Shown here: positions 1 to 64,000 of the stretch, piece by piece | Layout: every line of letters starts with the position of its first letter | Numbering within the stretch: position 1 is the stretch's first letter | DNA from: an uncultured Prevotellaceae bacterium | Lineage (GTDB): Bacteria; Bacteroidota; Bacteroidia; Bacteroidales; Muribaculaceae | Assembly: GCA_946186575.1 (NCBI GenBank) | Contig: CAMHNO010000011.1 | Coordinates: forward strand, 1-64,000 | Length of the DNA stretch: 64,000 nt | Direction: 5' to 3' | Notes under the pieces: model-generated | Databases searched by the model: none | Seen by the model: only the letters and a program-made list of their open reading frames with translations | Told to the model about the DNA's origin: nothing | Program-made: the position numbers and the translations under genes

Positions 1-79
1 TAACAAGGGCAATTATAGTTAGTCCGAATTTTTTTTGTAAATTTACAACATATTTTGCACATAGACAAATCTAATAATA

Positions 80-532
80 ATGCAGCAACTAAATCTTCCT
101 GAGTATCAATTCAATATAAAAATGAAGAATAATGGTTTCATTATCTTCGACTCTCTGCGCAAGCGCTGGGTGAAACTCACCCCTGAAGAGTGGGTGCGGC
201 AGCACTTCGTCAGGTTTTTGCAGGAAGTAAAAGGCTATCCGCCTGAGCTCATGAACAATGAAATTTCATTGACTCAAAATGGCATAAAGCGCCGTTGCGA
301 CACCCTTGTTGCCGACCGTTACGGATGCCCACTGGCCATTGTTGAGTACAAAGCACCTACGGTCTTGGTGTCGCAAAAGACTTTTGACCAAATCGTTAGA
401 TACAACATGGTGCTCAAAGCTCAATACCTCATGGTCTCTAACGGATTAAATCACTATTGTTGCAAAATTGATTATGAGAATAATGGATATAGCTTTTTGA
501 AAGACATTCCATGCTATAACCAGTTAACCTGA
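80..532 (+). CDS. HsdR N-terminal-type nuclease domain protein (HSDR_N_2 family)
   Basis: This 150-residue protein consists almost entirely of the domain found at the N-terminus of type I restriction HsdR subunits, here free-standing. A PD-(D/E)XK nuclease core can be traced: E61 in NEISL, D74 in RRCDTLV, and the E89-x-K91 pair in AIVEYKAP, followed by Q99. All the expected acidic and lysine ligands are present, so an active DNA nuclease is plausible. No helicase, specificity or methylase subunit follows, so this is not a restriction system. Stand-alone copies are common in Bacteroidota and their role is unknown to me. The gene lies 30 bp before the pcrA-type helicase on the same strand, so the two may be co-transcribed. 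The family call is firm; the function is inferred. Confidence 0.82.
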   Translation: MQQLNLPEYQFNIKMKNNGFIIFDSLRKRWVKLTPEEWVRQHFVRFLQEVKGYPPELMNNEISLTQNGIKRRCDTLVADRYGCPLAIVEYKAPTVLVSQKTFDQIVRYNMVLKAQYLMVSNGLNHYCCKIDYENNGYSFLKDIPCYNQLT

Positions 533-562
533 TTTTTTCTTTTTTAAGCTACAATTCAAGAT

Positions 563-2929
563 TTGGAAGATTATCTAAATACACTCAACCAGCAGCAACG
601 TGAGGCTGTGCTTTATTGTGAAGGTCCACAACTGGTTATTGCTGGAGCCGGATCGGGCAAGACGCGTGTTCTTACTCACAAAATCGTGCATCTGCTCAAG
701 CTTGGATACCTGCCTTCGCACATTATGGCACTTACTTTCACCAACAAAGCTGCAGGCGAGATGCGAGACAGAATAACGGCACTTGTGGGTAACGAGCAAG
801 CATCCCGACTGTGGATGGGGACGTTTCATTCTATCTTTGCCAAGCTTCTGCGCTTCAATGCCGATCGCATTGGTTTTCAACGTGACTTCACAATTTATGA
901 CACATCCGACTCTCGGTCACTTCTCAAGCTCATCATCAAAGACCTGGAACTTGACGACAAGACATATAAGCCTGCAGCAGTGCACTCGCGCATCTCGATG
1001 ATGAAAAATGCACTCATCACGCCTTCCTACTATGAGAACGACAAGCGACTGCGCGACGAAGACGAGCGTCTCAAGCGCCCGATGACTTTCGAAATTTACA
1101 AGACTTATTGTCATCGCTGCAAGATTGCTGGTGCAATGGACTTTGATGATATCTTGGTTTATGCCAACATCCTGCTGCGCGACAATCATGATGTGCTTGA
1201 AAAATATCAAACAAGGTTTGAATATATCCTTGTTGATGAGTATCAAGACACCAATTTTGCACAGCACCTGATTATGACTCAGTTGGCAAAGAAAAATAAC
1301 CGCATCTGCGTGGTGGGCGACGACGCACAGAGCATTTATTCCTTCCGTGGGGCAAATATCTCTAACATTCTCGACTTAAAAAAGTCGTTCCCAACTCTTC
1401 AGACCTTCAAACTTGAGCGTAACTACAGGTCTACTAAAAACATCATTGGCGCCGCAAACTCGCTAATCGACAAAAATAAGCGGCAAATCAAGAAAAACAT
1501 TTATAGCGAAAATCCTGTTGGTTCTAAAGTAAATATAGTTGAATGTTACAACGACTACGAGGAGGCCTATGTTGTAGCAAGCACCATCACTTCACTAAAA
1601 GCTCGTGAGGGATGCTCCTACGACGACTTCGCTGTGCTTTACCGCACTAACGCCCAGTCGCGCGTGCTTGAGGAGGCACTTGGCAGTGGAGGTCTGAAAA
1701 ATAAGCATGCCGCAAAACGCAGACCTATCCCCTATCGCATTTACGGCGGTCTGTCGTTCTATCAGCGAAAGGAAATCAAGGATGCACTATCCTACTTCCG
1801 CGTTACTATCAACCCAAGTGACGATGAAGCATTGCGCCGCATCATCAACTACCCGGCGCGAGGCATAGGCGCTACTACAATGGCACGTGTGCAACATTGC
1901 GCAATTACCGATGGTGTGAGTCTGTGGCAAGTGATAAACAATCCTGCCATGCATCACCTTGAAGTTAACAATGGCACGTTGCGAAAGCTACAGTCTTTTG
2001 TTGAACTAATTAATGGATTTGCCGCTCTTAACGAAAGCGGAATTAATGCTTACGAGTTGGGCCGGACTATCATTGAGCGTAGTGGTATCATGGCCGATAT
2101 TATTAAAGAAAAAACTATTGAAAACATCAGCAAGCAGCAAAACCTTGATGAGTTGCTTACCACCATGCACGATTTTGTGGACCTACAGCTTGAGCAAGGT
2201 TTCACCGATATGCTCATGACCGACTTCTTGGCCCAGGCATCACTTGCCACTGACCAAGACACCGACAACAGCACAGGGGAGTGTGTGACACTCATGACTG
2301 TGCATGCAGCCAAAGGACTTGAGTACAAAAATGTTATCATTGTGGGTGTGGAGGAAGATTTGTTTCCCTCGATGATGAGTAAGGACTCTCTTGCAGCTAT
2401 CGAAGAGGAGCGGAGACTGCTTTATGTTGCAATAACGCGCGCCGAGAAAAACTGTGTCATTACATGTGCCAAATCACGATTCCGTAATGGCGAATATGTC
2501 AATTGTCGCCCCAGCAGATTCATTAATGATATTGACAACGAATTCCTATCAATTAACGCTACGAGTTCAAGCCAGACCAACTCGGCAAGCTATTCGCCCC
2601 TCAAATCAAACTCTGGTTACAAAACCTCACTTTCAAATCGTGGCGCCAGCTATGGTAGCAAAGCCACCTTCACTGCCAGTTCTGAATCCCGCTTCAAACC
2701 TGTTAGTTCAGTGAGAGCTAATGATGTCCAAAATGCTTCGACAGGTCAGTTCACTCTACATACAGTGGAAGAATTGAGTAAGGGATGCACAATCCAGCAC
2801 AGCGTTTTTGGTATGGGCACTATTAGTATGATCGACAACTCGGGAGGTGATGCCAAAATTGTGGTTGACTTTGACATGGTGGGCCAACGCACTTTGCTGC
2901 TCAAGTTTGCAAAATTCAAAATTTGTTAA
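563..2929 (+). CDS. pcrA: UvrD/PcrA-type superfamily 1A DNA helicase
   Basis: ATP-dependent 3'-5' DNA helicase of 788 residues, used in repair and in clearing replication or transcription conflicts. Walker A is GAGSGKT at residues 28-34, Walker B is DEYQDTN from residue 225, and motif VI is RRLLYVAITRA. The C-terminal part carries a low-complexity Ser/Thr/Asn-rich linker and then the PcrA/UvrD Tudor-like domain that contacts RNA polymerase (about residues 730-788). Length and architecture match PcrA/UvrD rather than RecB or AddA. The start is TTG at 563, because it gives the usual N-terminus a few residues before the NQQQREAV motif and no in-frame ATG lies close by. It follows the HsdR_N-type nuclease by 30 bp and precedes nspC by 23 bp. 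Confidence 0.93.
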   Translation: MEDYLNTLNQQQREAVLYCEGPQLVIAGAGSGKTRVLTHKIVHLLKLGYLPSHIMALTFTNKAAGEMRDRITALVGNEQASRLWMGTFHSIFAKLLRFNADRIGFQRDFTIYDTSDSRSLLKLIIKDLELDDKTYKPAAVHSRISMMKNALITPSYYENDKRLRDEDERLKRPMTFEIYKTYCHRCKIAGAMDFDDILVYANILLRDNHDVLEKYQTRFEYILVDEYQDTNFAQHLIMTQLAKKNNRICVVGDDAQSIYSFRGANISNILDLKKSFPTLQTFKLERNYRSTKNIIGAANSLIDKNKRQIKKNIYSENPVGSKVNIVECYNDYEEAYVVASTITSLKAREGCSYDDFAVLYRTNAQSRVLEEALGSGGLKNKHAAKRRPIPYRIYGGLSFYQRKEIKDALSYFRVTINPSDDEALRRIINYPARGIGATTMARVQHCAITDGVSLWQVINNPAMHHLEVNNGTLRKLQSFVELINGFAALNESGINAYELGRTIIERSGIMADIIKEKTIENISKQQNLDELLTTMHDFVDLQLEQGFTDMLMTDFLAQASLATDQDTDNSTGECVTLMTVHAAKGLEYKNVIIVGVEEDLFPSMMSKDSLAAIEEERRLLYVAITRAEKNCVITCAKSRFRNGEYVNCRPSRFINDIDNEFLSINATSSSQTNSASYSPLKSNSGYKTSLSNRGASYGSKATFTASSESRFKPVSSVRANDVQNASTGQFTLHTVEELSKGCTIQHSVFGMGTISMIDNSGGDAKIVVDFDMVGQRTLLLKFAKFKIC

Positions 2930-2952
2930 ACCGCTAAAGTTATATACATTTA

Positions 2953-4089
2953 ATGGAAACACCTTTTTACATCGTCTATGAAGAGAAATTAAGACGGAAT
3001 CTCGACCTCATCACTAAAGTTAGCAGTGAGAGTGGCGCAAAAATCATTATGGCATTCAAGGCCAATGCATTGTGGCGCACATTCGGTATCTTCAGGGAGT
3101 ATGGCATTGAGTCTACAGCAAGCTCAGTCAACGAGATGCTTCTTGCTGTTGAGGAACTTCATTGCAAGACTCATACTTACTGTCCTGCCTACACTCAGCG
3201 GTCAATACAGAAGTTTATGGAGGGCAGCAGCCACATCACCTTCAACTCGGTTGATCAATTCATGAAATTCAAGCCAATGATTGACAAGCACAACCAAGAG
3301 AACGATGATGACAAAATCAGTTGTGGACTGCGAATCAACCCCATGTGCTCTGTCATCAAAACCGACATCTACAATCCTTGTTGCCCTGGATCGAGGTTTG
3401 GCATCTTGGCAAGCGACCTAAATGAGCTGCCTCAGGGGATTGAAGGGTTCCATTTCCACGCTTTGTGTGAGTCTTCATCCTACGATTTGGCCTTGGTGCT
3501 TAATGCGATGGAGGAGCAATTTGGCAAGTGGCTTCCACGCCTGAAGTGGATTAATATGGGAGGCGGGCACTTAATCACACGCAAGGGATATGACCTACAG
3601 CACCTAATACATCTTATTAAGGATTTCAAAAGACGACACCCTGGTTTGGAAGTGATTCTTGAGCCAGGAAGTGCCTTCTGCTGGCAGACTGGTGATCTTG
3701 AGGCCACCGTAATCGATGTGGTTCAAAATAGTGGCATCAAAACGGCAATCGTCGATGTTTCGTTTGCATGCCACATGCCAGACTGCCTTGAGATGCCCTA
3801 TATGCCCGTGATTTCGCAAGCGTTATGTAATGTGGATAACTCCAAGCCCACCTACCGCATTGGAGGCAACTCTTGCTTGAGTGGCGACTATGTGGGCGAC
3901 TGGAGTTTTGACACACCTTTAAAGCCTGGTGACCGTATCACATTTGAAGACATGAACCACTACACTACTGTCAAAACCAATATGTTCAACGGCATTGACC
4001 ATCCTGCTATAGTGCTTAAACGCCTTGACGGAACTATCGAAACATTAAGAGAGTTTGGCTATCAGGATTACAAGTCGCGCATGAGTTAG
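2953..4089 (+). CDS. nspC: Carboxynorspermidine/carboxyspermidine decarboxylase
   Basis: PLP-dependent decarboxylase of the alanine-racemase fold III family. It makes spermidine or norspermidine from the carboxylated intermediate in the alternative polyamine route used by Bacteroidota and Vibrio. Its length of 378 residues is normal. The PLP lysine is K36 in MAFKANAL. The GSRFGI segment, the GGGH glycine loop and the EPGSAF motif are in the expected order, and the C-terminal GNSCLSGDYVGDW segment carries the catalytic cysteine. The partner dehydrogenase is not in this window. The gene ends inside the 3' end of the convergent ABC-F gene (4-bp overlap), with no terminator hairpin between them. 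Confidence 0.92.
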   Translation: METPFYIVYEEKLRRNLDLITKVSSESGAKIIMAFKANALWRTFGIFREYGIESTASSVNEMLLAVEELHCKTHTYCPAYTQRSIQKFMEGSSHITFNSVDQFMKFKPMIDKHNQENDDDKISCGLRINPMCSVIKTDIYNPCCPGSRFGILASDLNELPQGIEGFHFHALCESSSYDLALVLNAMEEQFGKWLPRLKWINMGGGHLITRKGYDLQHLIHLIKDFKRRHPGLEVILEPGSAFCWQTGDLEATVIDVVQNSGIKTAIVDVSFACHMPDCLEMPYMPVISQALCNVDNSKPTYRIGGNSCLSGDYVGDWSFDTPLKPGDRITFEDMNHYTTVKTNMFNGIDHPAIVLKRLDGTIETLREFGYQDYKSRMS

Positions 4090-6017
4090 TGGCTTTGTTC
4101 CATATTCTCTAATTCCTCACTTGCCTGCTCCCACTGCAGCATCACATCTTCAAGCTGATGGCTAAGATGGGCGTGACGTGTGAATATTTCGGGTGCGTCA
4201 GTGCTGCCTTGCGACAGTTGAGCCTCGATTTCAGTGATTTCGCCTTCGATATCGGCAATTTGCTGTTCAAGTAGCTTCACTCTTTTTTGAGCACGACGTA
4301 TTGTTCGCTCGTGTTCTTTCTGCTCCTGATAGCTGAGTTTTGAGGCGGTCGCTGTTTTCACTTGCAGATGGGCCACTACTTTATCTTTTTTTTCAAGTTC
4401 TTGTAGCGACTGGATGCGCTTTTTCTCGAGGAAATGATAGATGCCACCCAGGTGCTCTTTCACCTTATGATCGCCAAATTCATAGACCTTGCTCACAAGG
4501 CCATCAAGGAAATCGCGATCATGCGACACTACAATTACGGTGCCCTCAAAATCAAGAAGTGCACTCTTGAGTATGTCTTTGGTGCGCATGTCAAGGTGAT
4601 TGGTGGGCTCATCAAGTATGAGCAGATTCACTGGCTGTAACAGCAATCGCAGCATTGCCAAGCGGCTCTTTTCGCCCCCCGACAGCACTTTCACCTTCTT
4701 TTCGCTGGCTTCGCCTCCAAACATGAAAGCACCTAACAGGTCGTTGATGCGTGAACGAATCTCGCCCACAGCCTCATAGTCAATTGTATCGTGTACAGTA
4801 ATTTCTTGATTAAGTAGTTGTGCCTGATTTTGAGCAAAATATCCTATTTTCACATTATGCCCTATCTTGAGACTTCCACCAAATGGTATCTCATTCATAA
4901 TGCATTTTACAAGAGTAGATTTGCCAGCGCCATTTTTGCCCACAAAAGCCACTTTCTCACCTCGTTTGATTGTGAAAGTCACATCACTGAACACATTCAA
5001 ATTGCCATAACTCTTCGAGACATCCTCAGCTATCACAGGATAATCACCCGAGCGGGGTGCGGTGTTAAACTTCAACCGCAGGCGTGAGTTGTCAACCTCG
5101 TCAATCTCGATTCGCTCAACCTTGGCAAGCTGCTTAATGCGGCTTTGCACCTGCACGGCTTTTGTGGCTTTGTAGCGAAACTTCTCGATAAATTCTTCTG
5201 TGTCTTGAATCATCTTTTGCTGATTTTCGTAAGCTCTTCGCTGTTGTTCAAGGCGCTCCCGGCGCAATTCCACAAAATGTGAGTAATTAACTTGGTAGTC
5301 ATAAATCTTGCCAAGTGAAATCTCTATGGTGCGGGTGGTCACATTGTCAATGAAGGCGCGGTCATGACTAACAAGCAGCAGTGCTCCTCGCCTGTTCTTG
5401 AGGAAAGTTTCGAGCCACTGAATCGACTCAATGTCGAGGTGATTGGTGGGCTCGTCAAGCAGCAGCACATCGGGCCTGCGCAGCAGCAGCTTGGCAATCT
5501 CAATGCGCATTCGCCAGCCACCACTAAACTCGCTGGTGTGGCGGTCAAAGTCGCTACGTTCAAATCCTAATCCTAAAAGGGTCTTTTCAAGTTCGGCTTC
5601 ATGGTTCTCGCTCTGCATCATTGTGCGAATGTCGGTTTTTAACGACAAACGCTCGATTAGCGATTGGTACTCATCGCTGTCGTAGTCGGTTCGAACTGAG
5701 ATTTCGTGGTTTATTTTATCGATTTCGCGGTCGAGCTCTTTTACATGCTCAAAGGCTTTAGCTGCTTCTTGGCGCAATGTGCCCTCGTCCACGAGTCGCA
5801 TTTGTTGTGGCAAGTAGCCAATTGTCACGTCACTTGGCTTCGACACTTGACCGCTGGTGGGCTGCTGCAAACCGGCTATTATCTTGAGCATAGTAGACTT
5901 GCCTGCGCCATTTTTGCCCACAAGGGCAATTCTCTCGTTCTTATTGATTACATAATTTATGTTGTGAAATAGTGGTTGAGCACCGAACTCCACTTTCAGG
6001 TTCTGTATTGATATCAT
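4086..6017 (-). CDS. ABC-F family ATP-binding protein
   Basis: Soluble protein of 643 residues with two fused ABC ATPase cassettes and no membrane segments, typical of ABC-F translation factors that act on the ribosomal E site. The first cassette has Walker A GKNGAGKST at residues 34-42 and the signature FSGGW. The second has another GKNGAGKST and the signature LSGGE. Both have LLLDEPTNHLD or LILDEPTNHLD Walker B motifs. A charged linker lies between the cassettes. The C-terminal region after about residue 540 is rich in K/E/Q and likely coiled coil, as in Uup and YheS. Whether it is a housekeeping factor or an antibiotic-protection protein cannot be told from sequence. The long coiled-coil tail favours a Uup/YheS-like housekeeping role. 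Confidence 0.9.
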   Translation of the reverse strand: MISIQNLKVEFGAQPLFHNINYVINKNERIALVGKNGAGKSTMLKIIAGLQQPTSGQVSKPSDVTIGYLPQQMRLVDEGTLRQEAAKAFEHVKELDREIDKINHEISVRTDYDSDEYQSLIERLSLKTDIRTMMQSENHEAELEKTLLGLGFERSDFDRHTSEFSGGWRMRIEIAKLLLRRPDVLLLDEPTNHLDIESIQWLETFLKNRRGALLLVSHDRAFIDNVTTRTIEISLGKIYDYQVNYSHFVELRRERLEQQRRAYENQQKMIQDTEEFIEKFRYKATKAVQVQSRIKQLAKVERIEIDEVDNSRLRLKFNTAPRSGDYPVIAEDVSKSYGNLNVFSDVTFTIKRGEKVAFVGKNGAGKSTLVKCIMNEIPFGGSLKIGHNVKIGYFAQNQAQLLNQEITVHDTIDYEAVGEIRSRINDLLGAFMFGGEASEKKVKVLSGGEKSRLAMLRLLLQPVNLLILDEPTNHLDMRTKDILKSALLDFEGTVIVVSHDRDFLDGLVSKVYEFGDHKVKEHLGGIYHFLEKKRIQSLQELEKKDKVVAHLQVKTATASKLSYQEQKEHERTIRRAQKRVKLLEQQIADIEGEITEIEAQLSQGSTDAPEIFTRHAHLSHQLEDVMLQWEQASEELENMEQSH

Positions 6018-6037
6018 TTCTTATTGCTATTGTGGCG

Positions 6038-6045
6038 CAAAGGTA
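6038..6045 (-). promoter_or_regulatory. Promoter -7 box for the ABC-F gene
   Basis: On the minus strand this reads TACCTTTG, an exact TAnnTTTG match to the Bacteroidota primary sigma factor -7 element. It lies 21 bp before the ATG at 6017, so transcription would begin about 14 nt upstream of the gene. I found no strong TTTG -33 box. Confidence 0.5.
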
Positions 6046-6136
6046 CTGACTTTTTTTTAATGATTAAAATTATCTCTTTTCATTTCATTGTTGCTACTCC
6101 TTTTTTCTGACGCTCCTCTCTTTTTTTATGTCTTTT

Positions 6137-6169
6137 TTTGTCGTAGTTGGTAATTGTTTATTAACTTTG
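6137..6169 (+). promoter_or_regulatory. Bacteroidota-type promoter for the GH2/M64 operon
   Basis: A -33 box TTTG at 6137-6140 is followed after 21 bp by a -7 box TAACTTTG at 6162-6169. Both elements and the spacing match the Bacteroidota consensus. The predicted start near 6176 leaves a leader of about 24 nt before the ATG at 6200. Confidence 0.7.
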
Positions 6170-6199
6170 CATTAACAAACTCAATTATAATTATGAATT

Positions 6200-8605
6200 A
6201 TGATTAAAAGAACTTTACTTATACTTGCCGTTGGCATTCTGACAGTTGTGGCGGCAAATGGTGAGACGCGCTGCGCCGAGCTCAGCAAGGGCTGGCAGTT
6301 CAGCCACGACAGAACGAACTGGAAAGAGGTGATGGTGCCCCACGACTGGGCAATAGATGGACCTTTTGATAAAAAATGGGACCTGCAAGTGGTGGCGATC
6401 AAAGAGAACGGCGAGGATGTGGCTTCGGAGCACAGTGGCCGCTCGGGTGCATTGCCCTGGATTGGCAAGGGCTATTACCGCAAGCAGATAGTACTGCCTC
6501 AAGGCACAGAGCGTGCCGAACTGGTCTTTGATGGTGCAATGAGCGAGCCTATTGTTCGCATCGACGGTAAAGAGGCTGGACGGTGGGCTTACGGCTACAA
6601 CGCATTTAGGGTTGATTTAACACCATTCATTGACAATAATAATGTTCACCACACACTTGAGGTGGAACTGACGAACGTGGAGGAGAGCAGTCGTTGGTAT
6701 CCAGGAGCCGGACTGTACCGGCCAGTAAAGCTAATCACGAGTGGGCGGGTTGCATTCGACACATGGGGCACCTGGATTAGGACAACCAAGCTTGATGGCG
6801 ATACAGCCATCGTGGCTATTGACACCCAACTCGATGGATGTGTAATTGGAGAGAAACCAGTTGTGACAATAACTATCACCGATAGACAGGGCCAGATAGC
6901 GGCCGAGACTCAGCGAAAGATTGCCGCCGACGGCTTGTGTCGCGCCGAGCTGCGCCTGACGAAGCCACACCTGTGGTCGCCTGAAAGCCCATATCTATAC
7001 AAGGTGAATATAACGGCCGAAATCGATGGTAACATTGTTGACAGCCGAACCGACAATTTGGGAGTGAGAACTGTGAGCTTTTCTAAAGAGAATGGATTCC
7101 AGCTCAACGGTGTGAGTCGCAAGCTGAAAGGGGTGTGTCTGCATCACGACTTGGGGCCATTAGGCGCTGCCCTTAACAAGGCTGCCCTGGCTCGACAGCT
7201 CAAGATTATGAAGGACATGGGTGCCGATGCTATTCGCACCTCGCACAATATGCCATCGACTTGGCAAATGGAGCTGTGCGACAGTCTGGGACTCATGGTA
7301 ATGGCCGAAAGTTTCGACTGCTGGAAAGACCCAAAGGTGAAGAACGGATACAACCGCTTCTGGGATGAGTGGTGGAAGAAGGATATTTACAACTTGATTA
7401 TGAATCATCGCAATCACCCATCGATAGTGCTTTGGAGTGTTGGCAATGAGATTCCGGAACAGTGGAAGCAGGAGGGAGCCGAGCGCTATGCCGCACTCGT
7501 GCAGTGGTGCCACACTTTGGACCCTACGCGCAGTGTAACATGTGGCATGGACAATCCTGATGCAGACATAAAGAGCGGCTTTGCGCAGCAAGCCGATGTG
7601 CCTGGATTCAATTATCGTGTGCATCGCTATGAAGACTGTGTGAAACTGCTGCCTCAGGGATTCGTGCTTGGAAGCGAAACGGCATCGACCGTGAGCAGCC
7701 GCGGGCAGTATTTCTTCCCTGACACGATAGCTGTGGGGGCTACTTACGATAACGGACAATGCAGCAGCTACGACCTTGAGCACCCCTGGTGGAGTAATCT
7801 GCCCGACGATGACTGGCGTTTGCAAGACGACTTCGACTGGACGCTTGGCGAATTTGTGTGGACAGGATTTGACTATTTGGGCGAACCGTCACCCTACGAT
7901 GCCTACTGGCCTTCGCGAAGCAGTTACTATGGCATTGTGGATCTGGCCGGGCTGCCCAAGGATCGCTTCTATCTGTATCGCAGTCACTGGAATAAAAACA
8001 GCCACACCATTCATCTGCTACCACACTGGACATGGCCCGAACGCAAGGGAATGGTGACACCTGTGTATTGCTATACCGACTACCCCACCGCCGAGCTATT
8101 TGTCAACGGAAAGAGTCAGGGCAAGATTTCAAAAGACCCCTCATCAAAGCTCGACCGATACCGCCTCAGATGGCGCGACGTGGTGTATGAACCTGGCGAA
8201 ATAAAGGTTGTGGTCTATGACGAGAATGGGAACAAGGCTGGAGAGAAAACCGTGAGAACCGCTGGCAAGCCACATAGGTTGCAACTTGATGCCGACCGAT
8301 CCACTCTTGAGGCCAACGGCAATGACCTCGCATTTATAACTGTGAGTCTAATTGACAAAAATGGCACACTGCTACCTGATGCTGACGATGAACTGCAATT
8401 TGTGGTGGAAGGAGCAGGCACATTCAAAGGAGTGTGCAATGGCGATGCAACCTCGTTGCAGGTGTTCACTCAGCCCACCATGAAGTTATTTCATGGCCAG
8501 CTTGTGGTAGTTGTTCAAGCGTCAGAGCAACCTGGCAAAATCACTCTTCGTGTGAGAGGCAATAAAAGCTACCTGAACAAAACTATTACTTTAAGCAGTA
8601 AGTGA
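6200..8605 (+). CDS. Exported glycoside hydrolase family 2 beta-galactosidase
   Basis: An 801-residue GH2 enzyme that hydrolyses terminal beta-linked galactose (other beta-glycosides are possible). Residues 1-20 form a signal peptide, so it is periplasmic or surface-bound. The jelly-roll sugar-binding domain starts at about residue 25, then an immunoglobulin-like domain, then the TIM barrel. The acid/base is E417 in SVGNEI and the nucleophile is E493 in GSETAS, both intact. After the barrel come a DUF4982-type domain and an Ig-like/invasin-type domain, as in many Bacteroidales exo-beta-galactosidases. It heads an operon with the M64 peptidase 28 bp downstream. No SusC/SusD pair is adjacent, so it is not a standard polysaccharide locus. 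The exact substrate is unknown. Confidence 0.9.
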   Translation: MIKRTLLILAVGILTVVAANGETRCAELSKGWQFSHDRTNWKEVMVPHDWAIDGPFDKKWDLQVVAIKENGEDVASEHSGRSGALPWIGKGYYRKQIVLPQGTERAELVFDGAMSEPIVRIDGKEAGRWAYGYNAFRVDLTPFIDNNNVHHTLEVELTNVEESSRWYPGAGLYRPVKLITSGRVAFDTWGTWIRTTKLDGDTAIVAIDTQLDGCVIGEKPVVTITITDRQGQIAAETQRKIAADGLCRAELRLTKPHLWSPESPYLYKVNITAEIDGNIVDSRTDNLGVRTVSFSKENGFQLNGVSRKLKGVCLHHDLGPLGAALNKAALARQLKIMKDMGADAIRTSHNMPSTWQMELCDSLGLMVMAESFDCWKDPKVKNGYNRFWDEWWKKDIYNLIMNHRNHPSIVLWSVGNEIPEQWKQEGAERYAALVQWCHTLDPTRSVTCGMDNPDADIKSGFAQQADVPGFNYRVHRYEDCVKLLPQGFVLGSETASTVSSRGQYFFPDTIAVGATYDNGQCSSYDLEHPWWSNLPDDDWRLQDDFDWTLGEFVWTGFDYLGEPSPYDAYWPSRSSYYGIVDLAGLPKDRFYLYRSHWNKNSHTIHLLPHWTWPERKGMVTPVYCYTDYPTAELFVNGKSQGKISKDPSSKLDRYRLRWRDVVYEPGEIKVVVYDENGNKAGEKTVRTAGKPHRLQLDADRSTLEANGNDLAFITVSLIDKNGTLLPDADDELQFVVEGAGTFKGVCNGDATSLQVFTQPTMKLFHGQLVVVVQASEQPGKITLRVRGNKSYLNKTITLSSK

Positions 8606-8633
8606 TAAACCAATACAGAAAAATCTCATAACA

Positions 8634-9929
8634 ATGAAATCAAGATTGTGCTTAATAGCGATGGCAGTTTGTTGCTTGTGCAACTCTATTGTTGCCCGCA
8701 ACATTGACTTTGACAAATTGTTCACCGATTCTACGTTGCGCATCGACTACGTGTTGAGTGGCAATGTCGATTATCAGAACATTGCTATCGATGAGCTTAG
8801 CCGAATGCCTGGATGGTATGGAAAGAGGCAAAATCTGACAGAGATTCCAGTGCATGGGGCTGCTACAATTGACATGAGGCTTGCCGCAACAGGTGAACTC
8901 ATCTATAGGCACACCTTCAGCACTCTCTTCCAAGAGTGGCTCGACCTTGACGACGCTAAGCATGCTCCAAAAGCCTTTGAATGTGTTGAGCTGCTCCCAA
9001 TGCCTCGTGACTCGGTGATTATTACGGTAAATCTATACAATCACCGTCACCAAACTACGGCTTCTATATCTCATACAGTGAATCCATCGTCAACAAGTAT
9101 TGTGCACAAGGGAGAGGGAGGCAACATTGCTGAATATGTGGTTCTTAACGAGCCGGCGAACAAGAAAAAGGCCATTAATATCGCTTTTGTTGCAGAGGGC
9201 TACACCAACGATCAGATGCTCGATTATCTCAATGATTGCAAGAAAGGGATGGAAGGGCTCTTCGGCTACGAACCCTATAAGCAGCTCAGGGACCGATTTA
9301 GGATTATTGCTGTTGTCACTCCTTCAAGAGATTCGGGGCCTTCTATTCCTTCGGAAGGTGTATGGAATAGTACTGCCATGGGAGCGAGTTTCGACACATT
9401 CGGGATTCCGCGATATCTTACAACCTTGCGCATCAAGCAGATGCACGACGCGATTGCCGGCACGCCCTATGAGCACATCATTGTCATGGTTAACACCAAT
9501 CGCTATGGTGGTGGTGGCATCTACAACACGCTTAACCTGTTGATGACCAAGCATCCACTTTTCATCGAGGTGCTTGTGCATGAGTTTGGACACTCGTTTG
9601 CTGGACTCGCCGATGAGTATGCCTATCAAGGTGAAGAACCCAACGACTTCCCACTCGATGTAGAACCATGGGCGCCTAACATCACCACTCTTAAAGACTT
9701 TTCGTTGAAATGGCTCGACTTGATGCCAGAGAAAAAAACTGTAATATTAAACACTGCCGATAGCAATTTAGATACTAACACTGTTGCTCTCTACGAGGGT
9801 GCAGGATGTGTGCTTAAGGGTGTGTATCGTCCATGCCCCAACTGCATGATGAGAACTTTGAAAGTGCCCGTTTTTTGCCCAGTCTGCAGCAGGGCGATTA
9901 AGGACATCATCAACTTCTACACCAACTAA
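8634..9929 (+). CDS. M64 family (IgA-peptidase) zinc metallopeptidase
   Basis: Exported metallopeptidase of 431 residues related to the Clostridium ramosum IgA protease family (PF09471). A signal peptide covers about residues 1-21. An N-terminal beta-sandwich domain of about 130 residues is followed by the catalytic domain. The zinc motif is HEFGHSFAGLADEY: H316 and H320 as ligands, E317 as the base and the downstream Asp as the likely third ligand. A Cys-rich C-terminus (CPNCMM, CPVC) could hold a metal or disulfides. IgA cleavage is proved only for some members, and many gut Bacteroidales homologues have unknown substrates. It sits between the GH2 gene and a barrel protein gene, which suggests work on glycoproteins. 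Confidence 0.9.
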   Translation: MKSRLCLIAMAVCCLCNSIVARNIDFDKLFTDSTLRIDYVLSGNVDYQNIAIDELSRMPGWYGKRQNLTEIPVHGAATIDMRLAATGELIYRHTFSTLFQEWLDLDDAKHAPKAFECVELLPMPRDSVIITVNLYNHRHQTTASISHTVNPSSTSIVHKGEGGNIAEYVVLNEPANKKKAINIAFVAEGYTNDQMLDYLNDCKKGMEGLFGYEPYKQLRDRFRIIAVVTPSRDSGPSIPSEGVWNSTAMGASFDTFGIPRYLTTLRIKQMHDAIAGTPYEHIIVMVNTNRYGGGGIYNTLNLLMTKHPLFIEVLVHEFGHSFAGLADEYAYQGEEPNDFPLDVEPWAPNITTLKDFSLKWLDLMPEKKTVILNTADSNLDTNTVALYEGAGCVLKGVYRPCPNCMMRTLKVPVFCPVCSRAIKDIINFYTN

Positions 9930-9940
9930 TTTTTTTGTCA

Positions 9941-10639
9941 ATGAAGAAAGTAATTCTTTTCATTATTGTCAGCTTGCTGATTTTACCTGCACAGGCCGAG
10001 ATCAATTTCAACAACGACTATAAGATGAGCATCGATTTAAAAGGAGGCTTCTCTACTTTTTCCTCTTGGGAAATTGAATTGGGGGCATCTTACAGGCCCA
10101 TAAGATACGTTGGAGCCAACGTAGCATTGCTCATGACAAGTAGCATGAATAATAACTCGGTTTTGCGTGATACTGTCGACATTGGCACCAACAACACGCT
10201 CTGGAAAGTCAAGAAACTAAAAGACCCCTGTTACCAGTTTGCAGCAAAAGCAGGACTGCAATTCACAACCCCAGCTGTTATGCTTGCTAAGAATGAGATG
10301 GGTCTTTCACTTAGGGTATCGCCTGGAGTACTTATCCCGATCACACCCAACAACAATGTGAATATCGATTACTTTACACGCGACCCTGAATTAAAAACAG
10401 TTAAACTCGACCACACCGAGCAAATTAAAAACTCGGGAGCAAAGTTCTGCTATTGGTACACAAGAGCCGAGCTCGTGATTGAATATGAGGATCAATGGGA
10501 ATTCTCTCTCGGCTACAACTTTAGCAATTTCGACCTTTATGGTGGAGCAAGAAATATCAAGGTGGGTGACGTGCCCATTGTCATTGGCGAAAAGAAGAAT
10601 ATGCACACTTTTACTCTCGGGCTTTCTTTGAAGTTCTAA
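9941..10639 (+). CDS. Outer-membrane beta-barrel-like protein, function unknown
   Basis: A 232-residue exported protein. The ATG at 9941 gives a clean signal peptide (MKKVILFIIVSLLILPAQA); an in-frame TTG two codons earlier is less likely. After the signal it shows alternating-residue amphipathic strands, aromatic residues at strand ends and a terminal Phe (LGLSLKF), which suits a small 8- to 10-stranded outer-membrane barrel. I cannot assign a function. It begins 11 bp after the M64 peptidase gene and is followed by a strong bidirectional terminator, so it closes the GH2-M64 operon and may be co-exported with those enzymes. Confidence 0.7.
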   Translation: MKKVILFIIVSLLILPAQAEINFNNDYKMSIDLKGGFSTFSSWEIELGASYRPIRYVGANVALLMTSSMNNNSVLRDTVDIGTNNTLWKVKKLKDPCYQFAAKAGLQFTTPAVMLAKNEMGLSLRVSPGVLIPITPNNNVNIDYFTRDPELKTVKLDHTEQIKNSGAKFCYWYTRAELVIEYEDQWEFSLGYNFSNFDLYGGARNIKVGDVPIVIGEKKNMHTFTLGLSLKF

Positions 10640-10661
10640 GAATCAATATTGACAAAAAAAA

Positions 10662-10696
10662 GGTGGTGTTTAGGCTCTCTAAACATCACCATTTTT
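10662..10696. terminator. Bidirectional intrinsic terminator
   Basis: A 12-bp stem (GGTGGTGTTTAG with CTAAACATCACC, one G-U pair) and a 5-nt loop, flanked by an A-run before and ATTTTTA after. It serves the barrel gene on the plus strand and the DUF362 gene on the minus strand. Confidence 0.75.
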
Positions 10697-10712
10697 ATAG
10701 AATCAATTCTTA

Positions 10713-11672
10713 TTATTTGTCAATGTCGATAATAACATATTTTTTGCTTCCAAGACCAATTGACTCGGCATAATCGGTAATATATGTTCCATGCTGGCGA
10801 TTTATGCGAGCTATTAGTGGTTGATTATCATCTCCAGGTTTTCCCTTGTAGCTGAACACTTTATCAAGGCATGCCTGGTCTACGGCAACTGGGTCAAGGC
10901 TGGCGAGAATGCCCATGTCTTTGAGCATGGGGGCGTCGGGACTGCCATCACAGTCGCAGTCCACGCTCATGTTGTTCATCACGTCAATGTAAATCACGCG
11001 GCCACCCATGTAGTTGTGAACTGCCTGTGCCGCTGCAGCCATCGATTCAAGAAACAGGTCCTGAGTAGGGCCAGCTGCAATATAGTCTTGCGTCCAAGCC
11101 AGAACAGGATCGTCGGTCTTGCCTGCACTATGAATGTAGGCCTTACCAGCAGTTGACGCAACGCCAATGCTCGCATTCTTGAGTACACCTCCAAAACCGC
11201 CCATCGCATGACCCTTGAAATGAGCAAGGTTGATCATAAAGTCATAGTTTGCCAAGTGGCCACCCACAATGTCATACTTCAGATGCTTACGATCTTGAAC
11301 AGGAATTCTGATTTGGTCGTATTCATCCATGATGTCAACGGCAAAAATCGAGTCGAAGCCATGTTCATGAATGGTCTGCCAGTGCTTCTTTACATCTTGA
11401 CGGCTGCCACCATAGGCTGTGTTGCATTCAACTATTGTGCCACCCACGGCCTCAACCAGGTTACGAATGAGAGTTGGCTTGAGATAGTGGTTATTGCCGC
11501 CCTCTCCTGTCGAGATTTTTACTGCTACCCGACCTGTGGCTTCAACGCCCAATGCCTTATAGATTTTCAACAACCCTTCTGGGCTTATATCTCGTGTAAA
11601 ATACACCTTGCTCTGAGCGTGTGACATCACTGCCATCATCGACAAAGCTAACAATAAAATAGTCTTTTTCAT
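10713..11672 (-). CDS. Exported DUF362 domain protein
   Basis: A 319-residue protein with an N-terminal signal peptide (about residues 1-19) followed by a single DUF362 domain. This family is often fused to or encoded near ferredoxin-type iron-sulfur proteins, but no 4Fe-4S motif is present here. The stretch VDCDCDGSPDAP and the AHFKGHAMGGFGG loop are the recognisable family motifs. The export signal indicates a periplasmic location. No pathway can be assigned. It is divergently transcribed from the acetyltransferase gene across a 91-bp region holding paired promoter boxes. Confidence 0.8.
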   Translation of the reverse strand: MKKTILLLALSMMAVMSHAQSKVYFTRDISPEGLLKIYKALGVEATGRVAVKISTGEGGNNHYLKPTLIRNLVEAVGGTIVECNTAYGGSRQDVKKHWQTIHEHGFDSIFAVDIMDEYDQIRIPVQDRKHLKYDIVGGHLANYDFMINLAHFKGHAMGGFGGVLKNASIGVASTAGKAYIHSAGKTDDPVLAWTQDYIAAGPTQDLFLESMAAAAQAVHNYMGGRVIYIDVMNNMSVDCDCDGSPDAPMLKDMGILASLDPVAVDQACLDKVFSYKGKPGDDNQPLIARINRQHGTYITDYAESIGLGSKKYVIIDIDK

Positions 11673-11705
11673 TTTGATGCTGTTGGTTTAATTGATATTA
11701 CAATG

Positions 11706-11713
11706 CAAAATTA
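11706..11713 (-). promoter_or_regulatory. Promoter -7 box for the DUF362 gene
   Basis: Minus-strand TAATTTTG, an exact TAnnTTTG match, 33 bp before the ATG at 11672. It is the mirror image of the plus-strand box at 11736-11743. Confidence 0.5.
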
Positions 11714-11735
11714 GTAATTTTTCTATTTTTATTTG

Positions 11736-11743
11736 TAATTTTG
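11736..11743 (+). promoter_or_regulatory. Promoter -7 box for the acetyltransferase gene
   Basis: TAATTTTG, an exact TAnnTTTG match 20 bp before the ATG at 11764. It lies inside a perfect inverted repeat (TTTGTAAT at 11732-11739, ATTACAAA at 11745-11752), which could be an operator. Confidence 0.55.
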
Positions 11744-11763
11744 CATTACAAATAAGATTTTTT

Positions 11764-12342
11764 ATGAGACATTTCACCCCACAACAACAAGCCGAACTCG
11801 ACAAGATGATGAGTGGCAACCCCTATGATGCAACTGGCAACACCCTATTGCTCGACATTCTACAAGAAACCCAAGAAATGTGCCGTGATTATAACAATAT
11901 CAGACCATCAAGGCATGACGAGAAAACAAGTCTAATCAAGCGGATTTTAGGAAAGACGGGTGAAAGAATCAAAGTTATTCAGCCTTTCTTTTGCGACTAT
12001 GGTTTCAACATCGAGGTTGGAGAAGACTTCTTCGCTAACACTAACATGGTGATTCTTGATGAAGCCAAGGTGATTTTTGGAAACCATGTGTTTATTGGAC
12101 CCAACTGTTCTTTCTATACCCCGTGCCACCCACTTGATGTGGAAACACGCAACAAGGGCATTGAATGGTCTCTGCCCATTACCGTAGGCGACAACGTGTG
12201 GTTTGGAGGCAATGTGACGGTTTGTCCTGGGGTGAAAATTGGCAGTGGATCGGTAATTGGGGCTGGTAGCGTGGTGACACACGATATTCCTGCAGGTGTG
12301 GTTGCTGCAGGAAATCCCTGTAAGGTTATCAAGAACATATAA
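11764..12342 (+). CDS. Sugar O-acetyltransferase, left-handed beta-helix (Maa/LacA type)
   Basis: Cytoplasmic acetyl-CoA-dependent O-acetyltransferase of the hexapeptide-repeat family, close to maltose and galactoside acetyltransferases. Of 192 residues, about 1-60 form the helical maltose-acetyltransferase N-terminal domain (ELDKMMSGNPYDA). The rest is the left-handed beta-helix built of hexapeptide turns, with the catalytic histidine in the YTPCHPLD segment and the acetyl-CoA-binding end GSVVTHDIPAGVVAAGNPCKVI. The ATG at 11764 matches the family N-terminus; an earlier in-frame start at 11692 would lie upstream of the promoter box. The YdcZ-type transporter begins 17 bp after its stop, so the two form a pair. 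Confidence 0.9.
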   Translation: MRHFTPQQQAELDKMMSGNPYDATGNTLLLDILQETQEMCRDYNNIRPSRHDEKTSLIKRILGKTGERIKVIQPFFCDYGFNIEVGEDFFANTNMVILDEAKVIFGNHVFIGPNCSFYTPCHPLDVETRNKGIEWSLPITVGDNVWFGGNVTVCPGVKIGSGSVIGAGSVVTHDIPAGVVAAGNPCKVIKNI

Positions 12343-12358
12343 AACAAAACTCATTGTA

Positions 12359-13282
12359 ATGCTCTATATATTAATAGCACTTATTTTGGGATTCTGCACA
12401 CCGTTGCAGACCGCAGCTAACTCTCGCATGCGACTCTTAGTGGGTTCGGCGCCAGTGTCAACGCTTATCTCTTTTGCAGTTTCAACCATAGTGTTAATCA
12501 TTGTCGCACTTGTGGCCTCAATATCACTTGTACCTTCGCCACAAGCGTTTCACGATGCACCATGGTGGAGTTGGTTTATTGGAATTATACCTTTGATCAC
12601 TATAACAATCGCAATTCACCTCTTCAAGGAGATAGGGCAGCTTCAGGCAATGGTAATTCCTATGTTCAGCCAATTGCTCTTCAGCCTGTGTATCGATCAC
12701 TTCGGATGGTTTGGAGCCAGAGTGATGCCCATGAGCTTGCAACGATCAATAGGTGCAGTACTGCTAATTGTAGGAGTTACAATGGTGGTGATTATTCCTC
12801 GACTTGGAAGCAACGCTAAAACCGAAAATGGTGGCTTAAGGCAGGTGCTGTGGCAACTTGCTGCCGTACTTACTGGTTTTCTCTCATCAATAGTTGGAGC
12901 CATTCTTGCCTCGCTGGGGCAAGTGATTGGCTCTGCAATTCAAGCAACTACTGTACTCTTTGCCATTGCAACAGGTGTCATGATTGTATTTTGCACTATT
13001 AATGGCAGCTTGGTTAAATCTAAAAAGGCCTTTACCGCTCATGCCCCATGGTGGACATGGACAGGTGGTCTGTTGGGAGCCATCATTGTTCTTGGCAATG
13101 CGTGGCTGATACCCTTAACAGGAGTTAGTGTGTTCATGATGTCACTGCTCATTGGCCAGCTCATGTTAAGCCTCTTCATGGAGCGTCAAGGTTGGCTTGG
13201 GGCGCCTAAGAAACATATTTCATTGACTCAAATCGCAGGCATCTTAATCATGCTTGCAGGAATTTTCCTAATAAAGTTCTGA
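12359..13282 (+). CDS. DMT-superfamily transporter of the YdcZ (DUF606) family
   Basis: An integral membrane protein of 307 residues with about ten hydrophobic segments. It contains two tandem copies of the five-helix YdcZ/DUF606 unit: roughly residues 1-140, beginning LYILIALILGFCTPLQTAAN, and 165-305. The units are joined by a short basic loop (RLGSNAKTENGG). Most family members are single units of about 150 residues, so this is an internally duplicated, two-domain form. The substrate is unknown. The ATG at 12359 starts exactly at the first membrane helix; earlier in-frame codons would overlap the acetyltransferase gene. It is likely co-transcribed with that gene and ends before a strong terminator. 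Confidence 0.85.
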   Translation: MLYILIALILGFCTPLQTAANSRMRLLVGSAPVSTLISFAVSTIVLIIVALVASISLVPSPQAFHDAPWWSWFIGIIPLITITIAIHLFKEIGQLQAMVIPMFSQLLFSLCIDHFGWFGARVMPMSLQRSIGAVLLIVGVTMVVIIPRLGSNAKTENGGLRQVLWQLAAVLTGFLSSIVGAILASLGQVIGSAIQATTVLFAIATGVMIVFCTINGSLVKSKKAFTAHAPWWTWTGGLLGAIIVLGNAWLIPLTGVSVFMMSLLIGQLMLSLFMERQGWLGAPKKHISLTQIAGILIMLAGIFLIKF

Positions 13283-13297
13283 TTTTGCAATCATTAA

Positions 13298-13337
13298 TAA
13301 TCGAGAGGCTTTGATTCACGTCAAAGCCTCTCGATTA
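13298..13337. terminator. Bidirectional terminator, 17-bp perfect stem
   Basis: TAATCGAGAGGCTTTGA at 13298-13314 is the exact reverse complement of 13321-13337, with a 6-nt loop. It lies between the convergent YdcZ-type transporter gene and nuoN, and would end the nuo-atp transcript at its 3' end. Confidence 0.8.
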
Positions 13338-13358
13338 GTGTAATATGAACAAGTATGA

Positions 13359-14831
13359 TTATTGCTGAATCATACTAAACATTGTAGACATTGCATCGGA
13401 ATTGGTGATGTTGCTAATGCCAGTGTAGATGCAACTTACAATACCAATCAGGATAATGCCCAAAGAGCATATCCACAGCCCAGCCTTCTCGCTCCAGTGC
13501 GATTTGAAAGCAGGGATTACGCACTCGTCCTGGCGGATAAACATTGCCTTAACCACGAGCAAGTAGTAATAGAGTGAAATGATGGTATTGACCAATGCGA
13601 TGAACACCAGAACGTAGATTGCCACACTGCCAGTGCTACAAGCCCCCATGAAAATGAAGAACTTGCTGAAGAAGCCAGCAAACGGAGGAATACCTCCAAG
13701 CGAGAACATAGCAAGCATCATCACGAAGGCAAGCCAGGGGTTGGTTTTGAAGAGTCCGTTGTAATCGTCGGTTGTCACTTTACCTGTCTTACGCTCTATC
13801 ACGGCTATCACACCAAATGCAGCAAGATTGCTGAAGATGTAGACGAGGATATAGTACATCATCGAAGCCATACCCTCGGCGTTGGCGGCAATCACACCCA
13901 ACATGATGTAACCTGCTTGAGATATAGACGAGAATGCAAGGAAACGCTTGAGGTTGCGCTGACGAATGGCAAAGAGGTTGCCCACAGTTATTGTGATTAC
14001 AATTACAGCATAGAGCATCCATTCCCACACAGGAGCATAAGCTGCACCAAACACCTGAACTAAGATAACAAAGAATGCAAATGCAGCCGATCCCTTACTG
14101 ATTACCGACAGATAGCTTGTAACCATTGTTGGGGCTCCCTGATAAACATCGGCAGTCCACAAATGGAAAGGAACAAACGATAGTTTATAACCCACGCCTG
14201 AGATTAAAAATGCCAGAGCAACAATGAGTAGCAACGATTTGTTGCCTTGAACGCTTGATGCAATCTCATTAAAGTAGAGTGTACCGGTAATGCCATACAC
14301 AAATGACAGACCCAACAACATGATTGCCGACGAGAATACAGCCGTTAGCACATATTTTGCTGCAGCCTCATGACTCTCGTAATACTTTTTCTCAAAGGCG
14401 ACGAGCGTTGCCAAAGGCAGTGAAGCTGTTTCGAGACCGATAACAAACACCAAGAAATGACGTCCCGAAATCATCAAATACATGCCAAAGAGCGTGAGCA
14501 GCATCAATTCAAAAAACTCGCCGCGGCGTATGGCCACAAAGTCGCTATTAGTCCACTTTATCGACTGTAACAGCACAATGAACATACCAATGTTCAAGAT
14601 ATTTTTCATTGCCCATGTGGCTTTGTTCGACTCAAACATGTCGCCAAAAGCGGAGCCATCCGGAACAGGCAAAAAACTATATATAGTGAATAGGCCAAAC
14701 ACTATTGTTGCAAACAATGGCAAGCCCTTGTGTGACTTGGATGGCATGAAAGTGTCATATAAGAATACGAGCAAGAAGACTACAAGTAGCCCTATCTCTT
14801 GCGGCATCATTAAAAATTGAGAATAATCCAT
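13359..14831 (-). CDS. nuoN: NADH-quinone oxidoreductase subunit N
   Basis: Antiporter-like proton-translocating membrane subunit of complex I, 490 residues with about 14 transmembrane helices and the proton_antipo_M domain. Key features are the conserved helix-7/8 lysine region (YKLSFVPFHLWTADVYQGAPT) and the broken helix motif GGIPPFAGFFSKF. The length is normal for NuoN. It is the last gene of the nuo-atp run, 38 bp after nuoM, and is followed by a strong terminator. Confidence 0.95.
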   Translation of the reverse strand: MDYSQFLMMPQEIGLLVVFLLVFLYDTFMPSKSHKGLPLFATIVFGLFTIYSFLPVPDGSAFGDMFESNKATWAMKNILNIGMFIVLLQSIKWTNSDFVAIRRGEFFELMLLTLFGMYLMISGRHFLVFVIGLETASLPLATLVAFEKKYYESHEAAAKYVLTAVFSSAIMLLGLSFVYGITGTLYFNEIASSVQGNKSLLLIVALAFLISGVGYKLSFVPFHLWTADVYQGAPTMVTSYLSVISKGSAAFAFFVILVQVFGAAYAPVWEWMLYAVIVITITVGNLFAIRQRNLKRFLAFSSISQAGYIMLGVIAANAEGMASMMYYILVYIFSNLAAFGVIAVIERKTGKVTTDDYNGLFKTNPWLAFVMMLAMFSLGGIPPFAGFFSKFFIFMGACSTGSVAIYVLVFIALVNTIISLYYYLLVVKAMFIRQDECVIPAFKSHWSEKAGLWICSLGIILIGIVSCIYTGISNITNSDAMSTMFSMIQQ

Positions 14832-14869
14832 ATCGAGTATATTATCTTTTTTTTAATTCAACACTATTA

Positions 14870-16390
14870 TTACATAACACTTGTCAACGCTTGAACCACC
14901 GGCGTGAAACTGTCGCGAATAATATTAATAAAGAAGTTGGGGAAACAACCTATTATCGCAACAGCAATAATCAATGTGGCAGTCGAGATGCGCTCGGTAG
15001 CATCGGCATCGGTGAGGCTGCGGTGATGCTCGTCCTGAACTGCGCCATAGAGCAGCTTGCCCACAACGCGAAGTATATAAACTGCTGTGATCACAATCGA
15101 TGTGGTAGCAGCAATAGTGAACACGCGGTGGAACATGTCGGTGTGCTCAAACGAACCCACGAAGATTGTCATCTCGGCAACAAAGCCGCTCAAGCCAGGC
15201 AAACCTAACGAAGCGAAACCTGCTATCACATATCCCACACCTAAATAAGGCATGATGTGCATCAAACCGCCCATCTCTCGAATGTCACGAGTGTGGGTAC
15301 GTCCATAAATCATACCAATCAAGGCAAAGAACAAGGCCGTCATCAAACCATGCGAAAGCATCTGCAACACCGCACCAGTCATAGCGGTGCTGTTAAACAT
15401 CAAAATGGCAAAAAGCACCATACCGCAGTGGCTAACCGACGAGTAAGCATTGATATATTTAAGGTCGGTCTGAACGCATGCGCTGAACGCACCATACACA
15501 ATACTAATTCCGGTCAAGGTCAGGAAAATCCAGCCAAGTTGCTGTGCAGCAAAAGGCATCAAGTAAATTGCAATGCGGAAACAACCATAACCTCCCAGTT
15601 TCATAAGCACACCAGCATGAAGCATCGACACTGCAGTGGGCGCACTGGCATGACCATCGGGCGACCAAGTGTGGAATGGGAACATAGCTCCAAGCACACC
15701 AAATCCCACAAAGGTCATCGGGAAGAGGAACATCTGCCAGTTGTGAGGTATTGCATTGTTCTTGGCAATATCGAGCAGATTCATTGTGTATTCGCCAGGT
15801 GTTGATGTTGAGTGGAAGTAGATGCCAATAATGCCAAGCATTAGGAATGCCGAGCCTCCCATAAGCATGAGAGTAAGCTTCATGGCGCTGTAGTTCTTAT
15901 TACCACTACCCCACACTCCAATGAGCAAGTACATTGGTATAAGAGCAACCTCATAGAACATGAACATGGTGAACAGGTCAACGCTGATAAAGAAGCCAAA
16001 CACACCCGTCGACAAAAGGAAGAACCACAGGAAAAACTGCTTGGGAAGCGGATCCATCTTCCACGATGCAAACACACCGGCAAAGACGATGAACGCCGAA
16101 AGCAATATCATCACCACCGAGACGCCATCCACACCCAGTGCAAGTTTTATATTCAATGGCTCATACCACATTACACTGGTTTGCAATATCATGTCGCTTG
16201 TGTCGCCCGCAGCACGTGCATGCAGGAAATACACAACAAGATATACAGCCAGTCCCACCAGTGCTGTTGCGCCTGTGACGGCAACGGCTCTAATCGCGTC
16301 AATGCCCTTGTTCTTGGTCAAGGCAAGGCCTGCCAGCGTGAGCACCGGAATAATCACGAAATAAATAAGCATATTAGAGAAAATTTCCAT
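14870..16390 (-). CDS. nuoM: NADH-quinone oxidoreductase subunit M
   Basis: Antiporter-like membrane subunit of complex I, 506 residues with about 14 transmembrane helices. The conserved glutamate on helix 5 (FMFYEVALIPMYLLIGVWG) and the lysine and histidine of the FPFHTWSPDGHASAPTAVS segment are present, together with the broken-helix motif LGLPGLSGFVAE. Length and motifs fit NuoM rather than an Mrp antiporter. It lies between nuoL (28 bp upstream) and nuoN (38 bp downstream) on the minus strand. Confidence 0.95.
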   Translation of the reverse strand: MEIFSNMLIYFVIIPVLTLAGLALTKNKGIDAIRAVAVTGATALVGLAVYLVVYFLHARAAGDTSDMILQTSVMWYEPLNIKLALGVDGVSVVMILLSAFIVFAGVFASWKMDPLPKQFFLWFFLLSTGVFGFFISVDLFTMFMFYEVALIPMYLLIGVWGSGNKNYSAMKLTLMLMGGSAFLMLGIIGIYFHSTSTPGEYTMNLLDIAKNNAIPHNWQMFLFPMTFVGFGVLGAMFPFHTWSPDGHASAPTAVSMLHAGVLMKLGGYGCFRIAIYLMPFAAQQLGWIFLTLTGISIVYGAFSACVQTDLKYINAYSSVSHCGMVLFAILMFNSTAMTGAVLQMLSHGLMTALFFALIGMIYGRTHTRDIREMGGLMHIMPYLGVGYVIAGFASLGLPGLSGFVAEMTIFVGSFEHTDMFHRVFTIAATTSIVITAVYILRVVGKLLYGAVQDEHHRSLTDADATERISTATLIIAVAIIGCFPNFFINIIRDSFTPVVQALTSVM

Positions 16391-16418
16391 AATCTTTACT
16401 GTATTTTAGAACCGTTGA

Positions 16419-18401
16419 TTAAAAACATAGTATCACTACACCTGTCACAGCAGCCAGCAACACAGCGCCAATGATATAGTAAGAAACATAGCCTTGAACA
16501 TTGCCCGATTGCATCTTGCGTATGCCAAACGAAGCACTGTTTGTGACATTGCCAAGCAAATTGAAAAATCCATCGATGATGGTGCGGTCAAACCAGGCTA
16601 TTGGCTTGCTAATGCTCTGGAATATAATCTTATGTGTTATGAACTGATAGAGCTCGTCCATGTAGAAACGTTTGTAACTTGCCGTCCACAAGCCCTTGAA
16701 CATTGTTGCAAGCTTGTCGGGCAATGGATTCTCTTTCCAGTACATCATTGTAGCAAGACCAATGCCTATCAATGCGATTCCAACGCTGGCACCAGCAATA
16801 GGCCAATTCATGTGAGTTTCGAGCTGTGCTCCATCCCATGTCACGAGTTTGCCAAATGGGGCAAATCCTGCCACACAAGAAATAATAGCCAGCACAATGA
16901 GAGGCACTGTCATGGTCCAAGGCTGATCCTTTGGAGCATGCTCGCCATGAACCTCATGTTTTTTCCAGAAGAAAATGAGATAGTAGATTCGGAACATGTA
17001 GAAAGCGGTCATTCCGGCCACCATGCTCATCCACAAGCCCCAGCCTATTCCCTTCTCATAGCAAGCCACAAGAATCTCGTCCTTGCTAAAGAAACCTGCA
17101 AAGGGTGGAATACCAGCGATTGCCAAGCATCCAATCAAGAATGCAATGCTGGTGATAGGCATGAATTTGTGAAGACCATGCATCTTGCTGTTTTCGTTGC
17201 TGTGAACTGCATGAATGATTGCACCAGCGCACAAGAAGAGCAATGCTTTGAACATAGCGTGAGTGAACAAGTGGAACATCGACGCCATGTAGCCTAAGCC
17301 TGCCTCGTGCCCACCCAAGAGCTTACCATTGGCTGAGCTAACAGCAAGCGAGGTCATCATGAAGGCAATTTGTGATATGGTAGAGAATGCAAGTGCTCGC
17401 TTGATGTCACTCTGAGTGCAGGCTACTGCAGCAGCATAAAACGCGGTGAAGGCGCCTACTACACAAATGATATCCATAGCTCCTTGTTCAAGCACATAGA
17501 GCGGGAACATGCGGGCTACAAGGAACACACCTGCCACAACCATAGTGGCTGCATGAATCAGAGCCGAAACGGGAGTTGGACCCTCCATTGCATCGGGAAG
17601 CCAGATGTGCAGTGGATACATCGCACTCTTGCCAGCACCACCAATGAAGATGAATGTCAAAGCCCATGCAGTGACCGAGCACCCCATGAAGGTCAGCCCT
17701 TGAGCACTTGTGAATGCGTTGCAAACGTCATGACCATTAGCACCCATTATCTCCTTGAAGTCAAACGTCTTAGTGTAGAACGAAAGAATCAAGATACCAA
17801 TCAAGAAGAACAAGTCGGCAAGACGCGTAACGATAAATGCCTTCTTGGACGCATGATTAGCTGGTTGCTGACCATAATAGAATCCAATGAGCAAATAGGA
17901 CGAAACTCCCACCATCTCAAAGAAGATGAACATCTGGAAGATATTGGTCGACACAACAAGTCCAAGCATAGAGAATGTGAACAATGCCAAGTCGGCATAA
18001 TATCGCTGAAAACCTTTCTCGGGGTTGCCATCATGGTCGCTCATGTAACCCAAGCTATAAAGATGAACCATAAATGACACCGTGCTGATGACAACAAGCA
18101 TCATCGCCGATATTGGATCGATGAGAACGCCAAGTTTCACCACAAGTTTGTCGGCATAGAACGAGAGCCATGTCCAGTCGGTGGCAACTACTTGCTGGCG
18201 CACGCCATCAAGCATTTGTCCCTCACCATTGCCAAAGAAATAAGTAAACGCTATGGCATAAGCCCATACTGTGGTTACGGCCATTCCCAGAACTCCTATC
18301 ACACCTGTAATCTTGCGAGGCATCTTCACGCCCACAAGTCCCAAAAACAGGAACATAAACAGTGGGATGGCAAGAACATATATTGTACTACTAAGTGGCA
18401 T
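16419..18401 (-). CDS. nuoL: NADH-quinone oxidoreductase subunit L
   Basis: The largest antiporter-like subunit of complex I, 660 residues. The N-terminal part has the NuoL/oxidored_q1_N domain, then the proton_antipo_M core with the FFEMVGVSSYLLIGFYYG glutamate helix, the AMYPLHIWLPDAMEGPTPVS segment and GIPPFAGFFSKDEI. The C-terminal portion carries the long lateral helix and final membrane anchor typical of NuoL. It forms the distal proton channel. It begins 6 bp after nuoK and precedes nuoM by 28 bp. Confidence 0.95.
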   Translation of the reverse strand: MPLSSTIYVLAIPLFMFLFLGLVGVKMPRKITGVIGVLGMAVTTVWAYAIAFTYFFGNGEGQMLDGVRQQVVATDWTWLSFYADKLVVKLGVLIDPISAMMLVVISTVSFMVHLYSLGYMSDHDGNPEKGFQRYYADLALFTFSMLGLVVSTNIFQMFIFFEMVGVSSYLLIGFYYGQQPANHASKKAFIVTRLADLFFLIGILILSFYTKTFDFKEIMGANGHDVCNAFTSAQGLTFMGCSVTAWALTFIFIGGAGKSAMYPLHIWLPDAMEGPTPVSALIHAATMVVAGVFLVARMFPLYVLEQGAMDIICVVGAFTAFYAAAVACTQSDIKRALAFSTISQIAFMMTSLAVSSANGKLLGGHEAGLGYMASMFHLFTHAMFKALLFLCAGAIIHAVHSNENSKMHGLHKFMPITSIAFLIGCLAIAGIPPFAGFFSKDEILVACYEKGIGWGLWMSMVAGMTAFYMFRIYYLIFFWKKHEVHGEHAPKDQPWTMTVPLIVLAIISCVAGFAPFGKLVTWDGAQLETHMNWPIAGASVGIALIGIGLATMMYWKENPLPDKLATMFKGLWTASYKRFYMDELYQFITHKIIFQSISKPIAWFDRTIIDGFFNLLGNVTNSASFGIRKMQSGNVQGYVSYYIIGAVLLAAVTGVVILCF

Positions 18402-18407
18402 AACTGT

Positions 18408-18719
18408 TTAGAATTTCATTTTGGTTATTTGGTTAATGTCAACATTCTTAGCAGCGCGATACACATTAATGATAATTGCAATGGCCACAGCAGTCTCGGC
18501 TGCTGCAATTGCAATGGCAAATAGTGTAAAGAACATGCCCTCTTGTTGAGCAGGGAACAAATAACGGTTAAACACTACAAAATTAATATCAACCGAGTTG
18601 AGCATCAACTCAAGCGAAATCAAGATTGCTATCATATTCTTGCGGGTGATGAACCCATAAACACCGCAGCCAAACATTATAAGACTGGGGATGAGATACA
18701 TTATTAAATTCAAATCCAT
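18408..18719 (-). CDS. nuoK: NADH-quinone oxidoreductase subunit K
   Basis: Small membrane subunit of complex I (MrpC/ND4L homologue), 103 residues with three transmembrane helices. The two conserved membrane glutamates are visible in ILISLELMLNSV and IAAAETAVAIAI. It forms part of the proton path next to NuoJ. Spacing to nuoJ is 16 bp and to nuoL 6 bp, consistent with translational coupling. Confidence 0.95.
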   Translation of the reverse strand: MDLNLIMYLIPSLIMFGCGVYGFITRKNMIAILISLELMLNSVDINFVVFNRYLFPAQQEGMFFTLFAIAIAAAETAVAIAIIINVYRAAKNVDINQITKMKF

Positions 18720-18735
18720 TTCTTATCCTCCTTTC

Positions 18736-19251
18736 TTAACGTTTGCGCGCAATTACTATGCCACCAATGATGCATGCAAGCAACAAGACGCTAACAGCCT
18801 CAAAAGGCAACAGATATCCATACTTGTCGGTACTAAGAAGCATCTTGCCAAGGCTGTCGATGGTGAAATCGCTCATCGATGGCAACGACTGCCCACAGAA
18901 TTTAGCGTAGCCCAACATCGCAGCGCCACAAAGCAGCACTCCTGCGCCACAAGCAACCAAGCCAAGTGTGCGCTTGTGAGAAGTGATAGGCGCGGCGTCC
19001 TCGCCAGGCTTGTGTGTGAGCATTATAGCGAACACAAACAAGACCACGATACCACCTGCGTAGACGGCAATTTGCGTTGCTCCCAGAAACTCATAGTCCA
19101 TCTGGAAATAGATGGCTGCTGTTGCAAGCAAGACAAACAGCAGATAGGTTGCTGAGCGCAAAATCTTTTTTGTCGTCACCGCAAGCACCGAAAACACTAT
19201 AATTGTCAAAGCAATTATAACATACATGATTACATTTCCAAGTGACTCCAT
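18736..19251 (-). CDS. nuoJ: NADH-quinone oxidoreductase subunit J
   Basis: Membrane subunit of complex I (ND6 homologue), 171 residues with five transmembrane helices. The helix-3 segment YEFLGATQIAVYAGGIVVLF, with the conserved Tyr/Gly of the pi-bulge, is intact. The ATG at 19251 gives the family N-terminus (MESLGNVIMYV); a longer reading from 19317 would overlap nuoI by more than 60 bp and adds an unrelated basic stretch. The start codon is one base away from the nuoI stop codon, so translation is probably coupled. Confidence 0.94.
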   Translation of the reverse strand: MESLGNVIMYVIIALTIIVFSVLAVTTKKILRSATYLLFVLLATAAIYFQMDYEFLGATQIAVYAGGIVVLFVFAIMLTHKPGEDAAPITSHKRTLGLVACGAGVLLCGAAMLGYAKFCGQSLPSMSDFTIDSLGKMLLSTDKYGYLLPFEAVSVLLLACIIGGIVIARKR

Positions 19252-19252
19252 A

Positions 19253-19834
19253 TTATTCTGTTTCTTTTTGTTCCTGACTGGGTTGAACATCCTTTGGCTC
19301 ATCGACTTTAGTCTCAACCTTGGGCTCGTCGACCTTAGCTACAGGCTTGGCGGCTGCCGGCTTTGGTTCAGGAGCAGGCTTCTCCTTCTCGGGCAGATAA
19401 TTCAACTGCTTGACAAGTGCCTCGCGACGGAACACCGCCTGCTCAAAGTCGTTAGAGAACTCAATGGCATTAGTGGGACATGTGGTTACACAAAGTCCGC
19501 AGAAGGTGCAACTTCCCAAGTCGTAAATGTACTTGTCGAGTTTCATCTTCTTCTTGCCATTGGGCAGGTCAACCATGCGAGTGATGATTTGAATTGTACC
19601 ATTGGGGCAATTGCGCTCACAAGTCTTGCAAGCGATGCACTTGTGGTAACCCTCGTCGTCATAGATGAACTGCAACGTGGCTCTAAATCTCTCGGGGATT
19701 TGCAACTCGGCCCTATTCTCGGGATACTGCTCAGTGACCTTCTTGGTAAACAGCTCTTTACCAGTCACCTCCATTCCCTTGATGAGGCTATGAGTTCCCT
19801 CAATCAGTGAAGAGAAATACTCCTTGATGTTCAT
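19253..19834 (-). CDS. nuoI: NADH-quinone oxidoreductase subunit I with a C-terminal disordered tail
   Basis: Peripheral-arm iron-sulfur subunit of complex I, 193 residues. Two canonical CxxCxxCxxxCP motifs (CIACKTCERNCP and CTFCGLCVTTCP) ligate the N6a and N6b 4Fe-4S clusters that pass electrons to NuoB. After about residue 147 comes a tail of about 46 residues rich in Pro, Lys, Glu and Val, with the KVDEPK unit occurring twice; it is predicted to be disordered and is not part of the usual fold. This is the first gene after the ATP synthase block, 140 bp from atpG, the largest gap in the whole run. NuoJ follows directly. Confidence 0.95.
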   Translation of the reverse strand: MNIKEYFSSLIEGTHSLIKGMEVTGKELFTKKVTEQYPENRAELQIPERFRATLQFIYDDEGYHKCIACKTCERNCPNGTIQIITRMVDLPNGKKKMKLDKYIYDLGSCTFCGLCVTTCPTNAIEFSNDFEQAVFRREALVKQLNYLPEKEKPAPEPKPAAAKPVAKVDEPKVETKVDEPKDVQPSQEQKETE

Positions 19835-19892
19835 ATATTAATTTTAAGTTTCTTCGGTGCTGCGATTAGGTCAACACACAATATAACTACTA

Positions 19893-19944
19893 TTATGCCT
19901 TTAATTGATTAAATATTATCTTGCTGAGACGCAAACAGGCATAA
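19893..19944 (-). other. Stem-loop in the atpG-nuoI gap
   Basis: TTATGCCT (19893-19900) and AGGCATAA (19937-19944) form an 8-bp perfect inverted repeat around a 36-nt AT-rich loop, in the only long gap of the nuo-atp run (19835-19974). It has no U-run after it, so it is not a typical terminator. It may be an mRNA processing or stabilising element. I found no TAnnTTTG promoter box on the minus strand here. Confidence 0.35.
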
Positions 19945-19974
19945 ACAATCTGCGAAACAAGCAATTATAGCATT

Positions 19975-20862
19975 TCATCGTTCCACCTGACCTCCCAAGA
20001 TGTCCAGAAGCTCGGTGGTGATGCTTTGTTGCCTTAGTTTGTTATACTCCAGGTTAAGCTCCTCGAGAAGCTCGGCAGCATTGTCGCTTGCTGTCTGCAT
20101 AGCCATAACGCGGGAAGCTTGCTCCGAAGCAGCGCTCGAAACAAAAACCTCTTGCATTGTTGCGCGCAGATGCAATGGCAACACACTGTTAAAAATGCTA
20201 TTAGCATCGGGCTCAAAGATGCATGGTGTAGCTTCGCTCTTAGCATCTACATCTTGCGACAAAGCCTTGGGGCTCAACGGCAACAATTGCTCACATTGAA
20301 GCAACTGCCGGCTTGAACTAACATATTTCATGTAGACGACATACACGAGATCGGCATTTTGCGACACAAATCGAGTGCGAAGCATGTGGGTGAAGTCGGT
20401 GAGATGCTCCACAGTGCTGCGAGTGTTCATGTAATCAACATCCACAATCTTCAGGCTCGAAGATTCAATTTTGTGAACTGCCTTGGAAATCTTCTTGCCT
20501 ACAGGAACAATAGTAATTTCTGTTTCTTTGCCATGCTCCTGCTTAAAGCCATCAATGACCATAAGCAGTTGCTTGAAAATATTGATGTTGAATGCGCCAC
20601 ACAGGCCGTCATCACTACCGTAAACAACAATAGTGATTTTCTTTACCTCGCGTTCTTCAATCAAGGGCGAATTAAACTCTATGCCAGTAGTAAGCAAGTG
20701 GCTTAGCACTTCGCTAACCATGCCTCGATATGGCTTCAAGCGCTGAAGCATTCCAGTGGCCTTATGCATCTTGGCCGACGAAATCATCTTCATCGCGCTC
20801 GTTGTCTTCTCGGTCGAAGCAACCGAGCCAATGCGTCCTTTAAGTTCTCGTAGTGTTGCCAT
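19975..20862 (-). CDS. atpG: F1Fo ATP synthase gamma subunit
   Basis: Central rotor shaft of the F1 sector, 295 residues. The N-terminal helix (RELKGRIGSVASTEKTTSAM) and the C-terminal helix (AELLEELNLEYNKLRQQSIT, TELLDILGG) that form the coiled-coil shaft are both clear. It is the last gene of the atp block, 34 bp after atpA. In standard bacterial operons gamma is followed by beta and epsilon; here those two genes open the block instead, the Bacteroidota arrangement. Confidence 0.95.
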   Translation of the reverse strand: MATLRELKGRIGSVASTEKTTSAMKMISSAKMHKATGMLQRLKPYRGMVSEVLSHLLTTGIEFNSPLIEEREVKKITIVVYGSDDGLCGAFNINIFKQLLMVIDGFKQEHGKETEITIVPVGKKISKAVHKIESSSLKIVDVDYMNTRSTVEHLTDFTHMLRTRFVSQNADLVYVVYMKYVSSSRQLLQCEQLLPLSPKALSQDVDAKSEATPCIFEPDANSIFNSVLPLHLRATMQEVFVSSAASEQASRVMAMQTASDNAAELLEELNLEYNKLRQQSITTELLDILGGQVER

Positions 20863-20896
20863 TAAAATAGCTTAAACCTAAAAATCAACAATTATA

Positions 20897-22474
20897 TCAA
20901 GCTTTGTATTTGCCTGAAATTTCATTAGCAGCCTCTTTGAGCTTAGACATCACGTCATCATCAATCTTGCCACTCTTGAGAACGTCAAGAACGTCTTCTT
21001 GATGCTTGGCATGAAGATACTGGATAAGAAGCTGTTCAAACTCTGCCACTTTATTGAGGGGCACGTTCTCGAGTAAGCCGTTCACTCCACAATAGATAAC
21101 AGCAATCTGCTCATCAACAGGAACTGGCTTGTACTGCGGCTGAACGAGCAAGCGCTCATTTTTGCGGCCAGTGTCGATAGTGCGAGCTGTCACCGGATCT
21201 ATGTCGCCACCAAACTTGGTGAAAGACTCCAGCTCTCGGAACTGAGCTTGTGCAATCTTGAGTGTTCCGGCAACCTTTTTCATCGCCTTGATTTGGGCAT
21301 TACCACCCACACGCGACACAGAAATACCAACGTTCACGGCAGGACGAATACCATTGTTGAACAAGGCCGTCTCAAGGTAAATCTGCCCGTCGGTAATCGA
21401 AATTACATTAGTGGGAATATAAGCACTCACGTCACCCGCCTGGGTCTCGATAATGGGGAGAGCAGTGAGCGATCCGCCACCTTTGACCTTGCCCTTAAGG
21501 ACTGCTGGAAGGTCGTTCATAGCCTCAGCTACCTTTTGGTTGTCATTAATTTTTGCGGCACGCTCAAGCAGGCGGCTGTGCAGGTAGAAAATGTCGCCTG
21601 GATAAGCCTCGCGGCCCGAAGGACGCTTGAGGATTAGCGAAATCTCACGATAGGCAACAGCCTGCTTCGACAGGTCGTCATATACAACAAGAGCATCACG
21701 GCCAGTGTCTCGGAAATACTCTCCAATGGCTGCGCCAGCAAATGGAGCATAGTAGCGCATCGATGCCGAGTCGGCCGCTGTTGCGGCAATTACAACACTA
21801 TAGGGCATTGCTCCATGCTGATTGAGTTGGTTGACGAGAGCGGCGACAGTAGATGCCTTCTGACCGATTGCCACATAGATGCAATAAACAGGCTTCCCTG
21901 CCTCGTAGCCAGCCTTCTGATTAATTATTGTGTCAACAGCAATAGCAGTCTTGCCAATCTGGCGATCGCCAATAATGAGCTCACGCTGACCACGACCAAT
22001 GGGAATCATCGAATCGATAGCTTTAAGTCCGGTCTGCAATGGTTGGTTTACTGGCTGGCGGAAAATCACACCAGGAGCTTTGCGCTCAAGAGGCAAGCGC
22101 ACAAGTTCCCCTTCTATTGGACCCTTGCCGTCGAGTGGCTCACCCAGAACGTTGATAACACGTCCCAGAAGCCCCTCTCCCACAGGAATCGAAGCAATCT
22201 CGCCAGTGCGGCGCACCTTCATGCCTTCCGACACGCTGTCGACCTTGTCCATCAAGATCACACCCACGTTGCTCTCCTCAAGGTTCATGGCAACGCCAGT
22301 TACTCCATTTTCAAACTCAACAAGCTCATTAGCCTCAACATTCTCAAGTCCATAGACATGAGCAACGCCGTCGCCTACTTCAAGCACAGTGCCAACTTCT
22401 TCAAACGACACTTTGCTTTGAATGTCGCTCAGTTGCTGTTTCAGTATGTCAGATATTTCACTTGGATTTATCAT
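20897..22474 (-). CDS. atpA: F1Fo ATP synthase alpha subunit
   Basis: Regulatory nucleotide-binding subunit of the F1 hexamer, 525 residues. The Walker A motif is GDRQIGKTA, and the alpha-specific [17 protein letters not shown] signature and the QREL segment are present. It binds nucleotide at non-catalytic sites and supplies the arginine finger (SVSRVG) to the beta subunit. It starts 10 bp after atpH and precedes atpG by 34 bp. Confidence 0.97.
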
Positions 22475-22484
22475 CTCACTCTTA

Positions 22485-23024
22485 TTAACTTAGGAGTTTT
22501 AAACGCAATTTTTCTAATTGGCTTTTCACCGATGCATCGAGCACGCGTGAATCAACACTGACCATAAACCCACCAATCAGGTCGGGATTAACGCTCTGGC
22601 TGAGCTCAATAGTTTTGTTGTCCAAGTGCGATTTCACTACATCGACAATAGCATTAATCTCGTCGTCGCCGAGCTTGGCTGCGGTAACGACTTCAACTTT
22701 TGCAATGCCATTTAGCTCGCGATACTGCTTCATGAAGGCGAGCGCAATAGCACGCATAAAGTCAATTCGGTTGTTCTTGATAACTAACTCCATGAACTTT
22801 GCCGATGTGCCATCAATCTTGGCTCCTGACACTGCACACATCAACTTCAGTTTGTCGCCTGTGGGCAGGAATGGATTGTTGACAGCCTTCTTCAACTCAC
22901 CTTCGCAAGAATAGGCAACTTCAAGTCGCTTCATCTCATCATAGACTTGCGATGTGTCGCCTCGCTCTATTGAGAGCTTGTAAAGAGCTTTGGCATATCG
23001 GTTAGGGATAAGTCCGTCGTTCAT
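22485..23024 (-). CDS. atpH: F1Fo ATP synthase delta subunit (OSCP)
   Basis: Stator subunit joining the b-subunit stalk to the top of F1, 179 residues. The N-terminal helical bundle begins [17 protein letters not shown] and the C-terminal domain contains the conserved [22 protein letters not shown] segment. Spacing is 11 bp from atpF and 10 bp to atpA. Confidence 0.94.
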
Positions 23025-23035
23025 TGTTTCATTAG

Positions 23036-23533
23036 TTAATTGCTCGATTCAACCTCTTTAAGTAGTTTCTCAACCAGGGCGCGTTGGGAATTATCGTCGC
23101 TCATGTTTTGCCTAATCACCTGTTCGGCAATTTGAAGAGCATAGGAACCCACGTCCTGGCGCAACTGGTGCTCACTCTCCTTGCGTGCCTGTTCTATCGA
23201 CACTTGAGCAGCATCGGTCACTTTCTTTGCTTCGACAGCCGCCTCAGCCTTGGCTTGCTCGATGATTTCGGTTTTCATCTTTGCGGCGTCGCGCAATATG
23301 TCAGCCTGCTGTTTGCGTGCATCGGCAACGAGGGCATCGGCCTCGGCTTTGGCATTGTCGAGCTGCGACTTAGCCTCTTGAGCATAGGCCACTCCCTTAT
23401 CAATTAAGCTGGCGCGATCGTCCATACTCTTGATAATGAAAGGCCATGCCCATTTTGCCAGGATGAAATACAGGCATGCAAATGCCAGAAACATCCAGAA
23501 CACCAGGCCAAATTCAGGCTTAAATAGTTCCAT
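23036..23533 (-). CDS. atpF: F1Fo ATP synthase b subunit
   Basis: Peripheral stalk subunit, 165 residues: one N-terminal membrane helix (about residues 7-29) followed by a long charged, Ala-rich helix that dimerises as a coiled coil (AKSQLDNAKAEADALVADAR). Only one b gene is present, so the stalk should be a homodimer. It lies between atpE (28 bp) and atpH (11 bp). Confidence 0.95.
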   Translation of the reverse strand: MELFKPEFGLVFWMFLAFACLYFILAKWAWPFIIKSMDDRASLIDKGVAYAQEAKSQLDNAKAEADALVADARKQQADILRDAAKMKTEIIEQAKAEAAVEAKKVTDAAQVSIEQARKESEHQLRQDVGSYALQIAEQVIRQNMSDDNSQRALVEKLLKEVESSN

Positions 23534-23561
23534 TTAAAAAACCTTTCTTTTGCTTGAATTA

Positions 23562-23819
<258 letters not shown>

Positions 23820-23852
23820 CTAAAAATTTTAATTGTTATTATTATTTTTTTA

Positions 23853-24956
23853 TTATTCTGTTACAGCTTTAGACTCTTCACCATGGATGTGAGCCATTGA
23901 AATAAAGATTGTTGACAATAGTGTGAACACAAATGCCTGGATGAAACTAATAAGCGTGTCAAGTACAAGCATGAATAACGCTAATGCCACCGACACAACC
24001 GACGTGCCAGCACCTACTCCCACGCCAAACATGCCATTAAACACCATTATCAGCACTATAAGAACTATCACAACCATGTGGCCACCAAGCATGTTGGCAA
24101 AAAGACGGACCATGAGAGCTAAAGGCTTGGTAAGGATGCCAAGGAATTCAATGAGTGGCATCATTGGCACTGGGCACTTGAGCGCCATGGGCACATCGGG
24201 CCAGAAGATGTCCTTCCAGTAATGCTTGGTTCCAGTGAGATTGGTGACTGCAAATGTGATTAGAGCAAGCACCATAGTCACAGCCAGGTTACCAGTAAGA
24301 TTGGCGCCACCTGGGAAAATCACAATGAGTCCAAGCAAGTTCATTGTAAGAATAAAGAAGAATGCAGTGAGCAGGTAAGGGCCATATTTGGGGGCTTCTT
24401 TGCCCATTATGGGCTTGATAGTGTCGGTATAAACAAACTCTATGATAAGCTCAAGCATGCCCTTAAATCCATTGGGTCCTTTCATCCCCTCTCGCTTGTA
24501 CCACTTGCGCAGGCTCATCGCCATTGCTATGACAAGTGCAGCTGCAATCATGATTCCGAGAACATTCTTAGTAATTGAGAAATCCCACGGACGATATTCG
24601 CTGCCATCACCTAGCACTTGTACTAATTTGCCTTTATAGCCACTCTCTTCATTTGTCGAGATTTTAAAAACAACATCTCCGTCTTGATAAGAGTCGCCAC
24701 TTGTCACCATACTCGACATGAAACAGTGCAGACTGCCATCCTGGGCAAAGGCAATGATGGGAAGTGGAATCTTCCTGGTGTGAGAGAATGGAACCTCCCA
24801 GCCATAAGCATCGCCCAAGTGTTCGAAGATGATCTCCTTAGGCTCCACTTTACCACTATCATGACCTTCACTACCATGCGAAGCGCTATCTACATAGCCC
24901 CAAGCCATTAGTGCGAGAATCACAAGTGCTACTATTGCTGTTATAACTTTTTTCAT
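23853..24956 (-). CDS. atpB: F1Fo ATP synthase a subunit with extended periplasmic N-terminus
   Basis: Membrane stator subunit that carries the proton half-channels, 367 residues. The essential arginine lies in ALMVRLFANMLGGH. Compared with E. coli (about 270 residues) it has a signal-like first helix and a long hydrophilic N-terminal region (about residues 25-130, His/Glu rich near HGSEGHDSGK) ahead of the membrane core. This long form is usual in Bacteroidota. Note HIHGEESK at the very C-terminus. The gene follows atpC by 38 bp with no atpI-like gene in between. Confidence 0.94.
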   Translation of the reverse strand: MKKVITAIVALVILALMAWGYVDSASHGSEGHDSGKVEPKEIIFEHLGDAYGWEVPFSHTRKIPLPIIAFAQDGSLHCFMSSMVTSGDSYQDGDVVFKISTNEESGYKGKLVQVLGDGSEYRPWDFSITKNVLGIMIAAALVIAMAMSLRKWYKREGMKGPNGFKGMLELIIEFVYTDTIKPIMGKEAPKYGPYLLTAFFFILTMNLLGLIVIFPGGANLTGNLAVTMVLALITFAVTNLTGTKHYWKDIFWPDVPMALKCPVPMMPLIEFLGILTKPLALMVRLFANMLGGHMVVIVLIVLIMVFNGMFGVGVGAGTSVVSVALALFMLVLDTLISFIQAFVFTLLSTIFISMAHIHGEESKAVTE

Positions 24957-24994
24957 AAAAAATTATGAAAGCATCAATATATTATTTTTTTATT

Positions 24995-25228
24995 TTAATA
25001 AAGACAAACACTCACAACATTGTTCTTAACGTCGGCAATTCCCCCTTTTATGTCTCGCTCATGGGTGGTGTCGCCAGCTACATAAGTCATTGTCCCTTCC
25101 ACCAAAGATGAGATGAGGGCCGCATGGTTGTTCAGAATCTGAAAAGATCCCATTGTCCCGGGTAACGTGACAATGTCAACTTCACCTTCAAACTCTATTT
25201 TCTCGGCCGAAATTATTCTTAATATCAT
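24995..25228 (-). CDS. atpC: F1Fo ATP synthase epsilon subunit, short form
   Basis: Rotor subunit of only 77 residues, made of the N-terminal beta-sandwich (MILRIISAEKIEFEGEVDIV, LPGTMGSFQILNNHAALIS). The C-terminal helical hairpin of the usual protein of about 135 residues, which in many bacteria inhibits ATP hydrolysis, is absent. No second reading frame downstream restores it, so this is not a frameshift. The gap to atpB is 38 bp. Short epsilon subunits are known in Bacteroidota, and the enzyme is expected to lack epsilon-type auto-inhibition. Confidence 0.93.
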   Translation of the reverse strand: MILRIISAEKIEFEGEVDIVTLPGTMGSFQILNNHAALISSLVEGTMTYVAGDTTHERDIKGGIADVKNNVVSVCLY

Positions 25229-25264
25229 AGTGTTTCAGTCTTTTAAAAATTAAATCTCACTGGT

Positions 25265-26779
<1,515 letters not shown>

Positions 26780-26810
26780 TTATTATATCTGCTGTTATTT
26801 TTCTTAACTG

Positions 26811-27893
26811 TTATCCTGCAAAATGCCAACCCATGCTCACAATCACAGCCATAAGCACAAGGTTGAACAGCCCTATTGGCATGAGGTAGCGCCATTCAAG
26901 TGCAAGCATCTGATCGATGCGGACACGGGGGAACGACCACTTGAACCAGATAATGATAAAGGATACAAATATTGCCTTCCCTAAGAACCAAATAATCGAG
27001 GGAATATAGTCCATCACAGCATTGAAGCCATCCCAACCATTAATGTGCAGTGGCATCCAGCCGCCCAAGAAGAGCAGTGTGGCGATTCCAGACACTATGA
27101 AGAGGTTAAGATATTCGGCAAGGTAGAAAAAGCCGAAGTGGATGCCAGAATACTCGGTATGATAACCGGCTGTGAGCTCATGTTCGGCCTCGGGAAGGTC
27201 GAAGGGGCCGCGATTGGTCTCGGCGGTAGCGGCAATTATGTAAATAATAAAGGCGATGATTGCAGGAATGTGACCGGTGAAAATAAACCAGCCTTTCTCT
27301 TGAGCCTGAACAAGACCTGTCACACTCATCGTACCTGCAAGGCACACAATGGTGAGCATGGCGATGCCAATCGACAGCTCGTAACTAATCATCTGGGCAC
27401 CACTACGCATGGCACCTATCATGGTGTATTTGCTATTACTGGACCAGCCAGCAAGCAAGATTCCAACCACGCCAAGCGACGACACAGCGGTCATGAAAAA
27501 CACGCCTATGTTGAAGTCAATAGCCTGAAGCCCTTTACCCCATGGCAAGCATGCAAAAACCACAACCGATGCAACAAGCACAAAATATGGCGCAAGTTTG
27601 TGAAGGAAGTTGTCGGTTTTCCACAATCCCACGACCTCCTTAATAAGCATTTTAATTACGTCGGCAAAAATCTGCAATGTTCCCCAAGGGCCCACACGCA
27701 GAGGGCCTCGACGACATTGGAACCAAGCACACACCCAACGCTCGTACATGATGTAGAACATTGCAAGCACCGTGTAACCAAGCAACAATAATGCCCCCAC
27801 AATCACACACTCGATGGTAGTTGCAAGCCATTCGGGCATCACCCCAACCAGCAGGTCATTAAACCATTTAGTGACTACACTGAAGTCAAACAT
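26811..27893 (-). CDS. nuoH: NADH-quinone oxidoreductase subunit H
   Basis: Membrane subunit that forms the quinone chamber at the joint of the complex I arms, 360 residues with about eight to nine transmembrane helices. Conserved features include the acidic loop AETNRGPFDLPEAEHELTAG and the FPRVRIDQMLALEWRYLMP segment. It is the last nuo gene before the ATP synthase block; in most bacteria nuoI follows directly. It lies 59 bp after nuoCD. Confidence 0.95.
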   Translation of the reverse strand: MFDFSVVTKWFNDLLVGVMPEWLATTIECVIVGALLLLGYTVLAMFYIMYERWVCAWFQCRRGPLRVGPWGTLQIFADVIKMLIKEVVGLWKTDNFLHKLAPYFVLVASVVVFACLPWGKGLQAIDFNIGVFFMTAVSSLGVVGILLAGWSSNSKYTMIGAMRSGAQMISYELSIGIAMLTIVCLAGTMSVTGLVQAQEKGWFIFTGHIPAIIAFIIYIIAATAETNRGPFDLPEAEHELTAGYHTEYSGIHFGFFYLAEYLNLFIVSGIATLLFLGGWMPLHINGWDGFNAVMDYIPSIIWFLGKAIFVSFIIIWFKWSFPRVRIDQMLALEWRYLMPIGLFNLVLMAVIVSMGWHFAG

Positions 27894-27952
27894 ATTGAAT
27901 ATTATAATTATGTGTAATTTATAATCTATTTCTTCTCTCTCGTGGTCGCCGT

Positions 27953-29602
27953 TTATCGGTCAATGTCAGGAATCACATAATCAATCGATGCTGTGATTGT
28001 GATAAGATCGGCTATAAGATTGTCTTTACAAGTGAGGTCCACAATTCCCACTAAGTTGAAACATGGACTCTGGAAATGAAGACGATATGGTTTCTGGAAG
28101 GGTTTGGGATCACCATCGCTCTCCAAATAAACACCAAAGGCTCCACGACTACCCTCCACTTGCTGGTACCAGTGGCCAGCAGGAAGTTTGATGAGTTTGG
28201 GAACTTTAGCAATATATTCTCCTTCAATACCTTCTTGCTCAAGCATGTCGCAGCACTGACGCAGAATCTTGATGCTCTCCTCAATCTCCTTCATACGCAC
28301 CATGTAACGGTCCATAGAGTCACCGCCATTGAGCAACACCTCGTCAAATTCCACTTCATTATATAGTGAATAAGGGTGGCACTTGCGCACGTCGCAATGA
28401 TGCCCACTGGCACGTCCCGAAGGACCAGTGATGGCATAGTTGATAGCATCATCCTTGCTCAAAATTCCTACTCCAACCATACGATTGCGAGCAATCACGT
28501 TGCCTGTGAAGAGCTTGTGATACTCCTTGAGGTTCTTGGTTATGACATCACATGCATGTCGCACATCATTGATAAATTCGGGATGCACATCGGCCTTAAC
28601 ACCTCCAATGGCAAGATAGCTCATCGACATGCGAGCGCCACAGGTCTTGTCGAATATGTCATATATAAGCTCACGGTCGCGGAAGCCATAGAAGAATGCA
28701 GTTGTTGCGCCCTGATCCATAGTCAAGCAGCCGTAACTCAACAAGTGACTTGACAAGCGCATGAGCTCGTCCATCATCATGCGAATTAGCTCAGCGCGGT
28801 GAGGTACTTCAAGGCCCATAGCCTTCTCGATGCACAGGCACAGGCAATGACGATTGATGTGTGCCGACATGTAATCCATTCGCTCGGTGTAAAGCAATGT
28901 TTGTGGATAGGTGAGGCTCTCGCACATCTTCTCGATGCCACGGTGAATGTAGCCGCTCACAACGTCAACCTTTTTAACGAGCTCACCCTCGATCGATGCG
29001 CGATAACGCATCACGCCATGGGTTGAAGGATGCTGAGGGCCAACGTTCACAACATATTCGTCATCGCCAAACACCTTGCCGTTGATGCGCGTCACGTTGC
29101 CATTCTCATCTTCTACCAAGCGATAGGTGTCATCTTCATTTTCCTCATCGTCAAGGCGCAGTGGGTTCTTTTCGGGCGAATCGTCATAATCCTTGCGCAA
29201 GGGATGTCCCACCCAATCGTTGCGCAAGAAGAAACGGCGCATATCGGGATGATTGATAAACTCTATGCCATAGAAGTCAAACACTTCACGTTCCTGATAG
29301 TTGGCAACAGCCCACAGGTCGCTCACGCTGTGCAAGCGTGGTGTCTCTCTGTCGGTTGTGGCCACTTTAACATGAATAACTTCTTGTGTCTCAGTATTGG
29401 TCAAGTAGTACATCACTCCAAGCTCTTCTTTCCAGTCAACTCCAACGAGCGCTGTGAGGTAGTCGAAGTGCAATTCCTCCTTGAGCGATTTTGCAAGATC
29501 GTGCCACTGTGCGTCAGGGACACTAATCAGCAGAAACTCTCCCGAAGCATCAATTTGAGCCGAAGAACACAGTTTGCCGATTTTTTCTTGTAAGTCTGCC
29601 AT
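27953..29602 (-). CDS. nuoCD: Fused NADH-quinone oxidoreductase subunits C and D
   Basis: A single 549-residue protein joining the 30-kDa subunit (about residues 1-150, with REVFDFYGIEFINHPDMRRF) to the 49-kDa hydrogenase-like subunit (about residues 185-549, with NVGPQHPSTHGVMRY near its start). The 49-kDa part lines the quinone cavity; the HPSTHG histidine loop is intact. The linker is acidic (RLDDEENEDDTYRLVEDEN). The C-D fusion is known in Bacteroidota and gamma-proteobacteria. It follows nuoB by 36 bp. Confidence 0.96.
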   Translation of the reverse strand: MADLQEKIGKLCSSAQIDASGEFLLISVPDAQWHDLAKSLKEELHFDYLTALVGVDWKEELGVMYYLTNTETQEVIHVKVATTDRETPRLHSVSDLWAVANYQEREVFDFYGIEFINHPDMRRFFLRNDWVGHPLRKDYDDSPEKNPLRLDDEENEDDTYRLVEDENGNVTRINGKVFGDDEYVVNVGPQHPSTHGVMRYRASIEGELVKKVDVVSGYIHRGIEKMCESLTYPQTLLYTERMDYMSAHINRHCLCLCIEKAMGLEVPHRAELIRMMMDELMRLSSHLLSYGCLTMDQGATTAFFYGFRDRELIYDIFDKTCGARMSMSYLAIGGVKADVHPEFINDVRHACDVITKNLKEYHKLFTGNVIARNRMVGVGILSKDDAINYAITGPSGRASGHHCDVRKCHPYSLYNEVEFDEVLLNGGDSMDRYMVRMKEIEESIKILRQCCDMLEQEGIEGEYIAKVPKLIKLPAGHWYQQVEGSRGAFGVYLESDGDPKPFQKPYRLHFQSPCFNLVGIVDLTCKDNLIADLITITASIDYVIPDIDR

Positions 29603-29638
29603 ATATAATAATGTGTATATGTTTTTAATAGTTTTAAA

Positions 29639-30232
29639 TCACTCCGCATTTTGTTCAAAGAACTTCTTGCGGCTTTCCTTGCGGTTAACACCACCAAAGA
29701 ATTTCTGAACCTTTATCTTACGTTGCAACTGCATCAACGCGTAGAACATTGCCTCAGGGCGCGGAGGGCAACCAGGCAGATAGACGTCTACTGGGATGAT
29801 TTCATCTATACCCTTGACCACGCAATAGCTGTTCTTGAAAGGGCCACCACTGACGGTGCATGCCCCACATGCAATAACATACTTGGGCTCGGCCATCTGC
29901 TCATACAGGCGCTTCAGGGCAGGTGCCATGCGATAAGTAATTGTACCCTGACACATTATATAATCGGCTTGACGAGGTGAATTGCGCGCCACCTCAAAGC
30001 CAAAGCGTGCCATGTCGTAACGTGCTGCGCCCAAGCACATGAACTCGATAGCGCAACAACTTGTTCCAAAACAGAATGGCCACAGCGAGTTGCTGATGCC
30101 CCAGTTAATCAACTGATCGAGCTTTCCAACAACAACATTAGTGCCACTGGCGTTCAATTCCTGCACGAGCTGGTCAATGTACTCATTGTCCTTGAAGTCC
30201 TCGTGCTTCATGCTCTTTATCTTTACTTCCAT
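29639..30232 (-). CDS. nuoB: NADH-quinone oxidoreductase subunit B
   Basis: Carries the terminal cluster N2 that reduces quinone, 197 residues. Ligands are the adjacent cysteines in FGTSCCAIEF, the cysteine in IACGACTVSGG and that in YLPGCPPRPEA. The N-terminus (about 35 residues) is hydrophilic and variable. The start codon overlaps the 3' end of nuoA by 10 bp, so translation is coupled. The C-terminus is basic (GGVNRKESRKKFF). Confidence 0.96.
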   Translation of the reverse strand: MEVKIKSMKHEDFKDNEYIDQLVQELNASGTNVVVGKLDQLINWGISNSLWPFCFGTSCCAIEFMCLGAARYDMARFGFEVARNSPRQADYIMCQGTITYRMAPALKRLYEQMAEPKYVIACGACTVSGGPFKNSYCVVKGIDEIIPVDVYLPGCPPRPEAMFYALMQLQRKIKVQKFFGGVNRKESRKKFFEQNAE

Positions 30233-30591
30233 CTCAATGCTCCTTTCTTCCAGGCGTAAGCCAAGCCCAAAACTAATATAAACAGGAAAGTGCCCACAGC
30301 AATCAATGCTGTCGAGCCTAAATCCTTAGCAATCGTAGCCCAAGGAAAGAGGAAAACAGTTTCCACATCAAACAAGAGGAACAAGATTGCAAACAGATAG
30401 TAACCCACATGGAACTGCGCCATGCTATCACCGCGAGTGGGAATTCCACACTCATAGGTCTCTCCTTTCTTAGTTGTAAAACTGCGAGGGCCTATCAAGC
30501 GGGCTATAAGCAAGGCTGCAAACACAAGCACCGCGCCTGTGATCACTGCTGTAACAGCAAGTGTGGCATTCTGAATTGTTAGTAAAACCAT
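30223..30591 (-). CDS. nuoA: NADH-quinone oxidoreductase subunit A
   Basis: Small membrane subunit (ND3 homologue), 122 residues with three transmembrane helices. The conserved loop YECGIPTRGDSMAQFHVGYY corresponds to the conformational-switch loop near the quinone site, and the FLLFDVETVFLFPWA helix has the conserved acidic residues. It is the first gene of the run; the upstream region contains a promoter box about 290 bp away and a structured leader. Confidence 0.95.
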   Translation of the reverse strand: MVLLTIQNATLAVTAVITGAVLVFAALLIARLIGPRSFTTKKGETYECGIPTRGDSMAQFHVGYYLFAILFLLFDVETVFLFPWATIAKDLGSTALIAVGTFLFILVLGLAYAWKKGALRWK

Positions 30592-30886
30592 AAAAAACTA
30601 ATTGTTATAGTTGTTAATTATTATGTTCTTAATCAATATAAGCAAGTAATATAGTAAGCATCGCGCAATGAACAATAGAGTTCTTAAGCTAATGAATGCT
30701 CCTTACTTGAGACAATTGTGTCATAACATGAGAGAATATTCCGCATGCCCACAGAGCAATTGCCTTGCGAGTCATGTGATTGATATATATGTTTTCTCTC
30801 ATTAATTGCAATTAATAAAAGCCAGCATGAGTCCTTTAGTTTTGCGCTACAAAAGGAGAGTATGCTGCTTTTGCGGTGCAAATATA
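30592..30886 (-). promoter_or_regulatory. Candidate promoter and structured 5' leader of the nuo-atp operon
   Basis: The minus-strand box TATATTTG (30879-30886) is an exact TAnnTTTG match. A transcript from about 30872 would have a leader of about 280 nt. Right after the start it can fold AAAGCAGCATACTCTCCTTT against AAAGGACTCATGCTGGCTTT, ending in CUUUUAUU, which resembles an attenuator. Further down, ATGAGAGAA and TTCTCTCAT form a perfect 9-bp stem. I see no convincing gene in the interval; short reading frames there lack a recognisable product. Confidence 0.45.
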
Positions 30887-31312
30887 GTCATTTTTTTTTA
30901 TTAATAAGTCATCTTCATTAATATAATTATTAACAATTTCATTCATCATTTACAATCTTTTTTTAATCCCCTGATTTTATGCTTTCAAAGTAAATTGCTA
31001 TCTTTGCATGTCGACAAGCATTCACGCCAAGTAAGCTGTTTTGAGACACAAAAAACGCCCTCAGATACAACATCTTGTTTCACAGCTAATTATGTAAAAA
31101 ATTTTAAGTATAAAGACAAACTTTTACACTTTTTAGCGGTCAAAATTGGGCTTATGTCGTAATAAATGCATACTTTTGTGCGTTCAAAAAAACGTAGTGA
31201 CCCACTTTTGAGGTCAACAAGAAGCAGGAGAGCAAGCTTCGCAAACTGTGCTTGACACTCCATTTTCAATTCAGTATTTATTTTGCTTCTTGAAACTTTT
31301 AAAAAGCAAGTT
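30887..31312 (+). promoter_or_regulatory. Intergenic region with two candidate promoters upstream of the M23 gene
   Basis: This gene-free stretch holds TATCTTTG at 30999-31006 and a second box TACTTTTG at 31171-31178 with a weak -33 match (TTGG, 31146-31149, 21-bp spacing), both on the plus strand. The second would give a leader of about 130 nt for the M23 gene at 31313. The first could drive a longer leader or a small RNA. AGCTGTTTTGAGACA near 31031 pairs imperfectly with TGTTTCACAGCT near 31078. Confidence 0.4.
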
Positions 31313-32083
31313 ATGAAGTTTTCTTTTAATAGTCTGCGTGTAGCTTTTCTCGGTATTGCAATTTTATCAGTCAGCCTCGCAGCTAATTCACAATCAACCA
31401 ACGACTACCGTTCAAGACACCGTAACCTTTTAGCAAAACAAAACCGTGTAAAAGACAAAATCAAAGTCGAAGAGTCACAAAACTATGCTCGCGGACTTTA
31501 TGGTGACAAAGAAGCTGACAGATCCGACATCTACAGCGAGGGTTGGAACAGCGACCGAGTTAATCCATACCAGAATTCAACAATTCCTAACTCAAAAGTT
31601 ATTGACGTTTCAAGATATCACATGCCAGTAAAGCAAAAAGTGGTAACATCTCACTTTGGATATCGCAAGCAATTTGGACGCATGCACTATGGTGTAGACC
31701 TTAAGGCTTCGGTTGGCGACACTGTTTATGCTGCTTTCTCAGGAAAGGTTCGACTCACAAAGTTTGAACGCAATGGATATGGTTTTTATGTGATTGTACG
31801 TCACGACAACGGCATGGAGACCGTTTACGGCCACTTGTCAAAGTTCTTGGTCAAGCCAAACCAGCACGTAAAGGCAGGAAGCCCTATTGCTCTTAGCGGA
31901 AACACAGGTCGCAGCACTGGTCCGCACCTTCATTTCGAAACCCGCTACATGGGTGTTGCAATCAACCCAGAGAAGATTTTCGACTTTGGCAATGGTCGCA
32001 CTCACCGCAACCAGTACACATTCAACAAAAACAGCAATGACAATGCGCCCAGCAGCCGCCAGAGCGCAAGCCGCAGAAAATAA
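31313..32083 (+). CDS. Exported M23 family (LytM) peptidase
   Basis: Cell-wall metallopeptidase of 256 residues. The ATG at 31313 gives a signal peptide (MKFSFNSLRVAFLGIAILSV), so the protein is exported. A polar linker of about 90 residues is followed by the LytM domain with all zinc motifs: H and D in MHYGVDLKA, the YGHLS histidine, and HLHFE. A short Asn/Ser/Arg-rich tail follows. It probably cleaves peptidoglycan cross-links or regulates amidases during division. It stands alone with its own promoter region and terminator. Confidence 0.9.
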   Translation: MKFSFNSLRVAFLGIAILSVSLAANSQSTNDYRSRHRNLLAKQNRVKDKIKVEESQNYARGLYGDKEADRSDIYSEGWNSDRVNPYQNSTIPNSKVIDVSRYHMPVKQKVVTSHFGYRKQFGRMHYGVDLKASVGDTVYAAFSGKVRLTKFERNGYGFYVIVRHDNGMETVYGHLSKFLVKPNQHVKAGSPIALSGNTGRSTGPHLHFETRYMGVAINPEKIFDFGNGRTHRNQYTFNKNSNDNAPSSRQSASRRK

Positions 32084-32114
32084 TAAAACGATTTTTTTAG
32101 CACATAATACATTC

Positions 32115-32150
32115 CGGCCCAGTCTTTGTGAGATTGGGCCGAAATATTTT
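32115..32150 (+). terminator. Intrinsic terminator after the M23 gene
   Basis: CGGCCCA (32115-32121) pairs with TGGGCCG (32135-32141), followed by AAATATTTTA. It is 31 bp after the stop codon. Confidence 0.6.
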
Positions 32151-32253
32151 ATTGCCAAGATTCACTACAATATAATTCTTCTATAATGTGTGCTATCCTT
32201 CATTAAAAGTGAAAAACTTAGTCCACACTGGCACTCAGCTTATTTTTTTTGAC

Positions 32254-32261
32254 TAATTTTG
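32254..32261 (+). promoter_or_regulatory. Promoter -7 box for the fatty-acid transporter gene
   Basis: TAATTTTG, an exact TAnnTTTG match 65 bp before the ATG at 32327. No clear -33 box. Confidence 0.45.
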
Positions 32262-32326
32262 CAGGTCACTAACCAAAAATGAATAAATAATTATTCATAT
32301 TACTTATTTCAAAGAACTTCTATCAA

Positions 32327-33673
32327 ATGATAAAATTTTGCGTGCGATTAGTGCAACGTTGGTTGCCAGAGCCATTTATTTTCGCCATACTGCTCACCTT
32401 TGTGGCTGCGATAGTGGCGATGCCATTGTGTCGCCAGACTCCACTTGAAGTGGTTGAGCACTGGGGCGACGGTGTTTGGAATTTATTAGAGTTTGCCATG
32501 CAAATGGCCCTTGTTCTTGTGTGTGGGTCGACTTTAGCGGCTGCTCCGGTTATCAAACGAACCATCAATGCAATGGCTCGCTTTCCCCAAAGTGCTCCCG
32601 CTGCAATAGCTCTCGTGACTGTGGTGTCGGCATTATCATGCTGGCTCAATTGGGGGTTTGGACTTATTGTCGGCGTGGTGTTTGCTAAGGCAATAGCACG
32701 CCAGCGTTCTGATGTCGACTATCGGCTCCTTATCGCATCGGCCTACAGTGGCTTCGTTGTGTGGCATGCCGGTATTTCAGGCTCTATACCTCTAACAATG
32801 GCCACACCCGGCGAGTCACTCGCAATAGCCACTAATGGTGCGTTAACCGAACCTGTTCCATTGGCACAAACAATCCTTGACTGGCACAATTTGGTTACTG
32901 TGGTGGTTGTGATAATAGGCATCACCATTGCCAACACATTGATGCATCCAAAGCAAGGTGTCCTCACCATTGACCCCGCACTCCTGAAGGATGATGACAA
33001 TGTTACGACCGCAGTTTCATCTTCGACCAAGACACCGGCACAGCGTCTTGAGCAAAGCAAACTGCTCTCATGGATAGTGGCACTGATGCTTGTTGCCTAT
33101 CTCGTAATTCACCTCTTTGTGAAGGGTGCCACTTTAGACCTTGGCGGAGTGATCATGATATTTCTCGCTCTTGGGCTCGTGCTACATCCCACACCTGTTG
33201 CCTATGTGCGTGCTTTTGGGAAAGCGACTACTGGTGCTGCTGGAATCATATTACAGTTCCCATTCTATGCAGGCATCATGGGCATCGTCACTGGCGTCGG
33301 TGTTAGTGGCATCAGTCTTGGTGGTGTCTTAGCCGATGCTTGCATACAAATCAGCAACTCGGTTACCTATCCCCTACTCACCTTCCTTTGTGCCGCAGTG
33401 CTCAATCTGTTTGTGCCAAGTGGAGGCGGTCACTGGGCCGTGCAGGCACCAGTCATGTTTACCGCTGGAGCCAACCTTGGTGTGGAGCCAGGCTTAACAG
33501 GTATGGCCATCGCATGGGGCGACGCATGGACCAATCTCATACAACCATTTTGGGCACTTCCTGCCTTGGCTATAGCACGCCTTGACGCAAAGGACATCAT
33601 GGGATACTGCCTCATCGATCTCCTCGTCACTGGTGTCATTATCTGTGCTGGCATGTTGGTTTGGGCAATGTAG
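32327..33673 (+). CDS. Short-chain fatty acid transporter (AtoE family)
   Basis: Integral membrane protein of 448 residues with about 11-12 transmembrane helices, matching the short-chain fatty acid transporter family (TIGR00366/AtoE). Recognisable segments are WLPEPFIFAILLTF at the N-terminus, LNWGFGLIVG, and the FVPSGGGHWAVQAPV motif near the C-terminus. The expected substrates are short-chain acids such as butyrate or acetoacetate; direction of transport is not evident. It is a single gene between the M23 peptidase and pgk, with its own promoter box. The location and link to fermentation acids are inferred. Confidence 0.88.
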   Translation: MIKFCVRLVQRWLPEPFIFAILLTFVAAIVAMPLCRQTPLEVVEHWGDGVWNLLEFAMQMALVLVCGSTLAAAPVIKRTINAMARFPQSAPAAIALVTVVSALSCWLNWGFGLIVGVVFAKAIARQRSDVDYRLLIASAYSGFVVWHAGISGSIPLTMATPGESLAIATNGALTEPVPLAQTILDWHNLVTVVVVIIGITIANTLMHPKQGVLTIDPALLKDDDNVTTAVSSSTKTPAQRLEQSKLLSWIVALMLVAYLVIHLFVKGATLDLGGVIMIFLALGLVLHPTPVAYVRAFGKATTGAAGIILQFPFYAGIMGIVTGVGVSGISLGGVLADACIQISNSVTYPLLTFLCAAVLNLFVPSGGGHWAVQAPVMFTAGANLGVEPGLTGMAIAWGDAWTNLIQPFWALPALAIARLDAKDIMGYCLIDLLVTGVIICAGMLVWAM

Positions 33674-33785
33674 ACCCAACATCAAATCATGACGACGCCT
33701 TTTGCTGCTATGCCGACAAGTTGAAAAACAATAAATTGTTGATAACTTTTCTGCATAAAGAATAATTATTATAGAATAATTTTCA

Positions 33786-33793
33786 TAAATTTG
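33786..33793 (+). promoter_or_regulatory. Promoter -7 box for pgk
   Basis: TAAATTTG, an exact TAnnTTTG match 48 bp upstream of the pgk ATG. No clear -33 box. Confidence 0.5.
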
Positions 33794-33841
33794 TACACAC
33801 AAGTATAATTTAGGTACTATTTTTAAATATCATCATTAATC

Positions 33842-35092
33842 ATGGCTAATTTTAACGATTACAATTTTGCTGGTAAAAAAGCTATTGTGCGTGTAGATTT
33901 CAACGTTCCACTGAACGAGGAAGGTAAGATAACCGACGACACCCGCATTCGCGGCGCATTGCCCACCCTCAAGAAAATTCTTGCTGATGGTGGCGCACTG
34001 GTGGTTATGTCGCACATGGGTAAACCTAAGGGCAAAGTAAATCCTAAGCTTTCACTGAGTCAAATAGTTGATGCAGTTGCAGCAGCACTGGGCACTGAAG
34101 TAAAATTCGCTCCCGACTGCGGTAAAGCTGCCGACGCTGCAGCAGCCCTGCAACCTGGTGAAGTGCTAATGCTTGAAAACCTTCGTTTCTACCCCGAGGA
34201 AGAAGGCAAGCCCGTAGACATCGACAAAGAAGATCCATCCTACGATACTGCCAAGAAGGAGATGAAGACTCGTCAAGCCGAGTTTGCAAAGACTCTTGCC
34301 AGCTATGCCGACTGCTACGTGAATGATGCCTTTGGCACTGCCCACCGTCGCCATGCATCCACAGCAGTCATAGCCGACTATTTCGACAATGACAACAAGA
34401 TGCTTGGCTTACTGATGGAGAAAGAAGTGACAGCCATTGACAACGTGTTGAAGAACGCTCAACATCCTTTCACCGCAATTATTGGAGGCAGCAAGGTGTC
34501 GTCGAAACTTGCTGTTATCAAGAATCTACTTGACAAAGTAGACAATCTAATAATTGGCGGAGGAATGGGATTCACATTCTTCAAGGCTGAGGGAGGCAAG
34601 ATTGGCAACTCTCTTCATGAAGATGACCTTATGCCAGAAGCACTCAACGTGCTTGCCGAGGCCAAAAAGAAGGGTGTGCATGTACAGCTCTCGGTTGCAA
34701 CAGTAGCAGGCCGCGAGTTTAAGAACGACACAGAGCAACGCATTTTCGACACCCATAATATCGAAGACGGATGGGAGGGTATGGACGCAAGTCCTGCATC
34801 GCTCGCTTTGTGGAAGGAAATCATCATGCAGAGCAAGACAATATTGTGGAATGGTCCTGTGGGCGTGTTTGAGTTTGAGAACTTTGCCAAGGGAACAGGC
34901 GAAATAGCAAAATACGTTGCTGAGGCAACAAGGAATGGTGCCTACTCGCTCGTGGGTGGTGGCGATTCAGTTGCTGCTGTCAACAAGTTTGGTCTTGCCG
35001 ACCAAGTATCTTACGTCTCGACCGGTGGTGGAGCTATGCTCGAAGCTATTGAGGGCAAGACTCTGCCAGGCGTAGCAGCCATCAAGGGCTAA
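33842..35092 (+). CDS. pgk: Phosphoglycerate kinase
   Basis: Glycolytic enzyme that forms ATP from 1,3-bisphosphoglycerate and ADP; 416 residues, cytoplasmic. Substrate-binding motifs are [10 protein letters not shown] near the N-terminus, the SHMGKPKG segment, [10 protein letters not shown], and [13 protein letters not shown]. The ATP-binding half carries [27 protein letters not shown] and GGGDSVAAV. All standard active-site segments are intact. It is monocistronic: its own promoter box lies 48 bp upstream and a bidirectional terminator follows. Confidence 0.97.
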
Positions 35093-35114
35093 TAGTTTTT
35101 TAAAAAAAGATTGT

Positions 35115-35147
35115 AAAAGGCGGAGCCTGTTATCGGCTTCGCCTTTT
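35115..35147. terminator. Bidirectional terminator between pgk and the YfhO-type gene
   Basis: AAAAGGCG (35115-35122) pairs with CGCCTTTT (35140-35147), with an inner AGCC/GGCT stem and a 7-nt loop. The stop codon of the minus-strand gene (35130-35132) lies in the loop. Confidence 0.8.
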
Positions 35148-37304
35148 CTTTAGCTTATCGTTCAATGCTATCAGCACCAACAGCAACACACTCCCAGCAC
35201 TGATGAATGCGCCTATTTTCAAACCAGAAGGAAAGTATTCTGCAACAATCGAATGCCTGCCTTGAGGCACTATCATGGCTTGCATGCACAGGTTTGCTTT
35301 ATAGATTGTTAATGGTTTACCATCGATTTTAGCAGAAAAACCTTTAGCAAATGGTACGCTGAAGTATAGCACCGATGGTTTGGCCACATTCACCAAAGCT
35401 TTATATCCACATGAGTTGCCAGAAAAGCTCGTTGCTACAACTATACTACTATCATTACTTTCAATACCATGCTGCATGATGGACTTAAATATCGGCTCAT
35501 CGTTATCCTCAATCACAAGATGCGAGAGCATGAGTCTGGGCAGATTACGAGTGGTGTCGTCAAACATTTTATTAAACTCACTGCGAGTTATATAGCTATT
35601 GTAGCTAAAACCAATGGGAATATATCGCTTGGCATCACGCATGGCCACATTGCCAAGTGAGTCGATGTCATAGACATAGCGCACCGAAAGCAAAGCATCG
35701 AAGTCGTCTTGATAAATATTAGCACGCAATTTATTAGTCGCCCAAAAGTCGCGTGTAGCGGTCTTGTAAAGGCTATCAATGCCCGAAGTGATTACTGAGT
35801 GATAGCCCTCAACGCTGGCATGATTGCGAAGTAGGCCGAGATTGTAACTAATAAAGTCATTTTCTTGTCCACGAAAATCAACGCGACTACCAACATTTAA
35901 CGAACTACCACACTCAACATCTTGAATATAACTTTTATAGCGTTCAGAATCAAGACCACTATTAATAGAAGCTAAATTTAACAAGAAAAGCCACATCTGC
36001 ACGACAACGCAGCCCACCATTGCTCCCTTAAGCCACCGGAACGAAATCTTGCCATTACTCCACAATACCAAAACAATAATACCACCAAAAAACAACGCTA
36101 TCAATGCCATGAATCTCGCTCCAAGCACATGATGTCCACCTGCGATAAGTGCATTAGCTGTAAACATAAGAACAAGAATCGATGCAGTTATTGAATAAAA
36201 CACCACTCCCCTTTTCACATTGCACTTCTCATCGAGTACTTTAACAGTACATAAAACTATTATCAATGTGAGTGCATAGGCCCATCGAGTATATAAGGGA
36301 TTGGTAAACAATGTGAAAATACCATTTAACGGAGTGAGATATAAAATCATGAAGATTGCCAGCAGAGCCGAGAGCCAGTCGCGACAACGGCATGCATATA
36401 TAATTGCAAGCGAAGCGCCAAACACCGAAATGCAAGCTTCGTTGCTTAGTGATGCAGAGCCTTCAGGCACAAATGCAGTAGTGCCTTCCACAACTTTGGG
36501 CATAATCACAGTGCGCAATCGCTCAAAGATATTGTACAAAGCAGTGGCATCTAACGCACTATGAGCTTCGGTTCGTGTGGTTTCCAACATTTGACTGCAT
36601 ACAGGCAGTAACAAGAAGGAACACATCATTATGCCCACAACAACAGCTACAACACCTTTTGTGAAAACAAAAACATTGATTCTAATATCAGAATCAAATT
36701 GTCTAAAAATCACATAGATAAGCGCTGCCAAAAAAGAACTTATTGCAAAGTAAAAATTTACAAATGTGACAATGAATGCCGCAAGAGCGACACAAGTCAT
36801 GCCCCAATTCTCATTCCTAAGGAGTCGCTCCAGTGCAAGTAGGAGAAGTATAAAAGCGATTATCGGTTCATAGAAGTGATAGTAATATAATGAAGCTATG
36901 TTGAATGATGAGAATGTAAAGAGGAAAGATCCTAATGCAGAATTCTCACTGCTCACTCCCATCTTCCGCAAATAAACACTCGATAAGAATGCCAAACACA
37001 GAAATTTGAGAATCAAGGTTATACACAATCCTACCTCAAGCAAAGATTCAGGAAACAGGCAATTAATCCACACAAATGGGCTTGTGAGGGTGTAGAACGC
37101 ATAAGAACCTATGAAATCGCTACCCAAATAGGTGTTCCACGACCACCAGGGTGCACCAGTAGCGAGCATATGCTTTGTCTCAAGAATAAACGCCACTTCT
37201 TGATGCAAAAAGTCGCTCGATAGCCACAAGTTGCCTCTCAACAACATTACTGGCAAGAAAGCTAACGCCAGTGTGAGTAATGTAAAAAACAGCAACTTGC
37301 GCAT
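35130..37304 (-). CDS. YfhO-family polytopic membrane protein (GT-C-like)
   Basis: A 724-residue membrane protein with about 12-14 transmembrane helices, a soluble extracytoplasmic domain near residues 440-690 and a final membrane helix before a basic tail (KLKKRRSR). It matches the YfhO family, which has a GT-C glycosyltransferase fold and in Firmicutes glycosylates lipoteichoic acid using lipid-linked sugars. The GT2 gene just upstream could make such a donor, so the pair would glycosylate an unknown extracytoplasmic acceptor. The ATG at 37304 is preferred: it lies 7 bp after the GT2 stop codon, whereas a TTG at 37325 would overlap that gene. Confidence 0.82.
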   Translation of the reverse strand: MRKLLFFTLLTLALAFLPVMLLRGNLWLSSDFLHQEVAFILETKHMLATGAPWWSWNTYLGSDFIGSYAFYTLTSPFVWINCLFPESLLEVGLCITLILKFLCLAFLSSVYLRKMGVSSENSALGSFLFTFSSFNIASLYYYHFYEPIIAFILLLLALERLLRNENWGMTCVALAAFIVTFVNFYFAISSFLAALIYVIFRQFDSDIRINVFVFTKGVVAVVVGIMMCSFLLLPVCSQMLETTRTEAHSALDATALYNIFERLRTVIMPKVVEGTTAFVPEGSASLSNEACISVFGASLAIIYACRCRDWLSALLAIFMILYLTPLNGIFTLFTNPLYTRWAYALTLIIVLCTVKVLDEKCNVKRGVVFYSITASILVLMFTANALIAGGHHVLGARFMALIALFFGGIIVLVLWSNGKISFRWLKGAMVGCVVVQMWLFLLNLASINSGLDSERYKSYIQDVECGSSLNVGSRVDFRGQENDFISYNLGLLRNHASVEGYHSVITSGIDSLYKTATRDFWATNKLRANIYQDDFDALLSVRYVYDIDSLGNVAMRDAKRYIPIGFSYNSYITRSEFNKMFDDTTRNLPRLMLSHLVIEDNDEPIFKSIMQHGIESNDSSIVVATSFSGNSCGYKALVNVAKPSVLYFSVPFAKGFSAKIDGKPLTIYKANLCMQAMIVPQGRHSIVAEYFPSGLKIGAFISAGSVLLLVLIALNDKLKKRRSR

Positions 37305-37311
37305 GAGAGAA

Positions 37312-38277
37312 TTATTCTTTATCAAGTCCTATTGTAGTGTCGATGTTATAGCGAGGACGATTCTTCACTTCGGCATAAATCTTTCCCACATACTCACCAA
37401 TTATGCCAAGACCTATCAGTACAAAAGCTCCCACAAGCCATACCGACAGGATGAGTGAGGGCCAACCCGACACGGCACGACCCATAAAATAAGCGGTAAG
37501 CACATAGGCAAGCATTATCAGAGCTATTATCAAGAACAAAAGCCCCACTTGCATAACCAAGCGCACAGGCTTCACACTGAACGACGTAATGCCATCGATT
37601 GCAAAATTCACCATCTTGCCAAGAGGGTACTTACTCTCGCCAGCAGTGCGAGCACTTCGGTCGTAATAAACACAATCAGTCTTATAGCCGAGTTTTGTGA
37701 CAATGCCACGGATAAAGAGATTGCGTTCCTTGTAATCGAGTAGTGCAAGCACGGCACGACGGCTCATCAAGCGGAAGTCGGCATGATTATTGATGGTGTC
37801 AACACCCAATCGGTTCATGAGTTTATAAAAAAGTCTGGCGGTGTTGCGTTTGAACCATGAGTCGGACTTGCGCTCACGGCGCACCCCGAACACTATATCG
37901 CAACCCTCCTTGTAACGCTCTACCATCGTGGGAATAACGTTAATGTCGTCTTGCAAGTCGGCATCGATGCTCACTGTGATGTCGCAGTGCTCAACCGCCT
38001 GTGCCAAGCCAGCCATCAGCGCATTCTGGTGACCACTGTTGCAGGCAAGCTTCACACCAGCAACGCTTTCATCCTCCTGAGACAGCAAACTTATTATATT
38101 CCACGTATCATCTCGCGAACCGTCGTCGACATAGAGCAACTTACTGTCAATGTCTATCAATTTCTGCGACAACATTTGCTTCATGAGTTGTTTCAACCTC
38201 TCATGACTGCTGGGAAGCACATCCTGCTCATTAAAGCAAGGTACAATAATATATAAAACCGGGGTTTCTCTTGTCAT
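37312..38277 (-). CDS. GT2 glycosyltransferase, polyprenyl-phosphate sugar synthase type
   Basis: A 321-residue protein with an N-terminal GT-A domain and two C-terminal transmembrane helices (about residues 235-300), like GtrB, ArnC and DPM1-type enzymes that load a sugar from a nucleotide donor onto undecaprenyl phosphate on the inner face of the membrane. Motifs: IVPCFNEQD at the N-terminus, DDGSRDDT, and the metal-binding DAD in VSIDADLQDD. It lies 7 bp before the YfhO-type gene on the same strand; together they look like a two-step lipid-linked glycosylation unit. The sugar is unknown. Confidence 0.9.
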   Translation of the reverse strand: MTRETPVLYIIVPCFNEQDVLPSSHERLKQLMKQMLSQKLIDIDSKLLYVDDGSRDDTWNIISLLSQEDESVAGVKLACNSGHQNALMAGLAQAVEHCDITVSIDADLQDDINVIPTMVERYKEGCDIVFGVRRERKSDSWFKRNTARLFYKLMNRLGVDTINNHADFRLMSRRAVLALLDYKERNLFIRGIVTKLGYKTDCVYYDRSARTAGESKYPLGKMVNFAIDGITSFSVKPVRLVMQVGLLFLIIALIMLAYVLTAYFMGRAVSGWPSLILSVWLVGAFVLIGLGIIGEYVGKIYAEVKNRPRYNIDTTIGLDKE

Positions 38278-38483
38278 ATTTCAATTCTGAGATTTCAAAA
38301 ATCACAACCTCACGCACTAAACCGTGATATTTAATTTACAAAATTATAAAAAAAACACATTTCAGCAATAACTTAGATAGAAAATCACTCAAAAAACACA
38401 AAAGACTGAATACACATCAATTTTTTAATGTGTAAAATAACTTAAAATCACCATTATCTATTCAATGTTTCGCAAATTATTCT

Positions 38484-38491
38484 TAACTTTG
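38484..38491 (+). promoter_or_regulatory. Promoter -7 box for the methylmalonyl-CoA mutase operon
   Basis: TAACTTTG, an exact TAnnTTTG match 76 bp upstream of mutA, in a 289-bp AT-rich region. I do not see a cobalamin riboswitch there. Confidence 0.5.
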
Positions 38492-38566
38492 TGGTCGTTT
38501 TTTAAAATACACAATTAAAACGCAGAATCATACTACGTTACTATATAAATTTTACTATTAAAAGTT

Positions 38567-40387
38567 ATGGCAGAAAAATTTGAGAAATTGTTCGACCAAT
38601 TTGCACCTGTCACCCCTGAGGAGTGGCGTGCTAAAGCTGAAGTCGACCTGAAAGGTGCCGACTATAACAAGCGAATGATTTGGCGGACAAACGAAGGTTT
38701 CAACGTTGAGCCCATCTATCGTGGCGTTGACATTGAGAACCTAAAAACCACCGAGTCACTACCAGGCGAGTACCCCTTCGTTCGCGGCACTCGCGTGAGC
38801 AATGACTGGTACGTGCGTCAAGACATTGATGTTACCGATGTGAAAGAAGCTAACGCCAAAGCACTCGAGATCCTCAACAAAGGCATCAACGACGTGTGCT
38901 TCAAGCTTCCTCATGGCCAGAGCGTGGACATTGCAGCCCTGCTCAACAAGATTGACGTCAACCTCGTTGCAGTCGACATCAACTGCTGCCCCAAGGTGGC
39001 CATAGATGTAGCCAAGCAGCTCGTTGAGGTTATCAAGCAGCAAGGTGCCGAGGAAACTTTTGTTGGTTCTATCAACTTCGACCCCTTCCGTCGCTACTTC
39101 AAGCACGGCGAGCCCTTCCCTGGCGACATGGTAGCCCTGGCCAAGGAGATGCTCGAGATTGCAAAACCCGTGAAGCACCTGCGCGTTCTGAGCGTTGACG
39201 CTATCATGCTCAACAATGCTGGCGCATTCATCTATCAAGAGCTCGGTTATGCCTTGGCATGGGGTAATGAATGGATGGCAATGCTCACCGAGGCTGGCGT
39301 GCCAGCTCAGGAAGTTGCCACCCGCATCAAGTTCAACATGGGCATCTCGACCGTTTACTTCATGGAGATTGCCAAGTTCCGTGCGGCTCGCATGTTGTGG
39401 GCTCAAATCGTTAAGCAATACAACCCCGAGTGCGACTGCGCTTGCAAGATGGTTGTAAATGCCGCAACCACCGAGTTCACACAGACAGTCTTCGACAGCT
39501 ATGTGAACCTGCTCCGCAGCCAGACGCAAGCCATGTCGGCAGCCCTCGCAGGAGTTGACTCTATTGTGGTAGCACCATTTGACAAGGCTTATCAAACTCC
39601 CGACGACTTCAGCGAGCGCATTGCCCGCAACCAGCAGATTTTGCTCAAGGAAGAAAGTCACCTCGACAAGGTTGTAGATCCCGCTGGTGGTTCTTACTAC
39701 ATTGAAACCCTCACCATGTCAATTGCTAACGAAGCATGGAAACTCTTCCTCGATGTTGAGGACAAGGGAGGCTTCAAGGCTGTACAGGAGGCTGGTGAAA
39801 TCACTGCCGCTGTTAATGCAAGCGCTAAGGCCCGCTTCGACAAGGTAGCCAAGCGCCGTGAGCAACTGCTCGGCACCAACCAGTTCCCCAACTTCACCGA
39901 GAAGAGCGAGGGCAAGGCTGCAGGAATCAATTATGAGGCTCAACCTGACAACATTCTTAATTGCCAGCGCTTAGCAAGCCACTTTGAGCAGCTGCGCCTT
40001 GCTACTGAAAATGCCGCTCACACTCCCAAGGTGTTTATGCTCACCATCGGTAACCTCACAATGCGCCTGGCTCGTGCCCAGTTCAGCAGCAACTTCTTTG
40101 CTTGCGCTGGTTATGAGATTATCGACAACAACGGCTTCAAGACCGTGGAAGAAGGCATCGATGCAGCTCTTGAGAAGAAAGCCGACGTTATCGTGCTGTG
40201 CTCGAGCGACCCAGAGTACGACGAATATGCTCCTGCTGCATACAAGTACCTTGACGGACGCACCGAGTTCGTCATCGCTGGTCCAGAGAACGATGCGTTC
40301 AAGGAGCTTGGCATCAAGTACTTCATCAACGTTAAGAGCAATGTGCAAGCCACATTGACCGAATTTAATGCTAAACTTTTAAAATAA
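38567..40387 (+). CDS. mutA: Methylmalonyl-CoA mutase small (beta) subunit
   Basis: Non-catalytic partner of the B12-dependent mutase that interconverts succinyl-CoA and methylmalonyl-CoA, 606 residues. It has the mutase TIM-barrel fold (about residues 40-450) and a degenerate B12-binding domain at the C-terminus in which the DxHxxG cobalt-ligand motif of the large subunit is missing, as expected for this subunit. VVDPAGGSYYIE is the conserved barrel motif. It begins the two-gene operon; mutB starts 9 bp after its stop. In these fermenters the enzyme serves the succinate-to-propionate pathway. Confidence 0.94.
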   Translation: MAEKFEKLFDQFAPVTPEEWRAKAEVDLKGADYNKRMIWRTNEGFNVEPIYRGVDIENLKTTESLPGEYPFVRGTRVSNDWYVRQDIDVTDVKEANAKALEILNKGINDVCFKLPHGQSVDIAALLNKIDVNLVAVDINCCPKVAIDVAKQLVEVIKQQGAEETFVGSINFDPFRRYFKHGEPFPGDMVALAKEMLEIAKPVKHLRVLSVDAIMLNNAGAFIYQELGYALAWGNEWMAMLTEAGVPAQEVATRIKFNMGISTVYFMEIAKFRAARMLWAQIVKQYNPECDCACKMVVNAATTEFTQTVFDSYVNLLRSQTQAMSAALAGVDSIVVAPFDKAYQTPDDFSERIARNQQILLKEESHLDKVVDPAGGSYYIETLTMSIANEAWKLFLDVEDKGGFKAVQEAGEITAAVNASAKARFDKVAKRREQLLGTNQFPNFTEKSEGKAAGINYEAQPDNILNCQRLASHFEQLRLATENAAHTPKVFMLTIGNLTMRLARAQFSSNFFACAGYEIIDNNGFKTVEEGIDAALEKKADVIVLCSSDPEYDEYAPAAYKYLDGRTEFVIAGPENDAFKELGIKYFINVKSNVQATLTEFNAKLLK

Positions 40388-40396
40388 TCGAGCAAC

Positions 40397-42532
40397 ATGA
40401 GACCAAATTTCAAAAACATAGACATAGCAAACGAGGCTTTCAATGTTGAACACAAGCCTCTTCATCTTGCCGAACCATGGCGCAACGCCGAGTTGCTCGA
40501 CATAAAGCAAGTTTACACTAAAGAAGACATCGAGGGTCTTGAGCACCTCAACTTCGTGGCAGGTATTCCACCATTCCTTGGTGGCCCTTACAGCCTGATG
40601 TACCCCTTCCGCCCCTGGACAGTGCGCCAGTATGCTGGTTTCTCGACCGCAGCCGAGAGTAACGCATTCTATCGCCGCAATCTGGCATCGGGCCAGAAGG
40701 GATTGTCGGTAGCATTCGACCTCCCCACTCATCGCGGTTACAATGCCGACAACCAGCGCGTTGTGGGCGACGTGGGTAAGGCCGGTGTATCTATCTGCTC
40801 GGTTGAGGACATGAAAGTGCTCTTCGACGGAATTCCACTGGAAACCATGTCGGTTTCGATGACCATGAACGGAGCTGTGCTCCCAATCATGGCGTTCTAC
40901 ATCGTGTCGGGCCTTGAGCAAGGCGCTCAGCTCGAGCACATGGCAGGAACTATCCAGAACGACATCTTGAAGGAGTTCATGGTGCGCAACACCTATATCT
41001 ATCCTCCTAAGTTCTCGATGCAGATAATTGCAAGCATCTTTGAGTATACATCAAAATATATGCCCAAGTTCAACTCAATCTCCATCTCGGGCTATCACAT
41101 GCAAGAGGCTGGTGCCACAGCCGACATTGAGCTTGCTTATACCCTCGCCGATGGTATGGATTACATTCGCACTGGCGTTAATGCAGGTCTTGATGTTGAT
41201 GCATTTGCACCACGTTTGTCGTTCTTCTGGGGAATTTCAATGAATTTCTTTACCGAGATTGCCAAGATGCGCGCTGGTCGCCTGTTGTGGGCCAAGATTG
41301 TGAAGAGCTTTGGCGCCAAGAATCCTAAGTCAATGTCGCTGCGTACTCACAGCCAGACTTCGGGTTGGTCTCTTACTGCTCAAGATCCATTCAACAACGT
41401 GGGCCGCACTTGCATCGAAGCCATGGCTGCCGCACAAGGTCACACTCAGTCGCTTCACACCAACGCCCTCGATGAGGCAATAGCTCTGCCAACTGATTTC
41501 TCGGCACGTATTGCACGCAACACTCAGATTTATATTCAGCAAGAGACCATGATCACCAAGGCCATCGACCCATGGGCCGGTTCCTACTATGTAGAACGCC
41601 TCACTCATGAGCTCGTGCACAAGGCATGGGATCACATTCAGGAGATTGAGAAGCTGGGTGGTATGGCCAAAGCCATTGAGACTGGAGTGCCCAAGATGCG
41701 CATCGAGGAAGCAGCAGCCCGCACTCAAGCCCGAATCGACAGTGGAGCACAAACTATCGTAGGCATCAACAAGTATGCACTCGAGAAAGAAGCTCCCATC
41801 GATATCCTTGAAATCGACAACACTGAGGTTCGCAATGAGCAAGTTGCACGCCTCGAGGAGTTGCGAAAGAATCGCGACGAAGCAAAGGTTCAGGCCGACC
41901 TCAAAGCCATCACCGAGTGTGTTCGCACTGGCGAAGGCAACCTCCTTGCACTGGCGGTAGAGGCTGCAAAAGATCGTGCTTCATTAGGCGAGATTAGTGA
42001 TGCCTGCGAGGAAGTCGTAGGCCGTTATAAAGCAGTTGTTAAAACAATTTCAGGCGTGTATTCAGCAGAAGCAATTTCCGATCCCGACCTCAAACGTGCA
42101 CGTGAGCTCACTGCTCAGTTTGCAAAGAAAGAAGGTCGTCAGCCTCGCATCATGATTGCAAAAATGGGACAGGACGGTCACGATCGCGGAGCCAAGGTGG
42201 TAGCCACAGGTTATGCCGACTGCGGTTTTGACGTGGATATGGGGCCTTTGTTCCAAACTCCTGAGGAGAGTGCTCGTCAAGCAGTTGAGAACGATGTTAA
42301 CGTGCTTGGTGTATCTTCGCTTGCAGCAGGCCACAAGACCCTTATCCCAGCCGTTATTGAAGAACTCAAGAAGCTAGGCCGCGAGGACATCATCGTTACC
42401 GCTGGTGGAGTAATCCCAATGCAAGACTACGATTTCCTCTACAAGGCTGGCGTAGCAGCCATCTTTGGTCCTGGCACTTCGGTGATGAAGAGTGCTATCA
42501 AGGTGATGGAAATCCTGCTCGACGAGGAATAA
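40397..42532 (+). CDS. mutB: Methylmalonyl-CoA mutase large (alpha) subunit
   Basis: Catalytic subunit of the adenosylcobalamin-dependent mutase, 711 residues. The barrel binds the CoA substrate: [20 protein letters not shown] holds the active-site tyrosine, and [13 protein letters not shown] contains the conserved histidine. The C-terminal B12 domain has the base-off ligand motif DGHDRGAKV and the GVSSLAAGH loop. All key residues are present. The epimerase and the decarboxylase of the propionate pathway, and the MeaB/ArgK chaperone, are not in the window. A strong terminator follows. Confidence 0.96.
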
Positions 42533-42560
42533 TTCATCTAATAGAGAATATATCAGCATT

Positions 42561-42597
42561 AAAAAATCGTTCAGCAATTGTGCTGGACGATTTTTTT
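42561..42597 (+). terminator. Intrinsic terminator after mutB
   Basis: AAAAAATCGT-T-CAGCA pairs with TGCTG-G-ACGATTTTTT around an ATTG loop, giving a long stem with a U-run, 29 bp after the mutB stop. Confidence 0.8.
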
Positions 42598-42632
42598 AGA
42601 ACTATTTTCACTGATTAATAACAAAAATATTG

Positions 42633-42640
42633 TAATTTTG
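42633..42640 (+). promoter_or_regulatory. Promoter -7 box for the barrel protein gene
   Basis: TAATTTTG, an exact TAnnTTTG match 86 bp before the ATG at 42726. The -33 element is not obvious. Confidence 0.45.
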
Positions 42641-42725
42641 CATTTTGTATATCACAGACCCACATTGACTATTTTTTAAAGAAATATCAAGTACGAAATT
42701 AATAATAAGAAAAATTATAGCAGAA

Positions 42726-43589
42726 ATGAAAAAATTAACGTTTGTGGCTGTGGCGGCAATTACTGCTTTTGGCATGTCGGCTCAGTCGTTCAGCGACTTC
42801 TTCTCAACCGAGAAGTCTTCAGAGAAGATAACATTTGGTGTTCGCGTTGGTCTTAACGTCAATGGAATGAAAAACAACATCCACGACAACGACGTGTCAA
42901 AAATTTTTGGCGACCAGCCTTATATCCTTGATGTGCACAACAAAGCTGGCCTCAACTTTGGTGTAAACGTTGACATTCCCATTCTAAAGAATTTGTGGAT
43001 TAATACTGGTGTCTATTACAATTCCACAGGTGCAAAATTTAGTTTCAAGCAGGATAACAGCAAAAAAGTTGAAGGAGTCTACCTCGATGACTATACTGCA
43101 AACATCACTATGCACAACGTGCGCATCCCAGTTCAGGCTTCCTATCGATATGACATTAACAACCATTACCAAATTCAGGTAAATCTGGGTCCATATTTTG
43201 CCTATGGAATTGGCGGTAAGGCCTACATTCACAACGATGTTAAAAAAGAAAAGCTTGGAGAGCTCAACCTTACAGGAAATCCACAATTTAATTATATCAC
43301 CCCAATGGACGACCCCGATGGATCTTCAATGATGGACCCCTCACACGCCGACAGAGACGAGGTGAAGATTCTTGGCCCAGCTAACATAAACGACAAGAAT
43401 AGCGACTATGTCAAACCTTTTGATGTGGGAATCGCCTTTGGCGCCGGTGTTACATTCAATAAGAAGTATTATGCAGGATTCAACTATGACGGGGGCTTGA
43501 TTAACGTGAACGGCAAGCGCACACGAGCCTTCAACCACAATAGCGCTAAGAATCATGTGTTTTCGATTAACGTGGGCTACAACTTCTAA
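42726..43589 (+). CDS. Outer-membrane beta-barrel protein, PorT/OmpW-like
   Basis: A 287-residue exported protein with a signal peptide (MKKLTFVAVAAITAFGMSAQ). The mature part shows repeated amphipathic strands with the typical pattern FGVRVGLNVNG, LNFGVNVDIPILKNLWINTG, YRYDINNHYQIQVNLGPYFAYG and a terminal Phe (INVGYNF), as in eight-stranded Bacteroidota outer-membrane barrels of the PorT family. A polar insertion lies near residues 155-215. The substrate or function is unknown. It is a single gene between terminators. Confidence 0.8.
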   Translation: MKKLTFVAVAAITAFGMSAQSFSDFFSTEKSSEKITFGVRVGLNVNGMKNNIHDNDVSKIFGDQPYILDVHNKAGLNFGVNVDIPILKNLWINTGVYYNSTGAKFSFKQDNSKKVEGVYLDDYTANITMHNVRIPVQASYRYDINNHYQIQVNLGPYFAYGIGGKAYIHNDVKKEKLGELNLTGNPQFNYITPMDDPDGSSMMDPSHADRDEVKILGPANINDKNSDYVKPFDVGIAFGAGVTFNKKYYAGFNYDGGLINVNGKRTRAFNHNSAKNHVFSINVGYNF

Positions 43590-43613
43590 TTCTCAAGCTC
43601 ACAGTACAAAATT

Positions 43614-43649
43614 TCACCCGAATAGACTATCGAAGTTCTATTCGGGTGA
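43614..43649. terminator. Bidirectional terminator, 13-bp perfect stem
   Basis: TCACCCGAATAGA (43614-43626) is the exact reverse complement of 43637-43649, 24 bp after the barrel gene and 26 bp before the end of the convergent CotH gene. A weak T-run follows. Confidence 0.7.
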
Positions 43650-43675
43650 TTAATTTTCAAAACACCTAAAGATTA

Positions 43676-45145
43676 CTAATTCATCATAATGGTGTAAGCT
43701 ATTGTCACATCATTTGTGCTTATTTGGCCATCATGGTTGAAGTCAATCTTTTCATCATAGGTCGAGTCAATACCAAGTATATAATTATAGATTCGCGTTA
43801 TTGTAACCACCGAGATGGTGTCGACATCTTCTTGGGCATTGAGCCATGAAGATTGAAGTTGAGCGGTGATATAGGTAATATTGTTATTATACCAACGTAT
43901 AATGTAATTTATCTCAGTATTGATGTTTGCATTCACCCTGATGTTATAATCGGGCCATCGTGCAGCTTCACGCCCCCATGCCCCACTGTCGACGTAGCGT
44001 TGAGCTATGGCCCGTATGTGGCTCTCAAAATTTGCGGGGCTAAGTTGGGCATCCACAAGCTGAAGCCACCGCCTTGCAACTTTGTTCTTATACCCATCAA
44101 TATTGTATTGAATGATGCGGTTGAATGGACCACAATAATCAAGACGGTCGAGTTCTGCAGTATAGTTTGCGAGTGTTCCATCATAGCTTCTGCCGAGCGA
44201 GGCGTCAAGATCCCATGGAGTGAGCATGAAACAATGCTCAAAGTTTATGTCGGGCGTTGAAAGGAATGTGTTCTTGTAGGGCATGTCATCAAGTCCGAAT
44301 GCGACAAGCAGTATCCAGTAGTCGATGAGATTATCCACATAGTACCACTGCTTGTAATGTTCTCTGAAATACAAGTCATCACTCTTACCGTTAAAGTCGA
44401 TCATATCCATTAAAGGTTGCCAAGTGCTGAGTGAGGGATAATCATCGGGGTGCTGAAGCTCAAAGCTGTTCCAGGTCAGGCCTTCGGTGGGTTCATCCTC
44501 ATAGTCAAGCAGCATGTCCGACAACTTGTGGTTAATGCCCTTGTAAAGCAGTCCTTTCACAGTCACAGTGCCGTCACTGTTCTCCTTTGCTTTACGCAAG
44601 TTCAGCAACTTTCGGTTAACCTTGTCGCTCAGGCAGTAGATGCCATTATAACTGCCATTAAGATACACTTCAACCATTGTTCCAACAGTTCCGTTGCGAT
44701 TGCCATAGTTTGTGTTCCACATTGTGTGGCTATATTCATTCCAGATGTCAAAAATCACACGGTTGCGCATCCTCATCTTATCAATGGCCATCGCATCAAG
44801 AATCCAATTGTTGTCGTTACGAAGCCCCAGCAAGTTGTCATCAAGACTCTCGCCCTGATCGTCAATGAGCTTAACATTATAACTCTTTTTAGGTAAATAG
44901 AGTGCAGTTTGACCGCGCAACTTCAACTGACAGTAGTGAGTAAAAGCTTTTTTACCATATTCTGCTACAGTAATGGTCCCGCTCACATATCTATCGCTTA
45001 CTGGAGCAACAGCGAACTCAATGTTTATCTGTGGCAACGACTGAGGTGTCATTGCCGCAACCATATCATCAAAATTTTGTGCAACGCTACACAACGGCAC
45101 TAAAATCAAAAATGATAAAATATAAACACTGAAGCGGGCTTTCAT
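43676..45145 (-). CDS. Exported CotH-kinase-domain protein with C-terminal dockerin-like repeat
   Basis: A 489-residue protein. A signal peptide (about 1-22) is followed by a CotH domain (about 70-400), an atypical protein-kinase-like fold. LRGQTALYLPKKSYNVKL and the DKVNRKLLNL segment are typical, and LTPWDLDASLGRSYDG carries the conserved DxD-like metal site. The last 50 residues resemble a type I dockerin: a degenerate first half (VVTITRIYNYILG) and an intact calcium-loop second half (DFNHDGQISTNDV). Such tails are frequent on secreted Bacteroidales proteins and may hold the protein at the surface. The substrate is unknown. Confidence 0.82.
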   Translation of the reverse strand: MKARFSVYILSFLILVPLCSVAQNFDDMVAAMTPQSLPQINIEFAVAPVSDRYVSGTITVAEYGKKAFTHYCQLKLRGQTALYLPKKSYNVKLIDDQGESLDDNLLGLRNDNNWILDAMAIDKMRMRNRVIFDIWNEYSHTMWNTNYGNRNGTVGTMVEVYLNGSYNGIYCLSDKVNRKLLNLRKAKENSDGTVTVKGLLYKGINHKLSDMLLDYEDEPTEGLTWNSFELQHPDDYPSLSTWQPLMDMIDFNGKSDDLYFREHYKQWYYVDNLIDYWILLVAFGLDDMPYKNTFLSTPDINFEHCFMLTPWDLDASLGRSYDGTLANYTAELDRLDYCGPFNRIIQYNIDGYKNKVARRWLQLVDAQLSPANFESHIRAIAQRYVDSGAWGREAARWPDYNIRVNANINTEINYIIRWYNNNITYITAQLQSSWLNAQEDVDTISVVTITRIYNYILGIDSTYDEKIDFNHDGQISTNDVTIAYTIMMN

Positions 45146-45170
45146 CTTACTTAATAATATATTATAAGTG

Positions 45171-45178
45171 CAAAGATA
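45171..45178 (-). promoter_or_regulatory. Promoter -7 box for the CotH-domain gene
   Basis: Minus-strand TATCTTTG, an exact TAnnTTTG match 25 bp before the ATG at 45145, leaving a short leader. Confidence 0.5.
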
Positions 45179-45307
45179 ACATTTTCTTAAGACATATCTA
45201 CATTGAAAAACAGTTTTTTTTCTTTATTTTGCATAACACAACGAATTCAGAGTCCAGAAAAAGAGAAAAAAATGATGAACAATCATTAGCAATTTAAAGA
45301 TTTGTTA

Positions 45308-45315
45308 TATTTTTG
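45308..45315 (+). promoter_or_regulatory. Promoter -7 box for the M16-like gene
   Basis: TATTTTTG, an exact TAnnTTTG match 43 bp before the ATG at 45359. An upstream TTAG at 45286-45289 could be a poor -33 element. Confidence 0.45.
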
Positions 45316-45358
45316 CAAAAGCATCATTAATCATGCGCTACTCACAAATAATACTAAA

Positions 45359-46660
45359 ATGACAATTGATCGAAGCACTCCACCTCCAGTAAGAGATTTT
45401 CAAGATGTTAGACTTGATGTGCCAGAACCTATCAGGCTCAACAATGGAATGCCGTTATGGATTGCTGGCAATGGAGAAGACGAGATAAACAAACTCACCA
45501 TTTACATTACTGGTGGCGCTTTTCAAGAATCTTTGCCCATGCAAGCTACTACATGCTCGATGGCCGTGTTTAATGGCAATAAGAACATGAGTTATGAAAA
45601 AATAGCTCAGGCTATTGATTTCTATGGTGCATGGAGGGCTATGCAGGTCTATGACAACTGCACTGCTTTTTCTCTTTCGTCGCTCAATGAGAACTTCGAC
45701 AAGACATTGCCCATCTTTATTGATTGCTTGCGATTTCCTGTGTTCCCCCAAAAAGAGTTTGAACTGAACAAGCGACAACTCAGTGTGAATTGTGCCACAG
45801 CTCGCGAAAAAGTCAAGTACATCGCTAACAAGGAGATTATGCGGCTCTATTACGGTGACAAGCATCCACTTGCAGTGGACCCAACCCCTGAAGACATAGA
45901 ATCTCTCACTCAAGAAAATATCTATGATTTCTATGACAATTATTACAAATCACAAAATTGCAACCTCGTGCTTGCTGGACGCATAACCCAGAAGGAAATA
46001 GACATAGTCGACAAAGTATTGTCGCAATGGAAACCGGAAGGAAAGGCCGCGCCTACAGCCGAACCAGAAGCAAACGGGTCAAACAAAAAGCTACTGGTTG
46101 TCAACAAGGACGGAGCAGTGCAAGCAGCTATCATGATGATGCTCAAGACTGTGCCACGACGTCATCCCGACTACTTTAAATTGCGCATTCTCACCACTGT
46201 GCTGGGTGGATACTTTGGAAGCCGACTCATGAACAACATCAGAGAAGACAAGGGATACACCTATGGCATTAATGCAAGTCATAGTGGAAGAGCATTTGAC
46301 GGCTACATAGGCATTTCAACTGAGTGCGACACGCACTACTGCTGGGATGTTATCAAGGAAACCAAACTCGAAATACAACGGTTGAAACAAGAACTCATCC
46401 CACAGCAGGAACTTGATATTGTGAAGCGACACATGATTAGCGACTTGGTGAAGACACTCGATACGCCTTTCAGCATTGCTTCCTACATTGGCAATATGTT
46501 TTGCTACGGAACTTATCCCAGCTATTTAAACGATCAGGTCAATGCTATCATGAGCACCACGAGCAATGAGCTAATTGAAACTGCCAGGAAATATCTCGAC
46601 ATCGACATGATGCAGATTGTTGTCGCATGCGATAAAAACAAACTGCCAAACGAACAGTGA
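45359..46660 (+). CDS. M16 peptidase homologue lacking the zinc motif
   Basis: A 433-residue protein with the two-domain pitrilysin/processing-peptidase fold (M16_N then M16_C). The inverted zinc motif HxxEH should lie in the segment TCSMAVFNGNKNMSYEKIAQ but neither His nor Glu is there, and the downstream third ligand is not evident. The C-terminal substrate-binding motif (RLMNNIREDKGYTYGI) is kept. It is therefore probably a non-catalytic partner, as in two-subunit M16 enzymes, although no active M16 gene lies in the window. It has no signal peptide. The ATG at 45359 is chosen because an earlier TTG lies upstream of the promoter box. Confidence 0.85.
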   Translation: MTIDRSTPPPVRDFQDVRLDVPEPIRLNNGMPLWIAGNGEDEINKLTIYITGGAFQESLPMQATTCSMAVFNGNKNMSYEKIAQAIDFYGAWRAMQVYDNCTAFSLSSLNENFDKTLPIFIDCLRFPVFPQKEFELNKRQLSVNCATAREKVKYIANKEIMRLYYGDKHPLAVDPTPEDIESLTQENIYDFYDNYYKSQNCNLVLAGRITQKEIDIVDKVLSQWKPEGKAAPTAEPEANGSNKKLLVVNKDGAVQAAIMMMLKTVPRRHPDYFKLRILTTVLGGYFGSRLMNNIREDKGYTYGINASHSGRAFDGYIGISTECDTHYCWDVIKETKLEIQRLKQELIPQQELDIVKRHMISDLVKTLDTPFSIASYIGNMFCYGTYPSYLNDQVNAIMSTTSNELIETARKYLDIDMMQIVVACDKNKLPNEQ

Positions 46661-46695
46661 TTTATTGAACTTTTTCAGAAAAAAATCACAAACTA

Positions 46696-46727
46696 CTTGC
46701 ACAGTATAAAAAATAGTTGTACCTTTG
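46696..46727 (+). promoter_or_regulatory. Promoter for the tRNA gene
   Basis: CTTG at 46696-46699, a 20-bp spacer, then TACCTTTG at 46720-46727. Predicted transcription start near 46734, 12 nt before the mature tRNA. Confidence 0.65.
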
Positions 46728-46745
46728 CAGTCGCAAAAGTCAAAT

Positions 46746-46819
46746 GGCGGGATAGCTCAGATGGTTAGAGCGTCGGATTCATAACCCGGAGGTCCTGAGT
46801 TCAATTCTCAGTCCCGCTA
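46746..46819 (+). tRNA. tRNA-Met (anticodon CAT)
   Basis: A 74-nt cloverleaf. The acceptor stem GGCGGGA pairs with TCCCGCT (G1-U72 wobble) and A73 follows. The D stem is GCTC/GAGC, the T stem CTGAG/CTCAG with loop TTCAATT, and the anticodon CAT is at 46780-46782 in loop TTCATAA. The anticodon stem TCGGA/CCCGG has a U27-G43 wobble and an A31-C39 mismatch. The normal D stem and paired acceptor end favour elongator Met; tRNA-Ile2 (modified CAT) cannot be excluded by eye. CCA is not encoded. Confidence 0.9.
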
Positions 46820-46826
46820 CTTTTCG

Positions 46827-46860
46827 AGAGACTCAAAGATCTTTTTTGAGTCTCTTTTTT
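46827..46860 (+). terminator. Terminator hairpin between the tRNA and the U32 gene
   Basis: AGAGACTCAAA (46827-46837) pairs perfectly with TTTGAGTCTCT (46845-46855) and is followed by five T. It begins 8 nt after the tRNA and ends only 4 nt before the next ATG. Confidence 0.75.
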
Positions 46861-46864
46861 ACTT

Positions 46865-48712
46865 ATGAAAAAGAAACGCACAATAGAGCTACTGGCTCCT
46901 GCCAAAAACGAAGAAATTGGCATAGAAGCCATTAAGCATGGAGCCGATGCTGTCTACATTGGTGCCAACGCCTTTGGTGCCAGAGCACAGGCCGGCAACT
47001 CAATCGACTCAATCAAGCGGCTTGTAGACTTTGCCCACCAGTTTGATGCCCGCATTTATTGTACCGTGAACACACTGGTCTATGACACAGAGCTTCGTGA
47101 TGTTGAGAAGATGATTCATGAGCTATATCGGGCAGGTGTCGATGCTTTGATTGTTCAGGATATGGCACTATTGCGGCTCGACATCCCCCCAATTGCCCTT
47201 CATGCCAGCACTCAATGCGACATTCGCACTGCAGAGAAGGCTCAGTTTCTGGAACAAATGGGGTTTTCTCAACTTGTACTTGCACGAGAACTGGCGCTTG
47301 ATGAGATAAGCGATATAGCCAGCAAGGTCAAGATTCCGCTTGAGGGGTTTTGCCACGGTGCGTTGTGCGTGAGCTACAGTGGCCGTTGTCAGATTAGCCA
47401 GGCCCTGAAAGGTCGCAGTGCTAATCGCGGCGAGTGTGCACAATTCTGCCGCTTGAGCTATGATTTGGAGGATGCCGAGGGCAACACCATCGTCAAGTCG
47501 AAGCACTTGTTGTCGCTTCGCGACTTCAATGCCAGCGACCGACTGAAGCAATTGATTGATGCTGGCATCTCGTCGTTCAAGATTGAGGGGCGCCTCAAGG
47601 ACGTGGATTATGTCAAGAATGTGGTCGCCTACTATCGCAATGCTCTGGATTGCATCATCGCTGGCGATGACTCACTACAACGATCCTCATGCGGCATTTC
47701 AAGTTACACATTCACCCCATCGCTCGAGAAGAGTTTCAATCGCTCGTTCACACATTATTTCATTGATGGCCGCTTTCCCAAGAACGGAACGTCAATGGCG
47801 TCGCTCAACACTCCAAAGTCACAAGGCGAATATCTAGGTAAAATCACAAGTGCCAAGGCCAATGTTATTACAATCGACACTAAAGTCACTATGGCCAATG
47901 GCGACGGCTTGAGCTATATCAATGCCAATGGCGACTGCGACGGTTTCCGTGTCAATCGCATCGATGGTAACCGCATTATACTTAAGGAGGCTGTTGCACT
48001 GAAGCGGGGCGACAAGATTTTCAGGACACATGACAAAGCCTTTAACGACATTTTAGCTAAATCCAGTGCAACACGCAGGATTGCACTCGACTTTGAGCTG
48101 TGGAATGTTGGCAAGCAGCTGTGCCTCAGGGCCACCGACGAGAGAGGAACTGCGGTAGTTCACGCTATAACTCTCGACAGTGAACCCGAAACTGCCAAGC
48201 AGCCTCAAGTCGAGCGTCAGCGCCAAGTGTTGTCGAAGCTCGGCGACACCATCTACACAATGCGAGAGTGCAATATCAAGGGCGATTTCTTTATTCCAGC
48301 ATCAGTCCTCACCAGTCTCAGGCGCGAGACAATAGCTTTGCTCGATAAAACTCACAATATTGCCTATCAACGTGAATTGCGCAGGCAGGAAGACAAAACT
48401 GCACAATTCCCACACAAGGCACTCAGCACCGCCGACAATGTTGCCAACCACATCGCTCGCGATTTCTATTTAGAACATGGGGTGACAAGCATCGAGCCAG
48501 CAATCGAGTGCGAACGCAAGTCGGTAGCGCACAAACATCCTGTCATGACCACTCGCTATTGTCTGCGCCGCGAACTCGGAGCATGCCTCAAAGAAAAAGG
48601 GAGCCGGCAGCTCCCCTCTCCCCTATTATTGCGCACGGGCGGCCGCACTCTGCTGCAAGTTAACTGCGACTGCTCACGCTGCGAAATGACAATAACTATC
48701 ATCAACAACTAA
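46865..48712 (+). CDS. U32 peptidase-family protein (RlhA/TrhP type)
   Basis: A 615-residue protein of the U32 family. Once labelled collagenase-like, E. coli members are now known to hydroxylate RNA: TrhP acts on tRNA U34 and RlhA on 23S rRNA C2501. The family signature is in the segment FCHGALCVSYSGRC, then GECAQFCRLSYDL, with the conserved cysteines likely binding an iron-sulfur cluster. A C-terminal DUF3656-type region of about 280 residues is present, a length nearer RlhA (653) than TrhP (453). A final CDCSRC motif suggests a metal site. It starts 45 bp after a tRNA gene and right behind a hairpin. Confidence 0.88.
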   Translation: MKKKRTIELLAPAKNEEIGIEAIKHGADAVYIGANAFGARAQAGNSIDSIKRLVDFAHQFDARIYCTVNTLVYDTELRDVEKMIHELYRAGVDALIVQDMALLRLDIPPIALHASTQCDIRTAEKAQFLEQMGFSQLVLARELALDEISDIASKVKIPLEGFCHGALCVSYSGRCQISQALKGRSANRGECAQFCRLSYDLEDAEGNTIVKSKHLLSLRDFNASDRLKQLIDAGISSFKIEGRLKDVDYVKNVVAYYRNALDCIIAGDDSLQRSSCGISSYTFTPSLEKSFNRSFTHYFIDGRFPKNGTSMASLNTPKSQGEYLGKITSAKANVITIDTKVTMANGDGLSYINANGDCDGFRVNRIDGNRIILKEAVALKRGDKIFRTHDKAFNDILAKSSATRRIALDFELWNVGKQLCLRATDERGTAVVHAITLDSEPETAKQPQVERQRQVLSKLGDTIYTMRECNIKGDFFIPASVLTSLRRETIALLDKTHNIAYQRELRRQEDKTAQFPHKALSTADNVANHIARDFYLEHGVTSIEPAIECERKSVAHKHPVMTTRYCLRRELGACLKEKGSRQLPSPLLLRTGGRTLLQVNCDCSRCEMTITIINN

Positions 48713-48728
48713 GCACACTTATTTTACC

Positions 48729-48959
48729 GTGAGTTCGACGAATTTATCATTTGATAATCATTGCGTTAGCAACTCCCCCTCTAAGATAGTGGGGGTTGGG
48801 GGGGGAGTATAAAACTCTCTCATCAGGAAATCATACTCCTCAGTCGCTTTGCGACTGCTCCTTCCTCCTCTGCCCGAGAGGAGGTGCCCGTTAGGGCGGA
48901 AGAGAGGGAGCCTTAGAGGAGCAGCCTGATATACAGCCATTTATTTTCGTCGAACTCAC
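48729..48959. repeat. Element bounded by 14-bp inverted repeats, hairpin-rich, non-coding
   Basis: GTGAGTTCGACGAA (48729-48742) and its exact reverse complement (48946-48959) bound a 231-bp, GC-richer segment. Inside are ACTCCCCC with GGGGGAGT, GGAGTAT with ATACTCC, AGTCGC-ttt-GCGACT, and CCTCCTCT-gcccg-AGAGGAGG. The composition differs from the flanks. It looks like a miniature mobile or dispersed intergenic repeat. No transposase is encoded; a 60-codon open frame on the minus strand has unnatural composition and is not called as a gene. I cannot see flanking target duplications. Confidence 0.6.
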
Positions 48960-49003
48960 CTTATTTATTGCTGCCAAGATTGTGAGATAGTCATTATCTA
49001 CCT

Positions 49004-50518
49004 CTACTCTTGTCCGACATACACAGGACGAACGCTTGCACCGTTATAGCGACTATAATAGTATCCGTTTAGTGCATTCTTACCGCCGAAACCCAAAATA
49101 AAACCAAGGTCAGGTCTAACATCGTAGTCATAACCGCGAGACCAATAGAAACCTTCACTACCTACTTCCTGAACCCCATTATAAGGCCAACCAGCAGCCG
49201 GGAGGAAAACAGCTCTGCCGTTAGTGTTGCTCTTGAAAAGATATCCACCCATACCATTCACATTAGCCCACTTATATGTGCAGTTGTTCTTCAGCTCGTA
49301 TAACTGTCTCAACGCAGGCGTGCGCCACTCTGGGCCCCAATTCACAAAGGCGGCATCGTCTTCTGGTTCGAGTTCTGTCCTGTTATCGACAGTACCAAAA
49401 CTGCTGTTACAACAGTACTTAGTGATGTTATGGTCGTCGCCACTATGATACCATTTATAGTTATACTTAGCAAAATATGGTTTGGTGGTTGTTTCGCCCC
49501 AGGCGAAATAATCTCCACATTCTGTAGGGATATTGGCTCCCAGATTACAACACGCCCACTTTGTCCCCGACGGCAAGCCCAGGTCTATAATGTGCGGATG
49601 GTTGGTATCAGGACAGTACTCATTTGAGAAATATAGGTTTGAGCCGTCCCAGTTGACTTCCATGTAATAGGCATTGCCGCGCGCTTGAGTCTTATAGGAT
49701 ATCATTGCGTCGATGGTGGTGGCTGCATTTCCATTGACAACAGCTTTTAGCTTGGCATTGTCGATAGTCACATCGGCTATAATAGTTATTGGAATGTATC
49801 TCGACACTATTGTGCCAGTGCCTCCAGCAGGAATCGTGATTTCATCACTCTCGGCGTCGTTTTTCACATCTTGCTCACCTGCTATAGAACCGTCTGAGAG
49901 CAATATGGAGGCACTATAAATGTACCACCGAGAAAGCACCTGAAATCCTGAGTGCTTGAACGTGATGCTCGCGTCCGACACATTGTTGACAGATAGCACC
50001 TCATAGGCGCACAGGTGACGGAACTTCGCTTGGGTGCTGCCCTTCTTGGCAGTGAACCACATTGGTAAAATTTCATTAAATCTTTCAGAACCCTCCCGTT
50101 TAAGGTTGCACAAGGCAACCACATTCTCTCCATCTATTTGCGCTTCCACTCCCGTCACACCTATAATGTCGTAGTCCTTATCGCGGTTTACAGACTTGGG
50201 CAGCGTTACCATGAATGAGCAGGTCTTGCCGTCGCTGCTTATGCTGGAGATTACGGCTGGGCTCTCAAGCTGATACACTTTGTCGCCTTGACGGACAAAA
50301 ATATGTATCTTGTCGCCACTTTTCCACTGGGCATCAAGGTTGAAGCCGTCAGGCGATGGAACACCGTTTATAATGCTTCCAAGCCGTGAGGAAGATAAGT
50401 CGTCGGCTGGCATTGTGGCGGTAAAGGTCACCTGGCGCTTTTCAATGTCTTCTTCACATGATGAGAACAGCACCACACACGCCAATAAGGCAATTAGAGA
50501 GAGCAAATATTGTTTCAT
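49004..50518 (-). CDS. Fimbrillin-like lipoprotein with C-terminal Fib_succ_major domain
   Basis: A 504-residue lipoprotein: signal peptide and lipobox LFSSC place the acylated Cys near residue 21, so the protein is membrane-anchored. The N-terminal half (about 30-290) resembles the fimbrillin/Mfa family, with VTFTATMPAD opening and the KSGDKIHIFV strand. The C-terminal part (about 315-504) resembles the Fibrobacter succinogenes major paralogous domain: IDLGLPSGTKWACCNLGA, DYFAWGETTTK, WRTPALRQLYEL and GASVRPVY. Such modules are common on Bacteroidales surface lipoproteins and are often swapped between genes. The ATG at 50518 is used; a GTG two codons earlier is less likely. It follows the S41 lipoprotein gene by 126 bp. 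Confidence 0.8.
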   Translation of the reverse strand: MKQYLLSLIALLACVVLFSSCEEDIEKRQVTFTATMPADDLSSSRLGSIINGVPSPDGFNLDAQWKSGDKIHIFVRQGDKVYQLESPAVISSISSDGKTCSFMVTLPKSVNRDKDYDIIGVTGVEAQIDGENVVALCNLKREGSERFNEILPMWFTAKKGSTQAKFRHLCAYEVLSVNNVSDASITFKHSGFQVLSRWYIYSASILLSDGSIAGEQDVKNDAESDEITIPAGGTGTIVSRYIPITIIADVTIDNAKLKAVVNGNAATTIDAMISYKTQARGNAYYMEVNWDGSNLYFSNEYCPDTNHPHIIDLGLPSGTKWACCNLGANIPTECGDYFAWGETTTKPYFAKYNYKWYHSGDDHNITKYCCNSSFGTVDNRTELEPEDDAAFVNWGPEWRTPALRQLYELKNNCTYKWANVNGMGGYLFKSNTNGRAVFLPAAGWPYNGVQEVGSEGFYWSRGYDYDVRPDLGFILGFGGKNALNGYYYSRYNGASVRPVYVGQE

Positions 50519-50644
50519 AACCACTAATGTTATTAAATATTATTATTGTTTCGTGATCTTCTTGGTTGCGGGGATAAGTTATCCTGATTGGGAAACTCCC
50601 TCCACGGTGATAGTGCAACTTGAGTCTTTGCCACAACTCTTTAT

Positions 50645-52159
50645 CTATTGCTGGTTAATCCACTTAATGGCTTCATCGAGAGGAAAAGGAGTGATGGGAT
50701 TTACGTCGGGATAGATATAGTCGTTGCAAAACTCTTCACCTGTGCGTGTAATGACAGAAGATGTGGTCAAGATTAACTTTGAGTTAAGTGGCAAGTCGTA
50801 GGTGTTATTGCCACTAGTGTAACCTGCAGAGTGGGTGCCAAAGGTGCGCACATTGTTGAGGCCTCTAAAAGCGAGCAGCACCATCTCGGCTGCACTGGCG
50901 GTATGATTGTTCATTAGAATCGCCACAGGACAATAGATATAGCCCATCCTTTTTATATTCACATAATCGATCACATAACTAATAGTAACGGTATGTGCAT
51001 AATTACGATGATGGAAGTCTAACAAATTCTCCTCTGGAAAGAAACGATGCACTGCCGCCAACATGGGATACATATTCCCGCCTCTGTTATCTCTGAGGTC
51101 TATCACTACGCCACGCAATTCGGAGGGGATGGCATCGAGTACTTTTTGGGCATATTGGATAGACTCCCCACTCGTTCCACTAAACTGTGGGAGCTTTATG
51201 ACGAGTATGCCATCGTCTCTTTGGGTAATGGTGGGCATTTCAGCTTGCTTTGGAGTCTGACTCGTTGCGTTTGAATTGTTTACAATCAGATAGGAATGCT
51301 TGCCTCCAGCAACTGCTAGTGCTTTTCTTACAACTGCTTGAGCTTCTTCAAAAGTTTGAGGATTACTTGCCCATGCTTCGGCTTCGGCATTTTCCCACGA
51401 AATGCCAGTAGCGAACAGTCCGTTATTGTGCATGATTTCTACGGCCTTCTTCACAAATACTATCAAACTGGAATTGTCGCCCGATATTGAGTGCCAGGGA
51501 GTATACATGTCGGGCTCTGCCCATTTCACATCATTGCGCAAATAGATCTTATTGCTTAAATTCAAAACTTGCTCTGAGGTGCCGAGATGGCAGTCAAAAT
51601 AGTAAATATAGCAGTCTCCAACTGTTTTCTCCCCTTGTTCATGGTCGGCCAATGTCAGCTTGCCTTTATAATCCCTCAATATTTTATCCTTGGTTTCGGT
51701 ATTGTAAACACACACACCTATCGTGGGACATACGACAACATAATCATGAGTGGTTTGAGTAGAATAGTCATAATAATACCCTGCAAAATAACGCTCGCTG
51801 ACATAATCATCGGCAGTTATGAAATCACGGTCTCGAGTAACCAGAAAATAACCACCAGCATTCTCGACTTGGGAGCCTTCCTGACTTGCCAACTGATCCA
51901 GCTCTTTTTCCCTTTTCTCGGTCATCGAAAAAATGCAGTATTGACCAGCAGCGCGATAGGAAAACTCTTTCAGTGTCAAATTGGGTTTAACTCCATAGTA
52001 GTAACCCACATTATTCGAGAGTTTTTCAAGTTCAGTATCATTCTCTTGCGCATCAATAACATTTACGGTCACATTAACTGGGACTTCATCTTCGGAGTCA
52101 CATCCAGCAAGTGCCATAGCAATTACAATCAACAAGAAAAATAACAGTCTTTTTATCAT
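50645..52159 (-). CDS. S41 family peptidase lipoprotein
   Basis: A 504-residue lipoprotein with lipobox ALAGC near residue 19. The C-terminal half is an S41 (tail-specific/tricorn-like) protease domain: IDLRDNRGGNMYPML, then NHTASAAEM with the presumed catalytic Ser422, then FGTHSAGYTSGN. The lysine of CtpA-type enzymes is replaced in the GYTSGN segment, as in the Lys-less S41 subgroup. The N-terminal half (about 30-250) is unassigned. The likely location is the periplasmic or outer face of the membrane. It is followed on the same strand by the fimbrillin-like lipoprotein and has its own promoter box. Confidence 0.82.
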   Translation of the reverse strand: MIKRLLFFLLIVIAMALAGCDSEDEVPVNVTVNVIDAQENDTELEKLSNNVGYYYGVKPNLTLKEFSYRAAGQYCIFSMTEKREKELDQLASQEGSQVENAGGYFLVTRDRDFITADDYVSERYFAGYYYDYSTQTTHDYVVVCPTIGVCVYNTETKDKILRDYKGKLTLADHEQGEKTVGDCYIYYFDCHLGTSEQVLNLSNKIYLRNDVKWAEPDMYTPWHSISGDNSSLIVFVKKAVEIMHNNGLFATGISWENAEAEAWASNPQTFEEAQAVVRKALAVAGGKHSYLIVNNSNATSQTPKQAEMPTITQRDDGILVIKLPQFSGTSGESIQYAQKVLDAIPSELRGVVIDLRDNRGGNMYPMLAAVHRFFPEENLLDFHHRNYAHTVTISYVIDYVNIKRMGYIYCPVAILMNNHTASAAEMVLLAFRGLNNVRTFGTHSAGYTSGNNTYDLPLNSKLILTTSSVITRTGEEFCNDYIYPDVNPITPFPLDEAIKWINQQ

Positions 52160-52201
52160 AATCTAATTGCCTTTATTATTGAAAAATCTTTTTTAACGCA
52201 T

Positions 52202-52209
52202 CAAAGTTA
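52202..52209 (-). promoter_or_regulatory. Promoter -7 box for the S41 lipoprotein gene
   Basis: Minus-strand TAACTTTG, an exact TAnnTTTG match, 42 bp before the ATG at 52159. A GTTG 18 bp further upstream could be a -33 element. Confidence 0.5.
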
Positions 52210-52351
52210 ATAATAAAATCTAAAAAACAACACCTTTCGATGTCAAAATGTTAGCTCACACCAGATTATTTATAATTTCATCTATGATTATCTTTTTGAC
52301 GAGCTTCGCTCGCAACTTTTTGTAGTAACCAAGTAATCATCAATGAGCCAT

Positions 52352-52388
52352 GCAGTGATTCATGAAAAAATCATTCATGAGTCACTGC
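52352..52388. other. Long hairpin of unknown role
   Basis: GCAGTGATTCATGA (52352-52365) and TCATGAGTCACTGC (52375-52388) form a 14-bp stem with one mismatch around a 9-nt A-rich loop. It lies just downstream (on the minus strand) of the pseudogene stop at 52426 but lacks a U-run, so its terminator role is unclear. Confidence 0.4.
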
Positions 52389-52425
52389 ACGGCAATTATG
52401 AGATTAAAATCAGCTGTGATTGGAA

Positions 52426-52614
52426 TTACATGGCAAGGCGCAGGCCGCGAGTGTTGCCGCGACTGTCTGGTATAGACTTGCCGGGATTGATAATGCGGCA
52501 AGCCACAGCATAGCTGCTGAAGGCGCCACCGCGGAATGTGCGTTGAGTTCCAGTCTCGGGACCAGTGGGATTAGTCTCCTCCTCTTGACTTGCTGGGCCG
52601 TACCAGTTATAGCA
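52426..52614 (-). pseudogene. C-terminal stump of a formylglycine-generating-enzyme-like gene
   Basis: The minus strand reads 62 codons without a break: it opens CYNWYGPASQEE, continues NPTGPETGTQRTFRGGAFSS, and closes with GNTRGLRLAM and a stop. This is the end of the FGE-sulfatase (SUMF1) domain, whose canonical C-terminus is EWCxDWYG...NPxGP...RVxRGGSW...NxGFRxA. The frame is closed by TGA immediately upstream of the Cys codon, and no start codon or N-terminal domain precedes it. Thus about three quarters of the domain is missing. It is a decay or recombination product, not a functional gene. Confidence 0.75.
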
Positions 52615-52656
52615 TCATTGATGCGATATTTAAATAATAATTGATTTAAATGTTCT

Positions 52657-53451
52657 TTAAATGTTCAGATTGAATGAGTCGGCGTCGCGCCAGGCGGGGA
52701 ACTTGGTGCGGAATCGTGCGAGGTCGGCTGGTGAGAGATCGGCTTCGATGATTGGCGAAGTGCTCCTCTCCCCTATTACTTTCCCTTTGAAATCGATGAT
52801 TAGTGATGCCCCATGGGCATACTCAAGCCCCTTGGGGTCGGTGCCACAGCGGTTCACACCACACACATAGCACTCGTTCTCTATGGCCCGTGCCTGCAGG
52901 AGTGTTCGCCATGCATTAAGGCGCACCTTGGGCCAATTGGCCACCACAAGCAAAACATCGTAGGCGTTATTAACATTGCGGCAAAATACCGGGAAACGGA
53001 GGTCGTAGCACACAATGAGTTTGATGTTCATGCCACGATAACGGAAAACAGGGGCCTCGGTGTTGCCCTGATTGTAAATGTTGTGTTCTCCCGACATGGT
53101 GAAAAGGTGGCGCTTGTCGTAGAAGATTTCATCATCGTTGGGCTCAATGAAAAATGCACGGTTATAGAGCTGGCTTGCTGTACAGGCCAAGAAACTACCT
53201 GCGATGGCAACATTATAATATTGCGACAGGTCTCTAAGAAATTTAATGGTTTCGCCAGTGTTGCGCTCGGCAAGCTCTTGTGCGCTTTCATCAACAACAA
53301 AACCTGTTGTGAAGAGCTCTGGGAGCACAATCAGGTCGGTGCCATCGCTCACATTCTTGATGTTACGGCTCAGTTGCTCGAGGTTGGCATACTTGTCGGC
53401 CCAAATCACATTGTCCTCAATGAGTGCTACTCGTAAATTTCTTGATATCAT
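52657..53451 (-). CDS. Nitrilase-superfamily amidase (YafV/omega-amidase-like)
   Basis: Cytoplasmic C-N hydrolase of 264 residues. The Glu-Lys-Cys triad is complete: E in LPELFTTGF, K in YDKRHLF, and C in IVCYDLRFPVF. It is closest in type to the YafV/Nit2 omega-amidases that hydrolyse alpha-ketoglutaramate or alpha-ketosuccinamate, clearing by-products of transamination. The substrate is inferred. It lies 13 bp after the PlsC-like gene (same strand), so the two are probably co-transcribed. No promoter box is seen directly before it. Confidence 0.9.
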   Translation of the reverse strand: MISRNLRVALIEDNVIWADKYANLEQLSRNIKNVSDGTDLIVLPELFTTGFVVDESAQELAERNTGETIKFLRDLSQYYNVAIAGSFLACTASQLYNRAFFIEPNDDEIFYDKRHLFTMSGEHNIYNQGNTEAPVFRYRGMNIKLIVCYDLRFPVFCRNVNNAYDVLLVVANWPKVRLNAWRTLLQARAIENECYVCGVNRCGTDPKGLEYAHGASLIIDFKGKVIGERSTSPIIEADLSPADLARFRTKFPAWRDADSFNLNI

Positions 53452-53464
53452 GATATTCTTTTTT

Positions 53465-54025
53465 TTAGTCGGTTAGACCTGTGGTGAATTTCTCGGGAAA
53501 TTTGCCACAGCAGTCGCAATTTTGATAATAACGTTTTATAGCAATCAAGTCGGCGTCGACATCTCCGCTTGGCTCAAACAGCTTGTCAAGGCACACTATC
53601 TTCTTAGGATAGTTGAAATAGCCCAGCACGATTGGCACATGAGCATCTTTGGCAATGTAGAGGAATCCCTTGTGCCAGTGAGGATTCAAGCTTCTTGTGC
53701 CCTCGGGAGTGACAGCAACGGCGAGGTTGTCGCGCTCATTGAAAGCGTCGACCACGCCACCGGTCACATTGGTGCTGCGTTGCCTCGACACTGGCACACC
53801 ACCCAGGGCTTTAAGCAAATATTTAAGTGGGAAGAAGAACCAAGTGTCCTTCATGAGAAACTTGGCCTTCATGCCCACCGACCTGCTTGCCAGTTCGCCC
53901 ATGATGAAGTCCCAGTTGCTGGTGTGAGGAGCAACGCAGATGACACACTTTTTCACGGGCGGGATGTTCACAACGAACTTCCACCCATGATTCTTCATGA
54001 TGCGGCCAAGCAATTTGTCAAACAT
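53465..54025 (-). CDS. PlsC-like 1-acyl-glycerol-3-phosphate acyltransferase family protein
   Basis: Acyltransferase of about 186 residues with the two PlsC motifs: HTSNWD (the HX4D catalytic motif) near residue 34 and PEGTRS near residue 106. One hydrophobic segment (WFFFPLKYLLKALGG) may dip into the membrane. The protein is short and lacks a clear N-terminal anchor, so it is a family member of uncertain acceptor rather than a proven PlsC. The ATG at 54025 fits; a GTG at 54064 would add 13 residues of unlike composition. It lies between a small hypothetical gene (67 bp) and the nitrilase-family gene (13 bp). Confidence 0.85.
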   Translation of the reverse strand: MFDKLLGRIMKNHGWKFVVNIPPVKKCVICVAPHTSNWDFIMGELASRSVGMKAKFLMKDTWFFFPLKYLLKALGGVPVSRQRSTNVTGGVVDAFNERDNLAVAVTPEGTRSLNPHWHKGFLYIAKDAHVPIVLGYFNYPKKIVCLDKLFEPSGDVDADLIAIKRYYQNCDCCGKFPEKFTTGLTD

Positions 54026-54092
54026 GCAGTTCTTAATTGTAAGGGCGCTTGCCGCGATTGTCACGTCAAACGCCCTATTTTCATATCAGTTT

Positions 54093-54419
54093 TTATTTCT
54101 TTACGAGGGCATTCATCTGAGCGACAATCTTCTCGCTCTCATCTCTCATGAAGTTGCCTAAAGCTTTCTCCACGGCCTTGAAATAGGCACGGCGAGCTTT
54201 CTTGTACTCTTTGCCATTTTCAAAGTCCTTAGGCACTTTGTCGAAGTCGACCGAAACTCGCTTCACGGCCTGAGCCTGAAGTACAGCAATGTCGAGTATA
54301 ATATTATCCCAATCCTCGGGATTGGTGTTCTCAAAAGTGTTTTGAGCAAAGAAGCACTCACCTGCCATCTCGCCACAAGCGTTCTGGATGGCTTTTTTCA
54401 TTTGTCTCTTGTTTGCCAT
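54093..54419 (-). CDS. Conserved-type hypothetical protein, 108 residues
   Basis: A small soluble protein (108 residues) with no signal peptide or membrane segment. It is helical by composition, with an acidic centre (NPEDWDNIILDIAVLQ) and basic, Lys-rich ends. I do not recognise a domain. It lies 42 bp after the phosphohexomutase gene and 67 bp before the PlsC-like gene on the same strand, and codon use looks like its neighbours, so it is probably a real gene. No function is proposed. Confidence 0.7.
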   Translation of the reverse strand: MANKRQMKKAIQNACGEMAGECFFAQNTFENTNPEDWDNIILDIAVLQAQAVKRVSVDFDKVPKDFENGKEYKKARRAYFKAVEKALGNFMRDESEKIVAQMNALVKK

Positions 54420-54461
54420 AATAGAAATGTTAGTATGTTAGTTGTTAGTTTTTGTCTTTAA

Positions 54462-56210
54462 TTAGATGCCGAGGTCGCGGCAAATAGTGTCGATTTTAGC
54501 GTCGGCCCATTCGTTCTTGGCATCGTATTCGGCAGCGCTCTCGAGCTTGTCGTGAACCTCGATGTAGAACTTAATCTTGGGCTCAGTGCCCGATGGTCGA
54601 ATCGAAACCTTGGTGCCGTCTTCGGTGTAGTACTGCAGCACGTTGCTGGTAGTGGGCATTTCGATCTTGGTGACCTTTCCAGTCTTCACATCGAGCTGCT
54701 CGAGCTTGAGGAAGTCCTTGATAGTAACCACAGGCGAGCCGGCTATTGATTGCTGAGGATTTTCGCGGAAATTCTTCATCATAGCCACTATCTCCTCGGC
54801 GCCACTCTTGCCTTTGCGCACTACCGAGATGCCACGCTCCTTAGAGTAGCCATAGTTCATGTATAGGTCAATGAGCATCTCATTCATGGTCATGCCTTTT
54901 TCCTTAGCCCACGCTGCAATCTCGCACATCAGGGGAATAGATGACACCGAGTCCTTGTCGCGTGCAAAGGTCTCTGGCAAGAAACCGTAGCTCTCCTCGC
55001 CACCGCCCAGGTAGCGTCCCTTGCCCTCCATTTCGCGCATGATAGTAGCAATCCACTTGAAGCCAGTGTAACAGTCAAACATCTTCACCCCTAACTTATC
55101 GGCCATGCGCTTGATGGTCTCGCTGGTGACGATGGTCTTGACAATGTACTCGTCACCCTTGAGCTTGCCAAGCTCGCGGTTGCGAGTGAGCAGATAGTAG
55201 TGGAAAATGATTTGTATCTGGTTACCGTTAACAAGTTCATATTTGCCCTTGTTATTCTTAAACACAACGCTGATGCGGTCGGCATCGGGGTCGCTGGCAA
55301 GAGCAATGTCGGCCTGAGTTTCTTCGGCCTTGTCGATGGCCATCTGCATTGTTGGTGCATTCTCGGGGTTTGGCGACTCAACAGTTGGGAACTCGCCACT
55401 CATCACATCCTGCTCGGGCACATGTATGATGTTTTTGAAGCCCCATCGCTCGATTGATTGTGGAATGATGTAGCGACCCACACCGTGAATTGGGGTGTAG
55501 ACAATCTTGAGGTCGCTGTGCTTTGCATCCACCTCTGGACTGAGTGAGAGGGTGTGGATGTCCTCAAGATATTTCTCATCAATGTCATTGCCTATAATCT
55601 CTATCAGGTCGGGGTTACCATTAAACTTTATCTCGCTAACGCCCTTGATGTCGTTGACATAGTTGATGATATTCACATCGTGAGGCGACACCACCTGTGC
55701 TCCATCATCCCAGTAGGCCTTGTAGCCATTATACTCCTTAGGATTGTGAGACGCAGTGATGTTCACACCGCTCTGGCAGCCGAGCAATCTGATAGCATAA
55801 GAGACCTCGGGAGTGGGTCGTGGGCCTTCGAAGAGGAATACCTTGATGCCATTGGCACTAAAAATATTGGCCACAGTCTCTGCAAAAAGGCGGCTATTGT
55901 TGCGCACGTCGTGCCCCACAATCACCTTGCGTTCAGGCAAATCTTTGAATGCCTCGTTGATGTAGTTTGCAAGACCTTGAGTTGCTGCCCCCACAGTGTA
56001 GATGTTCATGCGATTGCTGCCAGGGCCCATTATGCCACGCAAGCCACCGGTACCAAACTCAAGATCCTTGTAGAAAGCCTCAATTAGTTCGGTCTTATCC
56101 TCGGCATTAATCATCTCACGCACTTGAGCCTTGGTTTGGTCATCATAGCCCTCGCCAAGCCACTGCTGAGCCTTAAGAGTCAACTCTTGAATCAATTTTT
56201 CGTCGTTCAT
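54462..56210 (-). CDS. Phosphoglucomutase/phosphomannomutase (alpha-D-phosphohexomutase)
   Basis: Cytoplasmic phosphohexomutase of 582 residues, interconverting hexose 1- and 6-phosphates for glycan and nucleotide-sugar supply. The phosphoserine loop is TASHNPKEYNGYK, the magnesium loop is DPDADR, the sugar-specificity loop is GGGEESYG, and the C-terminal phosphate-binding loop is IRPSGTEPKIKFY. The long form (about 580 residues) is that of the PgcA/PGM2 type. Whether glucose or mannose is preferred cannot be read from sequence. A -7 promoter box lies 38 bp upstream. Confidence 0.93.
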   Translation of the reverse strand: MNDEKLIQELTLKAQQWLGEGYDDQTKAQVREMINAEDKTELIEAFYKDLEFGTGGLRGIMGPGSNRMNIYTVGAATQGLANYINEAFKDLPERKVIVGHDVRNNSRLFAETVANIFSANGIKVFLFEGPRPTPEVSYAIRLLGCQSGVNITASHNPKEYNGYKAYWDDGAQVVSPHDVNIINYVNDIKGVSEIKFNGNPDLIEIIGNDIDEKYLEDIHTLSLSPEVDAKHSDLKIVYTPIHGVGRYIIPQSIERWGFKNIIHVPEQDVMSGEFPTVESPNPENAPTMQMAIDKAEETQADIALASDPDADRISVVFKNNKGKYELVNGNQIQIIFHYYLLTRNRELGKLKGDEYIVKTIVTSETIKRMADKLGVKMFDCYTGFKWIATIMREMEGKGRYLGGGEESYGFLPETFARDKDSVSSIPLMCEIAAWAKEKGMTMNEMLIDLYMNYGYSKERGISVVRKGKSGAEEIVAMMKNFRENPQQSIAGSPVVTIKDFLKLEQLDVKTGKVTKIEMPTTSNVLQYYTEDGTKVSIRPSGTEPKIKFYIEVHDKLESAAEYDAKNEWADAKIDTICRDLGI

Positions 56211-56247
56211 GATTTTAAATATTATTTATTGTTCTTATTATAATCTA

Positions 56248-56255
56248 CAAAAATA
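56248..56255 (-). promoter_or_regulatory. Candidate promoter -7 box for the phosphohexomutase gene
   Basis: Minus-strand TATTTTTG matches TAnnTTTG and lies 38 bp before the ATG at 56210, in an AT-rich 80-bp gap where chance matches are likely. Confidence 0.35.
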
Positions 56256-56290
56256 ATCAAAATTTATCAGTTTCACAAATTAACAGTTCA

Positions 56291-57583
56291 TCAACTGAAA
56301 AAAGTTTTGAACACGTTAATCATGTTGATATGATCAGTTACAGATGCTGTCTCCCTAATAGAGTGCATGGCCAGTAGTGGATTGCCCACATCTACACCTT
56401 CAATATCGATTTGCCCAGTAAGGATATTGCCAAGTGTGGAGCCACCAGCCACATCGCTGTGATTAACGAAATACTGGCAAGGTGAACCAGCTTCGTCGCA
56501 AAGGTTCTTGAAAATAGCTGCCGAGTGTGCATCGCTCATGTACTTGCAGTTGGCATTAATCTTAATGCATGGGCCTCCACCCAATGTGGGATGACTTGTG
56601 GGGTCATATTTTTCATTATAGTTAGGGTGATGAGCATGAGCATTGTCGGCACTGATGAGGAAAGTCTTCTGCAACGCCACACAGTAGTCATCAAAGTTAC
56701 ATCCTTGGCTCTCGGCCATGCGATTCAATGCGTTGGCAAGCACTGGCGAGCCCGCGCCCTGCTTGGTTCCGCTGCCTGTTTCCTCGTTATCGAAGATTGC
56801 AGCAATGCAAGTAGAGTCATCGTCGGTGGCTTCGGTAATTGCTGTAACAGCAGCATGAGCCATACTCAGGTCGTCGAGCCGACCCGAAGAGATAAACTCA
56901 TTATTCAAGCCAAAGGTGCAAGCAGGAGTGGTATCGTAGAGTATCAGGTCAAAATCTAAAATCTGGTCGATTGTAACGCCGAGTTCTTGAGCCACTAAGT
57001 TAAGGAGCATGTTGTCGGCCTCAAATTCGTCGTTCACCTTGGCGATGATTGGAAGCATGTCTTTCTGCTTTGAGAGAGGATTTCCCTCATTCACAGCTCT
57101 ATTAAAATGAATGGCCAGATGCGAAATCTGCAATAATGGGCGATTAATCTTGATTGTGCGCGATATCACTTCAAGAGGCGATTTCCCCCTGAGAATCACG
57201 CGACCGGCAATCGACAGTGGCCGATCGAACCACGTGTAAAGAATGGGGCCACCATAAACTTCGGTGTTTAGCTTAACGATGCCACCGTCGCAACACATCT
57301 CGGCATTAGGCTTAATGCGGAAGCAAGGCGAATCGCTATGAGCAGCCACAATTTTAAAACCAGTTTCAACCACAGGCTTGTGCCCAACTTTTACCGCAAA
57401 GACAGCCGAGTCGTTCTTGGTAAAGAAAAATTTCTCGCCAGGCATGGCCGTTAGTTTCTCGGTGAGTGATTTCTCCTTAAAGCCATTATCAACAAGGATT
57501 TTCTTGATTGTTTCAACAGCAAGAAAATTGCATGGACTGTTGTCCATAAACCTTAGTAACGAATCGATATATTTTGTTTCCAT
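56291..57583 (-). CDS. M18 family metalloaminopeptidase
   Basis: Cytosolic aminopeptidase of 430 residues related to ApeB and aspartyl aminopeptidase. Binuclear zinc ligands are in AAHSDSPCFRI, IFDNEETGSGTKQG (with the general-base Glu), and NHSDVAGGSTLG. The segment DNAHAHHPNYNEKY is the usual tetrahedral-assembly loop. It releases N-terminal amino acids, often acidic ones in this family. It lies 33 bp after DUF5063 and 80 bp before the phosphohexomutase gene. Confidence 0.93.
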   Translation of the reverse strand: METKYIDSLLRFMDNSPCNFLAVETIKKILVDNGFKEKSLTEKLTAMPGEKFFFTKNDSAVFAVKVGHKPVVETGFKIVAAHSDSPCFRIKPNAEMCCDGGIVKLNTEVYGGPILYTWFDRPLSIAGRVILRGKSPLEVISRTIKINRPLLQISHLAIHFNRAVNEGNPLSKQKDMLPIIAKVNDEFEADNMLLNLVAQELGVTIDQILDFDLILYDTTPACTFGLNNEFISSGRLDDLSMAHAAVTAITEATDDDSTCIAAIFDNEETGSGTKQGAGSPVLANALNRMAESQGCNFDDYCVALQKTFLISADNAHAHHPNYNEKYDPTSHPTLGGGPCIKINANCKYMSDAHSAAIFKNLCDEAGSPCQYFVNHSDVAGGSTLGNILTGQIDIEGVDVGNPLLAMHSIRETASVTDHINMINVFKTFFS

Positions 57584-57616
57584 AATTTATTATGAGTTTT
57601 TTTGAGTTGTGAGTCG

Positions 57617-58123
57617 TTATTTAAATCTTACGCTTAACCAGTGTAATGCTCGCATTACATTGCACAAAGTCTGCCCCCAATACTCTGTGAAATTCTCCTT
57701 GCATATCTCAAGAAGTCTAAGCTGATCGTCGGTGCCGAGGTCGCGCAACGATGCCACAAGATTGTAGAACTCTTGATAGAGGTCAGCAAGATCTTCCGAG
57801 ATAGAGGCTGAAATTGGTGTGTCGCTGTATTTCATATCTTCAATGAAAACCTCTAAATAAATGTCTTCATCGGCCATAATAGAGCTCAGAGCGTTCCGAA
57901 CCATATTATAAGTCGGCTCGTCGAGCGATGGTGAGATATAATTATCGGTATAACCAATTGCTGGCTCCAAGTCGAGCACTGTTATGTAAACACGAGGTAG
58001 AATCTTGAGCAATTCTTCAACAAACGATTCGCGTGCAAAAGTGCCACAGTTCTCAATGAGATGACAATACTCATTGGTCAGAGCAATCAAGGCCAAGCTA
58101 TTGGGTGATAATTTTTTGTCCAT
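57617..58123 (-). CDS. DUF5063 family protein
   Basis: A small soluble helical protein of about 168 residues that matches the DUF5063 pattern (an N-terminal FxxLxNEYCxxIE helix, central acidic region, and C-terminal FTEYWGQTLCNVMRALH). No function is known for the family. The start is ATG at 58123, two codons inside a GTG (58129) whose bases overlap the nadD stop as GTGA. Translational coupling to nadD is likely either way. Its place after gmk-nadD suggests a shared operon in Bacteroidales. Confidence 0.78.
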   Translation of the reverse strand: MDKKLSPNSLALIALTNEYCHLIENCGTFARESFVEELLKILPRVYITVLDLEPAIGYTDNYISPSLDEPTYNMVRNALSSIMADEDIYLEVFIEDMKYSDTPISASISEDLADLYQEFYNLVASLRDLGTDDQLRLLEICKENFTEYWGQTLCNVMRALHWLSVRFK

Positions 58124-58125
58124 AA

Positions 58126-58707
58126 TCACTGAATGTATAATTTATTCTTAAGAATATATTTTTCCACATCATCGGGCACATAGAAGCTCACGCTCTTCAT
58201 CGCCTTGAGTCGTTGGCGCACAACAGTCGAAGACAACTCTACAAGAGGCGCATCGACCATTGCCACCCTCGACTCAAACTCCTTGGGGATAACCACTTCA
58301 AATCCACGGCGAGGATAAACGAGCACATGATGGTTCTTGATGATGGTCTCTCCATCCTTCCACTGGTCGAAGTTGCACCAATTGTCGGCACCTATCACAA
58401 GATAGAAATCATCGTGAGGGAACTTCGCTTGTAGAGCATTAAGGGTGTTGACGGTGTAGGATGGACGCGGAAGCTCAAACTCGAAGGCAGTGGTCTCAAC
58501 TCTGGGCAAGCGCCGCGTCACCATCTCGGCCATGCGCAGGCGGTGTGCGTCGCCAGCCATGACCACGCCCTCTTTAAGCGGATTTTGCGGGGCGACCATG
58601 AGCCACAACTGATCTACTGCTCCACTATCGACTATGTAGCTGGCAATCAGTGCATGCCCCACATGAATGGGATTGAACGAGCCTCCAAACACACCTATTT
58701 TGCTCAT
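58126..58707 (-). CDS. nadD: Nicotinate-nucleotide adenylyltransferase
   Basis: NAD biosynthesis enzyme that joins nicotinate mononucleotide and ATP, 193 residues. The nucleotidyltransferase motif GGSFNPIHVGHALIA (HxGH) is at the N-terminus, and the C-terminal SSTVVRQRL (ISSTxIR motif) is present; YLVIGADNWCNFDQWKD is the conserved substrate loop. The start codon overlaps the gmk stop by 4 bp, and the DUF5063 gene overlaps or touches its stop, so the three are coupled. Confidence 0.95.
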   Translation of the reverse strand: MSKIGVFGGSFNPIHVGHALIASYIVDSGAVDQLWLMVAPQNPLKEGVVMAGDAHRLRMAEMVTRRLPRVETTAFEFELPRPSYTVNTLNALQAKFPHDDFYLVIGADNWCNFDQWKDGETIIKNHHVLVYPRRGFEVVIPKEFESRVAMVDAPLVELSSTVVRQRLKAMKSVSFYVPDDVEKYILKNKLYIQ

Positions 58708-59297
58708 CTCTTTTCAACAAAACTAGTAATTATAGCCTTAACCTCATTGACGGCATCGTCCAGGACATCGTTAACAACGCAATGGTCAAATTTGTTAGCA
58801 AACGAGAGTTCGGTTGCCGCTTTGTCAACACGATTGTTTATGTCCTCAATGCTGTCGGTGGCTCTTGAGAGCAATCGCTTGCGCAATGTCTCAATTGATG
58901 GCGGTTTGATGAATATAGAGAGGGCATTATCGCCATAAATTCTTTTAACATCAACACCTCCCATCACATCAAGGTCAAGAATCACATTGTTACCCTTGCC
59001 AGTAATGCGGGTTATTTCGCTCTTGAGAGTGCCATAGTATCTACCCTTGTACACCTCGTGCCATTCGGCAAATTCCTCGCGCTCTATGCGCTTCTTAAAG
59101 TCATCCACCTCCAGAAAGTAATATTCAACCCCATCACGCTCATTGCCACGTGGCTTGCGTGTAGTGGCCGAAATGGAGAACTCCAGTCTGAGACTCTCAC
59201 ATTTCATGAGTTCGCCAATTATCGTTGACTTTCCTGTGCCTGATGGTGCCGATATCACTATTAGCTTTCCTTTATCCATAGTTCCCACTGTATTCAT
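58704..59297 (-). CDS. gmk: Guanylate kinase
   Basis: Phosphorylates GMP to GDP; 197 residues, cytoplasmic. The P-loop is SAPSGTGKST, and the GMP-binding residues lie in ISATTRKPRGNERDGVEYYF. The motif DLDVMGGVDVKR is the Walker B-like region. Two ATG starts are possible: 59297, and 59279 six codons later. The second places the P-loop at the usual distance from the N-terminus, so the true start is uncertain. It lies 17 bp after yicC and overlaps nadD. Confidence 0.95.
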   Translation of the reverse strand: MNTVGTMDKGKLIVISAPSGTGKSTIIGELMKCESLRLEFSISATTRKPRGNERDGVEYYFLEVDDFKKRIEREEFAEWHEVYKGRYYGTLKSEITRITGKGNNVILDLDVMGGVDVKRIYGDNALSIFIKPPSIETLRKRLLSRATDSIEDINNRVDKAATELSFANKFDHCVVNDVLDDAVNEVKAIITSFVEKR

Positions 59298-59314
59298 TGT
59301 TTCAATTGTGAATG

Positions 59315-60190
59315 CTACAAAACATTCAGCACTTGTTCTTTGATTTGCTCAAGGTTGTCCTTCATCTCCACCACTATCTGCTGCATCTGGGCATGGTTCG
59401 ACTTGGAACCAGTAGTGTTTATTTCTCTACCCATCTCTTGCGCGATGAATCCAAGTTTCTTGCCCTGTCGATGACCGCTGTCAAGGGTTTCGATAAAATA
59501 GTTCAGGTGATTCCGGAGGCGGGTTTTCTCCTCGGTTATGTCGAGCTTTTCGATATAGTAAATAAGCTCCTGTTCAAGGCGGTTCTTGTCGTAGTCCACC
59601 TGCTCAAGTTGCGATAGCGCCTCAAGAAGTCGAGCCTTTATTTTCTCAACTCTCGTTGTCTCGTACTCTGTTAGGTTATCAAGCAGCAGCCCAATGGCCT
59701 CTATCTTTTGCCTGAAGAAAACATCCAAGCGCCTGCCTTCCTGACTGCGGAAGTCCACTGCCGCTTGCAATGCCTTGTCCACAACCTCCCTTACTGCATC
59801 AAGTTCCTGCTGGGCCGCAACAAGATTAGCATCGGGCTTGAACACATCGGGCATGCGCAGCAGCGTCGACCACCAGTCCTGGGGTTGTGGCAGATTCAGC
59901 TCGCTGGCCGCTGCCTGCACCTGGCGCTGATAACTGCCAAGGAGTTCCACGTTTAGCTGCGAGGCCGCAGCGTTGTCGATGGTCTCGCTTGTGATGTAGA
60001 CATCTACCTTACCTCGGCCAAACTCACGCGCAATGGTGTTGCGCAACTCAAGCTCAAGCTCTCGATAGAGCACGGGCATCTTAACCGTTAGGTCCAATTG
60101 CTTGCTGTTTAGCGATTTTATCTCGGCTGTCAGTTTTTTATTGCAAGTCACAATAGTGGCTTTGCCAAAGCCTGTCATTGACTGTATCAT
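59315..60190 (-). CDS. YicC family endoribonuclease-type protein
   Basis: A 291-residue protein with the YicC N-terminal domain (MIQSMTGFGKATI, with KSLNSKQLDLTVKMP) and the C-terminal DUF1732 domain (RNHLNYFIETLD, GKKLGFIAQEMGREINTTGS). E. coli YicC is an RNase that helps RNA turnover. The ATG at 60190 is right because the usual MxxSMTGFG start is there and the promoter box at 60223-60230 lies upstream of it, whereas a start at 60256 would be ahead of that promoter. It heads the yicC-gmk-nadD-DUF5063 run. Confidence 0.92.
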   Translation of the reverse strand: MIQSMTGFGKATIVTCNKKLTAEIKSLNSKQLDLTVKMPVLYRELELELRNTIAREFGRGKVDVYITSETIDNAAASQLNVELLGSYQRQVQAAASELNLPQPQDWWSTLLRMPDVFKPDANLVAAQQELDAVREVVDKALQAAVDFRSQEGRRLDVFFRQKIEAIGLLLDNLTEYETTRVEKIKARLLEALSQLEQVDYDKNRLEQELIYYIEKLDITEEKTRLRNHLNYFIETLDSGHRQGKKLGFIAQEMGREINTTGSKSNHAQMQQIVVEMKDNLEQIKEQVLNVL

Positions 60191-60222
60191 ACAATAGAAG
60201 TTCAAAAAAGTTTTTTGTGATG

Positions 60223-60230
60223 CAAATATA
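60223..60230 (-). promoter_or_regulatory. Promoter -7 box for the yicC-gmk-nadD operon
   Basis: Minus-strand TATATTTG, an exact TAnnTTTG match 32 bp before the ATG at 60190; it decides between the two possible yicC starts. Confidence 0.6.
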
Positions 60231-60532
60231 AGCATTTTTTTGTTGAACCCCGTCATAAATAAAGAATATTTTATTCACAATCAGATTTTCTGTGCGACAG
60301 GGTGCAAGGCTGATATTAATTAATGATTCGTGAAGTAAAATCTTTGCTTTTTTTAATAAATAAAATTTTAAGAAAATATCATGCATATATAATTTTTTTC
60401 AATAAACAAAAGATTTCGTAAATTTGCAAACCAAATGCTCACGAGCGATTGATCGCAACATATTCGATTAAAATTAAGCACTAAAATTGGAGATATAACT
60501 CAATACTCAAATCAATTCAAAACTCAAAAACT
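60231..60532 (+). promoter_or_regulatory. Divergent intergenic region with promoter for the 5'-nucleotidase gene
   Basis: The 342-bp region between the two genes (60191-60532) has no gene I can support. TAAATTTG at 60419-60426 is a -7 box for the plus-strand gene, with TTTC 18 bp upstream as a poor -33 element; the leader would be about 100 nt. The rest is AT-rich without clear structure. Confidence 0.45.
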
Positions 60533-61960
60533 ATGAGAAAAACTGTTTTTTCAATCATTGTAATTAGTTTGTTGTCGATTACCACTTTATCATGGGGCAA
60601 AACCGTAAGGATATTATCGACCAACGACATGCACTCGGCAATAGAAAAGATGCCAAAATTGGCAACAATTGTCGACAGCTTGCGAGCCATAGACCCTGCG
60701 CTGCTAATTCTTTCAGCGGGCGACAATCACTCAGGAAACCCCTACAACGACTATTATCAGCCAGTGGGCTACCCAATGATTGAGATGATGAATTTAATAG
60801 GATTTGATGCCTCGGCCATGGGTAATCATGAGTACGATTTAGGCATTGAAGGCTTAGCATGCATGACCTCATTGTCAAACTTCAGCTACCTTGCCGCAAA
60901 TCTCAGTTGTCCTCCCGAGAGCGGCATTAATGTTCGCCCATATCAGGTGTTTGATGTGGGTGGTGCTAAAGTGGGGGTGCTTGGAATAACACAAGTCGGC
61001 ACCCTGGGTATTCCTGACACTCACCCCGACAATACTTCGGGCTTGAAATTTGAGATTCCGCAAAGCGTTATACCTCACTACAAGTGGCTTACCGAACAAT
61101 GTGAAATTAATGTGTTGCTTACTCATATCGGCTATGAGCAAGATGTGGAACTTGCCAATGAGTTCCCTTATTACGACTTGATCGTGAGCGGTCACAGCCA
61201 CACCCAGCTCGAAGGCGGCGAACTCCACGATGGAGTTCTAATCACCCAGAATGGCAAACAACTGCCACGAGTCACACTCACCACAATCGAGGTCGAAGAA
61301 GGTAAAGTGGTGAACAAGAAGGCCGAAAACATATTTCTCGACAGCATCACCCCTCACAGTAAAGCTGCCGACGCGTTAATGAGCTATTTCACAAGTGACC
61401 CGAAGTTCAAGCGCGTGGTGGCACAAGCGTCAACCGACATCAGCAGCTACCAATCGTTAGGCGTGATGATGTGCGAGGCGTGGGCATCGACCCTGGATTG
61501 CGACATTGCCATCGAGAATTATGGCGGAGTGCGCTACGACCACATCGCCGCAGGCCCTATAACAGTGAAAGATGTGCTAAATTTGGATCCCTACAAAAAT
61601 AATCCAGTTGTCATGACACTCACTGGACAAGAACTAAGCGACCTGCTCATTGCCTGCCACAAGGTGGACCGCAACCGTTTTCCCATAACCAGTGGTTGCA
61701 CTGCAGTGGTCACCTATAGCGATGCGTCAAAATCGAAAATAAAAAAATTAGAGCTATTCACCACCGACGGCAAGCGCTTAGACATGAAAAAGAAATATCG
61801 TGTGGTCACCAACAACTATGTGGCCTCGACTTGCGTTTCTCAGCGCGAAGACGCTGGAAAGCGACTAACGATGTCGACAGCCTCGCTAATCATTGAGTGG
61901 CTCGAGCAGAAGCAAGAGGTGGACTATCACGGTCGCGCCAGTTTCACCGAGAAATGGTGA
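60533..61960 (+). CDS. 5'-nucleotidase/2',3'-cyclic phosphodiesterase family protein (UshA-like)
   Basis: Exported metallophosphoesterase of 475 residues with a signal peptide (MRKTVFSIIVISLLSITTL, cleaved near residue 22). The N-terminal metallophosphatase domain has LSTNDMHSA, SAGDNHSGN, MGNHEYDLG, LLTHIGYE and SGHSHTQL, the full binuclear metal set. From about residue 290 comes the 5_nucleotid_C domain with NYGGVRYD and the substrate clamp. It likely hydrolyses extracellular nucleotides in the periplasm. The two domains are in a single gene here. A 14-bp-stem terminator follows. Confidence 0.92.
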   Translation: MRKTVFSIIVISLLSITTLSWGKTVRILSTNDMHSAIEKMPKLATIVDSLRAIDPALLILSAGDNHSGNPYNDYYQPVGYPMIEMMNLIGFDASAMGNHEYDLGIEGLACMTSLSNFSYLAANLSCPPESGINVRPYQVFDVGGAKVGVLGITQVGTLGIPDTHPDNTSGLKFEIPQSVIPHYKWLTEQCEINVLLTHIGYEQDVELANEFPYYDLIVSGHSHTQLEGGELHDGVLITQNGKQLPRVTLTTIEVEEGKVVNKKAENIFLDSITPHSKAADALMSYFTSDPKFKRVVAQASTDISSYQSLGVMMCEAWASTLDCDIAIENYGGVRYDHIAAGPITVKDVLNLDPYKNNPVVMTLTGQELSDLLIACHKVDRNRFPITSGCTAVVTYSDASKSKIKKLELFTTDGKRLDMKKKYRVVTNNYVASTCVSQREDAGKRLTMSTASLIIEWLEQKQEVDYHGRASFTEKW

Positions 61961-61979
61961 ACTATGGTTTGCTCATGGG

Positions 61980-62024
61980 TTGTTGATAACTTTTGCCAAT
62001 AAAGTTATCAACAATTGTTTTTTT
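61980..62024 (+). terminator. Intrinsic terminator before nrdJ
   Basis: TTGTTGATAACTTT (61980-61993) is the exact reverse complement of 62001-62014, loop 7 nt, followed by TTGTTTTTTT. It ends the 5'-nucleotidase gene transcript. Confidence 0.8.
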
Positions 62025-62040
62025 ATCTGTTTATTGTAAT

Positions 62041-62048
62041 TAATTTTG
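62041..62048 (+). promoter_or_regulatory. Promoter -7 box for the ribonucleotide reductase gene
   Basis: TAATTTTG, an exact TAnnTTTG match 44 bp before the GTG at 62093. The gap after the terminator is too short for a full cobalamin riboswitch. Confidence 0.5.
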
Positions 62049-62092
62049 CATGCTTTTCAAGAAAAATTAATTAACAATCATAATACATTAAA

Positions 62093-64000
62093 GTGGAAAA
62101 GAGAACTTACACCTACGACGAAGCCTACCATGCTTCGTTAGAGTATTTCAAAGGCGACGAGCTCGCTGCAAGAGTGTGGGCAACGAAGTATGCCCTCAAG
62201 GACTCCTTTGGCCATCTCTATGAGCTCACTCCCGACGACATGCACCGGCGCATCGCAAGCGAGATAGCCCGCATTGAGAAAAAATATCCCAACCCCATGA
62301 GCCAAGAGCAGATATTTAATCTGCTAAAGAACTTCCGCTACATTGTGCCTCAAGGCAGCCCAATGGCCGGAATAGGCAATAATTTCCAGATTGGCTCTTT
62401 GAGCAACTGCTTTGTCATCGGACTCGACGGACAGCCCGACTCCTATGGAGGCATCATAAAGATCGACGAGGAGCAAGTGCAACTGATGAAGCGACGTGGC
62501 GGCGTGGGACACGACTTGTCGCACATACGCCCCATGGGGTCGCCTGTCAAAAACTCGGCATTGACATCCACAGGCCTTGTGCCTTTCATGGAGCGCTACA
62601 GCAACTCCACACGCGAGGTGGCTCAAGATGGTCGACGTGGTGCGCTAATGCTCACCGTGAGCATTAAGCACCCCGATAGTGAGCGGTTTATTGACGCAAA
62701 GATGACCGAGGGCAAAGTTACAGGTGCCAACGTGTCGGTTCGCATCGACGATGCTTTCATGCAGGCAGCAGTAGACGGCACCGACTACATTCAGCAATAC
62801 CCTATCGATGCCAAAGAGCCTATCTACACCAAGAAGATTGACGCAACCAAGTTGTGGAACAAAATTGTGCACAATGCATGGAAAAGTGCCGAGCCTGGTG
62901 TGCTGTTTTGGGACACTATCACACGCGAAGCAGTGCCCGACTGCTATGCCGACCTGGGCTTCCGCACCATCTCTACCAACCCCTGCGGCGAGATTCCATT
63001 GTGCCCCTACGATAGTTGCCGATTGATTGCTGTAAACCTCTACAGCTATGTGGTTAACCCCTTTACAAAGGACGCCTATTTCGACTTCGACAAATTTGCC
63101 GAGCACATTGGCTATGCTCAGCGCATGATGGATGACATCATCGACCTTGAGATGGAAAAAATCGAGGCCATTCTTGAAAAAATCAAGAGCGACCCAGAAA
63201 CCGAGGAGGTGAAACTAACCGAATTGAACTTATGGAAAAAGATTCGCGACAAGACGCTGAAAGGACGACGCACTGGCGTGGGAACCACAGCAGAGGGCGA
63301 CATGGTGGCAGCAATGGGGCTTACCTACGGCACTGATGAAGCAACCGCATTTTCGGTATCGGTTCACAAAGCTCTTGCGCTTGCTGCTTACCGCTCATCG
63401 GTAAACATGGCGCGAGAACGTGGCGCATTTGAAATATATGATGCCAAGCGCGAGGCCGGAAATCCTTTCATCGCTCGCATTAAGGAGGCCGATCCCGAGC
63501 TTTACGAAATGATGGTGAAATATGGCCGTCGCAACATTGCCTGCCTCACCATTGCTCCAACGGGAACCACAAGTATCTTAACACAGACCACCTCGGGCAT
63601 CGAGCCTGTGTTCCTTCCTGTCTACAAGCGTCGCCGTAAGGTCAACCCCAGCGACAAAGATGTGAGAGTGGACTATGTTGACGAATCGGGCGACTCGTTC
63701 GAGGAATACATAGTTTATCACCACAAGTTTATAACATGGATGCAAGCCAACGGCATTGAAGTGCGGCACGACTACTCTCAGGCCGAAATTGACGACCTTG
63801 TGAAGCGCTCGCCATATTATAAAGCAACAAGCAACGACGTTGACTGGCTCAACAAGGTGCGCATGCAAGGCGCAGTTCAGAAGTGGGTAGATCATTCGAT
63901 TAGTGTTACCATCAATCTCCCCAACGACATCAGCGAAGAGATGGTGGGCAAACTCTATATCGAGGCTTGGCGCTCGGGTTGCAAGGGCTGCACCGTTTAC
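62093..64000 (+). CDS. nrdJ: Adenosylcobalamin-dependent (class II) ribonucleotide reductase, 3' end outside window
   Basis: The open frame runs 636 codons to the window edge without a stop, so the protein is partial here. It reduces ribonucleotides to deoxyribonucleotides. Redox-active C106 lies in LSNCFVIG, and NPCGEIPL has C298 and E300, matching the active-site pair of class II enzymes. ACLTIAPTGTTS is the phosphate-binding PTG loop. There is no N-terminal ATP-cone. GTG at 62093 is the first possible start after an in-frame stop at 62081. Class II enzymes use B12 and work with or without oxygen. Confidence 0.93.
   Translation, partial: MEKRTYTYDEAYHASLEYFKGDELAARVWATKYALKDSFGHLYELTPDDMHRRIASEIARIEKKYPNPMSQEQIFNLLKNFRYIVPQGSPMAGIGNNFQIGSLSNCFVIGLDGQPDSYGGIIKIDEEQVQLMKRRGGVGHDLSHIRPMGSPVKNSALTSTGLVPFMERYSNSTREVAQDGRRGALMLTVSIKHPDSERFIDAKMTEGKVTGANVSVRIDDAFMQAAVDGTDYIQQYPIDAKEPIYTKKIDATKLWNKIVHNAWKSAEPGVLFWDTITREAVPDCYADLGFRTISTNPCGEIPLCPYDSCRLIAVNLYSYVVNPFTKDAYFDFDKFAEHIGYAQRMMDDIIDLEMEKIEAILEKIKSDPETEEVKLTELNLWKKIRDKTLKGRRTGVGTTAEGDMVAAMGLTYGTDEATAFSVSVHKALALAAYRSSVNMARERGAFEIYDAKREAGNPFIARIKEADPELYEMMVKYGRRNIACLTIAPTGTTSILTQTTSGIEPVFLPVYKRRRKVNPSDKDVRVDYVDESGDSFEEYIVYHHKFITWMQANGIEVRHDYSQAEIDDLVKRSPYYKATSNDVDWLNKVRMQGAVQKWVDHSISVTINLPNDISEEMVGKLYIEAWRSGCKGCTVY

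Follow-up and report, generated by a model that had tools for sequence, protein, structure and literature searches.

Gene order and subunit types

The window, that is, the whole stretch of 64,000 nucleotides that was analyzed, carries on its minus strand 18 genes in the order nuoA-B-CD-H, atpD-C-B-E-F-H-A-G and nuoI-J-K-L-M-N (13359-30591). Open reading frames and profile matches placed all 18 genes where the initial annotation had put them, and bore out its reading that a whole atp operon is inserted exactly between nuoH and nuoI. Of the 18 genes, 14 scored over the curated cut-off with one or more NCBIfam models of the subunit expected. The expected models were also matched by nuoA (NF005839, E 3e-31), nuoI (TIGR01971, E 4.2e-30; 103.8 bits vs a cut-off of 113.05), nuoJ (NF005163, E 1.3e-22) and atpC (E 4.9e-15), in these four cases under every curated cut-off shown.

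The 5' part of the nuo set consists of nuoA (30223-30591), nuoB (29639-30232; NF011391, E 2.5e-105, over the cut-off), a nuoCD fusion (27953-29602), which matches NuoC models in its first part and the NuoD model NF004739 in its second, the latter over the cut-off, and nuoH (26811-27893; NF004741, over the cut-off). The genes nuoA and nuoB overlap by 10 nt, and the gaps nuoB-nuoCD and nuoCD-nuoH measure 36 and 59 nt. Across the first join, nuoH-atpD (26774-26810, 37 nt), follow the ATP synthase genes: atpD for F1 beta (25265-26773; TIGR01039, E 4.1e-234), atpC for F1 epsilon (24995-25228), atpB for Fo a (23853-24956; TIGR01131), atpE for Fo c (23562-23816; TIGR01260), atpF for Fo b (23036-23533; TIGR01144), atpH for F1 delta (22485-23024; TIGR01145), atpA for F1 alpha (20897-22474; TIGR00962, E 2.2e-226) and atpG for F1 gamma (19975-20862; TIGR01146), all except atpC over the cut-off. 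The atpC product is short (77 aa) and consists of the N-terminal part only, covering about the first 75 positions of the epsilon models, while TIGR01131 matches residues 134-354 of the atpB product, so that about 120 aa precede the matched part. Within this block the gaps are 36 nt between atpD and atpC, then 38, 36, 28, 11 and 10 nt, and 34 nt between atpA and atpG.

The second join, atpG-nuoI (19835-19974), is 140 nt long, the widest gap in the cluster, and contains an RNA pseudoknot. It leads to nuoI (19253-19834), nuoJ (18736-19251), nuoK (18408-18719; NF004320), nuoL (16419-18401; NF005141), nuoM (14870-16390; TIGR01972) and nuoN (13359-14831; TIGR01770), the last four over the cut-off, with gaps of 16, 6, 28 and 38 nt after nuoJ. 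The listed nuoJ frame opens at an upstream TTG, which would give a 65-base overlap with nuoI; the ATG at 19251, just beyond the nuoI stop, is preferred as the start, as the family models do not begin to match until about residue 27. The gaps are thus mostly 1-60 bp, as first described, the 140 nt of the atpG-nuoI join being the single exception. A profile search of the genome returned one NuoH, one AtpG and one AtpD over the cut-off, and a second atp copy was accordingly rejected.

The nuo set is of the headless 11-subunit type (NuoA, B, C, D, H, I, J, K, L, M and N, with C and D fused), and none of the 18 genes is nuoE, F or G. The nuo operon of Bacteroides fragilis is likewise headless and without nuoE, F and G according to an excerpt of PMC7002350, which makes no mention of ATP synthase genes inside that operon, unlike the window locus. 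Accordingly, both sets are complete for their type, as had been claimed, but the label "NADH dehydrogenase" is not supported for a nuo set without NuoE, F and G and hence without the NADH module. NqrA is encoded separately in the same genome. All eight subunits of an F-type ATP synthase (a, b, c, alpha, beta, gamma, delta and epsilon) are present, epsilon being short and under the cut-offs. In an alignment with the sodium-specific chain 1yce, the c subunit lacks the Gln and Ser that we take to be sodium ligands, and it may be of the proton type.

Distribution and origin of the nested layout

The adjacencies nuoH-atpD and atpG-nuoI were sought in Bacteroidales genomes, a check proposed with the initial annotation, and both were found in 54 of 59 genomes of Muribaculaceae, which we take to be the present name of family S24-7 or 'Ca. 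Homeothermaceae'. Taken singly, nuoH-atpD occurs in 56/59 and atpG-nuoI in 55/59, and nuoI was detected in 58/59. In the remaining five genomes (G426, G432, G434, G435 and G443) genes are missing or split over separate contigs, and in none of these five does nuoH stand beside nuoI; each of the 59 genomes whose joins are readable has the nested layout. Among the 80 kept loci, which are the best 80 of 198 confirmed relatives, nuoH-atpD is present in all 80 and atpG-nuoI in 70, the other 10 stopping before nuoI. An apparent loss of nuoJ-N in G235 (locus L077) was traced to a stretch of N, a scaffold gap, where the nuoI reading frame ends, and the operon there is not broken.

Order-wide, 71 nuoH loci were chosen among the matches listed for 237 genomes (of 393): 14 are nested, 56 have nuoH followed by nuoI and 1 is cut. 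The nested layout extends over seven families (f1, f22, f28, f60, f68, f88 and f109) and includes single-contig genomes of related families (G259 and G292). Outside the order, none of 30 loci, the best matches from 61 genomes of the phylum, has atpD after nuoH, which is a weak negative; the next gene is nuoI in 19 and nuoJ in 4, and in 7 nothing was recognized inside a short locus. The nested gene order is real and no assembly accident: the window genome is an 80-contig assembly, but a chimera of two operons is excluded for practical purposes by the recurrence of the joins in independent assemblies, namely the 80 kept loci for nuoH-atpD, the 54 family genomes and the two single-contig genomes.

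In a tree of NuoB, NuoD and NuoH, the window and 66 of the 71 loci supplied the 67 tips, five loci having been omitted as partial, and the 15 nested tips are monophyletic with a support of 0.988. An earlier tree had kept only 27 of the 67 tips because nuoC and nuoD are split in most relatives. The AtpD tree, with 53 tips (the 15 nested and 38 of 40 other genomes with AtpD over the cut-off), places G106 of family f106, which is not nested, among the nested genomes and adjoining f88, whereas the Nuo tree keeps it outside them. G106 carries its nuo and atp operons on a single contig, pointing towards each other and separated by about 11 kb. The conflict between the trees therefore means that G106 lost the nesting, or acquired atp genes from a relative that is nested, or that one of the trees is wrong at this point.

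An atpDCBEFHAG operon with the same genes and order as in the window stands free, outside nuo, in four Bacteroidales loci (L185, L188, L190 and L195). The GC content of the atp insert is 0.474 vs 0.475 and 0.460 for the flanks; an insert of foreign composition was rejected, as both GC and GC3 are near those of the flanks. On this evidence, a native atpDCBEFHAG operon would have been relocated intact, in a single event, to the nuoH-nuoI boundary of a headless 11-subunit complex I operon. The event would probably date to the ancestor shared by Muribaculaceae and six related families, and the nesting would have been kept since. The midpoint root of the AtpD tree, which samples the order alone, sets the nested group and G106 together against all other tips, as expected if the atp operon of the group had instead been acquired laterally from a source outside the order. 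Such a transfer is nevertheless improbable, since the window genome has no second AtpD over the cut-off, the gene order is identical to that of the free-standing Bacteroidales operons, and the insert is so close to its flanks in GC.

Expression across the two joins

Among relatives, the nuoH-atpD gap is tight (18-146 nt, median 40) and the atpG-nuoI gap is loose (10-344 nt). Both window joins are free of sigma-70-like and terminator-like matches, in agreement with the initial annotation, which saw no strong promoter or terminator there; over 13000-31500, both strands, the 28 sigma-70-like and 15 terminator-like matches are at chance level (29.8 and 17.5). A Bacteroidales-type promoter motif, scanned with a consensus that we assumed, is enriched upstream of nuoA, occurring in 28 of 92 loci vs 1.46 expected from simple shuffles, a count uncorrected for relatedness among the loci; the window itself has no match upstream of nuoA. 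By the same kind of expectation, the motif is found in 0/94 nuoH-atpD gaps (0.23 expected) and in 2/84 atpG-nuoI gaps, above the 0.27 expected. Promoters within the joins were thus rejected as absent from the first and rare in the second. Given this contrast between the region ahead of nuoA and the two joins, a single transcript from nuoA is plausible: one long message, started by a promoter upstream of nuoA, would carry all 18 genes, and it is plausible that ion pumping and ATP synthesis are expressed together as a bioenergetic link. The "fixed stoichiometry" initially deduced from the layout is unsupported, since sharing a transcript does not determine the ratio of the proteins; atpG-nuoI is, moreover, wider and more often structured than nuoH-atpD.

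The structure in the window is an H-type pseudoknot (19893-19954, minus strand), in which P1 pairs 19954-19948 with 19936-19930 and P2 pairs 19944-19937 with 19900-19893; by eye, P1 has an outer extension (19964-19960 with 19925-19921). Visual inspection of 13 aligned sequences shows a possible hairpin GUGUUG...CAGCAC (19857-19877) after the pseudoknot in 11 of them, L008 and L010 being the exceptions. An AURCC-anchored search, its limits set after examples had been seen, found the pseudoknot in 26 of 84 atpG-nuoI gaps, and a partner-swap test on 31 sequences showed that it covaries. The second helix is nearly constant (AURCC..GGYAU) and the first varies freely. A general pseudoknot scan gave 18/67 for the atpG-nuoI gaps vs a shuffle mean of 7.35 and maximum of 13, and none of the control gaps exceeded its shuffle maximum (nuoH-atpD 0/37, nuoCD-nuoH 1/50, atpB-atpE 0/55, atpA-atpG 3/22). 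The signal is clear only with the AURCC anchor and the partner-swap test. Rfam covariance models, which do not score pseudoknot pairs, gave three chance-level matches in 13000-32500 of the window, none in the join, and nothing at the gathering score for the element in seven relatives. Plain folding, which likewise leaves out pseudoknots, showed no signal for the window's atpG-nuoI join (z -0.32).

Among gaps of at least 45 nt, z < -2 was reached by 21/67 atpG-nuoI vs 4/37 nuoH-atpD gaps, and atpA-atpG gaps fold more strongly still (18/22); folded gaps are therefore not special to the atpG-nuoI join. Besides the genus of the window, certain other genera have the pseudoknot; still others have hairpins, visible in the gaps of L121, L127, L144, L145 and L056. 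The pseudoknot may tune nuoI-N separately, and RNA structures at this join would let the downstream genes have their own expression level. A tentative proposal is that the join holds a cis-acting RNA of a class not yet described, younger than the nesting, through which some energy-state signal would uncouple nuoI-N expression from that of atp.

It is also conceivable, if rather unlikely, that the genes are nested physically and run as separate units, through internal promoters, processing or attenuation at the joins. The greater width of atpG-nuoI would fit, as would its structured RNA (z < -2 in 21/67, the pseudoknot in 26/84, hairpins in the five loci just named), its terminator-like pattern in 10/84 gaps vs 4.8 expected and its two promoter motifs. 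The motif is nevertheless missing from 82/84 atpG-nuoI and 94/94 nuoH-atpD gaps, and nuoH-atpD is tight, with a terminator-like pattern in 3/94 vs 1.6 expected. A single native move of the atp operon, kept since, with one transcript and an RNA-set level of nuoI-N, is as a whole the account that we consider probable.

Persistence of the layout and its significance

A stronger challenge is that the insertion was a rearrangement accident kept by inertia, operon order being neutral and, after the nesting, most separations disrupting one or other of two important sets. This would equally predict a single origin and the lack of re-arrangement in the 54 family genomes (of 59) in which both joins can be read, and it suits an insert that sits precisely between two genes; it is a serious possibility, though not the one that we favor. 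Operons are often broken over such evolutionary depth, which makes some selection on the join likely, and G106 may be a case of separation.

The initial annotation knew of no description of this layout, which had, however, been reported for Muribaculaceae by Ormerod et al. 2016 (PMC4936053): in 'Ca. Homeothermaceae' (family S24-7) the atp genes lie inside the complex I locus, as in the window. In the excerpt at hand the report takes up a single sentence, which does not go into the joins, the gene order, the origin or the spread; the present analysis contributes both joins, one origin and six more families. The same excerpt describes genome H5, 85% complete, as lacking both the complex I and the ATP synthase sets (Ormerod et al., PMC4936053), so that a single event may remove both. 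The nesting stably marks a clade of gut bacteria, and it offers a natural example of an ion-pumping complex and an ATP synthase that probably share one message. Should the pseudoknot prove to be a regulator, it would illustrate how separate control over the parts returns to an operon after such a merger.

The nested cluster and its spread

The initial annotation of an atp operon lying within a nuo operon is borne out by ORFs and NCBIfam scans, which place nuoA, B, CD, H, atpD, C, B, E, F, H, A, G, nuoI, J, K, L, M and N in this order on the minus strand at 13359-30591. The curated NCBIfam cut-off is passed by 14 of these 18 genes; the other four (nuoA, nuoI, nuoJ and atpC) hit the models expected for them, with scores below it. 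Intergenic gaps are 6-59 nt long, except for a 10-base overlap of nuoA and nuoB, the nuoI/nuoJ boundary and the 140 nt between atpG and nuoI; GC content is 0.475 in nuoA-H, 0.474 in the atp genes and 0.460 in nuoI-N. The source assembly (80 contigs, 2.7 Mb) encodes one NuoH, one AtpD over the cut-off and one AtpG, with NqrA encoded elsewhere in the genome. The epsilon subunit (24995-25228) has only 77 aa and aligns with no more than the initial ~75 positions of its models, most of which have a length of 100-145.

The initial annotation knew of no description of the layout; the relevant portion of Ormerod et al. 2016 (PMC4936053) already reports atp genes within the complex I locus of Muribaculaceae, the same nesting. 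Thus, the layout is known, and the additions of the present analysis are its spread, its origin and an RNA element. The ORFs and NCBIfam scans gave no nuoE, nuoF or nuoG within the nuo-atp locus, and this headless set is common to the window and B. fragilis. Sections of PMC7002350 describe its presence in the latter, where nuo deletion did not significantly change NADH:quinone activity, and in an excerpt of PMC6560451 the Prevotella complex is also described as headless, with Na+/H+ antiport put forward as a possible function.

Querying named genomes with NuoH of the window gave 198 relatives. In the best 80, atpD follows nuoH in every locus and atpG is followed by nuoI in 70, the remaining 10 loci ending before nuoI. 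Because the best 80 are the closest relatives only, an even draw of 59 genomes of the window's family, taken to be Muribaculaceae, was added; nuoH-atpD is present in 56 of them, atpG-nuoI in 55 and both joins in 54. In genomes G426, G432, G434, G435 and G443, at least one of the four join genes is missing or the genes lie on different contigs, and nuoH adjoining nuoI was seen in none of the five.

Across Bacteroidales, NuoH was matched in 237 of 393 genomes. Among the matches listed, 71 nuoH loci were chosen (five in the family of the window and one or two in each of the others), of which 14 are nested (families f1, f22, f28, f60, f68, f88 and f109), 56 have nuoH before nuoI and one is cut at nuoH. 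A script recounted 54 of the 56 un-nested loci, missing L094 and L095 because of a second nuoI upstream. In the phylum, atpD follows nuoH in none of 30 loci read from 61 genomes.

Origin of the nesting

In a FastTree phylogeny of NuoB+NuoD+NuoH with 67 tips, from which five of the 71 loci were left out as partial, the 15 nested tips group alone at 0.988, pointing to a single origin. The AtpD tree (53 tips; G047 and G249 left out for partial AtpD) groups the same 15 with the un-nested genome G106 at 1.0. G106 carries un-nested nuo and atp operons ~11 kb apart on one contig, facing each other (L185-L186, contig C8). G106 may preserve an arrangement close to the move, may have lost the nesting, or may have acquired its atp genes from a relative with the nested layout; otherwise, one of the two trees is wrong at this point. 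Since free-standing atpDCBEFHAG operons in the same order as the nested set exist (L185, L188, L190 and L195), relocation of the whole native operon is enough to account for the nested layout.

Transcription and folded gaps

The motif TTG, 18-22 nt, TAnnTTTG, which we take to be the Bacteroidales-type promoter, was counted in 94 loci, the window among them, after removal of redundant L001, L084, L169, L179 and L196. Upstream of nuoA, 28 of 92 stretches of 250 nt carry it (1.46 expected), as do 0 of 94 nuoH-atpD gaps (0.23 expected) and 2 of 84 atpG-nuoI gaps (0.27 expected). The expectations come from simple shuffles, and the counts are uncorrected for kinship; the window itself has no match upstream of nuoA. 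The nuoH-atpD gap is 18-146 nt long (median 40) and the atpG-nuoI gap 10-344 nt (median 77.5), with a median of 16 nt for nuoH-nuoI in un-nested loci, in a set that includes a few redundant loci. The motif distribution together with these lengths makes a single transcript across the cluster likely. The fixed stoichiometry proposed earlier is not supported, as equal stoichiometry is no consequence of one transcript.

Some nested loci have plain hairpins in the atpG-nuoI gap. By eye, they stand soon after atpG in L144, L145, L121, L127 and L056, some then followed by T runs, and they are perhaps remnants of an old atp terminator; in the last four, the gap has a folding z below -2. Separately, atpA-atpG gaps of at least 45 nt are strongly folded (z below -2 in 18 of 22 nested loci, median z -4.1), for example in L069, L025, L048, L022 and L053.

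A pseudoknot at the atpG-nuoI join

An H-type pseudoknot lies in the atpG-nuoI gap of the window (19835-19974) and in that of several relatives. When the AURCC anchor of its second helix, P2, and the downstream complement are required, 26 of 84 such gaps pass; L030 and L046 were added under relaxed limits and G412, G433 and G427 from further genomes, giving 31 sequences. Besides these three genomes, the loci are the window, L003-L008, L010-L013, L018, L024, L026, L030, L032, L035, L037, L041, L044, L046, L049, L060, L061, L062, L067, L068 and L074. The first helix, P1, is almost freely variable in sequence yet paired across the 31, that is, covarying. When its 5' and 3' halves were exchanged at random among sequences, summed pairing fell from 241 to 133 (sd 10, highest 173) and 0 of 5000 swaps reached 241, in a test that is not tree-aware and whose real value is inflated by 26 of the 31 having been picked partly for paired P1. 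For the 13 sequences of the window's pseudoknot type, too, the real pairing was reached in 0 of 5000 swaps. L003, L006 and L012 have a weak P1 (score 3.5), and the element is absent from G405, a member of the window's genus.

Strict P2 patterns occur at 36 places in the 59 family genomes, versus 28 with the pattern read backwards, and six of the 36 lie in the atpG-nuoI gap (G410, G412, G414, G415, G431 and G433). The window-type pattern occurs at 24 places versus 14 backwards, two of them in this gap (G000 and G427). Chance would hardly ever put a match inside gaps of ~100 nt. At the DNA level, the window's own genome gave no second copy, only six short chance-level matches, and Rfam gave no match for the element. 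On these results, the element is tied to the nuo-atp locus, in part of the nested clade. We read it as a putative cis element that would adjust nuoI-N; alternatively, the pseudoknot could protect the RNA from RNases.
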